A program made the position numbers and the translations under genes. From Phytopythium helicoides (Eukaryota; Oomycota; Peronosporomycetes; Pythiales; Pythiaceae), in NCBI GenBank assembly GCA_024867545.1, contig JANFNE010000022.1, positions 434,001 to 498,000 of the forward strand: a stretch of 64,000 nt of DNA, written 5' to 3'. Position 1 is the first letter of the stretch. Each line of letters starts with the position of its first letter. The notes under the pieces are model-generated. The model was not told the DNA's origin. It searched no databases and saw only the letters and a list, made by a program, of their open reading frames with translations. Of the stretch, positions 1-64,000 are shown one piece after another.

Positions 1-967
1 CTCATCTGCGTCTGTGGCATGGACGAACGGGACGCGCGAACATTGGGCGACCCGCTCAAGCGAATTGCCACGATCAAGCTCCAGATGAGCCCCGAGGTGC
101 CCGCGCTCCCTGACAGTACTGCCGCTGCACAACTTGACATAGCCTCTGTTTCTTTTTGCTAGCACGAAATAGCGATCGCGAATGTTGCGCGCGGTCGTCC
201 CCACCTTCGCGTCGCCCGAGAGGTGAGCAGATCTGTCAACGCTGTTAGAGTCGTGCCGGTGCTTATAGTTCTTTGCTGGTGCCCACCAAAGTTCACCCGC
301 GATGTAGGCTCACTGGAGCAATCGATCGACGAAGTCGTCGCGTCGGGAAATCAACTCGAGGTTCTTTCGATGGATGCGCTTCTTCAAGATGCAGCGCACT
401 ACTTTGATCGTCATGCGGATGCAGCGGAGAGTGAGCACGGGTGCTATCGGCTGCTACTAGTCCTCCGACAGAGCGGCATGGTTTGTGACGGCTTCGCTCA
501 CCATGATAGGCATGTGTTTGCTGACTAGTCTGTGCGTACTTGGTGTGCGTAGGCTCCAGTGGTGGATATGAACCGGATTGGATTGGCCGACTCGTTCTTC
601 AGCAATGAGCGCATGTGTTTGGATGTGGTGTACTTGCACCGCCAGATGCCCATCGACAAGGCGCAAGCGACGTTTGACCAGCTTTGCTCCTTCGACAGCG
701 ATGACCCGCTCAGCAATTTCTACCTTCTCGAGGTTGGCGATACACCCGAGCGCCTGCATCAGGTCAGTGTTTTCTACGCAATCAACGTCGCTGTTTCACG
801 AGCACCATCGTTCCGTTTATAAATTCGCTTACGCGCTCGTTGTCGTGGAACAGGTCCTCGTGCTGATGCTATCAAACCCGACACATCGCGTGGGCCAACA
901 TACTGCAGAGCAGCTACTCGGGTCGGTGTTCTCGCCAACCCAGTCGGTCGAGTCCGGGGCGCACTGA
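1..967 (+). CDS. BABAM1: BABAM1/MERIT40-like BRCA1-A/BRISC scaffold subunit (5' partial)
   Basis: The gene enters from the left edge and stops at 965-967. Spliced exons that keep one frame are 1-96, 163-222, 292-480, 553-762 and 854-967, with GT-AG introns (for example 481-552 and 763-853). The joined protein follows the MERIT40 vWA-like fold. It has an early HEIAIA strand, a YRLLLVLRQSGM strand where animals have the VVRTILVYSR segment, a DVVYLH strand matching the FDVVYIH signature, and a closing PERLHQ/VLVLMLSNP helix matching ALELHNCMAKLLAHP. In animals this protein scaffolds the BRCC36 deubiquitinase complexes BRCA1-A (DNA repair) and BRISC. The start codon is outside the window. Family assignment rests on the pattern of strands rather than high identity, so another vWA-like protein is possible. 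Confidence 0.6.
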
Positions 968-1072
968 GGGGGATTGCACACACGCTGGATCGATAAATAA
1001 AGATAGACCTGTCGTGGCGCGCTCCGTGGATAACGGCAAGTCACTGCCGAGCGCGGCAGACAGCCCAGCAGT
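968..1072. other. Short convergent intergenic gap
   Basis: About 105 bp separate the stop of the MERIT40-like gene (+) from the stop of E2F (-). It must hold both 3' UTRs. An AATAAA-like AAATAAA lies near 995-1001. Confidence 0.5.
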
Positions 1073-2416
1073 CTACGGGCAGTCTGCAAAAAAGTCGGAG
1101 ATTCCTTCGCTTTCGTCCAGGTTGAAGCTGAAATCCGGGTCAGTTTTGAGCGGGGCAAGCTTGAATAGGCCCGAGTCCGAGTCGAAGACCTTTTTTATAC
1201 AGCAAGCAGCAGCCGTAGGTGGGATTTGTTAGATCAAAGGTGCCAGTTCTCGCAAAGGAACGCGTTTCGTACATGATCTGGTGCCCCATGTGCGGACGCA
1301 GAGGCGGATGCTTCGCTTGATCCTTCAACTCCCGTCTGCTCTTCTGTTCGCCGCACTAAATACACATCAACTGGGCCATCTGAAAAGCGCCATCGAGCAA
1401 GGCGCATTAAAGTTAGCCGCTAGTCCACACCACTCATTCCTATAGTAAGAGCCATACAGTACCTGTTGACTTCAGGAATATTTGGAAGCGACGACGCCCG
1501 GGTGGCATGCCTTCGTCCGGGTCTGGAACCTCGAGCGTCGTGCCTGGAGGTGCCTTGATGGCCATGACACTCTGATCGGCGAAGCTCTCTTGCCGCCGCA
1601 TATCGTCGTGAGTGATATAGCAAAAGTTCTCGAAGCTCCCCTTGTCGAACGATTCTTCCTCGTAAAGCCGCTTAATGTGCTGCCCGACGCTGGTAATATA
1701 CTCGTCGTATTGATCCTCCTCCTGCTTCAACTTGGCTATCGTACGCGCGAGCTCGTCGGAGTCTTGAAGAGATTCGCCGATACTCAGCGCGCCGCCCGAT
1801 CCTCTGGAAGGCAACGCATTTTAATCAGCCCCCTTTCCTTTTTTGTTCATCCGCACATGGCTGTATTGCCAATCATGTTGCGTACCTCCAATGGATGTTG
1901 TTTTTGGAGGTTTTCTCGATGAGACCGATGCCCTCAAGCACATTGGTGATGTCGTAGATGCGTCGCTTCTGCAAGCGAACCATTGCTTGTTAGTGTCCTG
2001 GTATGCTGCGATAGGTCTGGAAACCGGAATGTACCTGAACGCCAAGCGCCAATGCGGCGCTGTTCAGGTCCAAGTCTTTGTTGGGCGACTCCTGGATCAG
2101 GTCGACGAACTTCTTGGTGAGCAGCCCAAGTGAGCTGTCATAGCGACTACTGCTGGCCGGTGACGGCTTCCCGTTCGCTGCAGATTGCACCGCGTCAGTC
2201 AGTGATAGTTATCGACCGATAGCGCTGTTGCACCCAGCTGCACGTGCCTCGCGCGCTCGGACTCGGTGACTGCAGCTTCAGCAGCTCTGTCGCGCTCCCT
2301 CCATTCGCCGCCGCCAAGCCGCTCGCCGGCGGCTGCGGCGACGCGTCGTCGTGCCGCGCCTTGCTGCGCTTGATCTTGCGCTTGAGCTCTTCATTGGACA
2401 CGCGCGCCTTGGCCAT
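1073..2416 (-). CDS. E2F: E2F-family transcription factor with Rb-binding C-terminus
   Basis: Read on the minus strand. ATG is at 2416-2414. Later exons are about 2177-2035, 1968-1886, 1803-1463, 1379-1273 and 1189-1073, all joined in frame by GT-AG introns. Domains in order: a Lys/Arg-rich N-terminus; a winged-helix DNA-binding domain ([17 protein letters not shown] then [19 protein letters not shown], the E2F/DP signature); a coiled-coil/marked-box dimerisation region with [18 protein letters not shown] and [14 protein letters not shown]; and a C-terminal [18 protein letters not shown], which matches the Rb-pocket-binding motif of E2F1-5. It is therefore a typical DP-dimerising, Rb-regulated E2F controlling G1/S genes. 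The join between exon 1 and exon 2 is unresolved, because no canonical donor of the right phase is obvious near 2240-2270. Confidence 0.9.
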
Positions 2417-2784
2417 CGCGCCGCGAGCGGGGCCGCGCCGCCAGCCAGTCGCCTACAGTCGAGAGTGCCGTCCGCGTGCCGCTGCTCTCGCTGGAGCTGC
2501 CGGGGCGGGGAGCGCGTTCCGGTGGCGTCGCGCAGAGCTGCAGGCGCTCGCTCGTTTCCTGTCGGCCTTTGCACCTCCCTACACAGTAGCGAAGTGTACC
2601 AAAACGGGAAGGGAGGCCGAGGCAGTATTTCCTAACGCAGGAAACTAGGGAGGTATGCTTTTGCGTGGGACCTGTGTTGAATCTGCATTGAATATCAGCT
2701 GTGGGGGGCTCCCGCCCGCTATCCGACCGCGGCGACACCTCATCACCGAATCGACCGGGAAAAGGGCCGGATCTCGTGGAACTC
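2417..2784. promoter_or_regulatory. Divergent promoter region between E2F and SPCS2
   Basis: Start codons of E2F (-, 2416) and SPCS2 (+, 2785) face away from each other across 368 bp. The stretch holds no convincing coding frame. Long ORFs across it are GC-driven antisense shadows. It must contain both promoters, but no specific element is claimed. Confidence 0.4.
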
Positions 2785-3588
2785 ATGGGCGCCAACAGCT
2801 CGCAGGCGGCGCCGCCGCGCAAGGACTCGGAGGACGACGAGCTGGTGCTCAATGGTGCGTGCTTGTGCGGGTTTTGGCTCGTGTTGGGGGCGAACTCGCG
2901 GCTGACGAGGTTAACGAACTCGCGGCAGACGTGCACATCGAGACGGGCGACCAGAACGCCGTCAAGAACCTGCTGGACGACACCATCTCCGAGATCTTCC
3001 AGGAGAAGACGCAGTTCGAGATCCACTACGGATGGGACAACGCCAAGCTGCTGCTCATGCTGCTGGCCTGCGCCATCGCAGCCGTCGCGCACTTCTTCGA
3101 GACGCCGGCCATCTCCGAGCGCGTGCTCATCTACTCCTGCGTCGGAGCGTGCGTTGAGCTACTTCTAGGGAGACCGCTAGGTGCTGTGGACCAAGGAGTA
3201 ACGCGCTTGTTGCTTCGCAGGTTCTTCGTGGTGCACGCACTGCTGCTTGCCTACAGCATCCTCGTTGAAAAGGACGTGCTGCTGCGGATGAGCCGCGTGG
3301 TGCGTTGCAATATGGGTGCGCGGCAACAGACTGATACACACTAACGCACGTACGAATTGTCAGGGGGAGAAGAAATCGGCCGCGATCCTCGTCAAGACGT
3401 CGTTCCCGTTCGCAGAGCCTCACTACAATGTCGCCATTCAGTACGACGGAAAGGACGAGCACCCGGTCAAGGTCGAGCTGTATGTGGGGAGGTACTTCGA
3501 CAAGGAAGGCTACTTCCACAAGGAGAACTTCACCAAAGACATCGAGACGGTATTGTCACGCTTTGAGAAGAAGAGCAAGCAACATTAA
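2785..3588 (+). CDS. SPCS2: Signal peptidase complex subunit 2 (SPC25/SPCS2)
   Basis: Four exons join cleanly: 2785-2854, 2929-3148, 3221-3299 and 3364-3588, with phases 1, 2 and 0. The protein is about 197 aa. It has a cytosolic N-terminus with DDELVLNDVHIETGD and NAVKNLLDD, two hydrophobic membrane helices (LLLMLLACAIAAVAHFF and FFVVHALLLAYSIL), and a C-terminal beta-rich domain with KTSFPFAEPHYNVAIQY and FTKDIETVLSRFEKK. This is the layout of the non-catalytic ER signal-peptidase subunit that links the complex to the Sec61 translocon. The ATG at 2785 is chosen because it begins a short N-terminus of normal length; the upstream in-frame GTG would add 28 residues unlike the family. It is convergent with MAD2, 80 bp away. 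Confidence 0.93.
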
Positions 3589-3644
3589 GCACTGCTACAG
3601 CAAGATTTCACCCTTCCAGTGCGCTAATGCTGAATGCTACTCGG

Positions 3645-3660
3645 CACACACACACACACA
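3645..3660. repeat. (CA)8 microsatellite
   Basis: An uninterrupted CA dinucleotide run lies in the 80-bp gap between the 3' ends of SPCS2 and MAD2, followed by an imperfect TACACA. Confidence 0.9.
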
Positions 3661-3667
3661 TACACAG

Positions 3668-4620
3668 CTAGATGTCGTCGGCTTCAGGGTTCTTATAGGC
3701 GACCATAGTGTCGACCTTGTGAATCTGCACGCAACAGCAAGCAAAGGAGGGTTCTGCATGAGAATGACAGTACAATTGAGTTTCGTGGATTTGCATTTGG
3801 GCCGGCACTCACCTTAGTCGAGAAGGACCGTAGCCGCACTTCGGCCGAGTCCTTGATGAACCGTGGATCAGACTCCTCCCACATTGCAGGCACCTCCGAG
3901 TTCTTGTCCGTGTAGACCAGTAGGTCAAACGCGCACTGCTCTTCGAGGAGCGGTAGGAATGACACGCTAGCAGTGATTTGCCGAATGATGGCTTGGATCT
4001 CCGACATGATTTCTTTCTTCGGCTTGGTCGCAGTCGCCCTGCAGGCAAGCATTCAGCAAGATCAGTGCTCTGTTGAGACCGTAGCTACACTGCAAAGACT
4101 GCGTACGATTGGCTGCTACCCTCCTCGGCGTGCACTTCGAACGCCCATCGTTCCAGCACTTCCTGGGTTTCGATACCCGTCACGACTAGGACCAGCTTCT
4201 GGGCTTCGCCATTCATCAGCCAGCCTGCAGCACCACAAAACATCAGTCTCTCGCTACACCCACACATTCGGTGGAGCCTGTGTGTTACTCGAGAGCTGCT
4301 GGAGAAAGTGGTCGAAAAAGTCCTTGAGTTTCTCGTCCGCTGTGACGAGCATGTTGAGACCGTACTTCTGGACCTGCTTGAAGCTCTCGGGCGGGTAAAT
4401 CCCGCGCTGGTACAAGATGCTGTGAACCGCAGCACCGCAAAGAACCCGCGCGCACCATCAGCAAGTGGGTCCGAGGGCAAGCATACAGTCACCAGCCGCC
4501 TTACCTGTTGATGCTGTACGCGAAGAACTCAGTCACGAGCTCGGTCGAGCCCTTGAGCGAGATCACGTTCTCAGAGAGCTGCGACGTCGCCTGCAGCTCG
4601 CCGCAACCCATCCAGCGCAT
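3668..4620 (-). CDS. MAD2: Spindle assembly checkpoint protein MAD2 (HORMA domain)
   Basis: Minus-strand gene with several short introns. The first exon encodes ISLKGSTELVTEFFAYSIN, equal to the MAD2 N-terminal ITLKGSAAIVTEFF signature. Further exons supply WLMNGEAQKLVLVVTGIET and LERWAFEVH, then EIQAIIRQITASVSFLPLLEEQCAFDLLVYTDK, and SAEVRLRSFSTK joined to IHKVDTMVAYKNPEADDI at the stop (3670-3668). The C-terminal segment is the mobile safety-belt region that closes over MAD1 or CDC20. The protein inhibits APC/C-CDC20 until kinetochores attach. Two in-frame ATGs are possible starts (4620 and 4611). The next gene, MSH5, is divergent, with 269 bp between start codons. Confidence 0.93.
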
Positions 4621-4889
4621 CAGTCCCCAAGCCAGCCATCGCACTTGTTACCGCCGCTGCACCGCTTTCGCAGCGCCAAGCGTCCTCGCCTCCACACACC
4701 ATGGTAGTCGTCGTGGTCAATGACTGCTTGTCCCAGTCTGAAGGCGGCAAATTTGCGAGGCAACTGCGGACAGGAACTCCCGCCTAAGTCGATACTCACC
4801 ATCACTCTTGACGTTGAACCTTTCCCTTTTGGCTGCACTTTCCCTTTTGGCTCGAAGCTCGCAATTGGGAAACGCGCGCGCACGGCAAC
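4621..4889. promoter_or_regulatory. Divergent MAD2/MSH5 promoter with an E2F-consensus site and a direct repeat
   Basis: This 269-bp gap separates two divergent cell-cycle genes. At 4744-4751 the minus strand reads TTTGCCGC, which fits the E2F consensus TTTSSCGC. A 14-bp direct repeat TTTCCCTTTTGGCT occurs at 4821-4834 and again at 4839-4852 (18-bp period), just upstream of the MSH5 start. Function is inferred from position only; an 8-bp degenerate match can occur by chance. Confidence 0.35.
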
Positions 4890-7800
4890 ATGCTCGAGGC
4901 AGACACCCAGGTAAGTGCAAGGGCGTGGCTGGCTGTGGCACGCGATTAGGTCTTGTGTGGCGAGTTGACTGCTGGGTGCAGCTCGGTGGAGGCCGAGGAG
5001 ACAGCGACGGAGAGGACGACGCGGAGGAAATCAACTTCATGGCGCTGCTGTACGACCGCGCGCAGCTCGGGGTCGCAATCTACAACGCGCTGACAACGAC
5101 GCTCAAGATCCTCCAAGTCGACGTGAGGGACTCGGCAGAGCTGGAGCAGGTGCGTGCATTCCAGTGTGCGACGAGCCACTTCAGCTCCACATGCTCACGC
5201 AGTGTCCCACCCAGCTCCTAGAGCGTCTGCACACCCAATTTGAAGTCCACAAGGTCGTCATATCATCTCGCAATGCGAGCACCAATGCGATGCTCCGCAT
5301 GGTAAAGCGTCTCGGAGAGCAACGAGGGGTCAGAACTGGCGTCACGGTTCGAAAGGTACAGCATCGTGCACCTTTGTGCTCGCACTCTCACTATAATCTA
5401 ACATTTGTTTCTGATTATGGTGTTTTGATGTAGCACTCGGGTAAAGCCTGCTCACAGCAGATACTGATAGAACAAGCGTGGAAGACTCATGTGGAATGTC
5501 GTGCATGCAACTGAAGATTTCACGTACACCAAGGCTCGCCAAGTCATCGAAAGCGTACGCATCGGACACAACCAAGATGACGGCACGTCGCCTGTCCAAA
5601 TATCCTTCAGGTCTATGATTCGTCAGATGGACATTTCCATATGCTCGCTAACTTGCATTGGCTAGGCGGGATACGACCAAATATTTACGGAGCCACTTTG
5701 ACTTCGAAAAAGTTCAGATGATCCGAGCCTCTGGCGGTATGTATCTTATTGCTCCTACACCAGACAGCTTTCATGAATCTGCAGCTAACGATTTTGCTGT
5801 AGCGCTGTTGCTTTACCTCGCTACGGAAAAGGTGAGGCGAAAATGACGCATGCTTTAGTAGGATGGTATAGTATGACAATGACTGATTTCGAATACGATA
5901 GATTGGTAACCAGCTCGAGGACGAGCCATGTAGCTTTCTCGCTAGTGTCGAGCAAGTTGCGCTTGATGGAATAATGTTCATCGACAACAGCGCGTTAAGG
6001 TCACTGCAAGTTTTTAGTCATGTACATATCACTCATCGAAATGGACGGTGTAAAACGATTGAAGCTGACAATAATTTCCGTTCTTTCTCTTTCTCCTAGG
6101 AGTCCCACCCATCCGTCGTGAAGGTTTGCGAGATTACAGTACAGTAGGTATTGTTGCAGATGCTAGTGATAACGATCGGGTTTGTAGGGTCGTGGAAGGG
6201 GGAAAGAAGGCTTCAGGTATGCCATCACTCTAATTCATTCTTTATACCACTAACTCTGTTGATTCTAGCTTATTTGGGCTGCTGAATAGAACTGTCACTC
6301 GTGCCGGTGCCCTCCTTCTTCGGAGATGGATGTTGGCCCCACTCGTTGATAAGGCCAATATTGACCAGCGACTTGACGCTGTCGGATTCTTTTGTGCGTC
6401 TCAAAACGATGACATCCGTCAATTCTTGGTACACAATTTGTGGCTTTGCTCTGGTTTCACAGGCTCCTAACTTTATTTGTTGTTTATATATTTTCCAGTA
6501 TTCGAAGTTGAAAGACTTTCGGGATGTGGAAGGGATATTTCGGCGAGTGAAAAAACGCGTGGCTACGGTCAAAGACTGGTGCCGGTTTATCACCTCCATT
6601 CATACGTTTACTGTGATCCAGTACGTAATGTGACTGTTCATGCTCCCAGAGTTACCTCACCGCATCCTAATCACTCGAACAGGGAGCGAGTTCAAGAGAT
6701 TGTCTGCGTGTCTGAAGGAGGCGACCTTCCTGGTATCCTAGAGAAAGTCGCCAATGAACGAGGAGTTCTATTCGTCCGAAACCTACTTGGCAACGTGATC
6801 GATTTCGATGAAAGCATCAAAGCGGAGAGTGTTACAATCCGAAGCGGGGTGTCAGAAGTGTTGGATGCTGCTCGAGCCCGATACGAGGACTTAGACAACG
6901 TGAGGCTATTGTGATCTTTGCTTCAACGCTCTTGTGGGTAGACTCACGATGATGGATCTTCTGCTTACAGGTTCTGACCGAAGTCGCTTATCAGATCCAA
7001 GAATCGAGTCCGAGTCTCTCCTCAATTACGGTCCAGTACATTCCTCAAGTAGGATACGTCATTTGCTGCGACTCGCCAACGACACTCCCAGACTTTGTCT
7101 TTCAATTCCAAGAAGACGACACAACGTTCTACTACAAGGTTAGTCTCATGGGGAAAGATGGCTGTAGCCACCTCTTGCTCAATTGTAATAATGCTCAGGA
7201 TGGTTGCTGTCGGGATCTGGATGCTTCGATCGGCGACATTTTTGGTATGGAAGATCGACTTCTTAATATCCTATTAGAGTCCTGCTAACCTTTATTGCGC
7301 GTAGGCTACATCATGGATATCCAGCGAGGTGGATATATTGAGAAAAGCCAGTGATGACAAAGGGCTTAATCAATTGACTAATCCTGGCTACAACCTGGTT
7401 ACAGAAATTCTCGAAGAGCTGATTATCACTTTGCTGGATCACGAGCCAAGTGTGCACGGTACATAGTGAGCAATCAAGAGTGCTTTGGGTCGCTCCTCAC
7501 ATCTCCACCACTGGTGTAGAGGTTACCGATATCATCTCACAAGTCGACTGTTTCATCTCGCTGGCTACGTGTGCGCGAAACCTCAATTTTTCGAGGTATG
7601 TATCGAGTGGTTAATTGGATGCACAGGGGTGTGCTTTAATAGTTTGAGTGGGTAAATCTAGGCCCGAAGTGGCCGAGACTAATTGCTTAAAGGCAACCAA
7701 AGCACGTCACCCGCTTCAAGAACTTCTAGTAGACACTTATATTCCGAACGATATCTCTGTCGAGGCAAGTGAACCGAACGGACTCATTCAGATCGTGACG

Positions 7801-9157
7801 GGACAAAACGGATCAGGTATATACACTGGCTAGTCCGGGCATCGGAGAGGGAGTATTACGCACTCATTTGCGCGCTTGTCAGGGAAATCTGTCTACTTGA
7901 AAATGGTGGGTGTGTTGCAATACCTGGCGCAAATTGGCTCGTTCATCCCGGCCGAGAACGGTGTGTTCGCGATCTATAAGACATGATCTTTGGTAGAACT
8001 CAATGACAATGTCAAACATTCTACAGCGAAAGTCGGCCTGGTTGACAGGATTTTGACACGGATTCACAGGTAAGCAAATTGATCTCTCGATGTCGTAGTG
8101 ACAATCTTGGTGCAAATAATACTCGTGCGCATTTTATAGCCTTGAGACCGCAGCAGCTTCGCAGAGCTCCTTTACGATCGACTGCAATCAGGTACATCCA
8201 AACAATGCAAGTCAGTATGGTTGCTCGGTTACTGTTGCCTAACGTGGTGGAAAACACGACTACTGCTACAGATCGCACGAATGTTGCAGCCATATACGCA
8301 AGGAAGGTCTCTGTTTTTGATCGACGAGTTTGGGAAGGGTACAAGCTCTACTCTTGCGGCACCACCTTTGATTAGAAATAACATCAGATTGTTATTGCTT
8401 TCACAGGCACCGCAGAGCTCGATGGTGCTGCCTTGCTGGTATACTTGTCTGGCTCCTCAAATTTAAGTGGGAAATAACAATACTTTCATCTAGAGTGCGG
8501 TCATCAACCACCTCGCAACAGCCAAGTCCAATGGCAACGGACGACCACGCGTGATCCTGACAACGCACTTTCTGGTACTGCATGAGCTATCGCGTGAATG
8601 GCTTTTGTCGTGGGAATCACAGACTCAATCAACCGAGTTCAGGAAATATTTCGGCATAACCTGTTGGACCCTGCAATCCTACAAAGCGGCGTCAGATCGA
8701 CAGGCGTTTCTCCGGTCGTGTGCATGGTGATGTCCTCTATGAATCCTCCGACAGCCAGCGATGACGCCCTAGCTGGGGCAACTCCAGTTGCCGTACCGCT
8801 ATACGAGCTTTGCCGAGGCATTTCAGATCATAGCAACGCCTTTGGCTGCGCTGCCAAATGCGGTGGGCTTGTTTACTGCTGGTTGCGATGTGTATGTATT
8901 CATCTGTCTTACCGCGTGAATGCGGTGCGGTAGGTATATCACCCGAAATAATCCGCCGTGCAAGTGAAGTCCTGGAATTCAAGAGAAACAATACGGCTAT
9001 AATGCCTCCATGCAGATCTCAGAACAGAGGGCCAACTCCAGAAGAGCAGCTGCTGGCAGTCTTCGCCTCGGTCGATGACTGGACTACAGCATCGGATGAA
9101 GCACTGGACAACCTGTTGGCCGTGGCGCGCATGGGTGATCGTGAGTCGAGTTCTTGA
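4890..9157 (+). CDS. MSH5: Meiotic MutS homologue MSH5
   Basis: A long intron-rich gene. A short first exon (4890-4910) ends at a GTAAGT donor; exon 2 starts at 4982. Recognisable blocks in order: an N-terminal domain around MALLYDRAQLGVAIYNA; the SHPSVVK/SLFGLLNRTVTRAGALLLRRWM connector near 6100-6390 (MSH5 SLFGILNRC block); KLKDFRDVEGIFRRVKKRVATVKDW near 6500-6600; and HPLQELLVDTYIPND near 7700. The ATPase follows: Walker A GQNGSG/KSVYLK split by an intron (7801-7880), SFIPAEN, Walker B LFLIDEFGKGT (8310-8340) and VILTTHF (8550). The C-terminus holds PLYELCRGISDHSNAFGCAAKCG and PEIIRRASEVL, matching the MSH5 helix-turn-helix end. No mismatch-recognition domain I is seen, as expected for MSH4/MSH5. 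With MSH4 it forms the clamp that stabilises meiotic crossover intermediates. The far C-terminus is open until 9157. Confidence 0.9.
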
Positions 9158-9301
9158 ACGAATGCCACCCGTAACTTTCATTGTGAGTGGGAGAAAAATA
9201 AAGTCATCCTCTCATTAGGCTTCGCAAAATACATACTACAGAAAGGTGTGCCTGCTGATCTCTCGCATCAGCCGCGGATGGATTGCACTAGCCACTTTCA
9301 T

Positions 9302-10291
9302 TCAGTCACTTGCCGCGGCATCAAGGTCCACGTTCAGTGCCTCATCGAGTGAGTCGAGACCATCAACTGGATCCAGCTCGTCGTCCGCAAACTCTGCTGG
9401 AGGAGGGATGTCTTCCAAGTTGTCCATGGCCGGAATCTCGATCTCACGAGGGGGCGGAGCCCACCACTCAGACGGCGCGGCTCCCGTCTCGAGCATATCA
9501 CGCTCTTTTTTGCAGTCCCACTCATCCAGCGGATCTGTCACGTCGAAGTTGTCGAAAAACATGGGCGTCTTGTCGTCCTGAATCTCTCGGAGCATTTCCT
9601 CTCGAAGACTCTTGTCGTCCGACGTCGGTGACGACAATCCTCCGTAAGGTAGCTCCACCTCCTGCACCAACGCACGTGTTGATTAGTATGGAAACATCTT
9701 CCTTCAGTTGATGTCATCTCAAGCGCACCTCGACATGGTCCTTGCTGGTGGGCTTGACAGCGTCAAGAGTCTTGGCGACGGGAGTGGCCTTCAATGGGGT
9801 CGCCTCCCGCGTCTTGGGCGTGTCTGTCGGCGTCTTGGCCTTCCCCATCGGTGTCTTGATGACCGCTGTGCTCTTCTTCTTGGCCGTCACACCCTCGCCT
9901 GGGTCCGATCCCTCCCGGCGGTTCACATGCCGGTTGGAAATGTCGCCCAGCACGCGCCGGGTCTTCTTGGCGCTGTCCTTGAGCCCCTTGCGCGCGGGCT
10001 TGCCGTCCGAGTGCACGCTGAGCGCGGACCGCTTGGCACTCGGCGTCAGCAATCCCTTGCGCGTGCCGCCTGCCGTGAACGCGTCAGCAAACGAGCGCTT
10101 GGCGCCTTGGACGCGGACGCGTTGGTTACTCGCTCGTCCGTTGACGCCGGGCTCTTCCAGCCGCGCGAGAAAAAAAAAGCAAACAGGGTGCACGCACCTT
10201 TCGTCCCAAGCGTGGACTTGCCGCCGCCCACGAAGACGGCGTCCACATTCTCCTTCTGCGCCTCCAGGCTGTCGCTGCGCAGCGCCTCCAT
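9302..10291 (-). CDS. Securin-like APC/C substrate (KEN box plus D box), candidate separase inhibitor
   Basis: Three exons: about 10291-10203 (MEALRSDSLEAQKENVDAVF), a basic middle exon ending near 9731, and an acidic last exon 9670-9302. Introns are GT-AG and the joins keep frame, giving about 270 aa. Residues 13-15 form a KEN box. A canonical D box RRVLGDISN lies in the Lys/Arg/Thr-Pro-rich middle. The C-terminal third is strongly acidic, with MFFDNFDVTDPLDEW and SEWWAPPPREIEIPAMDNLEDIPPPAEF. Order and spacing (KEN close to the N-terminus, one D box, basic middle, acidic hydrophobic C-terminus) match animal securin/PTTG and plant PATRONUS in architecture, although sequence identity is low. 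Securins are often unrecognised because they diverge fast. It could be another APC/C substrate. It is convergent with MSH5 (144 bp). Confidence 0.5.
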
Positions 10292-10856
10292 CTCTGCGGC
10301 CTCCTGGTGCAAGGTCTGGCTTTGACGCACAATTTGAATTTTCCAAACGAGGCTACTATTTTGATCCAATCAAAGATAATTATGTAATGGTTTTGACCAA
10401 TTGGAGTGAAGTGGGAAGGAACCTCATGTAGTGCTTGCAAAGGTGACGAAGAGCACGTCCGCGCAATACGGGTGTGGTGTTGCCAAGGATGCCTAGCCGT
10501 TGTCGATGGTAGCTTGTCATGCATACGATACTAGCAATAGCCTTTCGAGAGTGGTCATCAGAAGAAAATGTGTGGCATTGGCAAATAGTCGATTCAGAGA
10601 ATCTCTTCAAACTCTGCGGGCTTTGGACCCTGATAGATCATTGCACTCTAGACTTCGGCAAGAATACAAACAGGTCGATAAACTTCTGGTGCGTGTATGG
10701 TGCATCACCAGAGCTTCAACGACACGTGGATGAGAACGAGAGCAAGAAGTTGGTGATGCCGCCATGGCGTACATATCGCAGTAGATATATTGTCTCCATT
10801 ACTGCAGTCGAGCCGTGAGCGTCCTGATCTCGCATCAACTCCACAAAGCTCGTCTT
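10292..10856. other. Unresolved 565-bp interval, possible small plus-strand gene
   Basis: No family is recognised. On the plus strand around 10,590-10,690 the frame reads ESLQTLRALDPD and HSRLRQEYKQVDKLL, helical and charged, ending at a possible GTGCGT donor (10,690). After an AG near 10,712 another frame reads ELQRHVDENESKKLVMPPW. These could be exons of a short LYR-type or coiled-coil protein, but the phases do not join with canonical sites. The left part (10,320-10,430) is AT-richer and may be the securin-like promoter. Confidence 0.25.
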
Positions 10857-11324
10857 CTACTGCTTGCCGCGGCCCAGGCCCTTCATCATGCGAATCACGT
10901 GGAAGTTGAGCGTCGAGCGGTGCGCGGCAGCCTGGCGCTTGGCCTACAACGCATCGTCCACCACATCGGTCAGCACGAACCCACCACAGCACTCCTTCAC
11001 GATGCGGCGGAGCGTTCAGAGAAGGCTCTCGCAGCCGCAAGCACAACTAGCGCAGACCACGGCGCTACGCTGGCCCTGCCACCGCGGCTCGCAGAGCCTC
11101 CCTTTGCACGCCCGCCGGCGCAGCAGCGCCCGTGCACGCACCTTGGCGGTCATGACCTGCTCGAGGTGGCGCGCCTCGCGCTTGCACAGGTTCTCGTCGA
11201 AGTCGTTGGCCTCGAGGGCGTTCATGAAGGCGAGGAACTCGGGCTGGCCCTCGTTGCTCTCGCGCACCGTGCGCAGCGTCATGCGCTTGATGTGCTCGAC
11301 CGAGATCGCCTTGCCCAGCTTCAT
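10857..11324 (-). CDS. Small CHCH-like protein, possible mitoribosomal mS37 (CHCHD1/MRP10) homologue
   Basis: Two exons, 11324-11142 and 10943-10857, joined in phase 0 by a GTGCGT...GTAG intron, give 89 aa. The middle (FLAFMNALEANDFDENLCKREARHLEQVM) follows the helix-turn-helix spacing of the CHCHD1/mS37 family (xxCMxxNDFxxxxCxxEIxxFxxC). The C-terminus is basic (HVIRMMKGLGRGKQ), as in ribosomal proteins. Only one of the four usual cysteines (C47) is kept; the others are Met, His and Val or absent, so a disulfide-locked CHCH fold is unlikely. The assignment is tentative. It is divergent from the metalloprotease gene with 187 bp between start codons. Confidence 0.4.
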
Positions 11325-11511
11325 GGTTGCCTGCTCGCCACCCGGTCCAAAGTGCCATTGGGGCTCAGCGGCAGTCCCTTGCGTCGGGTTCGTGTCCCGA
11401 TTCAGCTGTTGCCATGAGGGATTTGTCCCGAACCGGAACAAAAGATTTGGCCAATGTATGCGCAAGGTTCAGTCGGACAGTGAAGCTTTCACCTCCGAGA
11501 CAGGCTGGACG
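11325..11511. promoter_or_regulatory. Divergent promoter region (CHCH-like gene / nardilysin-like gene)
   Basis: 187 bp lie between two divergent ATGs. No individual element is identified. The minus-strand frame stays open upstream of the CHCH-like start, so an N-terminal extension of that protein cannot be excluded. Confidence 0.35.
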
Positions 11512-14500
11512 ATGGCGGAGGCGATGGCGGCGGCGGACGTCGTGGAGCGCAGCAAGTCGCCGCACGACCAGAAGAAGTACCGGCTGGTGACGTTGCCGAA
11601 CGCGCTCACGGCGCTGCTCATCTCCACGCGCGACGTCGAGTTCCGCGCGGGCGCCGACGAGCGCGAGCCCAGCGACGCAAGCGTCAGCGACGACGACGAC
11701 GACATGAGCGACGACGACGACGGCGCGGGCAGCGAGGACGACGAGTTCGACGAGGATGAGGGCGAGGAGCACGACGGCGCGCCCAGCCGCAGGGCGGGCG
11801 CGTGCCTCACGGTCGGCGTCGGCAGCTTTGCGGACCCAGAGCAGCTCCCGGGTCTCGCGCATTACCTCGAGCACATGCTCTTCATGGGCAGCACCAAGTA
11901 CCCGGACGAGAACGAATTTGAGGCCTTCCTGAGTGCGCACGGCGGCTTCAGCAACGGCGCGACCGACAACGAGGTGACCAGCTATACGTTCGAGGTCGGC
12001 CCCGAGCACCTCGAGCAGGCGCTCGACATGTTTGCGCAGTTCTTCGTCTCGCCGCTCATGAAGGCGGATGCAATGGAGCGAGAACTGTCAGCTATCGAGT
12101 CCGAGTTCAATCAGGCCACGCAGAATGATCGTGTGCGAACGCAGGTGCGTCGAATGGAGCTGTGGCTGCTTCTGTGGGGGGACTATTAATTCTCATTTGT
12201 CGAATCTTGTCATATCGCAGCAAGTCCTGTGCGATGTGTCTCTCGCGCACCACCCATATCACCGCTTTGGCTGGGGCAACCGGAAGAGTCTGCTGGAGCT
12301 CCCTCAGCAACAAAATGTCAACGTGCGCGACGAGATCCTCCAGTTCTACAACAAGCACTACTCGGCCAATGTTATGAAGCTTGTTGTGTGCGGCGAGGAT
12401 GCACTCGATGATCTGGAAAAGTGGGTCACGGCATCATTCAGCTCAATCCCGAACAAGCAGATCCCCATCCCCTCGTACTCAGCCTTCGGGGCTCCGGTTG
12501 GTGCAAAGGCCGGGATGAAGCCTTTCCTGTGCCGCATTGTTCCGATCCGGGATATCCACTCGCTTCACTTGAGCTGGATGATTCCATCGATTCTTGGGAG
12601 GCACCACCAGAAACCTGCCGACTACGTGGCTAGTCTGTTGGGCCACGAAAGCGAGGGTTCTGTTCTTTCGCACGTAAGGAAATGATTGTTGTTGTCGTCG
12701 GATCGTATTGCAAGTCGAAACTCACTCCTCGACTTTTGCATGTGGTATAGCTGAAGAGCCGAGGATGGATCTCCGCGCTAACTGCTGGTGTCACTGACAC
12801 GGATGGATTTGATTGTGGCACCTACGCAGCTCGATTTGATGTCACCATCAAGCTGACGCAAGAGGGCATTTCCCACTGGGCAGAGATCGTTGAGGTCATC
12901 TTCGAGTACCTGCTCGTTCTCCGTTCTAGTGGGTGCCCAGAGTGGGTATTCGAGGAGCTAAAGGCACTTGCAGACATTTCGTTTCGCTTCCAAGAGGAAA
13001 ACAGTGCCGTCGAAAAGTGTGAAGAGCTCGCGGAAGTGATGCAGGTGGGACAAAAGAAGTCAATCGGGGCGTAATGGAATCTCACCAAATCACATGTACG
13101 ACAGGAAATATTCCAAGTGCAACCGGAAGATATCCTGCGATACGACTTGTTCCAAGGAGACTTCAAGAAGGAGCTCGTTCTTGAACTCCTGCAGGAGCTG
13201 ACGGCAGATAATGTGTGCCTATCGCTGGTCTCTCAAGCCCACGCGGAAACCCCTGAATTTGATGCAAAGGTGGGTCTTTTTAAGCATACAACTCCACGAA
13301 TGTCTGCAATAGTGCTCAAAAAATTTTGGCCCCAGGCGTTGACCGAGGAGTGGTTTGGCGTCAAGTACACGAAGGACGATGTGAGTCCCGAGATTGTTCA
13401 GCGATGGAGGAGCGCCGGCGTCAACCCGAACCTCCATCTCCCAACTCCCAACCCTTTCATTCCACGCGACTTCACACTCATTGATTCGCTGTCTACAACT
13501 GAAGACGTTGTGTGCCAAACAAGCAAGTTTGGGAAGCTTTGGTACAAGCCAGACCGTACCTTTGCGACACCTCGCGCGCATCTCGCTTTCTTTCTACATC
13601 TCCCACCGCTTGGAGAAAGCGTCGAGAACGTCGTATTGGCCAACTTGTATGTCAAGCTGGTTCGAGATGCACTCAATGAGTACGCATACCACGCAAATGT
13701 AGCAGAGCTCATGTACTCGTTGCGGATCAAGGAGGCTGGTCTCGAGCTCATGTTTGGCGGCTTCAACGACAAGCTGCATCTCCTTGTCGATGTCGTGTCC
13801 AAGGCTCTCTTCTCAACTGAGATCAAGCCTGCTCGTTTTGACGTCATCAAGGAGGAGACTCTCCGCGAGTACAAAAACTCGATGGTCAAGCCTTCTCACA
13901 AAGCACGGTTTTTGCGGCTGCAATTGTTGGAGCAAGTCTCTTTCCCACTGGACCAGTCGATTGCAGCTCTCGAATCTGCGACTCTGGACCAACTGAAGGA
14001 GTTTGTGTCGGCACGCATGTGGACCGAGAAGGTGTTTGTGGCCGGCTTTGCGCATGGAAATATCTCTTTGGCTACAGCGAGCAGCCTTGTTGGATCACTC
14101 GAGACCCAGCTCGCCCGTGTGTCTGCGACGCGTTTGATCTCGAGCGAATTGCCGCGGCGGAACATCATCTCGATTCCGGAGTCCCCTTTTGGATTTCTTG
14201 TGCGCGAGCGAAGCGATCACAAGTCAGAGGTGAATACGCACGTCGAGTTGTACTACCAGATTGGTGAACACAACATTCGCCACCTCGCCTACGCAGACCT
14301 GCTGCACCAATTGATGGAGGAGCCTCTGTTTGACACTTTGCGCACCAAGCAAGAGCTTGGTTACGATGTGTCGTGCACGGTGCGCGTCACGCACTGTATC
14401 CTCGGTTTCGGTGTGTCAGTCGAATCATCTTTGTTCGACGCCGAGTACATCTCGACTTGCGTCGACCAGTTCATGATCGACTTTGAAGAAGCTATCGCAA

Positions 14501-14982
14501 TGATGCCGGACGAGCACTTCCGCGACCATGTGCAGGCGCAGATTATGAAGAAGCGCGAGCCCGACCACAATTTGCTGGACACAACCCACCGCTACTGGTA
14601 TGAGATATCGTCGCGTCGCCTGATTTTCGACATTGACGAGCTCCTCGTGAAGGAACTCGAGACTGCGAACAAGGAAGAGATGATGCATTACTACCGCGAA
14701 TGGATTCTGCAGTGCCCTAAGAAGCTGACAGTGCAGATTATCGGGCGTAGCAACCCGGCTGAGAAGCGAGCGCATGCCAACCGCAAGGCGATCGCTGCTG
14801 GTTCAAATGGACACCCGCAGCCACCTTCTTCTTCATCTTCGTCAGTCCAGCCGACTCGAATCCGGGACTTGTACCAGTTCAAGGCTCAGCTTCCGTTTTA
14901 CCCCGATACACGTAAGCTCGGGGATGAAGAGGGGGAGGCGGGGCAGCAAGCGCAGGGTGCTGTCGATAAGATGGAGCTCTAA
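11512..14982 (+). CDS. M16A metalloprotease, nardilysin/insulin-degrading-enzyme family
   Basis: Four exons join in phase 0: 11512-12144, 12221-12673, 12751-13044 and 13105-14982, giving about 1085 aa (IDE 1019, nardilysin about 1150). The inverted zinc motif HYLEH is at residues 117-121, followed by MLFMGSTKYPDENEFEAFLSAHGG and NGATDNEVTSYTFEV; the third zinc ligand lies in ELSAIESEFNQ about 75 residues on. The second, inactive half contains GFNDKLHLLVDVVSKALF and FDTLRTKQELGYDVSCTVR. An acidic run of Asp/Glu (about residues 60-88) sits between the first strand and the GVGSFADP segment. This is where nardilysin carries its acidic domain, so nardilysin is slightly favoured over IDE. Start: the ATG at 11512 follows a region without family similarity. 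The C-terminal tail is Ser/Gln-rich and low complexity. Confidence 0.92.
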
Positions 14983-15153
14983 TCAGTGAATGCCAGTCAG
15001 GAGTAGCGAGTGTAGATGCAGAGTGCGAGGCAAAACGATAGAAGTGCGGAGATGGTTTCATTTGAAGCGAATGCACGTGTGCTCGACCTCTTGTTTATGC
15101 TGTTGGTGTCCATGAGGACACGACCTGCAGTGGTGCAAGTCCTTATCGGCCGC
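14983..15153. other. Convergent 3' intergenic gap
   Basis: 171 bp between the stop of the M16 protease (+) and the stop of the PDE6D-like gene (-). No additional feature is seen. Confidence 0.4.
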
Positions 15154-16162
15154 TCATACATAGAATATTCGATACACCGTCTTGGCAATCGACTCCTGGC
15201 CATCGTAGAAAGCCGTCTCGATTGTAAGCTTGCCGCTACAGAGAAAATGAAAACCAGAATGAGCTTCATTTTTTCTTCGATGGCATTGGCAACCATACCT
15301 CATCATATCAGGGTCGAGCATGTTATCAGCACCAGCCGACTCAATCGTCTGCTGCCATGTGTTAGTTGATCCCGGGATGACAAAGCCAAAGTTGAACAGC
15401 CACTCTGTGTCGTCAAGATAATCCTCATCAGTTGCTGGTCTGGAATGCCAACCCTTCGTCACCTCAACGATCACCTTCGATGCAGCTCCCGTCCAAGAAG
15501 ATGCGCTGTTCAAGACGAAATGTTGAATCTCCTCCACAGAGCTAAAGTTGATCTCGCGCGACACAGCCGAGCACTTCAGAATTGCCTGCGGAATCCGCGC
15601 TGATCATGGGAAGAAAGCGTATTAGCGCACGAGGCTTGGACAGCACACTTGCTTTTTTACATCTCCTGTACCCTCTTGCTCGACTCTAAACACGTGCTCG
15701 CCCCTGCATTGCCAGCCAAATAACAGAGCAACTGTAAAGCATTACATCTAGATGCTCGAGCTTCGGGTTTATCATACCACTCGTCGGACTGCCACATCAG
15801 CTTCCCGGTATCCGCACAGCGCATATTCATGTGATTGCTGTCATTCGAAAAATCAAGGTCAGCATCTCCAAACGACTGAGCACGAAACATGCGCTTAGTG
15901 CCAGCACTTACATCACTAAACCTTTGCAAATTTTGCGCGCGCGAGGGTTGGTCGACACTTCGATTTTCCCTGACGCTGAGTCGTTCTGGAGCTGCTTCCA
16001 CTCGCGCTCGACTTCAAGGTCCAACTTTGCTTCGGCCACACGAACGTCGTCATCCTTTAAAGGCTTGACTTCGAGCCCCTTCGGTCGCACATGCTTGTCC
16101 CCCAGCTTCACATTGCTGATCTTACAGCCAATTTCATCCACCTCTGCGTGCTTCGGCTCCAT
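15154..16162 (-). CDS. PDE6-delta (PrBP)-like prenyl-binding protein with N-terminal extension
   Basis: Minus-strand gene with several introns and stop at 15156-15154. The conserved core matches PDE6D: MNMRCADTGKLMWQSDEW (human NLRDAETGKILWQ), ILKCSAVSREINFSS, EWLFNFGFVIPGSTNTWQ followed by IESAGADNM, and LTIETAFYDGQE ending in VYRIFYV. These strands make the immunoglobulin-like beta sandwich that binds farnesyl or geranylgeranyl tails and ferries prenylated cargo, often to cilia. The first ATG of the 5' exon is at 16162. It adds about 85 charged residues (KHAEVDEIGC..., DDDVRVAEAKLDLEVEREW) that the 150-aa animal protein lacks. The exon 1-2 join (donor near 15920) is ambiguous. It is divergent from RNF32. 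Confidence 0.82.
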
Positions 16163-16390
16163 TTGCTCTGTCCTGGATACGAGCTCTTCTCTCTCTCTCT
16201 GCGAACACAGCGTTGGACGGGCGGTCGTAGTTTGAGCCTCAGAGGTCTCCTTGTGACTCTTGGAAGTTTCAGCAGTGCATGGAGTACACAAAGTTGGAGT
16301 GGTGATGAAACTTCTTTCTGCTAATAGGTGGTCTTGTGAGAGCGTGCGTTCGTGCGTCTCGTGCTAGAAAAGGAGAAGTGTGCGTGCAAG
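16163..16390. promoter_or_regulatory. Divergent promoter region (PDE6D-like / RNF32-like)
   Basis: 228 bp between divergent starts. It contains a CT-rich tract (TCTCTCTCTCT near 16,190-16,201). No coding support. Confidence 0.35.
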
Positions 16391-18223
16391 ATGGGAGGAA
16401 CGCGATTGCGACCTGGCTCAAAGCGTCGTGAAGGTTTGCTGCCTACTCAAAGTGTAATGTTCCAGTCGTCAACCATCATCAATGCCGCGGCCTTGCAGGT
16501 GACATGCGTGCTGCCATTTCGTGAATTGCTCTGTTGAGACAAACGCTCAACGCTACTCAGGATCACCTCGCGCGATCAATTGCACTTGATGCTCGAGCCC
16601 AAGTACGAGCAGTACCTCCGAGGAACAAACTAAAAGCTATCGGACAAAACGCTGTGCAGCGAGAGAAAGGAAGCAGAAGCGATCCGAGTCCATTCGTCGG
16701 TGATAATGCTTGTACCGCCGCGTCTGGGTTTGCGAATCGTGCACATTCGAGAACGACGAGATACCAGGAGGCAGTCAGTCTTCTTGGAATCGTGAGCTTT
16801 GTGCAATGTGTGGGAGTGCTCGTAGCGATAGAAAGGCTCGAGTAAGTCTCACTCTTGCTCAAAAGCGGGGATTGGTGCGTCGAGAAACTTGGTGTTCAGT
16901 TTTTGCAGTCAGAGTAATGACACTGACAGTTGTTGGATCAGGTTTCTTGCCCACCTCCAAAGCTTTCGTCAGCAGAATGGGAGCAATGTGAGCAACAAGC
17001 AGAAGATCGTGGGGATACAAGTCACCCGTGCTCTATCTGTCGGGAGCCCTTCGGAATCAAGCAGCAAGTCATCCTCAGCTGCTCTCACATGTTTCACTTG
17101 GACTGCATCACAAGCTTTGAACGGTAGTGTTTCTGGGGTGTACATTATTTCTTTGGAGATTAGCCACTGATGAGTGTTTGGAACAGCTTTTTGCGCGCAA
17201 AGCAGCGCGTGTGCCCTCTTTGCCGCAAGCAAGACTACCAGAAACGATCTACAACCCGCGCGGCCGTGGCTCATCGCGAGCACAGTGCTCAACGAATTCA
17301 GGTGGCACACGTTCCATCTCCGTGTAAATTTTCTCTCACTAATCTGTCTTGTGTACCATCGCGAATGCAGGCGTTTGTGCGTGGCTGTTTTGCTCGAAAG
17401 CAGCTCGCATCGCGCTGGCACAAGGTCGGTTCTGGGCTCTTCTCATGCATCTTACCCCGCATTTAGTATTGCGCCTTGTAGTTCTATAGCTCCGGAAAAG
17501 GCGATCCCATTCGTCGACGACAGTTCCTTGCTAACCGGTGAGTCATCGCAGCATAACCCCAGCTGATGTAGGAGCGCGTTCCTCATCCTTGTGGATGACC
17601 GCAGCGTGGGGGACACGGCTAATCGCCTCGCGACTGCGATGCAGAAGCGCAACGACTCGATCGATGCACTGCTTGCGGAGTTCGATCGATCGCTCCGGTT
17701 TAGTCGACGAGTGTTTCAGGAAGGCCCCGAGACCTGAGTCCGCATCGGGTGCTTTCGAAGTCGCTCGCCCAATCTGCTCTTCCGCTATTCTCACCCACCT
17801 GTTGTTGTACAGATGCGTCCGTCTCCAACCAAGCCGACGACTGGGCATCCATCCGCCAGAAGGTGGCGTCTCTCTATCTCTCTCGCACTTGATCCATCGG
17901 CGGCGAGCTGAGGCCTTTGCTCCACCCACAGGCCATCGCGCGCGACGACCACGAGTGCGCCATCTGCCTGAACGCGTTCGAGTGCGTTGCATGTCCTCCC
18001 TGCGTCGCTGCATCCCGCCGCTCTCTGACCCGCGCCTCCTCCCTCACGCACATGTGTCGCAGCGCCGACAGGGCCGACGCGGCACTGCTGAGCTGCTCGC
18101 ACGTCTTCCACGCGCGCTGCGTCGCCGCGTTCGAGGACTTCAACATCTACGAGGTGCCATTGTGCCCCGTGTGTCGCGGCAGGCTACCGCCGTCGCCCCC
18201 TTCGAGAGGGCATTCCCCGGTGA
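16391..18223 (+). CDS. RNF32: RNF32-like protein: RanBP-type zinc finger, two RING-H2 domains flanking an IQ motif; two apparent frame breaks
   Basis: Exon 1 (16391-16498) encodes INAAALQ; exon 2 from 16561 continues DHLARSIAL, as in RNF32 (VALQDHILHDLQL). Next come a RanBP-type finger WVCESCTFEN...LCAMCG (16,725-16,825), LTLAQKRGL, and PPPKLSSAEWEQCE. RING 1 follows: CSICREPFG, LSCSHMFHLDC, CPLCRK (17,030-17,240). Then come YQKR and an IQ-type helix AFVRGCFARKQLASRW, and RING 2: CAICLNAF, LLSCSHVFHARC, CPVCRG (17,955-18,180). Order and spacer lengths match animal RNF32, a calmodulin-binding E3 ligase candidate linked to sperm. Two problems: the exon-2 frame does not reach the RanBP finger through any canonical intron (one base seems missing near 16,700), and one extra G near 18,182 shifts the frame just before the expected YRRR end (stop 18221-18223). 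Confidence 0.75.
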
Positions 18224-18362
18224 AACCAATGGTTGAATGTATTCATTATAGGAGGTATTTCCAACATAGTTTGTCCCCAGTGAGTGGCGCCGCGCAGAGA
18301 AACAGTCCTCAGTCGCCGTTTTGCGCGCTTCATGCCACGCGGGGAGCGCTAGCCAGGGCCGA

Positions 18363-20081
18363 ATGGACATCGACGCGGGGGCCTCGGACTTCTTCTCGGC
18401 GCTCGAGGGCGGCGGCGACGTCTTCGTCGACTTCGGCGACATCCCAGCGCCCGATGTGCCGGCGCCCGGCCGCGCCGCTGGACGTGGACGACGAGCCGCT
18501 CGCCGTGGTGAGCGCTGCCTGCTGCGATGGAGGGGGAGCTCGCGGACTGACGCTGGTGGCCGCCAGGGCAAGAAAAAGAGCGATGCCGCGCTCAAGAAGC
18601 CCACGCGCAAGGAGCTGTCCACGCGCGCGGCGCCCAAGACCGCCAGACAACCAGACGAGCCGGCGCTACCCATGGAGGACCGCATCGTCAACCTGCTCGT
18701 GCCCGAAATGAAGGTCAACGACGTGATGCTGCTCATCAAGAAGATGAAGCAGGCCGGCAAGTCGGACGCCGACGAGTTCTCGGAGATGGACGCGGACCAG
18801 AAGACGGCCCCGCGCTTCCGCTGCGAGACGTGCGGCAACACGGAGCAGAACAACTTCATCACCGACTACGCGCGCGGAGACACGATCTGCAACGGCGTCG
18901 ACGGCAACGGCTGCGGCACCGTCGTGCAGGACCACATTGTGCACGAGGGGAGTGCGTACCGAAAGTTTGAGGGTGAGGAGGACAAGTCGCACCACGGCCC
19001 GGCCCCCAACAAACTCTTCTCATCGGGCCACAACCTCCGTACGATGATCTCGCAGGTAAGCACAACTCAATCGAATGTGTTACCACGTGCCAGTACGGCG
19101 TTGCTGATTTGGATACACGTGCTGTTGGGGATTGATGGAAATGTAGGACGGCGAGATGGCCGGTAACCTTCGCCGTGCCGCCGAGTTTGTGGAAATGAAC
19201 CTAAGTCAGATGGGTAAGGACGAGCGGCGAACACGAATCGGGTACAAGGACCAAGTAAGGAGCTGTCGAGTTTGGTCTGAGTGAACACGCGTGAATTTGA
19301 TGACTCACGTGGACGCGATCCTGGTCTGCCTGCACTACTGTAGATGAAACAAAAGGCATGCCGCCTGATCGACCACACGATCAGCAATCTGGACCTTCAC
19401 GAGATCGTCGGCAGCCGCGCAAAGAGCATGTTCGCCGAGTTCCGAGATGTCCGCGAACATGTGCATCAGTTCGATGCCATGGTTGCTGGCTGTGTGATCG
19501 CTGCGTACATTGAAACGAGCAAAGAGATGTACTCTGCCCAAAGCACAATCAAGATTGGCAAGCACAAGCAAGTGACTCCCTCAAGCCTACCCTTGCCGCC
19601 AAACAAGGCCGTGGATGAGAAGAAGTTGCACCCGTTCATGTGCCCGCTTTGTGATATGAAGTTCAATGCTCGCCGTGGCATGCAGTTCCACAAGTGCCCC
19701 GGGAAGCCTTCGTCAGCCAGCAACGGCAACGATTCGTCAACGGCTGATCTGCGACCCATGGAGCTTCCTGACGAGCTCAAGCCTATTATCGAGATCAAGA
19801 ATGGGAAGCAGTGGTTCAAGTGTCCGGTCTGCTCGCGCTCGTATGGCAAAGAGGAGACGCTGACAGAGCACATGGGGCGACACAAGAACCAAAGCAAGAA
19901 GCGCAAGCAACACATTGAGCTGAGCAACGTCGACTCGACGCGGCTGGCCAAGACTTCCAAGCTCGCGTCTGCGAACCCCTCAGTTCAAGTGAATACGCAC
20001 GAGCAGGTGATGTTCCGTGGGTCAGGAAGGCGGCCGTGGCTCCAGCATTTGAAGGAGCCGGAGAGCCACCCGGTCGAGTAG
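18363..20081 (+). CDS. TFIIB-type zinc-ribbon/cyclin-like protein fused to two C2H2 zinc fingers
   Basis: Exon 1 starts at the ATG 18363 (acidic MDIDAGASDFFSALEG) and ends at a GTAAGC donor near 19,055; further exons are about 19,147-19,254 and 19,345-20,081. The ribbon reads CETCGNTEQNNFITDYARGD...CNGVDGNGC, then VVQDHIVHEGSAYRKF, the TFIIB/Brf layout but with a CX7C second knuckle instead of CX2C. One cyclin-like helical repeat follows (RLIDHTISNLDLHEIVGSRA, FDAMVAGCVIAAYIE). The C-terminus replaces the second cyclin repeat with two C2H2-type fingers (CPLCDMKFNARRGMQFHKC, a CX2C...HX1C variant, and CPVCSRSYGKEETLTEHMGRH). It is probably a general or specialised transcription factor. A possible 59-bp intron at 18,509-18,567 would change the N-terminal frame. 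Exact splicing there is uncertain. Confidence 0.7.
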
Positions 20082-20247
20082 TGTTGTCGCGGAGTCGTCG
20101 CCAGTGCGCGCTCAGCCAAGCGCTCGCGCATTCGTGGCCCCTGGACAGAGACAATTCCACACGAGACTTTTGAGCTATGTTTCGCAATGTGTTGTGTTGT
20201 CCCTTGTTTCGATGTCGTGTTGCTGAGGGAGAGAAAACTCCGCTTAT

Positions 20248-20857
20248 TCAGTGTTTCCCGACGGGCTTGCCCGCAATGTCGTCTGCCGTCAGCTCGAGCA
20301 CGTTGTCGTTGGTCACGTAGCGTACACTTTCGCCACGCTGCTTGAGCAGGCTCTCTACGTCTGTCGACTCGTCCTCAAACCACCCGAGGCGGTCGGCTAC
20401 TAGGTGCAAGGTTCTCGCAACCGGGACAGCGCACCAGCACCACGCCCGAGTTGTACGCGTGCTTGCTGATGGTCTTGGCGGCGCGGGTCTCGCAAACTGA
20501 GACGCAGAGAGAAGTGTCAATCGGTCGCAAGAGAAGTCCTGCCTCCGACAGCAACAAACCATTGCACGTGTAGATCATGACGAACTTGTCGCCTGGCGAC
20601 TCGACGCCTGGTGCGCCCGTGACGCTGGCACCGCCCGCCGAGGACTCGCTGTCGCCTCCACCGACTGGCGCCGAGCAGAAGCTCCGCGTCCACGGCCGAC
20701 CCGCGCCTGCCACAAACCGCGCAGGCCTCAGGATCCGCCGCAGCTGCTGCTGCTGCTGGCCGCGGCCACCGCCATGGAGCGACCACAGTGCGCGCGAGCT
20801 CTGCGCAGCGGCGGAGCGTCGAGCGGCGGCGGTAAGCTGCAACGAGCGCCGCAGCAT
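20248..20857 (-). CDS. DNLZ: DNL-type zinc finger protein Zim17/DNLZ (mtHsp70 escort), with apparent 1-bp frame break
   Basis: ATG is at 20857-20855 (MLRRSLQLTAAARRS). The N-terminus is Arg/Ala/Ser-rich with no acidic residues for about 60 aa, a typical mitochondrial presequence including a poly-Gln run. After an intron with phase-1 join, the core reads YTCNVCETRAAKTISKHAY, then GVVLVRCPGCENL and HLVADRLGWFED. This is the DNL zinc finger (two CX2C knuckles and the D-x-LGWF loop). Zim17 keeps mitochondrial Hsp70 soluble during import. Between CENL and HLVAD the frame changes by one base near 20,409-20,412 (one extra T on the coding strand), with no splice signal. The tail runs to TGA at 20250-20248. 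Sequencing error is more likely than loss, since both sides stay conserved. Confidence 0.85.
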
Positions 20858-21059
20858 CCTCCTCAAGGCAATTTAGCATCAGGTTGGATGGTCAACTATC
20901 AAGACTAGAAAAACATATATCATAGCGAAAACAAGATCTCTGTTAGAGTGGCTTCCAGGAAGTCAACTTTAAAAAATGTGTGGCTTCCGAAACTGAAGGT
21001 ATGCGACGACGGTGAATGGCGGTTGCAAACTGGAATCGCGCGAAGAACTTCGGTGTGAG
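20858..21059. other. Intergenic, nothing recognised
   Basis: About 200 bp between the DNLZ start and the first copia-derived similarity. It must hold the DNLZ promoter. Confidence 0.4.
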
Positions 21060-21600
21060 AAGTGTAGTGCGACGAATGACCTTGGTTTATGGCAATGAGC
21101 GCGAGATCAAGAAGGAGGACCCGCTCTTTGATCCGAGCATGGAGAAGCAATTTCGATCGGTCCCGTAACTCAACAAATCTGGTCGTTTCCGGGTGGTCTT
21201 GGATAGTGCCGAGATGGACATTATTCTCAAGTCATCCAACAAAATCGTTGCTCTGGCTGGCTTGGGTAACGGTCTACACCCCCTCCAGGTTCCTCACGTC
21301 ACTGAGAATTCTCTCTTAACAGATGTGAACAGAGTCAGCTAATATACGCGCATGGGTACGACCTGTTGTGAACCATAATCGTGACCGGGATGGCACTCAT
21401 GCACCTGATGGCATCAACATCACATTTGCTGTGGGCTATGTTGCACGGTTCATGTAGAACGGTGGCTATGTTTCCAAGTGGACCAGACATCCTGCGAGTA
21501 GGATCGCGATTTGGATCAGCCTCACTCGTGTATTATGTGTCAGAGCTCTGGAATGTCCTCCCTTTGACGCACATGCTACTTCCCACTGCACACTTTCGAC
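21060..21600 (+). mobile_element. Decayed Ty1/copia fragment
   Basis: Interrupted plus-strand frames resemble the intact copia polyprotein of this window. From about 21,087 the frame reads YGNEREIKKEDPLFDPSM then SVPQLNKSGRFRVVLD. This is parallel to the intact element's [16 protein letters not shown] and [16 protein letters not shown] (after the protease). Around 21,388-21,450, frames resembling [20 protein letters not shown] and SRFMEN appear, from the region after the RT. Several hundred codons that should lie between are missing, and stops and frameshifts abound. It is an old, internally deleted copy of the same or a related family at the edge of the satellite. Confidence 0.65.
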
Positions 21601-21846
21601 CATGAAATGTTACCCAGCTCCAACTACTTCATGAATCAGTCGTTTGTCGAGATTACGTGCTACATGATCATATCCGGCCATCTTGGTTACCTCCCCATTC
21701 TGGTATTATATCCTATGTTGGAGTGCTCCATAATGCTGTTGCCACACGGCCAACTGCAGTACTAGTAGAAGAAAAGAAGTTTCAGAAGTGACCACCACAC
21801 TCTCATCGCCAACTGCCACTCCAGTTAATACTATTGCTGCAGTAAT
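21601..21846. other. Unassigned boundary sequence before the satellite
   Basis: No coding frame or repeat unit is recognised. It may be further decayed transposon sequence, AT-richer than the genic arm. Confidence 0.3.
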
Positions 21847-21938
21847 GATTGTGGTGGCATGTCTAGAGATGTGGAAGCGACCACGTCCGACCATGTCATG
21901 TTGGACTCGTCACCCAAGGACCTCCATTTGGAGAACTC
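21847..21938 (+). repeat. Leftmost, truncated satellite unit
   Basis: 92 bp matching the 125-bp satellite from its GATTGTGGTGG segment to GAGAACTC, with edge-type differences (GTGG instead of GTAG, AGAGATG instead of AGAGGTG). The unit is cut by the copia insertion and resumes at 26,722. Confidence 0.9.
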
Positions 21939-22305
21939 TGTTGAGGGCAGCCGGTTTGACCTGGACCGACTAGCCCGAGGCAGTCCAATGCGATCCCACG
22001 TTGATTACGCTCATCGATTACGTCAACTCGTGGGTACGAGATTGTGGGTACAAGATGGGATCCACGTGGCGCCCTCTGATTGGCTGCCGTGAATCAGTAT
22101 CCAGGAAAAGATCAAGTAGAGTGAACCCAGTAAAGGACAGGCAGGCTTAGAGGTAGCAAGTAGTTGCGAACTAAGGACCTCAATCAAATCACTTTCGAAT
22201 CTTCCTTCTACCCCTCAAGTGGTCTTCGCTCCGGTCTTCTGTCCAAGTGAAGAACTCCCTCCGCTCCGTCCAAGCTTCGTGTCCAAGACCTCACTACCTC
22301 CAACA
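21939..22305 (+). repeat. Copia 5' LTR
   Basis: Begins TGTTGAGGGC and ends CTACCTCCAACA (TG...CA). 367 bp, same length as the 3' LTR. Contains a CCAAT box in inverse orientation (GATTGG near 22,079). Confidence 0.97.
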
Positions 22306-22324
22306 GGTTATGAGCCCAAGCACC
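22306..22324 (+). other. Copia primer-binding site, complementary to an internal initiator-tRNA-Met segment
   Basis: Directly after the LTR the sequence reads GGTTATGAGCCCAAGCACC. GGTTATGAGCCCA is complementary to the anticodon-stem/loop segment UGGGCUCAUAACC of initiator tRNA-Met, and the following AGCAC fits the next bases after one unpaired A. Drosophila copia uses the same internal half-tRNA strategy (GGTTATGGGCCCAG). The ORF start codon (22310-22312) lies in this site, opposite the CAU anticodon. Confidence 0.75.
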
Positions 22325-25300
22325 ATATCCTCTGCGCAAGACGCCTCGACCAAGGTCTCCATCGACAAGTTCAACGGAGACAACTACGCGACTTGGAGCC
22401 GCTACATGCGTGGCGTGTTCCTGACCAAGTCGACGTGGCATGTCGTGAACCGCGAGACGACTCCGAGCTTCACGGATCCGCGGGCCAAGGACGACTACGT
22501 CAAGGCAAGCAGCATCGCGTTCGGCTTGATGCTGCTCCACATGGACGCGGACTACCATCACGTGGTCGACGACTGTGAGGAAGCCTGGGTGGCGTGGGAG
22601 CGCTTGAAGACCCTCTACGGTGGATCGCAGAAGGCTGGTCGCATCTACTTGAAGCGACAGCTCTTCAGCATGGAGATGGCGGAAGGCGGCAATGTGTTGC
22701 ATCATTGCAATGAAGTCCTCAACATCAGCTCCAAGCTCAGCAGCATCGGCGCCAAGATGGAGGACGAAGATGTGGCGATCTGCTTGTTGCGCAGTCTCCC
22801 CAAGAGCTACGAGAACGTCGTGCTCAACTTGGAGATGAGCAACGCAGAGCTGCGGACGCGAGACGTTGTGAAGGTGCTCACGAATGAGCATATCAAGCGG
22901 CAAGGCGAGAAGACTCCGGCGATGAAGACTGAAGACGCGACCAAGGCGTTCAGTGTCGACCGAGAGCCTCGCCAGTGCACTTACTGCGGCAAGATGGGGC
23001 ACTTGGTTGACAAGTGCTGGACCAAGCAGAAGGACGAGAACCGAGGAGGTCCGAGACGCGGCGGCAATGGCCGTGGACGCGGGGCCAACAGCGCTCAGTG
23101 GAGGAACGACGACTACGACTACGACAACCAGCGAGTTGCGTTTGCGGTTTCCCTCGAGTGTGGAGTTTCGACGGGCGAGAAGATGCCCGGGATGTGGGCG
23201 GTCGACAGCGGCGCAACGCACCACATCTGCAACGACAAGACCAAGTTCGCCAGCCTGATTGAGCGAGACGACGGCGAACTATCGGTGGCCAACGGCAACA
23301 AGGCGGCAATCAAGGGTGTGGGAAGCATCTTCGAGCGAGTGCTTCTGCCCAACGGTGAAGAGCGCGAGATCGAGATCAAGGACGCGCTGTATGTCCCCGA
23401 CATGAGCAAGAATCTTCTATCGGTGCCGCAAATCAACAAGAGTGGCCAGTTCCAAGTGATCTTCGACGGCACCAAGATGCATGTTGCGCGCAAGGCTTCG
23501 AAGCAAGTGGTGGCGACGGCAGACCTCGTTGACGGACTCTACTGGCTTCGCACACCTCAGCGATCGGCTAACGCGGCAACCAGTGGAAGAGCTGTTGATC
23601 TGCACGCGCGTATGGGTCACGCTCCAGTTGAGGTGCTTTGCAAGATGGTCGACAACGAAATGATCAAGGACGCGAAGCTACCCTCCAGCTCGAGTGGACC
23701 AAGCGTGTGCCGCGGCTGTCAACAAGGAAAGATGGTCCAAAGGCCATTTCCAAGCAACCGTGACAAGCGCCACTACGACACGTTCGAGTTGCTCCACTTC
23801 GACATCTGCGGACCCAGGGAAGAAGACTCTCTGGGTGGAAGCAAGTATCTGCTGCTGATCGTCGACGAAGCCAGCGGATGCATGAAGGGATTCTGTCTGC
23901 GTGCCAAGTCGGAAAGCGAGGACTGCATCAAGACGTACATCACCAAGGTCCAGAACCAGTTCGGCAAGAAGGTCAAGTTCGTGCGTCATGATGGAGCGCG
24001 TGAGTTTGCCACCAACTCGCTCAAGGTGTTCTACGAAGACGAAGGCATCGAGCAGCAAACGACGGTTCCCTACGCGCACCAGACCAACGGCACAGCAGAG
24101 CGAGCCATCCGGACAATCGTCACGATCGGCCGCAGCATGCTCCACCACGCCAAGATGGACAAGATCTTCTGGGCTGAGGCAGCGATGACAGCCATCTACG
24201 TCAAGAATCGTCTACCGTCTCCCAAGTTCCAGCACAAGACTCCGTTCGAGATTCTGTACAAGTCCAAGCCAAGCGTGAAGCACATGCGTGTGTTTGGTTG
24301 TCGCGCTTACGTGCTGACTCCGAAAGAGAAGCGGCTCAAGTGGGACCCGAAGTCTCGTGCTGGGTTGTTCGTCGGATACGAGGAAGCGTCAAAGGCCTAT
24401 CGGGTTTATGACATCGAGGCGGGGCAGGTGGTTATCACTCGCGATGTCACCTTCGACGAATCGACTTTCGGCTTCTCGCCAGCGGCCTCCGATGAAGACG
24501 TGGAAGATCTCGCCTTCGACTCTCTCGAAATCGCTGAAGATGGACCAGGACAAACGGACTACACGCAGGCGGGGAAGCGCAAGAACCGATCGGCGACTGA
24601 AGATGACACTGCTGGAAGATCGCGGGCTGTTCGACACCGAGTTGGATTGGAAGAAGCAAGTGCGCCGCGCAGTTCTCCCTCGCGCCAAGAAGATGAAGAA
24701 GAAAAATCTGGTGACCGACACGATGGTTCGGACCCCTCGACTCCTCCTGTGTTTTGGCGAGCAAGCGCCAACGCTGTTGAAGCCTCCGACCTCTCCGAGC
24801 CAACAACATTCGAGGAAGCGGTGAACGGTCCGGATCAAGCTCACTGGCGCAAAGCGATTCGCGCGGAGCTGGAATCGATGCGACTTCGAGGTGTGTTTCG
24901 TGCGGCCAAGCTTCCAACGGGACAACGCGCCATCGGCACCAAGTGGGTTTTCAAGATCAAGCGAAAGGCTGACGGGTCCATCGAGAAGTACAAGGCACGC
25001 CTCGTGGCCAAGGGATTCAAGCAGAAGTACGGCATCGACTACACGGAAACGTTCTCGCCCGTGGTCAAGTACGCGACGCTGCGCATCGTGATCGCGCTCA
25101 TCGTCTTCTTCGGTTGGCAGCTCGATCAACTGGATGTGGTGACGGCATTCTTATACGGCGTGATGAAGGAGGTCGTGTACTGTGTGGTTCCTGAAGGCGT
25201 CGAGTTGGACGGCGGCTTTGACTGCCTTGAGCTGGTGAAGGCGATCTACGGCCTCAAGCAAGCTTCGCGTGTGTGGAACGAGACCTTCGACGAGTTCGTG

Positions 25301-26347
25301 TGCTCCATCGGCTTCCAAGTGTCAGCGTTCGACCCGTGTCTCTACATCAAGATTGTCAACGACCACTGCGTGCTCATCTTGGTCTACGTCGACGATGTTC
25401 TGGTGACGGGAAGCTCGATCGAGCTGATTGCACGCACCAAGTATGATCTGAAGATGCGCTTCGAGATGACCGACAGCGGCAAGTGTGCGTTCGTGCTCGG
25501 CATCGAGTTGGTCTATGGACCCGATGGAAGCATCACACTGTGCCAGCGACGCTACATCAACGACATCCTCACACGTTTCAACATGCTCCAGTGCAAGGCT
25601 GTGGTGAGTCCGGTCGACATGAGTTCGCGTCTGGTTCCAAGCGACGCATCTACCAAGGTGAACGCTCCGTTTCGGGAAGCGGTCGGCGCCTTGATGCATC
25701 TGATGACAGCGACTCGACCGGACATCGCGTATGGCGTGGGCTACGTATCGCGCTTCATGGAGAACCCGCAAGAGGAGCACTGGGTTGCGGTCAAGCGTAT
25801 CTTTCGCTACTTGCAAGGCACCAAGGACCACGGAATCTGCTTCAAGCCCGGCAACGTCATCGACTTTCGCGGCTACTCCGACGCCGACTGGGCTGGTGAC
25901 CTCGCTGATCGCAAGTCGACATCCGGCTACACCTTCATGTTGATGGGTGCCCCAGTCAGTTGGGGAAGCAAGAAGCAGTCAAGTGTGTCTCTGTCGACAA
26001 GCGAAGCGGAGTATATCGCGCTCAGCCTGGCCATCCAAGAAGGCAAGTGGATTCATCGCGTGGTTTGCGAGATCCTTGCGGCGGCGAACAAGTCGGGACC
26101 AGAGCTCATGATCCGCGAAGACAACCAGTCGTGCATCAAGATGACCAAGAACCCAGTCAACCACGGTCGCGCCAAGCACATCGACATCAAGTACCATCAC
26201 ATCCGCGACGTAGTCAAGCGTGGTGAAGTCAAGCTCGAGTACTGCGAGACTGCGACGATGCTGGCCGACATCATGACCAAGGCGCTCCCGGGACCTCGCC
26301 ACACGGAACTCACGGCGGCTCTCGGCATCCATGGGACTTCGCATTGA
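22310..26347 (+). CDS. Copia Gag-Pol polyprotein, intact, 1345 aa
   Basis: A single ORF without frameshift. Domains in order: copia-type Gag with [14 protein letters not shown] and ALKQ-like helices (residues 15-200); CCHC knuckle [14 protein letters not shown] (about 222-235); aspartic protease [12 protein letters not shown] (Asp at 299); GAG-pre-integrase HARMGH...CRGCQQGK (about 430-475); integrase with [14 protein letters not shown] and [10 protein letters not shown] (DD35E residues near 497, 557 and 594); reverse transcriptase with [44 protein letters not shown] and YVDDVLV (Y1026); RNase H with SDADWAGD and the ending [12 protein letters not shown]. Integrase before RT defines Ty1/copia. 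The first in-frame ATG is inside the PBS; the next methionine candidates would remove part of Gag. Confidence 0.96.
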
Positions 26348-26354
26348 GGGGGCG
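26344..26354 (+). other. Copia polypurine tract
   Basis: TTGAGGGGGCG immediately precedes the 3' LTR. Its purine core GAGGGGG overlaps the stop codon of Gag-Pol. This is the expected plus-strand primer site. Confidence 0.7.
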
Positions 26355-26721
26355 TGTTGAGGGCAGCCGGTTTGACCTGGACCGACTAGCCCGAGGCAGT
26401 CCAATGCGATCCCACGTTGATTACGCTCATCGATTACGCCAACTCGTGGGCACGAGATTGTGAGTACAAGATGGGATCCACGTGGCGCCCTCTGATTGGC
26501 TGCCGTGAATCAGTATCCAGGAAAAGATCAAGTAGAGTGAACCCAGTAAAGGACAGGCAGGCTTAGAGGTAGCAAGTAGTTGCGAACTAAGGACCTCAAT
26601 CAAATCACTTTCGAATCTTCCTTCTACCCCTCAAGTGGTCTTCGCTCCGGTCTTCTGTCCAAGTGAAGAACTCCCTCCGCTCCGTCCAAGCTTCGTGTCC
26701 AAGACCTCACTACCTCCAACA
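26355..26721 (+). repeat. Copia 3' LTR
   Basis: 367 bp, TGTTGAGG...CCAACA. Differs from the 5' LTR by three transitions. Confidence 0.97.
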
Positions 26722-29700
26722 AACTCCAAGTGAGCGCGCGCGATGTGTCCGCGCGCGCAGATTGTGGTGGCATGTCTAGAGGTGTGGAAGCGACCACGTC
26801 CGACCATGTCATGTTGGACTCGTCACCCAAGGACCTCCATTTGGAGAACTCCAAGTGAGCGCGCGCGATGCGTCCGCGCGCGCAGATTGTAGTGGCATGT
26901 CTAGAGGTGTGGAAGCGACCACGTCCGACCATGTCATGTTGGACTCGTCACCCAAGGACCTCCATTTGGAGAACTCCAAGTGAGCGCGCGCGATGCGTCC
27001 GCGCGCGCAGATTGTAGTGGCATGTCTAGAGGTGTGGAAGCGACCACGTCCGACCATGTCATGTTGGACTCGTCACCCAAGGACCTCCATTTGGAGAACT
27101 CCAAGTGAGCGCGCGCGATGCGTCCGCGCGCGCAGATTGTAGTGGCATGTCTAGAGGTGTGGAAGCGACCACGTCCGACCATGTCATGTTGGACTCGTCA
27201 CCCAAGGACCTCCATTTGGAGAACTCCAAGTGAGCGCGCGCGATGTGTCCGCGCGCGCAGATTGTGGTGGCATGTCTAGAGGTGTGGAAGCGACCACGTC
27301 CGACCATGTCATGTTGGACTCGTCACCCAAGGACCTCCATTTGGAGAACTCCAAGTGAGCGCGCGCGATGCGTCCGCGCGCGCAGATTGTAGTGGCATGT
27401 CTAGAGGTGTGGAAGCGACCACGTCCGACCATGTCATGTTGGACTCGTCACCCAAGGACCTCCATTTGGAGAACTCCAAGTGAGCGCGCGCGATGCGTCC
27501 GCGCGCGCAGATTGTAGTGGCATGTCTAGAGGTGTGGAAGCGACCACGTCCGACCATGTCATGTTGGACTCGTCACCCAAGGACCTCCATTTGGAGAACT
27601 CCAAGTGAGCGCGCGCGATGCGTCCGCGCGCGCAGATTGTAGTGGCATGTCTAGAGGTGTGGAAGCGACCACGTCCGACCATGTCATGTTGGACTCGTCA
27701 CCCAAGGACCTCCATTTGGAGAACTCCAAGTGAGCGCGCGCGATGCGTCCGCGCGCGCAGATTGTAGTGGCATGTCTAGAGGTGTGGAAGCGACCACGTC
27801 CGACCATGTCATGTTGGACTCGTCACCCAAGGACCTCCATTTGGAGAACTCCAAGTGAGCGCGCGCGATGTGTCCGCGCGCGCAGATTGTAGTGGCATGT
27901 CTAGAGGTGTGGAAGCGACCACGTCCGACCATGTCATGTTGGACTCGTCACCCAAGGACCTCCATTTGGAGAACTCCAAGTGAGCGCGCGCGATGCGTCC
28001 GCGCGCGCAGATTGTAGTGGCATGTCTAGAGGTGTGGAAGCGACCACGTCCGACCATGTCATGTTGGACTCGTCACCCAAGGACCTCCATTTGGAGAACT
28101 CCAAGTGAGCGCGCGCGATGCGTCCGCGCGCGCAGATTGTAGTGGCATGTCTAGAGGTGTGGAAGCGACCACGTCCGACCATGTCATGTTGGACTCGTCA
28201 CCCAAGGACCTCCATTAGGAGAACTCCAAGTGAGCGCGCGCGATGTGTCCGCGCGCGCAGATTGTAGTGGCATGTCTAGAGGTGTGGAAGCGACCACGTC
28301 CGACCATGTCATGTTGGACTCGTCACCCAAGGACCTCCATTTGGAGAACTCCAAGTGAGCGCGCGCGATGCGTCCGCGCGCGCAGATTGTAGTGGCATGT
28401 CTAGAGGTGTGGAAGCGACCACGTCCGACCATGTCATGTTGGACTCGTCACCCAAGGACCTCCATTTGGAGAACTCCAAGTGAGCGCGCGCGATGCGTCC
28501 GCGCGCGCAGATTGTAGTGGCATGTCTAGAGGTGTGGAAGCGACCACGTCCGACCATGTCATGTTGGACTCGTCACCCAAGGACCTCCATTTGGAGAACT
28601 CCAAGTGAGCGCGCGCGATGTGTCCGCGCGCGCAGATTGTGGTGGCATGTCTAGAGGTGTGGAAGCGACCACGTCCGACCATGTCATGTTGGACTCGTCA
28701 CCCAAGGACCTCCATTTGGAGAACTCCAAGTGAGCGCGCGCGATGCGTCCGCGCGCGCAGATTGTAGTGGCATGTCTAGAGGTGTGGAAGCGACCACGTC
28801 CGACCATGTCATGTTGGACTCGTCACCCAAGGACCTCCATTTGGAGAACTCCAAGTGAGCGCGCGCGATGCGTCCGCGCGCGCAGATTGTAGTGGCATGT
28901 CTAGAGGTGTGGAAGCGACCACGTCCGACCATGTCATGTTGGACTCGTCACCCAAGGACCTCCATTTGGAGAACTCCAAGTGAGCGCGCGCGATGCGTCC
29001 GCGCGCGCAGATTGTAGTGGCATGTCTAGAGGTGTGGAAGCGACCACGTCCGACCATGTCATGTTGGACTCGTCACCCAAGGACCTCCATTTGGAGAACT
29101 CCAAGTGAGCGCGCGCGATGCGTCCGCGCGCGCAGATTGTAGTGGCATGTCTAGAGGTGTGGAAGCGACCACGTCCGACCATGTCATGTTGGACTCGTCA
29201 CCCAAGGACCTCCATTTGGAGAACTCCAAGTGAGCGCGCGCGATGCGTCCGCGCGCGCAGATTGTAGTGGCATGTCTAGAGGTGTGGAAGCGACCACGTC
29301 CGACCATGTCATGTTGGACTCGTCACCCAAGGACCTCCATTTGGAGAACTCCAAGTGAGCGCGCGCGATGCGTCCGCGCGCGCAGATTGTAGTGGCATGT
29401 CTAGAGGTGTGGAAGCGACCACGTCCGACCATGTCATGTTGGACTCGTCACCCAAGGACCTCCATTTGGAGAACTCCAAGTGAGCGCGCGCGATGCGTCC
29501 GCGCGCGCAGATTGTAGTGGCATGTCTAGAGGTGTGGAAGCGACCACGTCCGACCATGTCATGTTGGACTCGTCACCCAAGGACCTCCATTTGGAGAACT
29601 CCAAGTGAGCGCGCGCGATGCGTCCGCGCGCGCAGATTGTAGTGGCATGTCTAGAGGTGTGGAAGCGACCACGTCCGACCATGTCATGTTGGACTCGTCA

Positions 29701-32572
29701 CCCAAGGACCTCCATTTGGAGAACTCCAAGTGAGCGCGCGCGATGCGTCCGCGCGCGCAGATTGTAGTGGCATGTCTAGAGGTGTGGAAGCGACCACGTC
29801 CGACCATGTCATGTTGGACTCGTCACCCAAGGACCTCCATTTGGAGAACTCCAAGTGAGCGCGCGCGATGCGTCCGCGCGCGCAGATTGTAGTGGCATGT
29901 CTAGAGGTGTGGAAGCGACCACGTCCGACCATGTCATGTTGGACTCGTCACCCAAGGACCTCCATTTGGAGAACTCCAAGTGAGCGCGCGCGATGCGTCC
30001 GCGCGCGCAGATTGTGGTGGCATGTCTAGAGGTGTGGAAGCGACCACGTCCGACCATGTCATGTTGAACTCGTCACCCAAGGACCTCCATTTGGAGAACT
30101 CCAAGTGAGCGCGCGCGATGCGTCCGCGCGCGCAGATTGTAGTGGCATGTCTAGAGGTGTGGAAGCGACCACGTCCGACCATGTCATGTTGGACTCGTCA
30201 CCCAAGGACCTCCATTTGGAGAACTCCAAGTGAGCGCGCGCGATGCGTCCGCGCGCGCAGATTGTAGTGGCATGTCTAGAGGTGTGGAAGCGACCACGTC
30301 CGACCATGTCATGTTGGACTCGTCACCCAAGGACCTCCATTTGGAGAACTCCAAGTGAGCGCGCGCGATGCGTCCGCGCGCGCAGATTGTAGTGGCATGT
30401 CTAGAGGTGTGGAAGCGACCACGTCCGACCATGTCATGTTGGACTCGTCACCCAAGGACCTCCATTTGGAGAACTCCAAGTGAGCGCGCGCGATGCGTCC
30501 GCGCGCGCAGATTGTAGTGGCATGTCTAGAGGTGTGGAAGCGACCACGTCCGACCATGTCATGTTGGACTCGTCACCCAAGGACCTCCATTTGGAGAACT
30601 CCAAGTGAGCGCGCGCGATGCGTCCGCGCGCGCAGATTGTAGTGGCATGTCTAGAGGTGTGGAAGCGACCACGTCCGACCATGTCATGTTGGACTCGTCA
30701 CCCAAGGACCTCCATTTGGAGAACTCCAAGTGAGCGCGCGCGATGCGTCCGCGCGCGCAGATTGTAGTGGCATGTCTAGAGGTGTGGAAGCGACCACGTC
30801 CGACCATGTCATGTTGGACTCGTCACCCAAGGACCTCCATTTGGAGAACTCCAAGTGAGCGCGCGCGATGCGTCCGCGCGCGCAGATTGTAGTGGCATGT
30901 CTAGAGGTGTGGAAGCGACCACGTCCGACCATGTCATGTTGGACTCGTCACCCAAGGACCTCCATTTGGAGAACTCCAAGTGAGCGCGCGCGATGCGTCC
31001 GCGCGCGCAGATTGTAGTGGCATGTCTAGAGGTGTGGAAGCGACCACGTCCGACCATGTCATGTTGGACTCGTCACCCAAGGACCTCCATTTGGAGAACT
31101 CCAAGTGAGCGCGCGCGATGCGTCCGCGCGCGCAGATTGTAGTGGCATGTCTAGAGGTGTGGAAGCGACCACGTCCGACCATGTCATGTTGGACTCGTCA
31201 CCCAAGGACCTCCATTTGGAGAACTCCAAGTGAGCGCGCGCGATGCGTCCGCGCGCGCAGATTGTAGTGGCATGTCTAGAGGTGTGGAAGCGACCACGTC
31301 CGACCATGTCATGTTGGACTCGTCACCCAAGGACCTCCATTTGGAGAACTCCAAGTGAGCGCGCGCGATGCGTCCGCGCGCGCAGATTGTAGTGGCATGT
31401 CTAGAGGTGTGGAAGCGACCACGTCCGACCATGTCATGTTGGACTCGTCACCCAAGGACCTCCATTTGGAGAACTCCAAGTGAGCGCGCGCGATGCGTCC
31501 GCGCGCGCAGATTGTAGTGGCATGTCTAGAGGTGTGGAAGCGACCACGTCCGACCATGTCATGTTGGACTCGTCACCCAAGGACCTCCATTTGGAGAACT
31601 CCAAGTGAGCGCGCGCGATGCGTCCGCGCGCGCAGATTGTAGTGGCATGTCTAGAGGTGTGGAAGCGACCACGTCCGACCATGTCATGTTGGACTCGTCA
31701 CCCAAGGACCTCCATTTGGAGAACTCCAAGTGAGCGCGCGCGATGCGTCCGCGCGCGCAGATTGTAGTGGCATGTCTAGAGGTGTGGAAGCGACCACGTC
31801 CGACCATGTCATGTTGGACTCGTCACCCAAGGACCTCCATTTGGAGAACTCCAAGTGAGCGCGCGCGATGCGTCCGCGCGCGCAGATTGTAGTGGCATGT
31901 CTAGAGGTGTGGAAGCGACCACGTCCGACCATGTCATGTTGGACTCGTCACCCAAGGACCTCCATTTGGAGAACTCCAAGTGAGCGCGCGCGATGCGTCC
32001 GCGCGCGCAGATTGTAGTGGCATGTCTAGAGGTGTGGAAGCGACCACGTCCGACCATGTCATGTTGGACTCGTCACCCAAGGACCTCCATTTGGAGAACT
32101 CCAAGTGAGCGCGCGCGATGCGTCCGCGCGCGCAGATTGTAGTGGCATGTCTAGAGGTGTGGAAGCGACCACGTCCGACCATGTCATGTTGGACTCGTCA
32201 CCCAAGGACCTCCATTTGGAGAACTCCAAGTGAGCGCGCGCGATGCGTCCGCGCGCGCAGATTGTAGTGGCATGTCTAGAGGTGTGGAAGCGACCACGTC
32301 CGACCATGTCATGTTGGACTCGTCACCCAAGGACCTCCATTTGGAGAACTCCAAGTGAGCGCGCGCGATGCGTCCGCGCGCGCAGATTGTAGTGGCATGT
32401 CTAGAGGTGTGGAAGCGACCACGTCCGACCATGTCATGTTGGACTCGTCACCCAAGGACCTCCATTTGGAGAACTCCAAGTGAGCGCGCGCGATGCGTCC
32501 GCGCGCGCAGATTGTAGTGGCATGTCTAGAGGTGTGGAAGCGACCACGTCCGACCATGTCATGTTGGACTCG
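26722..32572 (+). repeat. 125-bp satellite array, segment A (about 47 copies)
   Basis: Head-to-tail copies of one 125-bp unit: AACTCCAAGTGAGC, an alternating-CG palindrome GCGCGCGCG/ATGCGTC/CGCGCGCGC, AGATTGTAGTGGCATG, TCTAGAGGTGTGGAAGC, GACCACGTCCGACCATGTC, ATGTTGGACTCGTCACCC and AAGGACCTCCATTTGGAG. All units here are 125 bp. Copies are nearly identical. Variants (GATGTGTCC for GATGCGTCC, GTGG for GTAG, one CCATTAGG near 28,215, one TTGAACTCG near 30,065) concentrate in the left half; units from about 30.2 kb rightwards are almost invariant. The segment ends where the gypsy LTR begins. Confidence 0.98.
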
Positions 32573-32863
32573 TGTAACGGGCCTAAAGCCCGCTACGATA
32601 CTTGCACGTTGCTCGAAGGAAGCAAATTCAACTCTGTTTCATTATCGGCGGGAGGCGGAGGCCTCCCGACCACTAAATCCCTAAAGTGGCTCGTGATTGG
32701 CTGAATGTGGGTTGCGTCCCAAATATCAGCCAATCAGAGCGAGGTACGTCGACGCGTGTCTACGCGGTGACACGCGTCACATATCCTACCTACATATGCA
32801 ATAAAACGGTAGATGCTAGCTACATATGTAATATGGAAAGTGTGCGGGGAGCGCCCCGCTACA
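32573..32863 (-). repeat. Gypsy 3' LTR (adjacent to the antisense ORF)
   Basis: 291 bp bounded by TGTAAC and GCTACA. Contains a perfect inverted pair of CCAAT boxes, TGATTGGCTGA (32694-32704) and TCAGCCAATCA (32726-32736), a 10-bp stem hairpin GACGCGTGTC/GACACGCGTC (32751-32778) and an AATAAAA (32810-32816) on the plus strand. Confidence 0.96.
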
Positions 32864-32878
32864 CCACCCCCCTCTCAA
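32864..32878 (-). other. Gypsy polypurine tract
   Basis: On the minus strand the bases just before the 3' LTR read TTGAGAGGGGGGTGG, the expected plus-strand primer for reverse transcription. Confidence 0.8.
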
Positions 32879-32905
32879 GATCGCGCTCACTCCTTGAGCG
32901 CGCAG

Positions 32906-32962
32906 ATGATGTTCCCGAAGAAGAAGCGACAAGGCGCGGCGCGCACGCCGCGCCACTCGTAG
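32906..32962 (+). other. 18-codon leader ORF with a nuclear-localisation-like motif, in frame with the antisense ORF
   Basis: ATG ATG at 32906-32911 starts a short frame containing PKKKRQ, ending at TAG 32960-32962. The following codons are CAA CAG, and 14 codons later the ATG of the antisense ORF lies in the same frame. The leader could be an upstream ORF, or an N-terminal part used by stop readthrough or splicing. Translation is unproven. Confidence 0.35.
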
Positions 32963-33004
32963 CAACAGCCACAACCAGATCTGCTAGACCAGGCACAGCA
33001 CGTG

Positions 33005-34915
33005 ATGGAAGAGCTCGAAGACAAGGCGCCGGCGCCGAGCGCCGGCTCCAGCGAGACCCCAGCTTCTGAGGCAGGAGCAACTACACCCGGAACGCCTGCG
33101 GCTGCTTTGAGCACACCAAGCAGCACTGCACGGTCGGCGGCAATGAACGCACCAACGGCGTCAGCGAGTTCAGCATCAGCGTCGGCGCCGCGCTCCGCGG
33201 CGCCACGGTCTTCAATGGCTCCGATGTTGACGGGCAACTCACGGGGCTCAACAGACTCCTCGCTTCACACCACAGCGACAGCATCGGCAACTCGGACGTC
33301 GGCGCCGCACACAGCGGCGCCCCACAGTTTGACGTCTGCGACGGCGACGACGGATCCAGTGACTCATGGAACCATGGTTTCAACAATCTCAAGCGTCGGA
33401 ACAAGTGCTCTGCGGGCCGCGGTACCGCCGGCGCCGCATTTCGCGGCGCCACAAGCTCGGACGTCGACCGCAAGTGTGGCGCGGCCCATTGAGGCCGCGC
33501 CGACTCTCTTCGCTGGCGCAATCATGGGTTCATCAGCCCCTCCACGCGGGCACTTTCTCGACCCGAATATCAGGCCGTGGAGACTGTACGACCTGTCCGG
33601 CGCCGACGCACCAGACACCTTGGACGCCATGGTGAACTTCTGGCACCGCATGCGAGCCCTGCGCGGCAAGGCGACCGACTCGAACGACGTATACGCGCTG
33701 GAGTATTCATGGTGCGCGTTCGTGCGGCGCTGGAACGCGTGCCGCGAGGCTGGAGAGCGCTTTGTCGACTGGCTCGAGCTCGAGGAAGACCGTCGACAGC
33801 TGCGGTCGCTGGGCGCGCTCCGCGAGCGCGTCTGTGAGTTAGCGTGGAACGAGGACCGCCTCTGCCTCGTCCGCATCAACGAATATTGCCGGTACTGCAC
33901 ACGAGGTGGCGCGCGTCACACGCGCGCCGACTGGGACACACAAGTTGCAGAGCGCCCGCTTGGACCACGTCAGCGAGAGTGGGTTGGGCGCTACGAGCGC
34001 GCTCTATGGGAACATCGGGATGCCGCTAGGCGCGGCGGGTCGGCCCGCACACGCAGCCCCGCAAGGACTGAGCGTGGCCGCAGCCGGGAGCGCGAGTCGG
34101 ATCATGATCGCGCCAGTCACTCATCGCGTGCTCAGTTGCGCGGTTCTTCCCCTCGACACTGGATTGGGGCGCGGGTCCGAGACCCGCGCCAACTTGACCG
34201 CCGCCACCAGCGGCGCTCTCGCTCTCTGTCTCCTGAGCGTGTCGGACATGAGGGACCGCGACGCTCGCGGTCTCGATCTCAGTCGCCTCGTCGCGGGGTG
34301 ATCTGGTCGCTGACGGAGGCATATCGCGGTTCACCATCTCCGCCAACAACACGTTCATCACGGCGCCGTCAAGTCGAGGTTCCTCATGATTGGAATCATA
34401 GTCGCGAACCATATCCGGCACGTCGCGACGAAGGTTCTCGCGCGGCTCCCATGTATCGCTATCAGGCGGATAGCCAAGCCACCGCACACGATATCGGCGC
34501 CGCGCAGGCGCGGCGCCACGACCACGTCGACTGGGGGCGCGAACAGGGGCGGGGTCTTCGTGATCAACAATACGCTCCACAATCCAGTGACGCTCACCCG
34601 TGGAGTCAACGAGCGGTGGCGGGGCATCGCGACGGAACTGCTGTTGTTGTGCAAGGGGCGCCGCGTTACGCGGCGCCATCGTGGGAGCAGCTCGTCGCTG
34701 CTGAGTCTGAACAGGCGACGAACGTCGCGGACGAAGCTCGCGACGTTGCTGGCGAGGCCCGGTCTCTTGCGGGACGGGCGGATGCTGCTGCGGCGAGTGC
34801 GCGTCAGTCTGCGGAAGAGTTGCGCGTCCGTGTTCGACTCCTTGAGCAGCGCTTTCATGGGCGAGTGATGTCGGCGGAGGAGATCCGCCGGCTTGAGGGC
34901 TCGAAGAAACCGTAG
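33005..34915 (+). CDS. Antisense ORF of the gypsy element (637-codon frame), unknown function
   Basis: Encoded opposite to gag-pol. The ATG at 33005 lies 141 bp inside the element. Bases 33005-34025 do not overlap pol; 34026-34915 overlap pol antisense. Regions: residues 1-175 Ala/Ser/Thr/Pro-rich, low complexity; 180-340 a Trp- and Cys-containing helical domain (FLDPNIRPWRLYDLSG, LDAMVNFWHRMRALRG, SWCAFVRRWNACREAGERFV, RINEYCRYCTRGG, WVGRYERALWEHRD); 354-440 an Arg/Ser-rich segment with RSRSLSPE and RSRSRSQSPRRG; 563-630 a predicted coiled coil (EQATNVADEARDVAGEARSL, ELRVRVRLLEQRF). In the overlap its first codon bases face pol first codon bases. I recognise no family. Antisense ORFs are known in plant Tat/Ogre-type gypsy elements and in HTLV-1, so the layout has precedent. 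An upstream in-frame ATG is separated from it by one TAG. Confidence 0.7.
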   Translation: MEELEDKAPAPSAGSSETPASEAGATTPGTPAAALSTPSSTARSAAMNAPTASASSASASAPRSAAPRSSMAPMLTGNSRGSTDSSLHTTATASATRTSAPHTAAPHSLTSATATTDPVTHGTMVSTISSVGTSALRAAVPPAPHFAAPQARTSTASVARPIEAAPTLFAGAIMGSSAPPRGHFLDPNIRPWRLYDLSGADAPDTLDAMVNFWHRMRALRGKATDSNDVYALEYSWCAFVRRWNACREAGERFVDWLELEEDRRQLRSLGALRERVCELAWNEDRLCLVRINEYCRYCTRGGARHTRADWDTQVAERPLGPRQREWVGRYERALWEHRDAARRGGSARTRSPARTERGRSRERESDHDRASHSSRAQLRGSSPRHWIGARVRDPRQLDRRHQRRSRSLSPERVGHEGPRRSRSRSQSPRRGVIWSLTEAYRGSPSPPTTRSSRRRQVEVPHDWNHSREPYPARRDEGSRAAPMYRYQADSQATAHDIGAAQARRHDHVDWGREQGRGLRDQQYAPQSSDAHPWSQRAVAGHRDGTAVVVQGAPRYAAPSWEQLVAAESEQATNVADEARDVAGEARSLAGRADAAAASARQSAEELRVRVRLLEQRFHGRVMSAEEIRRLEGSKKP

Positions 34916-37900
34916 CATCCGGTATGATAGCCGGGTGGTAGGGTTTGAGGCGCCCGACGTAGAACGTTGGGTGCAAGCGCATCGTGGTTGGAATGTCGAG
35001 CGTGTATGCGTCACCGATGACCTTCTTGACCGTAAAAGGACCAATATATCGTGGCGCGAGCTTGCTCGCGCCGAGGTTCGTAACAGACGCATTCTTGATG
35101 CCTTCGCTCGATAGCAACACACGGTCTCCAACACCAAACACGTAGTTGTTCTTGCGGCCGCGTTTGTCGGCGGCCGCCTTCTGCTTGTCTGCTGCATCTT
35201 GCAGTGCATCACGAACAAAGCGTACGATTGCTTGGCGTCGGGAGATGAAGTCTAACGCTGCTCTCTCATCTGCTGGTTTCACTGGGGGCTTCGGGGCGTA
35301 GTTACCCGCGTTGGGCGCCGCGGTCGACGCGGCGCCGGGGTCAATCAAGGTTCTCGTCGCCCACCTAGCGAGGGCACCACTATCACCAACCGGCGAAACA
35401 GTAGCAGAGTGCGCGAGGGAGTTGACGGTTGCGGGTTGGGCCGCGTGTGGCGCCAACGCATCGACACTCTGAGGTCCATCATTATCGACTCCTCCCCCAC
35501 CAAGAGTGGAGAATGGTGCCGCGGGGAGTCCCGCGGCTAGAAGAGCGGGTACTCGTGGGTGCCGAGCGTTGTTGACGAAGAAGGGGGACATGCCAGTCGA
35601 TGCATGAACTGCGTTGTTGATCGCAAACTCAGCCGTTGGGAGGAAGTCGCTCCATGAAGCAAAGGACGTGGCGTAACTGCGAAGCACGTCTTCAAGCACG
35701 CGGTTGACACGTTCAGTTTGGCCGTCAGTCTCGGGGTGTGCAGCAGTCGACATCATCAATCGTGTCCCAAGTACCTCAAACAAGTGGCGCCAAAATGCCG
35801 CGACGAATCGGGTATCTCGATCGGACACGATAGACTCTGGAAGACCATGATGACGGAAGACGCTGTCGAGAAAAAGAGCAGCGCAGTCTTCAGCCGTGAC
35901 ACTCACACTCACTGGGGCAAGATGTACCATCTTGCTGAATCGGTCAACGAAGACGAGGATGCCCGTACGACCGCGGGCGTCAGCTGGGAGACCAAAGATA
36001 AAGTCCATGCTGACTGAGCGCCAGGCATCACTTGGAATGGGAAGGGGACGCAACGGCGCTTGAGACGACGGTGAAGGCTTGACTCGTTGGCAGATTTCAC
36101 ACGTGCGCACCCACTTGCGAACCCACTTGTACTGGTGTGGCCAGTAGTAATCCCGCGAGAGGGCCGCGAATGTCTTCTCGCGACCCAGATGACCACCCAC
36201 AGGCGCGTCGTGATACTCGTGTATCAAGCGAGCTCGGAGGTCGCTGTCGTTTGGAACAACGACTCGAGGGGCATCAAAGCGGTCGATGCTGTACAACAGA
36301 AGGCTATCAGCAAGCGTATAGCGACCAAGTTTTGAGACCAAGTGGCGCGGGAGCTCCTCCCGCGCATCGTCTGTGGGTGTGTGGAGATACTTCACCAAAG
36401 CCTTTAACTCAAGGTCCTCTTCATACGCATCGGAAATTGTCCGACGCAAAGATGGTGTGACGGAAGTCTCCATTGCATGGAGATTCTCGGCGGCACAAGC
36501 AGCACACTCCTCATCGTCGGGATCTCGATTGTCAGCTCCGTGTCCAAGATCGCGCCGAGGGTCGTAATCTGGGCGCCTTGAGAGTGCGTCGGCAAGGATG
36601 TTCGACTTTCCTGGCTTATAATGCACCACGAAGTTGTACTCAGAGAAGAATGAGAGCCAGCGGGCCATGCGCTGGCTCAGATGCGGGCTCTTCACTGCCG
36701 TTCTCAACGATGCATGATCTGTGTAGATCGCGAACGTCTTCTCACCGAGCAAGTGTACGCGGAACTTGACCAGCGCGTACCTCATTGCGAGGAGTTCCTT
36801 ATCATGGACCGGATAGTTCTTCTCGGCCGGCTTCAATTGGCGCGACTGATAGCTGATCACGCGCTCTCGGCCCTCCCCATCGAATTGCATCAGCGCACAA
36901 CCGATTGCAAAGTCGCTCGCGTCACACACAACATGGAAGGGGCGTGATTCGTCAGGGAGCGCGAGGATCGGTGCTGAAGTGAGGCTCCTCTTGACAGAAT
37001 CGAATGCATCTTGATGTTCCTGACGCCACGACCATGTGGTGTCCTTCTTCAGCAGCGATGAAAGTGGCTGGATCAGTGCGGCATAATTACGCGTGTACTT
37101 GTGAAGGTAATTCGCGAGACCAAGCCACTGCCGCAACTCTGTCTGATTCTTCGGGGCTGGCCAAGCACAAATGGACTTCACTTTCTCCGGATCAGCGCGG
37201 ACGCCGTCCGCGCTCACGTAACATCCAAGCACCGGAATCTCCGGCGCGCAGAAGATACACTTCTTCAAGTTGGCGTAGAGCTTGTGCTTGCGCATGACCT
37301 CGAATAGCTTGCGGAGGTGCTGAAGATGCACTTCCACGTCCGACCGACCGCTGACGGAGCGGCTGTGCACGAAGATATCGTCGAAGTAACTTGGCGCAAA
37401 GTCTCGGAGCGGCCGTAACAAGTGTGAAACCATCCGGTTGAAGGTAGCAGGGGCGTTCTTAAGCCCCTGCGGCATCACGAGCCACTCCCACAACATCCCG
37501 CTTGGTGTGCTCACTGCCGTTAGAGGGACATCCTGCTCGCGCATCAGCAGCTGATAAAAGCCATCGCGCAGATCGATCGCACTGAAAATCGTGCTCCCTG
37601 ACATGGCGTCCAGCACCATGTCTTTTCTCGGGATCGGCGTCTGGGCAGGGATGGTGGCGTCGTTTAGCTTGTTGAAAGCGTGGACGATGCGCCAACCTCC
37701 CGTTGCCTTCTTCACGCAGAAGGTCGGACTGGAATGTGGAGACACGCTCTCACGTACGTGACCCGCCTTGTGGCGGGCCTCAAAGAACTCGTCGATCGCC
37801 TTGACTTGTTCACGTGGAAGTGGCCACTGTCGAGTGACACAGTACTTCGTCCCAGGCGCGAGATCGATCTCGTGCCGCACACCGCGGTCAACTGGAAGCT

Positions 37901-39560
37901 CGGCTGGGATCTCATCAGGGAAGATGTCCGAGAATTCGCGGACAAGTTTGTACACCGGGTTGCCTGAGGTCCTCAAGGCCTCCCAAGATTGCGCGACGTA
38001 GCGCTCTTCGCGCGCCGATTTCTGTTCGGCGCGCTTCGGTCTCTCAATACCGGGGCGGTCATCCTCAACCAAGTCGGTGGCCGCAACGTCGGCCGTCATC
38101 CTCTCGGCAACAACAGCACACACTTGTTCCACATCCCCTTTCTTCAGATCGTGGAGAAACCTTTTCCACGACATCGCCGGCAGCGATATGATTGTTGTTG
38201 CTTCGCGAGGCGGATTGTCGACTTGGATGGCGCGCGCGCTCATTGCTGCGTCACCATCATACTCCAACACTTGAAGGAGCTTCACATCATCGTCCGCGCG
38301 CACATTGCTGCGCGGACCTCGCACGGCGCGTTTGCGTCGTTTCTTCAGGCGCTCGGAGCCACTGCTCTCAAGCGAGACATCGGACGTCATGTCCGAGCCA
38401 CTCATTCTATCCGGGAACACTGGTTGTTGCTCGACCGGGGCTCGCTCGACCGGTGGCGCCACGTGCTGCTCGACCGGGACTCTTTCAAACGGCGGCGCCA
38501 TGTATTGCTGCTCGACCGTGTACATCTCAACCGGCGGCGCCACATGCTGCCTTGCCGGGGCTCCCTCAAACGGCGGCGCCACGTATTGCTGCTCGACCGT
38601 ATGCATCTCAGCCGGTGGCGCCACGTGCTGCCTGACCGGGGCTCTCTCGAACGGTGGCGCCACATCTTGCTGCTCGACCGTATACATCTCGACCGGTGGC
38701 GCCACATGCTGCCTATCCGGGAGGCTCTGGTGCGGGAGACTCAGATACTCGACCGCCTTCATCTTTGCTTCGCGCGGGAGCCCCACATGCTCAACCGCCG
38801 TACTCTTCATAACGCGCGGGAGCCTCGCGTGCTCAACCGCTGCTGACATCATCTCGGGGCGCGGAGCCACGCTCCGCGCCATCACTGGCGCTTCAAGCTG
38901 CCTCGTTGTCTCATGGCCGACGTGTCCCCAGGAAGCCTGGGTGCAGACTTCACAAAGAGGGCCATCGCTCGCTCGTTGGGAAGAATGAGTCGTGGATCTG
39001 GAATCCACGACGACAACATGAGGCCAGTCTCGGGGCGCGACCAGGAGGTGTGTGTAGACCTCGCTGACGTCAAAGTCGCCCCGGCGCTTCGCTGACCGGC
39101 TGAGCCAGTCGATCTCGGGCTGGTAGCGCGCCAGCCATGGCATCCCGAGAATGCAGTCAAAGGCGTAGTTCATCTCGATGATCAAGAACTCGTCAAGACT
39201 GCAGAAGCCGTCGAACTCGTACGACAACTTCACCGTGCGCCGCGGGGTTGCCCGTGGCTTGCCGTCTGCTAGCTTGACAACCATCTCGCCTGGACCCTCT
39301 TGAACGCGAAGGTTGGCTGGAAGCTCAGGCAGACATGAGGCGCGAAGGAAGTTATTCGTCGCGCCGGAGTCAAGGAGGGCGCGCAGCGGACGGCGCGCGC
39401 CAGCGACGTGCAGGCTTACAATGATCAGCCTTGAGTCGCCGCTGGACGTGGTGGCATTGAATTGTGCGTGAAGCACAGGGGCGTCGGATGATCGGGCTGC
39501 CACCGGACCCGGATCAACCTCGATGCCAGTAGGGCGCCCCGCCCCTACTGGTCCTGATCG
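34026..39560 (-). CDS. Gypsy Pol (protease, RT, RNase H, integrase, chromodomain), expressed by -1 frameshift
   Basis: Open from the slippery site (39560) to the stop at 34028-34026, about 1840 codons. The only early start-like codon is a GTG at 39503, so expression as a Gag-Pol fusion is expected. Numbering from that codon: aspartic protease LLDSGATNNF (D45); a 250-residue repetitive spacer; RT with VKKATGGWRIVHAFNKLN and YFDDIFVHS (about 705); RNase H HVVCDASDFAIGCAL and YTDHASL; integrase zinc domain (HLGREKTFAAL...CEICQRVKPS, about 1100-1150); catalytic MDFIFGLP, SDRDTRF and ETDGQTERVN; a GPY-like YIGPFTVKKVIGDAYTLDIP; a Pro/Gln/Arg-rich linker; and a C-terminal chromodomain (ERHWIVERIVDHED...YRVRWLGYPPDSDTWEPREN). 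The chromodomain probably steers integration to methylated-histone chromatin, which fits its place in a satellite. Confidence 0.95.
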   Translation of the reverse strand, partial: RSGPVGAGRPTGIEVDPGPVAARSSDAPVLHAQFNATTSSGDSRLIIVSLHVAGARRPLRALLDSGATNNFLRASCLPELPANLRVQEGPGEMVVKLADGKPRATPRRTVKLSYEFDGFCSLDEFLIIEMNYAFDCILGMPWLARYQPEIDWLSRSAKRRGDFDVSEVYTHLLVAPRDWPHVVVVDSRSTTHSSQRASDGPLCEVCTQASWGHVGHETTRQLEAPVMARSVAPRPEMMSAAVEHARLPRVMKSTAVEHVGLPREAKMKAVEYLSLPHQSLPDRQHVAPPVEMYTVEQQDVAPPFERAPVRQHVAPPAEMHTVEQQYVAPPFEGAPARQHVAPPVEMYTVEQQYMAPPFERVPVEQHVAPPVERAPVEQQPVFPDRMSGSDMTSDVSLESSGSERLKKRRKRAVRGPRSNVRADDDVKLLQVLEYDGDAAMSARAIQVDNPPREATTIISLPAMSWKRFLHDLKKGDVEQVCAVVAERMTADVAATDLVEDDRPGIERPKRAEQKSAREERYVAQSWEALRTSGNPVYKLVREFSDIFPDEIPAELPVDRGVRHEIDLAPGTKYCVTRQWPLPREQVKAIDEFFEARHKAGHVRESVSPHSSPTFCVKKATGGWRIVHAFNKLNDATIPAQTPIPRKDMVLDAMSGSTIFSAIDLRDGFYQLLMREQDVPLTAVSTPSGMLWEWLVMPQGLKNAPATFNRMVSHLLRPLRDFAPSYFDDIFVHSRSVSGRSDVEVHLQHLRKLFEVMRKHKLYANLKKCIFCAPEIPVLGCYVSADGVRADPEKVKSICAWPAPKNQTELRQWLGLANYLHKYTRNYAALIQPLSSLLKKDTTWSWRQEHQDAFDSVKRSLTSAPILALPDESRPFHVVCDASDFAIGCALMQFDGEGRERVISYQSRQLKPAEKNYPVHDKELLAMRYALVKFRVHLLGEKTFAIYTDHASLRTAVKSPHLSQRMARWLSFFSEYNFVVHYKPGKSNILADALSRRPDYDPRRDLGHGADNRDPDDEECAACAAENLHAMETSVTPSLRRTISDAYEEDLELKALVKYLHTPTDDAREELPRHLVSKLGRYTLADSLLLYSIDRFDAPRVVVPNDSDLRARLIHEYHDAPVGGHLGREKTFAALSRDYYWPHQYKWVRKWVRTCEICQRVKPSPSSQAPLRPLPIPSDAWRSVSMDFIFGLPADARGRTGILVFVDRFSKMVHLAPVSVSVTAEDCAALFLDSVFRHHGLPESIVSDRDTRFVAAFWRHLFEVLGTRLMMSTAAHPETDGQTERVNRVLEDVLRSYATSFASWSDFLPTAEFAINNAVHASTGMSPFFVNNARHPRVPALLAAGLPAAPFSTLGGGGVDNDGPQSVDALAPHAAQPATVNSLAHSATVSPVGDSGALARWATRTLIDPGAASTAAPNAGNYAPKPPVKPADERAALDFISRRQAIVRFVRDALQDAADKQKAAADKRGRKNNYVFGVGDRVLLSSEGIKNASVTNLGASKLAPRYIGPFTVKKVIGDAYTLDIPTTMRLHPTFYVGRLKPYHPAIIPDATVSSSPQAGGSPPPTSLAHESAAQGVEHGRATLPQTDAHSPQQHPPVPQETGPRQQRRELRPRRSSPVQTQQRRAAPTMAPRNAAPLAQQQQFRRDAPPPLVDSTGERHWIVERIVDHEDPAPVRAPSRRGRGAAPARRRYRVRWLGYPPDSDTWEPRENLRRDVPDMVRDYDSNHEEPRLDGAVMNVLLAEMVNRDMPPSATRSPRDEATEIETASVAVPHVRHAQETESESAAGGGGQVGAGLGPAPQSSVEGKNRATEHAMSDWRDHDPTRAPGCGHAQSLRGCVCGPTRRA
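38410..38720 (-). repeat. Tandem repeat in the protease-RT spacer of Pol
   Basis: About five imperfect repeats of some 30 codons each split into two half-motifs: QHVAPPVEMYTVEQQ and YVAPPFERAPV. They lie between the protease and the RT, where gypsy elements normally have a short linker. Repeats are preserved at DNA and protein level, so the copy number probably varies between elements. Confidence 0.85.
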
Positions 39561-39566
39561 TTTTTT
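39526..39566 (-). promoter_or_regulatory. -1 programmed ribosomal frameshift signal between gag and pol
   Basis: On the minus strand the gag frame reads TCA AAA AAC, so A AAA AAC (39566-39560) is a canonical X XXY YYZ slippery heptamer in the correct phase. After an 8-nt spacer (GATCAGGA) comes a perfect 9-bp stem CCAGTAGGG/CCCTACTGG with an 8-nt GC loop (39551-39526). The gag stop TAG (39547-39545) lies in the 5' arm. The -1 frame entered here is open through all of pol. Confidence 0.9.
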
Positions 39567-40567
39567 GACGCCCCGGATGGCTCGGCGGCGGACTTGTCCG
39601 CCGCCTCAACACTCGCGAGAACGGGCGCAGGTGCGCGGCACTCCGCCGCACGATGACCAGGCTTCTGACAGCGGAAGCAGGTCAGTTGACTAAGGCCGCG
39701 ACCACCGCGGCCACCACGACCTCGGCCGCGACCACGACCGGCGGGAGACCCTCTTGGATAGGATGTTGCGATCGCGTCGATCTCCATCGGCTCGGGTGCA
39801 CTCACCCGAGCCTCAGCCGACAGCGGCTTCGCGTATGACGACGCAACCATGTAGTCCTCGCGTAACGCGAGGGCAAACGCCTCTTCAAGGGTCTTGGGCT
39901 CGGCGCGAACTAGGCAATAGCGAGTCATTCCCTCGCGCATACCGAATATGAAGACGTGGACTTGAGTGGCCATGTCAACTGGGTTCGCGACGATGCACGA
40001 TACCAAGTGTCGTGCGTGTTGTACGTAGTCGCGCATTGACATCTTGCCTTGCTTGAGAGCGAAGAAGGATGCGCGCATGCGCGACTCGTCTTGGGGCGGC
40101 TCGAACGCGAGCCGCAGGTCGTCTTGAAGTGCCTTGAGCGTAGGGAACGCACCCTCGTCGGTGACAAGCTTGCCGAGGGCCCATTCCTTGGCCTTGCCCG
40201 ACAGACGCGAGAGCAGGAAGCTCACTCGCGCTGTCTCGGACGCGAGCTGTCTCGCGTCCATCGCGATTGCGACTTCGCGGAACCAGCGGTTCAGGGGGAG
40301 TCGGTCTTGACCGACTCCAGAGTACAGGGTAGTGTCAATCTTGACAATCTCATTCTTGACTTGGGACGCGGGAGTTGAGATAGCACGCTGCCTGTCAGCG
40401 TGCTCGCGTCCGAGAAACTCATGGATGGCTATGCGCTGGTCCTCCGGCGTCGCTGATCGCAGCAGCGACGCCACAAATGACTCTCCGGAGGCCGCGGCAA
40501 CTCGGTGTAGCGTGGCCCACTCGAACGCTGTCAAGTGGGGGAACCCCTCATGGGTAAGCTTCTCCAT
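39545..40567 (-). CDS. Gypsy Gag, 340 aa
   Basis: Starts at ATG 40567, 36 bp after the 5' LTR, and ends at TAG 39545. Residues 95-230 match the retrotransposon gag domain (LPLNRWFREVAIAMDARQL, FLLSRLSGKAKEWALGKL, LKQGKMSMRDYVQHARHLV). They are followed by a Gly/Arg-rich tract (GRGRGRGGRGGRG) and one CCHC knuckle CFRCQKPGHRAAEC. It forms the particle and binds RNA. The last codons carry the -1 frameshift signal leading into Pol. Confidence 0.95.
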   Translation of the reverse strand: MEKLTHEGFPHLTAFEWATLHRVAAASGESFVASLLRSATPEDQRIAIHEFLGREHADRQRAISTPASQVKNEIVKIDTTLYSGVGQDRLPLNRWFREVAIAMDARQLASETARVSFLLSRLSGKAKEWALGKLVTDEGAFPTLKALQDDLRLAFEPPQDESRMRASFFALKQGKMSMRDYVQHARHLVSCIVANPVDMATQVHVFIFGMREGMTRYCLVRAEPKTLEEAFALALREDYMVASSYAKPLSAEARVSAPEPMEIDAIATSYPRGSPAGRGRGRGRGGRGGRGLSQLTCFRCQKPGHRAAECRAPAPVLASVEAADKSAAEPSGASKNDQDQ

Positions 40568-40582
40568 CTTGGTCGTTGGAAG

Positions 40583-40602
40583 GACTACGAAGTGCTACCA
40601 GG
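40583..40602 (-). other. Gypsy primer-binding site
   Basis: Two bases after the 5' LTR (minus strand) the sequence reads TGGTAGCACTTCGTAGTC. TGG pairs with a tRNA CCA end, as in the usual 3'-end priming mode; the tRNA would end in ...GUGCUACCA. I cannot name the tRNA from the sequence alone. Confidence 0.6.
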
Positions 40603-40893
40603 TGTAACGTGCCTAAAGCCCGCTACGATACTTGCACGTTGCTCGAAGGAAGCAAATTCAACTCTGTTTCATTATCGGCGGGAGGCGGAGGCCTCCCGAC
40701 CACTAAATCCCTAAAGTGGCTCGTGATTGGCTGAATGTGGGTTGCGTCCCAAATATCAGCCAATCAGAGCGAGGTACGTCGACGCGTGTCTACGCGGTGA
40801 CACGCGTCACATATCCTACCTACATATGCAATAAAACGGTAGATGCTAGCTACATATGTAATATGGAAAGTGTGCGGGGAGCGCCCCGCTACA
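40603..40893 (-). repeat. Gypsy 5' LTR
   Basis: 291 bp, identical to the 3' LTR except for one base (T at 40,610). Flanked on its outer side by the TSD ACTCG. Confidence 0.96.
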
Positions 40894-43800
40894 ACTCGTC
40901 ACCCAAGGACCTCCATTTGGAGAACTCCAAGTGAGCGCGCGCGATGCGTCCGCGCGCGCAGATTGTAGTGGCATGTCTAGAGGGGTGGAAGCGACCACGT
41001 CCGACCATGTCATGTTGGACTCGTCACCCAAGGACCTCCATTTGGAGAACTCCAAGTGAGCGCGCGCGATGCGTCCGCGCGCGCAGATTGTAGTGGCATG
41101 TCTAGAGGTGTGGAAGCGACCACGTCCGACCATGTCATGTTGGACTCGTCACCCAAGGACCTCCATTTGGAGAACTCCAAGTGAGCGCGCGCGATGCGTC
41201 CGCGCGCGCAGATTGTAGTGGCATGTCTAGAGGTGTGGAAGCGACCACGTCCGACCATGTCATGTTGGACTCGTCACCCAAGGACCTCCATTTGGAGAAC
41301 TCCAAGTGAGCGCGCGCGATGCGTCCGCGCGCGCAGATTGTAGTGGCATGTCTAGAGGTGTGGAAGCGACCACGTCCGACCATGTCATGTTGGACTCGTC
41401 ACCCAAGGACCTCCATTTGGAGAACTCCAAGTGAGCGCGCGCGATGCGTCCGCGCGCGCAGATTGTAGTGGCATGTCTAGAGGTGTGGAAGCGACCACGT
41501 CCGACCATGTCATGTTGGACTCGTCACCCAAGGACCTCCATTTGGAGAACTCCAAGTGAGCGCGCGCGATGCGTCCGCGCGCGCAGATTGTAGTGGCATG
41601 TCTAGAGGTGTGGAAGCGACCACGTCCGACCATGTCATGTTGGACTCGTCACCCAAGGACCTCCATTTGGAGAACTCCAAGTGAGCGCGCGCGATGCGTC
41701 CGCGCGCGCAGATTGTAGTGGCATGTCTAGAGGTGTGGAAGCGACCACGTCCGACCATGTCATGTTGGACTCGTCACCCAAGGACCTCCATTTGGAGAAC
41801 TCCAAGTGAGCGCGCGCGATGCGTCCGCGCGCGCAGATTGTAGTGGCATGTCTAGAGGTGTGGAAGCGACCACGTCCGACCATGTCATGTTGGACTCGTC
41901 ACCCAAGGACCTCCATTTGGAGAACTCCAAGTGAGCGCGCGCGATGCGTCCGCGCGCGCAGATTGTAGTGGCATGTCTAGAGGTGTGGAAGCGACCACGT
42001 CCGACCATGTCATGTTGGACTCGTCACCCAAGGACCTCCATTTGGAGAACTCCAAGTGAGCGCGCGCGATGCGTCCGCGCGCGCAGATTGTAGTGGCATG
42101 TCTAGAGGTGTGGAAGCGACCACGTCCGACCATGTCATGTTGGACTCGTCACCCAAGGACCTCCATTTGGAGAACTCCAAGTGAGCGCGCGCGATGCGTC
42201 CGCGCGCGCAGATTGTAGTGGCATGTCTAGAGGTGTGGAAGCGACCACGTCCGACCATGTCATGTTGGACTCGTCACCCAAGGACCTCCATTTGGAGAAC
42301 TCCAAGTGAGCGCGCGCGATGCGTCCGCGCGCGCAGATTGTAGTGGCATGTCTAGAGGTGTGGAAGCGACCACGTCCGACCATGTCATGTTGGACTCGTC
42401 ACCCAAGGACCTCCATTTGGAGAACTCCAAGTGAGCGCGCGCGATGCGTCCGCGCGCGCAGATTGTAGTGGCATGTCTAGAGGTGTGGAAGCGACCACGT
42501 CCGACCATGTCATGTTGGACTCGTCACCCAAGGACCTCCATTTGGAGAACTCCAAGTGAGCGCGCGCGATGCGTCCGCGCGCGCAGATTGTAGTGGCATG
42601 TCTAGAGGTGTGGAAGCGACCACGTCCGACCATGTCATGTTGGACTCGTCACCCAAGGACCTCCATTTGGAGAACTCCAAGTGAGCGCGCGCGATGCGTC
42701 CGCGCGCGCAGATTGTAGTGGCATGTCTAGAGGTGTGGAAGCGACCACGTCCGACCATGTCATGTTGGACTCGTCACCCAAGGACCTCCATTTGGAGAAC
42801 TCCAAGTGAGCGCGCGCGATGCGTCCGCGCGCGCAGATTGTAGTGGCATGTCTAGAGGTGTGGAAGCGACCACGTCCGACCATGTCATGTTGGACTCGTC
42901 ACCCAAGGACCTCCATTTGGAGAACTCCAAGTGAGCGCGCGCGATGCGTCCGCGCGCGCAGATTGTAGTGGCATGTCTAGAGGTGTGGAAGCGACCACGT
43001 CCGACCATGTCATGTTGGACTCGTCACCCAAGGACCTCCATTTGGAGAACTCCAAGTGAGCGCGCGCGATGCGTCCGCGCGCGCAGATTGTAGTGGCATG
43101 TCTAGAGGTGTGGAAGCGACCACGTCCGACCATGTCATGTTGGACTCGTCACCCAAGGACCTCCATTTGGAGAACTCCAAGTGAGCGCGCGCGATGCGTC
43201 CGCGCGCGCAGATTGTAGTGGCATGTCTAGAGGTGTGGAAGCGACCACGTCCGACCATGTCATGTTGGACTCGTCACCCAAGGACCTCCATTTGGAGAAC
43301 TCCAAGTGAGCGCGCGCGATGCGTCCGCGCGCAGATTGTAGTGGCATGTCTAGAGGTGTGGAAGCGACCACGTCCGACCATGTCATGTTGGACTCGTCAC
43401 CCAAGGACCTCCATTTGGAGAACTCCAAGTGAGCGCGCGCGATGCGTCCGCGCGCAGATTGTAGTGGCATGTCTAGAGGTGTGGAAGCGACCACGTCCGA
43501 CCATGTCATGTTGGACTCGTCACCCAAGGACCTCCATTTGGAGAACTCCAAGTGAGCGCGCGCGATGCGTCCGCGCGCAGATTGTAGTGGCATGTCTAGA
43601 GGTGTGGAAGCGACCACGTCCGACCATGTCATGTTGGACTCGTCACCCAAGGACCTCCATTTGGAGAACTCCAAGTGAGCGCGCGCGATGCGTCCGCGCG
43701 CAGATTGTAGTGGCATGTCTAGAGGTGTGGAAGCGACCACGTCCGACCATGTCATGTTGGACTCGTCACCCAAGGACCTCCATTTGGAGAACTCCAAGTG

Positions 43801-46800
43801 AGCGCGCGCGATGCGTCCGCGCGCGCAGATTGTAGTGGCATGTCTAGAGGTGTGGAAGCGACCACGTCCGACCATGTCATGTTGGACTCGTCACCCAAGG
43901 ACCTCCATTTGGAGAACTCCAAGTGAGCGCGCGCGATGCGTCCGCGCGCAGATTGTAGTGGCATGTCTAGAGGTGTGGAAGCGACCACGTCCGACCATGT
44001 CATGTTGGACTCGTCACCCAAGGACCTCCATTTGGAGAACTCCAAGTGAGCGCGCGCGATGCGTCCGCGCGCGCAGATTGTAGTGGCATGTCTAGAGGTG
44101 TGGAAGCGACCACGTCCGACCATGTCATGTTGGACTCGTCACCCAAGGACCTCCATTTGGAGAACTCCAAGTGAGCGCGCGCGATGCGTCCGCGCGCAGA
44201 TTGTAGTGGCATGTCTAGAGGTGTGGAAGCGACCACGTCCGACCATGTCATGTTGGACTCGTCACCCAAGGACCTCCATTTGGAGAACTCCAAGTGAGCG
44301 CGCGCGATGCGTCCGCGCGCAGATTGTAGTGGCATGTCTAGAGGTGTGGAAGCGACCACGTCCGACCATGTCATGTTGGACTCGTCACCCAAGGACCTCC
44401 ATTTGGAGAACTCCAAGTGAGCGCGCGCGATGCGTCCGCGCGCGCAGATTGTAGTGGCATGTCTAGAGGTGTGGAAGCGACCACGTCCGACCATGTCATG
44501 TTGGACTCGTCACCCAAGGACCTCCATTTGGAGAACTCCAAGTGAGCGCGCGCGATGCGTCCGCGCGCGCAGATTGTAGTGGCATGTCTAGAGGTGTGGA
44601 AGCGACCACGTCCGACCATGTCATGTTGGACTCGTCACCCAAGGACCTCCATTTGGAGAACTCCAAGTGAGCGCGCGCGATGCGTCCGCGCGCGCAGATT
44701 GTAGTGGCATGTCTAGAGGTGTGGAAGCGACCACGTCCGACCATGTCATGTTGGACTCGTCACCCAAGGACCTCCATTTGGAGAACTCCAAGTGAGCGCG
44801 CGCGATGCGTCCGCGCGCGCAGATTGTAGTGGCATGTCTAGAGGTGTGGAAGCGACCACGTCCGACCATGTCATGTTGGACTCGTCACCCAAGGACCTCC
44901 ATTTGGAGAACTCCAAGTGAGCGCGCGCGATGCGTCCGCGCGCGCAGATTGTAGTGGCATGTCTAGAGGTGTGGAAGCGACCACGTCCGACCATGTCATG
45001 TTGGACTCGTCACCCAAGGACCTCCATTTGGAGAACTCCAAGTGAGCGCGCGCGATGCGTCCGCGCGCGCAGATTGTAGTGGCATGTCTAGAGGTGTGGA
45101 AGCGACCACGTCCGACCATGTCATGTTGGACTCGTCACCCAAGGACCTCCATTTGGAGAACTCCAAGTGAGCGCGCGCGATGCGTCCGCGCGCGCAGATT
45201 GTAGTGGCATGTCTAGAGGTGTGGAAGCGACCACGTCCGACCATGTCATGTTGGACTCGTCACCCAAGGACCTCCATTTGGAGAACTCCAAGTGAGCGCG
45301 CGCGATGCGTCCGCGCGCAGATTGTAGTGGCATGTCTAGAGGTGTGGAAGCGACCACGTCCGACCATGTCATGTTGGACTCGTCACCCAAGGACCTCCAT
45401 TTGGAGAACTCCAAGTGAGCGCGCGCGATGCGTCCGCGCGCGCAGATTGTAGTGGCATGTCTAGAGGTGTGGAAGCGACCACGTCCGACCATGTCATGTT
45501 GGACTCGTCACCCAAGGACCTCCATTTGGAGAACTCCAAGTGAGCGCGCGCGATGCGTCCGCGCGCGCAGATTGTAGTGGCATGTCTAGAGGTGTGGAAG
45601 CGACCACGTCCGACCATGTCATGTTGGACTCGTCACCCAAGGACCTCCATTTGGAGAACTCCAAGTGAGCGCGCGCGATGCGTCCGCGCGCGCAGATTGT
45701 AGTGGCATGTCTAGAGGTGTGGAAGCGACCACGTCCGACCATGTCATGTTGGACTCGTCACCCAAGGACCTCCATTTGGAGAACTCCAAGTGAGCGCGCG
45801 CGATGCGTCCGCGCGCGCAGATTGTAGTGGCATGTCTAGAGGTGTGGAAGCGACCACGTCCGACCATGTCATGTTGGACTCGTCACCCAAGGACCTCCAT
45901 TTGGAGAACTCCAAGTGAGCGCGCGCGATGCGTCCGCGCGCGCAGATTGTAGTGGCATGTCTAGAGGTGTGGAAGCGACCACGTCCGACCATGTCATGTT
46001 GGACTCGTCACCCAAGGACCTCCATTTGGAGAACTCCAAGTGAGCGCGCGCGATGCGTCCGCGCGCGCAGATTGTAGTGGCATGTCTAGAGGTGTGGAAG
46101 CGACCACGTCCGACCATGTCATGTTGGACTCGTCACCCAAGGACCTCCATTTGGAGAACTCCAAGTGAGCGCGCGCGATGCGTCCGCGCGCGCAGATTGT
46201 AGTGGCATGTCTAGAGGTGTGGAAGCGACCACGTCCGACCATGTCATGTTGGACTCGTCACCCAAGGACCTCCATTTGGAGAACTCCAAGTGAGCGCGCG
46301 CGATGCGTCCGCGCGCGCAGATTGTAGTGGCATGTCTAGAGGTGTGGAAGCGACCACGTCCGACCATGTCATGTTGGACTCGTCACCCAAGGACCTCCAT
46401 TTGGAGAACTCCAAGTGAGCGCGCGCGATGCGTCCGCGCGCGCAGATTGTAGTGGCATGTCTAGAGGGGTGGAAGCGACCACGTCCGACCATGTCATGTT
46501 GGACTCGTCACCCAAGGACCTCCATTTGGAGAACTCCAAGTGAGCGCGCGCGATGCGTCCGCGCGCGCAGATTGTAGTGGCATGTCTAGAGGTGTGGAAG
46601 CGACCACGTCCGACCATGTCATGTTGGACTCGTCACCCAAGGACCTCCATTTGGAGAACTCCAAGTGAGCGCGCGCGATGCGTCCGCGCGCAGATTGTAG
46701 TGGCATGTCTAGAGGTGTGGAAGCGACCACGTCCGACCATGTCATGTTGGACTCGTCACCCAAGGACCTCCATTTGGAGAACTCCAAGTGAGCGCGCGCG

Positions 46801-49800
46801 ATGCGTCCGCGCGCGCAGATTGTAGTGGCATGTCTAGAGGTGTGGAAGCGACCACGTCCGACCATGTCATGTTGGATTCGTCACCCAAGGACCTCCATTT
46901 GGAGAACTCCAAGTGAGCGCGCGCGATGCGTCCGCGCGCGCAGATTGTAGTGGCATGTCTAGAGGTGTGGAAGCGACCACGTCCGACCATGTCATGTTGG
47001 ACTCGTCACCCAAGGACCTCCATTTGGAGAACTCCAAGTGAGCGCGCGCGATGCGTCCGCGCGCGCAGATTGTAGTGGCATGTCTAGAGGTGTGGAAGCG
47101 ACCACGTCCGACCATGTCATGTTGGACTCGTCACCCAAGGACCTCCATTTGGAGAACTCCAAGTGAGCGCGCGCGATGCGTCCGCGCGCGCAGATTGTAG
47201 TGGCATGTCTAGAGGTGTGGAAGCGACCACGTCCGACCATGTCATGTTGGACTCGTCACCCAAGGACCTCCATTTGGAGAACTCCAAGTGAGCGCGCGCG
47301 ATGCGTCCGCGCGCGCAGATTGTAGTGGCATGTCTAGAGGTGTGGAAGCGACCACGTCCGACCATGTCATGTTGGACTCGTCACCCAAGGACCTCCATTT
47401 GGAGAACTCCAAGTGAGCGCGCGCGATGCGTCCGCGCGCGCAGATTGTAGTGGCATGTCTAGAGGTGTGGAAGCGACCACGTCCGACCATGTCATGTTGG
47501 ACTCGTCACCCAAGGACCTCCATTTGGAGAACTCCAAGTGAGCGCGCGCGATGCGTCCGCGCGCGCAGATTGTAGTGGCATGTCTAGAGGTGTGGAAGCG
47601 ACCACGTCCGACCATGTCATGTTGGACTCGTCACCCAAGGACCTCCATTTGGAGAACTCCAAGTGAGCGCGCGCGATGCGTCCGCGCGCAGATTGTAGTG
47701 GCATGTCTAGAGGTGTGGAAGCGACCACGTCCGACCATGTCATGTTGGACTCGTCACCCAAGGACCTCCATTTGGAGAACTCCAAGTGAGCGCGCGCGAT
47801 GCGTCCGCGCGCGCAGATTGTAGTGGCATGTCTAGAGGTGTGGAAGCGACCACGTCCGACCATGTCATGTTGGACTCGTCACCCAAGGACCTCCATTTGG
47901 AGAACTCCAAGTGAGCGCGCGCGATGCGTCCGCGCGCAGATTGTAGTGGCATGTCTAGAGGTGTGGAAGCGACCACGTCCGACCATGTCATGTTGGACTC
48001 GTCACCCAAGGACCTCCATTTGGAGAACTCCAAGTGAGCGCGCGCGATGCGTCCGCGCGCGCAGATTGTAGTGGCATGTCTAGAGGTGTGGAAGCGACCA
48101 CGTCCGACCATGTCATGTTGGACTCGTCACCCAAGGACCTCCATTTGGAGAACTCCAAGTGAGCGCGCGCGATGCGTCCGCGCGCGCAGATTGTAGTGGC
48201 ATGTCTAGAGGTGTGGAAGCGACCACGTCCGACCATGTCATGTTGGACTCGTCACCCAAGGACCTCCATTTGGAGAACTCCAAGTGAGCGCGCGCGATGC
48301 GTCCGCGCGCGCAGATTGTAGTGGCATGTCTAGAGGTGTGGAAGCGACCACGTCCGACCATGTCATGTTGGACTCGTCACCCAAGGACCTCCATTTGGAG
48401 AACTCCAAGTGAGCGCGCGCGATGCGTCCGCGCGCGCAGATTGTAGTGGCATGTCTAGAGGTGTGGAAGCGACCACGTCCGACCATGTCATGTTGGACTC
48501 GTCACCCAAGGACCTCCATTTGGAGAACTCCAAGTGAGCGCGCGCGATGCGTCCGCGCGCGCAGATTGTAGTGGCATGTCTAGAGGTGTGGAAGCGACCA
48601 CGTCCGACCATGTCATGTTGGACTCGTCACCCAAGGACCTCCATTTGGAGAACTCCAAGTGAGCGCGCGCGATGCGTCCGCGCGCGCAGATTGTAGTGGC
48701 ATGTCTAGAGGTGTGGAAGCGACCACGTCCGACCATGTCATGTTGGACTCGTCACCCAAGGACCTCCATTTGGAGAACTCCAAGTGAGCGCGCGCGATGC
48801 GTCCGCGCGCGCAGATTGTAGTGGCATGTCTAGAGGTGTGGAAGCGACCACGTCCGACCATGTCATGTTGGACTCGTCACCCAAGGACCTCCATTTGGAG
48901 AACTCCAAGTGAGCGCGCGCGATGCGTCCGCGCGCAGATTGTAGTGGCATGTCTAGAGGTGTGGAAGCGACCACGTCCGACCATGTCATGTTGGACTCGT
49001 CACCCAAGGACCTCCATTTGGAGAACTCCAAGTGAGCGCGCGCGATGCGTCCGCGCGCGCAGATTGTAGTGGCATGTCTAGAGGTGTGGAAGCGACCACG
49101 TCCGACCATGTCATGTTGGACTCGTCACCCAAGGACCTCCATTTGGAGAACTCCAAGTGAGCGCGCGCGATGCGTCCGCGCGCGCAGATTGTAGTGGCAT
49201 GTCTAGAGGTGTGGAAGCGACCACGTCCGACCATGTCATGTTGGACTCGTCACCCAAGGACCTCCATTTGGAGAACTCCAAGTGAGCGCGCGCGATGCGT
49301 CCGCGCGCGCAGATTGTAGTGGCATGTCTAGAGGTGTGGAAGCGACCACGTCCGACCATGTCATGTTGGACTCGTCACCCAAGGACCTCCATTTGGAGAA
49401 CTCCAAGTGAGCGCGCGCGATGCGTCCGCGCGCGCAGATTGTAGTGGCATGTCTAGAGGTGTGGAAGCGACCACGTCCGACCATGTCATGTTGGACTCGT
49501 CACCCAAGGACCTCCATTTGGAGAACTCCAAGTGAGCGCGCGCGATGCGTCCGCGCGCGCAGATTGTAGTGGCATGTCTAGAGGTGTGGAAGCGACCACG
49601 TCCGACCATGTCATGTTGGACTCGTCACCCAAGGACCTCCATTTGGAGAACTCCAAGTGAGCGCGCGCGATGCGTCCGCGCGCGCAGATTGTAGTGGCAT
49701 GTCTAGAGGTGTGGAAGCGACCACGTCCGACCATGTCATGTTGGACTCGTCACCCAAGGACCTCCATTTGGAGAACTCCAAGTGAGCGCGCGCGATGCGT

Positions 49801-52800
49801 CCGCGCGCGCAGATTGTAGTGGCATGTCTAGAGGTGTGGAAGCGACCACGTCCGACCATGTCATGTTGGACTCGTCACCCAAGGACCTCCATTTGGAGAA
49901 CTCCAAGTGAGCGCGCGCGATGCGTCCGCGCGCAGATTGTAGTGGCATGTCTAGAGGTGTGGAAGCGACCACGTCCGACCATGTCATGTTGGACTCGTCA
50001 CCCAAGGACCTCCATTTGGAGAACTCCAAGTGAGCGCGCGCGATGCGTCCGCGCGCGCAGATTGTAGTGGCATGTCTAGAGGGGTGGAAGCGACCACGTC
50101 CGACCATGTCATGTTGGACTCGTCACCCAAGGACCTCCATTTGGAGAACTCCAAGTGAGCGCGCGCGATGCGTCCGCGCGCGCAGATTGTAGTGGCATGT
50201 CTAGAGGTGTGGAAGCGACCACGTCCGACCATGTCATGTTGGACTCGTCACCCAAGGACCTCCATTTGGAGAACTCCAAGTGAGCGCGCGCGATGCGTCC
50301 GCGCGCAGATTGTAGTGGCATGTCTAGAGGTGTGGAAGCGACCACGTCCGACCATGTCATGTTGGACTCGTCACCCAAGGACCTCCATTTGGAGAACTCC
50401 AAGTGAGCGCGCGCGATGCGTCCGCGCGCGCAGATTGTAGTGGCATGTCTAGAGGTGTGGAAGCGACCACGTCCGACCATGTCATGTTGGACTCGTCACC
50501 CAAGGACCTCCATTTGGAGAACTCCAAGTGAGCGCGCGCGATGCGTCCGCGCGCAGATTGTAGTGGCATGTCTAGAGGTGTGGAAGCGACCACGTCCGAC
50601 CATGTCATGTTGGACTCGTCACCCAAGGACCTCCATTTGGAGAACTCCAAGTGAGCGCGCGCGATGCGTCCGCGCGCAGATTGTAGTGGCATGTCTAGAG
50701 GTGTGGAAGCGACCACGTCCGACCATGTCATGTTGGACTCGTCACCCAAGGACCTCCATTTGGAGAACTCCAAGTGAGCGCGCGCGATGCGTCCGCGCGC
50801 GCAGATTGTAGTGGCATGTCTAGAGGTGTGGAAGCGACCACGTCCGACCATGTCATGTTGGACTCGTCACCCAAGGACCTCCATTTGGAGAACTCCAAGT
50901 GAGCGCGCGCGATGCGTCCGCGCGCGCAGATTGTAGTGGCATGTCTAGAGGTGTGGAAGCGACCACGTCCGACCATGTCATGTTGGACTCGTCACCCAAG
51001 GACCTCCATTTGGAGAACTCCAAGTGAGCGCGCGCGATGCGTCCGCGCGCGCAGATTGTAGTGGCATGTCTAGAGGTGTGGAAGCGACCACGTCCGACCA
51101 TGTCATGTTGGACTCGTCACCCAAGGACCTCCATTTGGAGAACTCCAAGTGAGCGCGCGCGATGCGTCCGCGCGCGCAGATTGTAGTGGCATGTCTAGAG
51201 GTGTGGAAGCGACCACGTCCGACCATGTCATGTTGGACTCGTCACCCAAGGACCTCCATTTGGAGAACTCCAAGTGAGCGCGCGCGATGCGTCCGCGCGC
51301 AGATTGTAGTGGCATGTCTAGAGGTGTGGAAGCGACCACGTCCGACCATGTCATGTTGGACTCGTCACCCAAGGACCTCCATTTGGAGAACTCCAAGTGA
51401 GCGCGCGCGATGCGTCCGCGCGCGCAGATTGTAGTGGCATGTCTAGAGGTGTGGAAGCGACCACGTCCGACCATGTCATGTTGGACTCGTCACCCAAGGA
51501 CCTCCATTTGGAGAACTCCAAGTGAGCGCGCGCGATGCGTCCGCGCGCGCAGATTGTAGTGGCATGTCTAGAGGTGTGGAAGCGACCACGTCCGACCATG
51601 TCATGTTGGACTCGTCACCCAAGGACCTCCATTTGGAGAACTCCAAGTGAGCGCGCGCGATGCGTCCGCGCGCAGATTGTAGTGGCATGTCTAGAGGTGT
51701 GGAAGCGACCACGTCCGACCATGTCATGTTGGACTCGTCACCCAAGGACCTCCATTTGGAGAACTCCAAGTGAGCGCGCGCGATGCGTCCGCGCGCAGAT
51801 TGTAGTGGCATGTCTAGAGGTGTGGAAGCGACCACGTCCGACCATGTCATGTTGGACTCGTCACCCAAGGACCTCCATTTGGAGAACTCCAAGTGAGCGC
51901 GCGCGATGCGTCCGCGCGCGCAGATTGTAGTGGCATGTCTAGAGGTGTGGAAGCGACCACGTCCGACCATGTCATGTTGGACTCGTCACCCAAGGACCTC
52001 CATTTGGAGAACTCCAAGTGAGCGCGCGCGATGCGTCCGCGCGCGCAGATTGTAGTGGCATGTCTAGAGGTGTGGAAGCGACCACGTCCGACCATGTCAT
52101 GTTGGACTCGTCACCCAAGGACCTCCATTTGGAGAACTCCAAGTGAGCGCGCGCGATGCGTCCGCGCGCGCAGATTGTAGTGGCATGTCTAGAGGTGTGG
52201 AAGCGACCACGTCCGACCATGTCATGTTGGACTCGTCACCCAAGGACCTCCATTTGGAGAACTCCAAGTGAGCGCGCGCGATGCGTCCGCGCGCAGATTG
52301 TAGTGGCATGTCTAGAGGTGTGGAAGCGACCACGTCCGACCATGTCATGTTGGACTCGTCACCCAAGGACCTCCATTTGGAGAACTCCAAGTGAGCGCGC
52401 GCGATGCGTCCGCGCGCGCAGATTGTAGTGGCATGTCTAGAGGTGTGGAAGCGACCACGTCCGACCATGTCATGTTGGACTCGTCACCCAAGGACCTCCA
52501 TTTGGAGAACTCCAAGTGAGCGCGCGCGATGCGTCCGCGCGCGCAGATTGTAGTGGCATGTCTAGAGGTGTGGAAGCGACCACGTCCGACCATGTCATGT
52601 TGGACTCGTCACCCAAGGACCTCCATTTGGAGAACTCCAAGTGAGCGCGCGCGATGCGTCCGCGCGCGCAGATTGTAGTGGCATGTCTAGAGGTGTGGAA
52701 GCGACCACGTCCGACCATGTCATGTTGGACTCGTCACCCAAGGACCTCCATTTGGAGAACTCCAAGTGAGCGCGCGCGATGCGTCCGCGCGCGCAGATTG

Positions 52801-55800
52801 TAGTGGCATGTCTAGAGGTGTGGAAGCGACCACGTCCGACCATGTCATGTTGGACTCGTCACCCAAGGACCTCCATTTGGAGAACTCCAAGTGAGCGCGC
52901 GCGATGCGTCCGCGCGCGCAGATTGTAGTGGCATGTCTAGAGGTGTGGAAGCGACCACGTCCGACCATGTCATGTTGGACTCGTCACCCAAGGACCTCCA
53001 TTTGGAGAACTCCAAGTGAGCGCGCGCGATGCGTCCGCGCGCGCAGATTGTAGTGGCATGTCTAGAGGTGTGGAAGCGACCACGTCCGACCATGTCATGT
53101 TGGACTCGTCACCCAAGGACCTCCATTTGGAGAACTCCAAGTGAGCGCGCGCGATGCGTCCGCGCGCGCAGATTGTAGTGGCATGTCTAGAGGTGTGGAA
53201 GCGACCACGTCCGACCATGTCATGTTGGACTCGTCACCCAAGGACCTCCATTTGGAGAACTCCAAGTGAGCGCGCGCGATGCGTCCGCGCGCGCAGATTG
53301 TAGTGGCATGTCTAGAGGTGTGGAAGCGACCACGTCCGACCATGTCATGTTGGACTCGTCACCCAAGGACCTCCATTTGGAGAACTCCAAGTGAGCGCGC
53401 GCGATGCGTCCGCGCGCGCAGATTGTAGTGGCATGTCTAGAGGTGTGGAAGCGACCACGTCCGACCATGTCATGTTGGACTCGTCACCCAAGGACCTCCA
53501 TTTGGAGAACTCCAAGTGAGCGCGCGCGATGCGTCCGCGCGCGCAGATTGTAGTGGCATGTCTAGAGGTGTGGAAGCGACCACGTCCGACCATGTCATGT
53601 TGGACTCGTCACCCAAGGACCTCCATTTGGAGAACTCCAAGTGAGCGCGCGCGATGCGTCCGCGCGCGCAGATTGTAGTGGCATGTCTAGAGGTGTGGAA
53701 GCGACCACGTCCGACCATGTCATGTTGGACTCGTCACCCAAGGACCTCCATTTGGAGAACTCCAAGTGAGCGCGCGCGATGCGTCCGCGCGCAGATTGTA
53801 GTGGCATGTCTAGAGGTGTGGAAGCGACCACGTCCGACCATGTCATGTTGGACTCGTCACCCAAGGACCTCCATTTGGAGAACTCCAAGTGAGCGCGCGC
53901 GATGCGTCCGCGCGCGCAGATTGTAGTGGCATGTCTAGAGGTGTGGAAGCGACCACGTCCGACCATGTCATGTTGGACTCGTCACCCAAGGACCTCCATT
54001 TGGAGAACTCCAAGTGAGCGCGCGCGATGCGTCCGCGCGCGCAGATTGTAGTGGCATGTCTAGAGGTGTGGAAGCGACCACGTCCGACCATGTCATGTTG
54101 GACTCGTCACCCAAGGACCTCCATTTGGAGAACTCCAAGTGAGCGCGCGCGATGCGTCCGCGCGCAGATTGTAGTGGCATGTCTAGAGGTGTGGAAGCGA
54201 CCACGTCCGACCATGTCATGTTGGACTCGTCACCCAAGGACCTCCATTTGGAGAACTCCAAGTGAGCGCGCGCGATGCGTCCGCGCGCAGATTGTAGTGG
54301 CATGTCTAGAGGTGTGGAAGCGACCACGTCCGACCATGTCATGTTGGACTCGTCACCCAAGGACCTCCATTTGGAGAACTCCAAGTGAGCGCGCGCGATG
54401 CGTCCGCGCGCGCAGATTGTAGTGGCATGTCTAGAGGTGTGGAAGCGACCACGTCCGACCATGTCATGTTGGACTCGTCACCCAAGGACCTCCATTTGGA
54501 GAACTCCAAGTGAGCGCGCGCGATGCGTCCGCGCGCGCAGATTGTAGTGGCATGTCTAGAGGTGTGGAAGCGACCACGTCCGACCATGTCATGTTGGACT
54601 CGTCACCCAAGGACCTCCATTTGGAGAACTCCAAGTGAGCGCGCGCGATGCGTCCGCGCGCAGATTGTAGTGGCATGTCTAGAGGTGTGGAAGCGACCAC
54701 GTCCGACCATGTCATGTTGGACTCGTCACCCAAGGACCTCCATTTGGAGAACTCCAAGTGAGCGCGCGCGATGCGTCCGCGCGCAGATTGTAGTGGCATG
54801 TCTAGAGGTGTGGAAGCGACCACGTCCGACCATGTCATGTTGGACTCGTCACCCAAGGACCTCCATTTGGAGAACTCCAAGTGAGCGCGCGCGATGCGTC
54901 CGCGCGCGCAGATTGTAGTGGCATGTCTAGAGGTGTGGAAGCGACCACGTCCGACCATGTCATGTTGGACTCGTCACCCAAGGACCTCCATTTGGAGAAC
55001 TCCAAGTGAGCGCGCGCGATGCGTCCGCGCGCGCAGATTGTAGTGGCATGTCTAGAGGTGTGGAAGCGACCACGTCCGACCATGTCATGTTGGACTCGTC
55101 ACCCAAGGACCTCCATTTGGAGAACTCCAAGTGAGCGCGCGCGATGCGTCCGCGCGCGCAGATTGTAGTGGCATGTCTAGAGGTGTGGAAGCGACCACGT
55201 CCGACCATGTCATGTTGGACTCGTCACCCAAGGACCTCCATTTGGAGAACTCCAAGTGAGCGCGCGCGATGCGTCCGCGCGCGCAGATTGTAGTGGCATG
55301 TCTAGAGGTGTGGAAGCGACCACGTCCGACCATGTCATGTTGGACTCGTCACCCAAGGACCTCCATTTGGAGAACTCCAAGTGAGCGCGCGCGATGCGTC
55401 CGCGCGCGCAGATTGTAGTGGCATGTCTAGAGGTGTGGAAGCGACCACGTCCGACCATGTCATGTTGGACTCGTCACCCAAGGACCTCCATTTGGAGAAC
55501 TCCAAGTGAGCGCGCGCGATGCGTCCGCGCGCGCAGATTGTAGTGGCATGTCTAGAGGTGTGGAAGCGACCACGTCCGACCATGTCATGTTGGACTCGTC
55601 ACCCAAGGACCTCCATTTGGAGAACTCCAAGTGAGCGCGCGCGATGCGTCCGCGCGCGCAGATTGTAGTGGCATGTCTAGAGGTGTGGAAGCGACCACGT
55701 CCGACCATGTCATGTTGGACTCGTCACCCAAGGACCTCCATTTGGAGAACTCCAAGTGAGCGCGCGCGATGCGTCCGCGCGCGCAGATTGTAGTGGCATG

Positions 55801-58800
55801 TCTAGAGGTGTGGAAGCGACCACGTCCGACCATGTCATGTTGGACTCGTCACCCAAGGACCTCCATTTGGAGAACTCCAAGTGAGCGCGCGCGATGCGTC
55901 CGCGCGCGCAGATTGTAGTGGCATGTCTAGAGGTGTGGAAGCGACCACGTCCGACCATGTCATGTTGGACTCGTCACCCAAGGACCTCCATTTGGAGAAC
56001 TCCAAGTGAGCGCGCGCGATGCGTCCGCGCGCGCAGATTGTAGTGGCATGTCTAGAGGTGTGGAAGCGACCACGTCCGACCATGTCATGTTGGACTCGTC
56101 ACCCAAGGACCTCCATTTGGAGAACTCCAAGTGAGCGCGCGCGATGCGTCCGCGCGCGCAGATTGTAGTGGCATGTCTAGAGGTGTGGAAGCGACCACGT
56201 CCGACCATGTCATGTTGGACTCGTCACCCAAGGACCTCCATTTGGAGAACTCCAAGTGAGCGCGCGCGATGCGTCCGCGCGCGCAGATTGTAGTGGCATG
56301 TCTAGAGGTGTGGAAGCGACCACGTCCGACCATGTCATGTTGGACTCGTCACCCAAGGACCTCCATTTGGAGAACTCCAAGTGAGCGCGCGCGATGCGTC
56401 CGCGCGCGCAGATTGTAGTGGCATGTCTAGAGGTGTGGAAGCGACCACGTCCGACCATGTCATGTTGGACTCGTCACCCAAGGACCTCCATTTGGAGAAC
56501 TCCAAGTGAGCGCGCGCGATGCGTCCGCGCGCAGATTGTAGTGGCATGTCTAGAGGTGTGGAAGCGACCACGTCCGACCATGTCATGTTGGACTCGTCAC
56601 CCAAGGACCTCCATTTGGAGAACTCCAAGTGAGCGCGCGCGATGCGTCCGCGCGCGCAGATTGTAGTGGCATGTCTAGAGGTGTGGAAGCGACCACGTCC
56701 GACCATGTCATGTTGGACTCGTCACCCAAGGACCTCCATTTGGAGAACTCCAAGTGAGCGCGCGCGATGCGTCCGCGCGCGCAGATTGTAGTGGCATGTC
56801 TAGAGGTGTGGAAGCGACCACGTCCGACCATGTCATGTTGGACTCGTCACCCAAGGACCTCCATTTGGAGAACTCCAAGTGAGCGCGCGCGATGCGTCCG
56901 CGCGCGCAGATTGTAGTGGCATGTCTAGAGGTGTGGAAGCGACCACGTCCGACCATGTCATGTTGGACTCGTCACCCAAGGACCTCCATTTGGAGAACTC
57001 CAAGTGAGCGCGCGCGATGCGTCCGCGCGCAGATTGTAGTGGCATGTCTAGAGGTGTGGAAGCGACCACGTCCGACCATGTCATGTTGGACTCGTCACCC
57101 AAGGACCTCCATTTGGAGAACTCCAAGTGAGCGCGCGCGATGCGTCCGCGCGCGCAGATTGTAGTGGCATGTCTAGAGGTGTGGAAGCGACCACGTCCGA
57201 CCATGTCATGTTGGACTCGTCACCCAAGGACCTCCATTTGGAGAACTCCAAGTGAGCGCGCGCGATGCGTCCGCGCGCGCAGATTGTAGTGGCATGTCTA
57301 GAGGTGTGGAAGCGACCACGTCCGACCATGTCATGTTGGACTCGTCACCCAAGGACCTCCATTTGGAGAACTCCAAGTGAGCGCGCGCGATGCGTCCGCG
57401 CGCGCAGATTGTAGTGGCATGTCTAGAGGTGTGGAAGCGACCACGTCCGACCATGTCATGTTGGACTCGTCACCCAAGGACCTCCATTTGGAGAACTCCA
57501 AGTGAGCGCGCGCGATGCGTCCGCGCGCGCAGATTGTAGTGGCATGTCTAGAGGTGTGGAAGCGACCACGTCCGACCATGTCATGTTGGACTCGTCACCC
57601 AAGGACCTCCATTTGGAGAACTCCAAGTGAGCGCGCGCGATGCGTCCGCGCGCGCAGATTGTAGTGGCATGTCTAGAGGTGTGGAAGCGACCACGTCCGA
57701 CCATGTCATGTTGGACTCGTCACCCAAGGACCTCCATTTGGAGAACTCCAAGTGAGCGCGCGCGATGCGTCCGCGCGCAGATTGTAGTGGCATGTCTAGA
57801 GGTGTGGAAGCGACCACGTCCGACCATGTCATGTTGGACTCGTCACCCAAGGACCTCCATTTGGAGAACTCCAAGTGAGCGCGCGCGATGCGTCCGCGCG
57901 CGCAGATTGTAGTGGCATGTCTAGAGGTGTGGAAGCGACCACGTCCGACCATGTCATGTTGGACTCGTCACCCAAGGACCTCCATTTGGAGAACTCCAAG
58001 TGAGCGCGCGCGATGCGTCCGCGCGCGCAGATTGTAGTGGCATGTCTAGAGGTGTGGAAGCGACCACGTCCGACCATGTCATGTTGGACTCGTCACCCAA
58101 GGACCTCCATTTGGAGAACTCCAAGTGAGCGCGCGCGATGCGTCCGCGCGCAGATTGTAGTGGCATGTCTAGAGGTGTGGAAGCGACCACGTCCGACCAT
58201 GTCATGTTGGACTCGTCACCCAAGGACCTCCATTTGGAGAACTCCAAGTGAGCGCGCGCGATGCGTCCGCGCGCAGATTGTAGTGGCATGTCTAGAGGTG
58301 TGGAAGCGACCACGTCCGACCATGTCATGTTGGACTCGTCACCCAAGGACCTCCATTTGGAGAACTCCAAGTGAGCGCGCGCGATGCGTCCGCGCGCGCA
58401 GATTGTAGTGGCATGTCTAGAGGTGTGGAAGCGACCACGTCCGACCATGTCATGTTGGACTCGTCACCCAAGGACCTCCATTTGGAGAACTCCAAGTGAG
58501 CGCGCGCGATGCGTCCGCGCGCGCAGATTGTAGTGGCATGTCTAGAGGTGTGGAAGCGACCACGTCCGACCATGTCATGTTGGACTCGTCACCCAAGGAC
58601 CTCCATTTGGAGAACTCCAAGTGAGCGCGCGCGATGCGTCCGCGCGCGCAGATTGTAGTGGCATGTCTAGAGGTGTGGAAGCGACCACGTCCGACCATGT
58701 CATGTTGGACTCGTCACCCAAGGACCTCCATTTGGAGAACTCCAAGTGAGCGCGCGCGATGCGTCCGCGCGCGCAGATTGTAGTGGCATGTCTAGAGGTG

Positions 58801-61800
58801 TGGAAGCGACCACGTCCGACCATGTCATGTTGGACTCGTCACCCAAGGACCTCCATTTGGAGAACTCCAAGTGAGCGCGCGCGATGCGTCCGCGCGCGCA
58901 GATTGTAGTGGCATGTCTAGAGGTGTGGAAGCGACCACGTCCGACCATGTCATGTTGGACTCGTCACCCAAGGACCTCCATTTGGAGAACTCCAAGTGAG
59001 CGCGCGCGATGCGTCCGCGCGCGCAGATTGTAGTGGCATGTCTAGAGGTGTGGAAGCGACCACGTCCGACCATGTCATGTTGGACTCGTCACCCAAGGAC
59101 CTCCATTTGGAGAACTCCAAGTGAGCGCGCGCGATGCGTCCGCGCGCGCAGATTGTAGTGGCATGTCTAGAGGTGTGGAAGCGACCACGTCCGACCATGT
59201 CATGTTGGACTCGTCACCCAAGGACCTCCATTTGGAGAACTCCAAGTGAGCGCGCGCGATGCGTCCGCGCGCGCAGATTGTAGTGGCATGTCTAGAGGTG
59301 TGGAAGCGACCACGTCCGACCATGTCATGTTGGACTCGTCACCCAAGGACCTCCATTTGGAGAACTCCAAGTGAGCGCGCGCGATGCGTCCGCGCGCGCA
59401 GATTGTAGTGGCATGTCTAGAGGTGTGGAAGCGACCACGTCCGACCATGTCATGTTGGACTCGTCACCCAAGGACCTCCATTTGGAGAACTCCAAGTGAG
59501 CGCGCGCGATGCGTCCGCGCGCAGATTGTAGTGGCATGTCTAGAGGTGTGGAAGCGACCACGTCCGACCATGTCATGTTGGACTCGTCACCCAAGGACCT
59601 CCATTTGGAGAACTCCAAGTGAGCGCGCGCGATGCGTCCGCGCGCGCAGATTGTAGTGGCATGTCTAGAGGTGTGGAAGCGACCACGTCCGACCATGTCA
59701 TGTTGGACTCGTCACCCAAGGACCTCCATTTGGAGAACTCCAAGTGAGCGCGCGCGATGCGTCCGCGCGCGCAGATTGTAGTGGCATGTCTAGAGGTGTG
59801 GAAGCGACCACGTCCGACCATGTCATGTTGGACTCGTCACCCAAGGACCTCCATTTGGAGAACTCCAAGTGAGCGCGCGCGATGCGTCCGCGCGCGCAGA
59901 TTGTAGTGGCATGTCTAGAGGTGTGGAAGCGACCACGTCCGACCATGTCATGTTGGACTCGTCACCCAAGGACCTCCATTTGGAGAACTCCAAGTGAGCG
60001 CGCGCGATGCGTCCGCGCGCGCAGATTGTAGTGGCATGTCTAGAGGTGTGGAAGCGACCACGTCCGACCATGTCATGTTGGACTCGTCACCCAAGGACCT
60101 CCATTTGGAGAACTCCAAGTGAGCGCGCGCGATGCGTCCGCGCGCGCAGATTGTAGTGGCATGTCTAGAGGTGTGGAAGCGACCACGTCCGACCATGTCA
60201 TGTTGGACTCGTCACCCAAGGACCTCCATTTGGAGAACTCCAAGTGAGCGCGCGCGATGCGTCCGCGCGCAGATTGTAGTGGCATGTCTAGAGGTGTGGA
60301 AGCGACCACGTCCGACCATGTCATGTTGGACTCGTCACCCAAGGACCTCCATTTGGAGAACTCCAAGTGAGCGCGCGCGATGCGTCCGCGCGCGCAGATT
60401 GTAGTGGCATGTCTAGAGGTGTGGAAGCGACCACGTCCGACCATGTCATGTTGGACTCGTCACCCAAGGACCTCCATTTGGAGAACTCCAAGTGAGCGCG
60501 CGCGATGCGTCCGCGCGCGCAGATTGTAGTGGCATGTCTAGAGGTGTGGAAGCGACCACGTCCGACCATGTCATGTTGGACTCGTCACCCAAGGACCTCC
60601 ATTTGGAGAACTCCAAGTGAGCGCGCGCGATGCGTCCGCGCGCGCAGATTGTAGTGGCATGTCTAGAGGTGTGGAAGCGACCACGTCCGACCATGTCATG
60701 TTGGACTCGTCACCCAAGGACCTCCATTTGGAGAACTCCAAGTGAGCGCGCGCGATGCGTCCGCGCGCGCAGATTGTAGTGGCATGTCTAGAGGTGTGGA
60801 AGCGACCACGTCCGACCATGTCATGTTGGACTCGTCACCCAAGGACCTCCATTTGGAGAACTCCAAGTGAGCGCGCGCGATGCGTCCGCGCGCGCAGATT
60901 GTAGTGGCATGTCTAGAGGTGTGGAAGCGACCACGTCCGACCATGTCATGTTGGACTCGTCACCCAAGGACCTCCATTTGGAGAACTCCAAGTGAGCGCG
61001 CGCGATGCGTCCGCGCGCGCAGATTGTAGTGGCATGTCTAGAGGTGTGGAAGCGACCACGTCCGACCATGTCATGTTGGACTCGTCACCCAAGGACCTCC
61101 ATTTGGAGAACTCCAAGTGAGCGCGCGCGATGCGTCCGCGCGCGCAGATTGTAGTGGCATGTCTAGAGGTGTGGAAGCGACCACGTCCGACCATGTCATG
61201 TTGGACTCGTCACCCAAGGACCTCCATTTGGAGAACTCCAAGTGAGCGCGCGCGATGCGTCCGCGCGCGCAGATTGTAGTGGCATGTCTAGAGGTGTGGA
61301 AGCGACCACGTCCGACCATGTCATGTTGGACTCGTCACCCAAGGACCTCCATTTGGAGAACTCCAAGTGAGCGCGCGCGATGCGTCCGCGCGCAGATTGT
61401 AGTGGCATGTCTAGAGGTGTGGAAGCGACCACGTCCGACCATGTCATGTTGGACTCGTCACCCAAGGACCTCCATTTGGAGAACTCCAAGTGAGCGCGCG
61501 CGATGCGTCCGCGCGCGCAGATTGTAGTGGCATGTCTAGAGGTGTGGAAGCGACCACGTCCGACCATGTCATGTTGGACTCGTCACCCAAGGACCTCCAT
61601 TTGGAGAACTCCAAGTGAGCGCGCGCGATGCGTCCGCGCGCGCAGATTGTAGTGGCATGTCTAGAGGTGTGGAAGCGACCACGTCCGACCATGTCATGTT
61701 GGACTCGTCACCCAAGGACCTCCATTTGGAGAACTCCAAGTGAGCGCGCGCGATGCGTCCGCGCGCGCAGATTGTAGTGGCATGTCTAGAGGTGTGGAAG

Positions 61801-62319
61801 CGACCACGTCCGACCATGTCATGTTGGACTCGTCACCCAAGGACCTCCATTTGGAGAACTCCAAGTGAGCGCGCGCGATGCGTCCGCGCGCGCAGATTGT
61901 AGTGGCATGTCTAGAGGTGTGGAAGCGACCACGTCCGACCATGTCATGTTGGACTCGTCACCCAAGGACCTCCATTTGGAGAACTCCAAGTGAGCGCGCG
62001 CGATGCGTCCGCGCGCAGATTGTAGTGGCATGTCTAGAGGTGTGGAAGCGACCACGTCCGACCATGTCATGTTGGACTCGTCACCCAAGGACCTCCATTT
62101 GGAGAACTCCAAGTGAGCGCGCGCGATGCGTCCGCGCGCGCAGATTGTAGTGGCATGTCTAGAGGTGTGGAAGCGACCACGTCCGACCATGTCATGTTGG
62201 ACTCGTCACCCAAGGACCTCCATTTGGAGAACTCCAAGTGAGCGCGCGCGATGCGTCCGCGCGCGCAGATTGTAGTGGCATGTCTAGAGGTGTGGAAGCG
62301 ACCACGTCCGACCATGTCA
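40894..62319 (+). repeat. 125-bp satellite array, segment B (about 172 copies)
   Basis: Same unit, orientation and phase as segment A, 21.4 kb without interruption. Most units are 125 bp. From about 43.3 kb on, a 123-bp variant that lacks one CG in the right arm of the alternating-CG palindrome (CGCGCGCAG for CGCGCGCGCAG) recurs in a patterned way. A rarer marker, AGAGGGGTGG for AGAGGTGTGG, occurs near 40,981, 46,467 and 50,081. Otherwise units are nearly identical, with one TTGGATTCG near 46,873. The segment is ended by copia copy 2. Confidence 0.98.
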
Positions 62320-62686
62320 TGTTGGAGGTAGTGAGGTCTTGGACACGAAGCTTGGACGGAGCGGAGGGAGTTCTTCACTTGGACAGAAGACCGGAGCGAA
62401 GACCACTTGAGGGGTAGAAGGAAGATTCGAAAGTGATTTGATTGAGGTCCTTAGTTCGCAACTACTTGCTACCTCTAAGCCTGCCTGTCCTTTACTGGGT
62501 TCACTCTACTTGATCTTTTCCTGGATGCTGATTCACGGCAGCCAATCAGAGGGCGCCACGTGGATCCCATCTTGTACTCACAATCTCGTACCCACGAGTT
62601 GACGTAATCGATGAGCGTAATCAACGTGGGATCGCATTGGACTGCCTCGGGCTAGTCGGTCCAGGTCAAACCGGCTGCCCTCAACA
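62320..62686 (-). repeat. Copia copy 2 3' LTR
   Basis: 367 bp, same length and ends as copy 1, with a few substitutions (for example GGATGCTG versus GGATACTG near 62,523). Confidence 0.95.
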
Positions 62687-62693
62687 CGCCCCC

Positions 62694-64000
62694 TCAATGC
62701 GAAGTCCCATGGATGCCGAGAGCCGCCGTGAGTTCCGTGTGGCGAGGTCCCGGTAGCGCCTTGGTCATGATGTCGGCCAGCATCGTCGCAGTCTCGCAGT
62801 ACTCGAGCTTGACTTCACCACGCTTGACTACGTCGCGGATGTGATGGTACTTGATGTCGATGTGCTTGGCGCGACCGTGGTTGACCGGGTTCTTGGTCAT
62901 CTTGATGCACGACTGGTTGTCTTCGCGGATCATGAGCTCTGGTCCCGATGTGTTCGCAGCCGCAAGGATCTCGCAAACCACGCGATGAATCCACTTGCCT
63001 TCTTGGATGGCTAGGCTGAGCGCGATGTACTCCGCTTCGCTTGTCGACAGAGACACACTTGACTGCTTCTTGCTTCCCCAACTGACCGGCGCGCCCATCA
63101 GCATGAAGGTGTAGCCGGATGTCGACTTGCGATCAGCGAGGTCACCAGCCCAGTCGGCGTCGGAGTAGCCGCGAAAGTCGATGACGTTGCCGGGCTTGAA
63201 GCAGATTCCGTGGTCCTTGGTGCCTTGCAAGTAGCGAAAGATACGCTTGACCGCAACCCAATGCTCCTCTTGCGGGTTCTCCATGAAGCGCGATACGTAG
63301 CCCACGGCGTACGCGATGTCCGGTCGAGTCGCTGTCATCAGATGCATCAAGGCGCCGACCGCTTCCCGAAACGGAGCGTTCACCTTGGTAGATGCGTCGC
63401 TTGGAACCAGACGCGAACTCATGTCGACCGGACTCACCACAGCCTTGCACTGGAGCATGTTGAAGCGTGTGAGGATGTCGTTGATGTAGCGTCGCTGGCA
63501 CAGTGTGATGCTTCCATCGGGTCCATAGACCAACTCGATGCCGAGCACGAACGCACACTTGCCGCTGTCGGTCATCTCGAAGCGCATCTTCAGGTCATAC
63601 TTGGTGCGTGTAATCAGCTCGATTGAGCTTCCCGTCACCAGAACATCGTCGACGTAGACCAAGATAAGCACGCAGTGGTCGTTGACGATCTTGATGTAGA
63701 GACACGGGTCAAACGCTGACACTTGGAAGCCGATGGAGCACACAAACTCGTCGAAGGTCTCGTTCCACACACGCGAAGCTTGCTTGAGGCCGTAGATCGC
63801 CTTCACCAGCTCAAGGCAGTCAAAGCCGCCGTCCAACTCGACGCCTTCTGGAACCACACAGTACACGACCTCCTTCATCACGCCGTATAAGAATGCCGTC
63901 ACCACGTCCAGTTGATCGAGGTGCCAACCAAAGAAGACGATGAGCGCGATCACGATGCGCAGCGTCGCGTACTTGACCACGGGCGAGAACGTTTCCGTGT
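62694..64000 (-). CDS. Copia Gag-Pol, C-terminal part (RT and RNase H), partial
   Basis: Open from the window edge to the stop at 62696-62694. The visible 435 codons correspond to copy 1 from [12 protein letters not shown] to the end, with YVDDVLV and SDADWAGD present. Only a handful of amino-acid changes are seen versus copy 1 (for example WHLDQLD/WQLDQLD, ELITRT/ELIART, IAYAVG/IAYGVG, AANTSG/AANKSG). No stop or frameshift in the visible part, so this copy may also be active. Confidence 0.95.
   Translation of the reverse strand, partial: TETFSPVVKYATLRIVIALIVFFGWHLDQLDVVTAFLYGVMKEVVYCVVPEGVELDGGFDCLELVKAIYGLKQASRVWNETFDEFVCSIGFQVSAFDPCLYIKIVNDHCVLILVYVDDVLVTGSSIELITRTKYDLKMRFEMTDSGKCAFVLGIELVYGPDGSITLCQRRYINDILTRFNMLQCKAVVSPVDMSSRLVPSDASTKVNAPFREAVGALMHLMTATRPDIAYAVGYVSRFMENPQEEHWVAVKRIFRYLQGTKDHGICFKPGNVIDFRGYSDADWAGDLADRKSTSGYTFMLMGAPVSWGSKKQSSVSLSTSEAEYIALSLAIQEGKWIHRVVCEILAAANTSGPELMIREDNQSCIKMTKNPVNHGRAKHIDIKYHHIRDVVKRGEVKLEYCETATMLADIMTKALPGPRHTELTAALGIHGTSH

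Follow-up and report, generated by a model that had tools for sequence, protein, structure and literature searches.

The chromodomain Ty3/gypsy retrotransposon in the window analysed here carries short perfect hairpins along its whole length, and comparisons among its copies make us highly confident that the stems are under selection for folding. Within this genome the excess is characteristic of a single gypsy clade. Each hairpin is a short foldback, and folding capacity has been retained rather than any particular sequence or place. On balance it is probable that the hairpins are a selected property of this one clade, exercised through folding of both strands or of a DNA strand, with the purpose left open.

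The window, a stretch of 64,000 nucleotides (C16:434001-498000) from a genome of 49 Mb, contains an array of a 125-bp satellite from about 26.6 to 62 kb, and the element, here called W, is inserted inside it; other loci from the same genome carry L numbers. The sense strand of W is the minus strand. Its near-identical LTRs are flanked by an ACTCG duplication (borders read by eye), with the 3' LTR at 32572..32863 and the 5' LTR at 40602..40893, both on the minus strand; at an offset of 8030 they are identical over 32581-32863, with one mismatch at 32580, and the match ends at 32571. The gag ORF (39545..40567, minus strand, 340 aa) has Ty3_capsid, Retrotrans_gag and CCHC zinc knuckle matches. 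The pol ORF (34026..39503, minus strand, 1825 aa), whose open frame extends back to 39605, encodes an aspartyl protease, RT, RNase H, an integrase zinc-binding domain, SH3_Tf2-1 and a chromodomain. The rve core scores 31.3 bits, slightly below the Pfam cut-off of 32.6, and the integrase zinc-binding domain is well above its own. By its LTRs, its gag and the pol order protease-RT-RNase H-integrase-chromodomain, W is a Ty3/gypsy chromodomain LTR retrotransposon. On the opposite, plus strand an ORF of 637 aa (33002..34915) overlaps the 3' end of pol.

Hairpins were defined as perfect inverted repeats with a loop of 3-10 nt and were counted without overlap. Between 32751 and 40472 there are 44, 35, 23 and 5 stems of at least 7, 8, 9 and 10 bp, respectively, and none of 11 bp; dinucleotide shuffles of the same sequence gave means of 5.0, 1.5, 0.4 and 0.1, and shuffling within 300-base blocks gave similar results. 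The sequence-only reading, which had listed 32 perfect hairpins along the gypsy element and estimated that one or two would arise by chance, is thus borne out, as is its impression that eight lie in gag, where the recount places 9 of the 44 wholly inside the gene. Its proposed check by codon shuffling also came out in its favour: in two kinds of synonymous shuffle that keep the protein and the codon use (300 each), stems of at least 8 bp numbered 0.3-0.6 against 7 observed in gag and 1.3-2.2 against 18 in pol. The array extends beyond the span first described, over both LTRs, and with these included the stem lengths of W peak at 8-9 bp (16, 9, 14, 18 and 6 stems of 6, 7, 8, 9 and 10 bp).

The 38 hairpins of W with stems of 8-10 bp and loops of 3-10 nt span 32649..40808. 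Two lie in the 3' LTR (32649-32668 and 32751-32778) and two in the 5' LTR (40679-40698 and 40781-40808). The others are at 32882-32902, 32933-32954, 33028-33046, 33184-33204, 33301-33321, 33430-33450, 33478-33501, 33908-33928, 34168-34190, 34254-34272, 34496-34517, 34657-34677, 34721-34747, 35053-35072, 35154-35177, 35314-35336, 35518-35537, 35917-35935, 36345-36365, 36654-36678, 37194-37214, 37447-37470, 38010-38034, 38292-38317, 38858-38880, 38989-39011, 39526-39551, 39584-39605, 39789-39812, 40096-40115, 40238-40259, 40297-40318, 40382-40404 and 40446-40472. Stems of 7 bp occur at 33101-33124, 33814-33830, 34872-34890, 36467-36483, 37600-37622, 38149-38171, 39378-39401, 39694-39712 and 39856-39872. 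The hairpins at 39526-39551 and 39584-39605 fall in the overlap of the gag and pol open frames, and a role in frameshifting is possible for these putative structures. There are 6.7-8.8 stems of at least 7 bp per kb in gag, in the antisense-ORF region and in the 3' LTR; the remainder of pol has 3.4-3.6 per kb, in agreement with the earlier remark that they are rarer in the RT/integrase core; gag, which is distant from the antisense ORF, is as hairpin-dense as the antisense ORF itself.

The type of repeat and the loop sizes both point to folding. Repeats of 8 bp in W comprise 38 inverted, 1 mirror, 8 direct and 9 complement repeats. Enrichment is 3.0-fold at loops of 0-2 nt, 10.9-fold at 3-5 and 8.3-fold at 6-10, and falls to 1.2-fold at 11-20, 2.1-fold at 21-40 and 1.4-fold beyond, which is the profile of something folding back. 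The profiles of L031 and L033 resemble that of W, and L030 and L026 keep 2.4-fold and 1.8-fold enrichment at loops of 11-20. Sites for a dimeric DNA-binding protein do not describe the array, given the lower enrichment of W at spacers of 0-2 than at 3-5 and the lack of a single half-site among its hairpins; the same spacer test in L030 gave 6.1-fold at 0-2 vs 11.5-fold at 3-5. In the hairpins listed above the arms differ in sequence from one to the next and the loop sequences are varied. The outermost stem pair differs by family: of the W stems of at least 6 bp, 41 of 63 have a 5' arm that begins with G, and in L033 58 of 72 have one that begins with C.

Chance, base composition, codon use or an assembly artefact could be thought of in an element as G+C-rich as W (0.608). 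The dinucleotide, local and synonymous shuffles and the repeat-type controls all fail to reproduce the excess, which moreover recurs in independent copies on other contigs, and we give this explanation practically no weight.

For the evolution of the stems, copies were compared with a matched expectation, computed at sites outside hairpins that share codon position and trinucleotide. In stems of at least 8 bp, W differs from L031 by 35 changes among 647 sites (96.5 expected) and from L032 by 35 changes among 409 sites (114.7 expected), a substitution rate of 0.31-0.36 of the matched rate. Third positions of codons and noncoding sequence show the greatest deficit: in pol third positions 9 changes were observed vs 25.6 expected against L031 and 7 vs 31.4 against L032, and at noncoding stem sites 9 vs 44.4 and 7 vs 39.1. 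The loops of the long stems changed faster than expected, by 1.4-1.5-fold (45 vs 29.1 for L031 and 41 vs 28.7 for L032). Conservation is uneven in W stems of 5-7 bp, with ratios of 0.58-0.75 for L031 and 0.77-1.25 for L032. A second family gave a similar picture. Between L030 and L071, which are 96% alike, stems of at least 7 bp show 7 changes vs 16.6 expected in one direction and 2 vs 14.9 in the other, and 5-bp stems 3 vs 23.7 and 8 vs 26.9, with loops exceeding expectation; stems of 6 bp show no deficit in one direction (16 vs 16.8) and 5 vs 14.6 in the other. Between families, as judged from L030 and L026 (67% alike), stem conservation is absent, with ratios of 0.78-1.1, and therefore hairpin positions turn over. 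L001 and L004 likewise show none, the stem rate of 0.371 being close to that of the flanks, 0.351.

These comparisons also bear on how the hairpins arise. At 66 aligned hairpin places inspected by eye, most gains and losses come down to one substitution, in one arm or the other, and pairing-preserving double changes between W and L031 are few (2-3 pairs). The sequence-only reading had taken the stems to be unlike in sequence and not copies of one inserted palindrome, and this is upheld by the differing arms and by alignments that show substitutions and few gaps; nor do the two arms diverge independently in close relatives, the outcome that it had said would refute it. Inserted palindromes are ruled out for W, L031 and L032, in which the hairpins align; the gaps seen by eye are a stretch absent from W at alignment column 5461 and one absent from L031 and L032 at column 7618.

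Near-palindromes might also be perfected without selection, if reverse transcription kept switching templates or copying one arm onto the other; such a mutational origin could be expected to restrict the array to retroelements and to make its pairing strand-symmetric and strictly Watson-Crick. Unbiased copying between arms would, however, leave the substitution rate unslowed, yet the stems are 3-fold slow; the two-sided changes that keep pairing are few in W against L031, most gains and losses being the single substitutions just described, and 30 copia loci of the same genome lack the array. Template-switch repair, put forward by the sequence-only reading as one possible cause, is thus not favoured, given single substitutions in both arms and the lowered stem rate, and we consider such an origin very unlikely.

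Selection on folding itself was addressed with a placement test, in which the observed substitutions were reassigned at random to sites matched for base and codon position, with refolding of the resulting sequence. Real copies retain far more folding than the simulated ones, with z between -5.6 and -7.9 across three tests, which cover two families: L030>L071 gave -7.2 on the sense and -7.9 on the antisense strand, L071>L030 -7.4 and -7.8, and W>L031 -5.6 and -6.6. Three of four copia pairs show no fold-keeping effect (+1.9/+2.2, +1.3/+2.0 and +1.3/+1.1); the fourth, L039>L041, is mildly hairpin-enriched and gave -1.3/-2.1. A weakly hairpinned gypsy pair, L007>L025, gave -1.0/-1.0 with 78 substitutions. 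Relative to order-shuffled sequence, the folding energy of the sense strand is -3.0 kcal/mol per 100 nt in W and -9.0 in L030, compared with +0.2 in a host stretch and -1.2 to +0.9 in copia.

The excess is not spread evenly over the retroelements of the genome. L031, L032 and L033, which are closely related to W, equal or nearly equal it in hairpin richness. Stems in the L026-L029 and L030 families are shorter and more numerous, with 35 and 61 of at least 6 bp in 3.9 kb, respectively, vs 7-8 expected, all within the open pol frame; L070, a copy from the L030 family, has 63 such stems vs 11.5-13.8 in synonymous shuffles. The L005-L025 family is weak, having 14-17 stems of at least 6 bp vs about 7, and its member L009 has 49 stems at 5 bp vs 25.6-32.1 in synonymous shuffles. 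In a midpoint-rooted RT-RNase H tree, in which some sequences are partial, the hairpin families form one clade, L064 comes next and the others are more distant. Four of the six more distant gypsy loci (L064, L067, L068 and L069) have no excess at 6 bp, L066 has a mild one (24 vs 10.8 at 6 bp), and L065 has 18 vs 11.9 at 6 bp and 5 vs 0.8 at 8 bp, with two of its five 8-bp stems lying past its pol frame.

The sequence-only reading had seen nothing comparable in copia, and this generalises: in 28 of 30 copia loci z is below 2 at stems of at least 6 bp, the exceptions being L039 (2.9) and L041 (2.1). Copia stems of at least 8 bp number 30 in 110 kb, in 15 of the 30 loci, and at least 11 of these 30 lie in the flanks and are copies of one or other of three satellite hairpins. 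Because the copia and distant gypsy loci are mostly without it, the excess belongs, so far as the sampled loci go, neither to the region nor to the host. The 30 copia loci and the first 21.9 kb of the window (2 stems of at least 8 bp vs 2.9 expected) are without excess, which speaks against a genome-wide or local mutational habit. As a separate observation, W-like hairpin clusters stand beside copia at L052:1-400 and L047:3560, one hairpin being nearly the same as one in the gag of W, which suggests that these clusters are adjacent or fragmentary elements of the gypsy clade.

Which molecule folds can be approached through wobble pairs. A G-U pair on one strand corresponds to an A-C mismatch on the complementary strand, and RNA should tolerate G-U. 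Hairpin pairing is almost strictly Watson-Crick, and a sense-strand preference for G-U is absent. Summed over W, L033, L030, L026, L009 and L066 (L031, 85% like W, was omitted), stems of at least 7 bp with exactly one wobble number 53 vs 38.6 expected when read on the sense strand and 87 vs 40.3 on the antisense strand, and sense stems of at least 6 bp number 112 vs about 111; perfect stems in W are about 9-fold enriched. In conserved stems, changed pairs on the sense strand comprise 25 G-U and 41 A-C. If G-U were tolerated twice as well, 25 or fewer of 66 would have p 2e-6, counted over both directions of two pairs, which are not fully independent. From the near-strict Watson-Crick pairing, where a G-U on one strand is an A-C on the other, we infer that both strands, or a DNA strand, must fold.

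Thermodynamic parameters for DNA also describe the retained folding better than those for RNA. In the W>L031 placement they gave -8.8/-9.1 vs -5.6/-6.2 at 40 nt and -8.6/-10.2 vs -7.0/-6.8 at 120 nt, and in L030>L071 they were slightly stronger. Sense RNA as the sole selected molecule is disfavoured because of this better fit and the balance of G-U and A-C changes; of the earlier suggestion that structured genomic RNA is selected, selection on structure is thus strongly supported and the sense RNA as its only target is not. The remaining suggestion of the sequence-only reading, small-RNA or packaging signals, is a possibility. Selection could act on the sense genomic RNA by way of packaging signals, dimer sites or genome-scale ordered RNA structure, and this would be in keeping with a genome-wide folding excess, foldable loop sizes and conserved stems with free loops; the genomic RNA of yeast Ty3 is reported to have a well-folded core (PMC11381356). 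In view of one-wobble sense stems near chance, the absence of a G-U surplus among changed pairs and the variable size and sequence of the loops, we regard it as distinctly unlikely.

In the main competing explanation, selection acts on first-strand (minus) cDNA in its single-stranded form, or on cruciform-forming DNA, and the hairpins compact or protect the cDNA while it is reverse-transcribed or mark the DNA. The advantage of DNA parameters in both families tested, clearest in W>L031, is in its favour, and so is the bias of one-wobble stems of at least 7 bp towards the antisense strand (87 vs 53, binomial p 0.005). The folding excess is also slightly greater on the antisense strand in 9 of 9 sequences from the gypsy clade or L066, although these are not independent of each other. 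The tilt is weaker elsewhere (p 0.06 at stems of at least 6 bp, and also for changed pairs), L031 alone gives 16 antisense vs 14 sense stems and 25 vs 34 at 6 bp, and the difference between strands in W>L031 is within 1 s.d. and inconsistent in sign. We also know of no reason why the cDNA of only this clade should need hairpins, which counts against the explanation. The data tilt weakly to the antisense strand, and that strand is both first-strand cDNA and antisense transcript. We judge this explanation possible, with the odds against it.

The second half of the W antisense protein is arginine-serine-rich. Related ORFs occupy the same place in L031 (738-2675, plus strand) and L032 (7192-9129, minus strand), both of 645 aa, and in L033 (1222-2775, plus strand), of 517 aa. 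Outside the pol overlap, dN/dS of the W ORF is 0.31 against L031 and 0.30 against L032, and over its codons 150-341 it is 0.24 and 0.23; against the distant L033 it is 0.43, with dS saturated. These ratios indicate purifying selection on the predicted gene where it was measured. Neither the W nor the L033 antisense protein has a Pfam match at E up to 1, TRP28 (PF04195) included, and that of L072 has one chance-level match. Homologues of the W protein occur in Phytophthora oleae and P. capsici, in keeping with an oomycete host. In the L030 family another antisense ORF is present, open across all 1.8 kb of the L072 sequence (2-1798, minus strand) and present as an 864-codon frame in 8 of 21 matches. 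Like the ORF of W, those of L031, L032, L033 and L072 are arginine-serine-rich. Four matches to the L030-family ORF, at 27% identity and E 2e-5 to 3e-3, lie antisense and downstream of L026-type pol; three of their frames are intact, with 781 codons, and one of 738 has two stops. Homology between the W and L030 antisense proteins was not detectable. In L064, L065 and L066 no antisense ORF of at least 230 codons follows pol in 0.8-1.9 kb of flank. Strong hairpins and an antisense ORF thus occur together in four families (W, L033, L030 and L026), and the three loci just named have no such ORF in the flank; such a pattern, drawn from few independent families, is suggestive of a link between strong hairpins and an antisense gene.

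Sense and antisense transcripts, if the element produces both, could anneal to give long double-stranded RNA, and self-folding of both would slow this pairing and hence small-RNA silencing. That the hairpins limit sense-antisense pairing and silencing, given a putative antisense transcript, is the purpose we prefer, and we offer it tentatively. In PMC3804510, retrotransposons of Phytophthora are described as sources of 24-30-nt small RNAs, and inverted repeats in P. infestans are said to yield small RNAs potently; the latter result counts against a protective role unless stems of 9 bp are too short for dicing. The high hairpin density of gag, at a distance from the antisense ORF, and the unrelated antisense proteins of the W and L030 families also count against the proposal. 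Taken further, these might be ambisense LTR retrotransposons, with gag-pol on one strand and a conserved protein on the other, in which Watson-Crick hairpins keep both transcripts folded, with a hairpin size and density that have become characteristic of each family. Slowed formation of double-stranded RNA would then let an element with overlapping genes on two strands live in an RNA-silencing host. We regard this wider proposal as speculative, and doubtful as a whole.

By analogy, the closest known kind would seem to be genome-scale ordered RNA structure. In persistent RNA viruses this is a folding excess across coding and noncoding sequence, beyond cis-acting sites. The W clade is like it in that the folding excess is spread over the genome and in that positions turn over and the property persists. 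It is unlike it in being an LTR retrotransposon with short perfect hairpins of a family-typical stem length and in the near-strict Watson-Crick, strand-symmetric pairing. Folding energies below those of shuffled controls and, from hairpin counts, independence of protein and codons are found in both, and folding of the genomic RNA with tolerated G-U was not found on the sense strand. The W clade may work like genome-scale ordered RNA structure, and we do not call it one because the sense G-U preference is absent.

Among retrotransposons, yeast Ty3 is also a Ty3/gypsy element with structured genomic RNA; in the abstract of PMC11381356 it is reported to have a folded core and short 5' dimerisation palindromes, not an array of dozens. 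The plant elements Retand, Grande and RIRE2 have long antisense ORFs between pol and the 3' LTR (PMC11963269), in the same place as in W. All three differ from W in belonging to plants, Retand is a non-chromovirus, and their antisense ORFs mostly carry a TRP28 domain, which the Pfam search did not find in W; the word hairpin is absent from that paper. Chronos and its kin are, like W, oomycete Ty3/gypsy elements, some with chromodomains, and the terms antisense, hairpin and palindrome are absent from the accessible text of PMC5348765. In the open-licence PMC literature we found neither such hairpin arrays nor selection on whole-element folding in LTR retrotransposons.

The selection described here acts over a whole LTR retrotransposon and eliminates roughly two in three substitutions in stems. 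With families that vary in hairpin size and density, and unaffected copia in the same genome, the role of folding in a retroelement becomes directly testable, be it in packaging, reverse transcription or silencing. The link to an antisense gene, if true, would offer a new explanation of how genes that overlap on opposite strands escape silencing.

Several observations concern LTR ends and genomic surroundings. On the sense strand, the LTR region of L033 has perfect hairpins of 10 and 11 bp in both copies, and one that starts with TGTAAC is a candidate for the LTR end. The satellite array of the window is bordered by oppositely oriented copia copies at 25041-26721 and 62320-64000. Judged by eye, the hairpin-rich gypsy clade and the copia family are also neighbours on contigs C28, C46, C64, C75, C47 and C21, an arrangement that recalls a centromere-like region. 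The 125-bp satellite unit, of which there are 971 exact copies genome-wide, has a 9-bp perfect hairpin of its own with a 7-nt loop. Two further satellite variants beside copia, in the flanks of L043, L045, L053 and L055, have a hairpin of 8-10 bp, again with a 7-nt loop and of other sequence.
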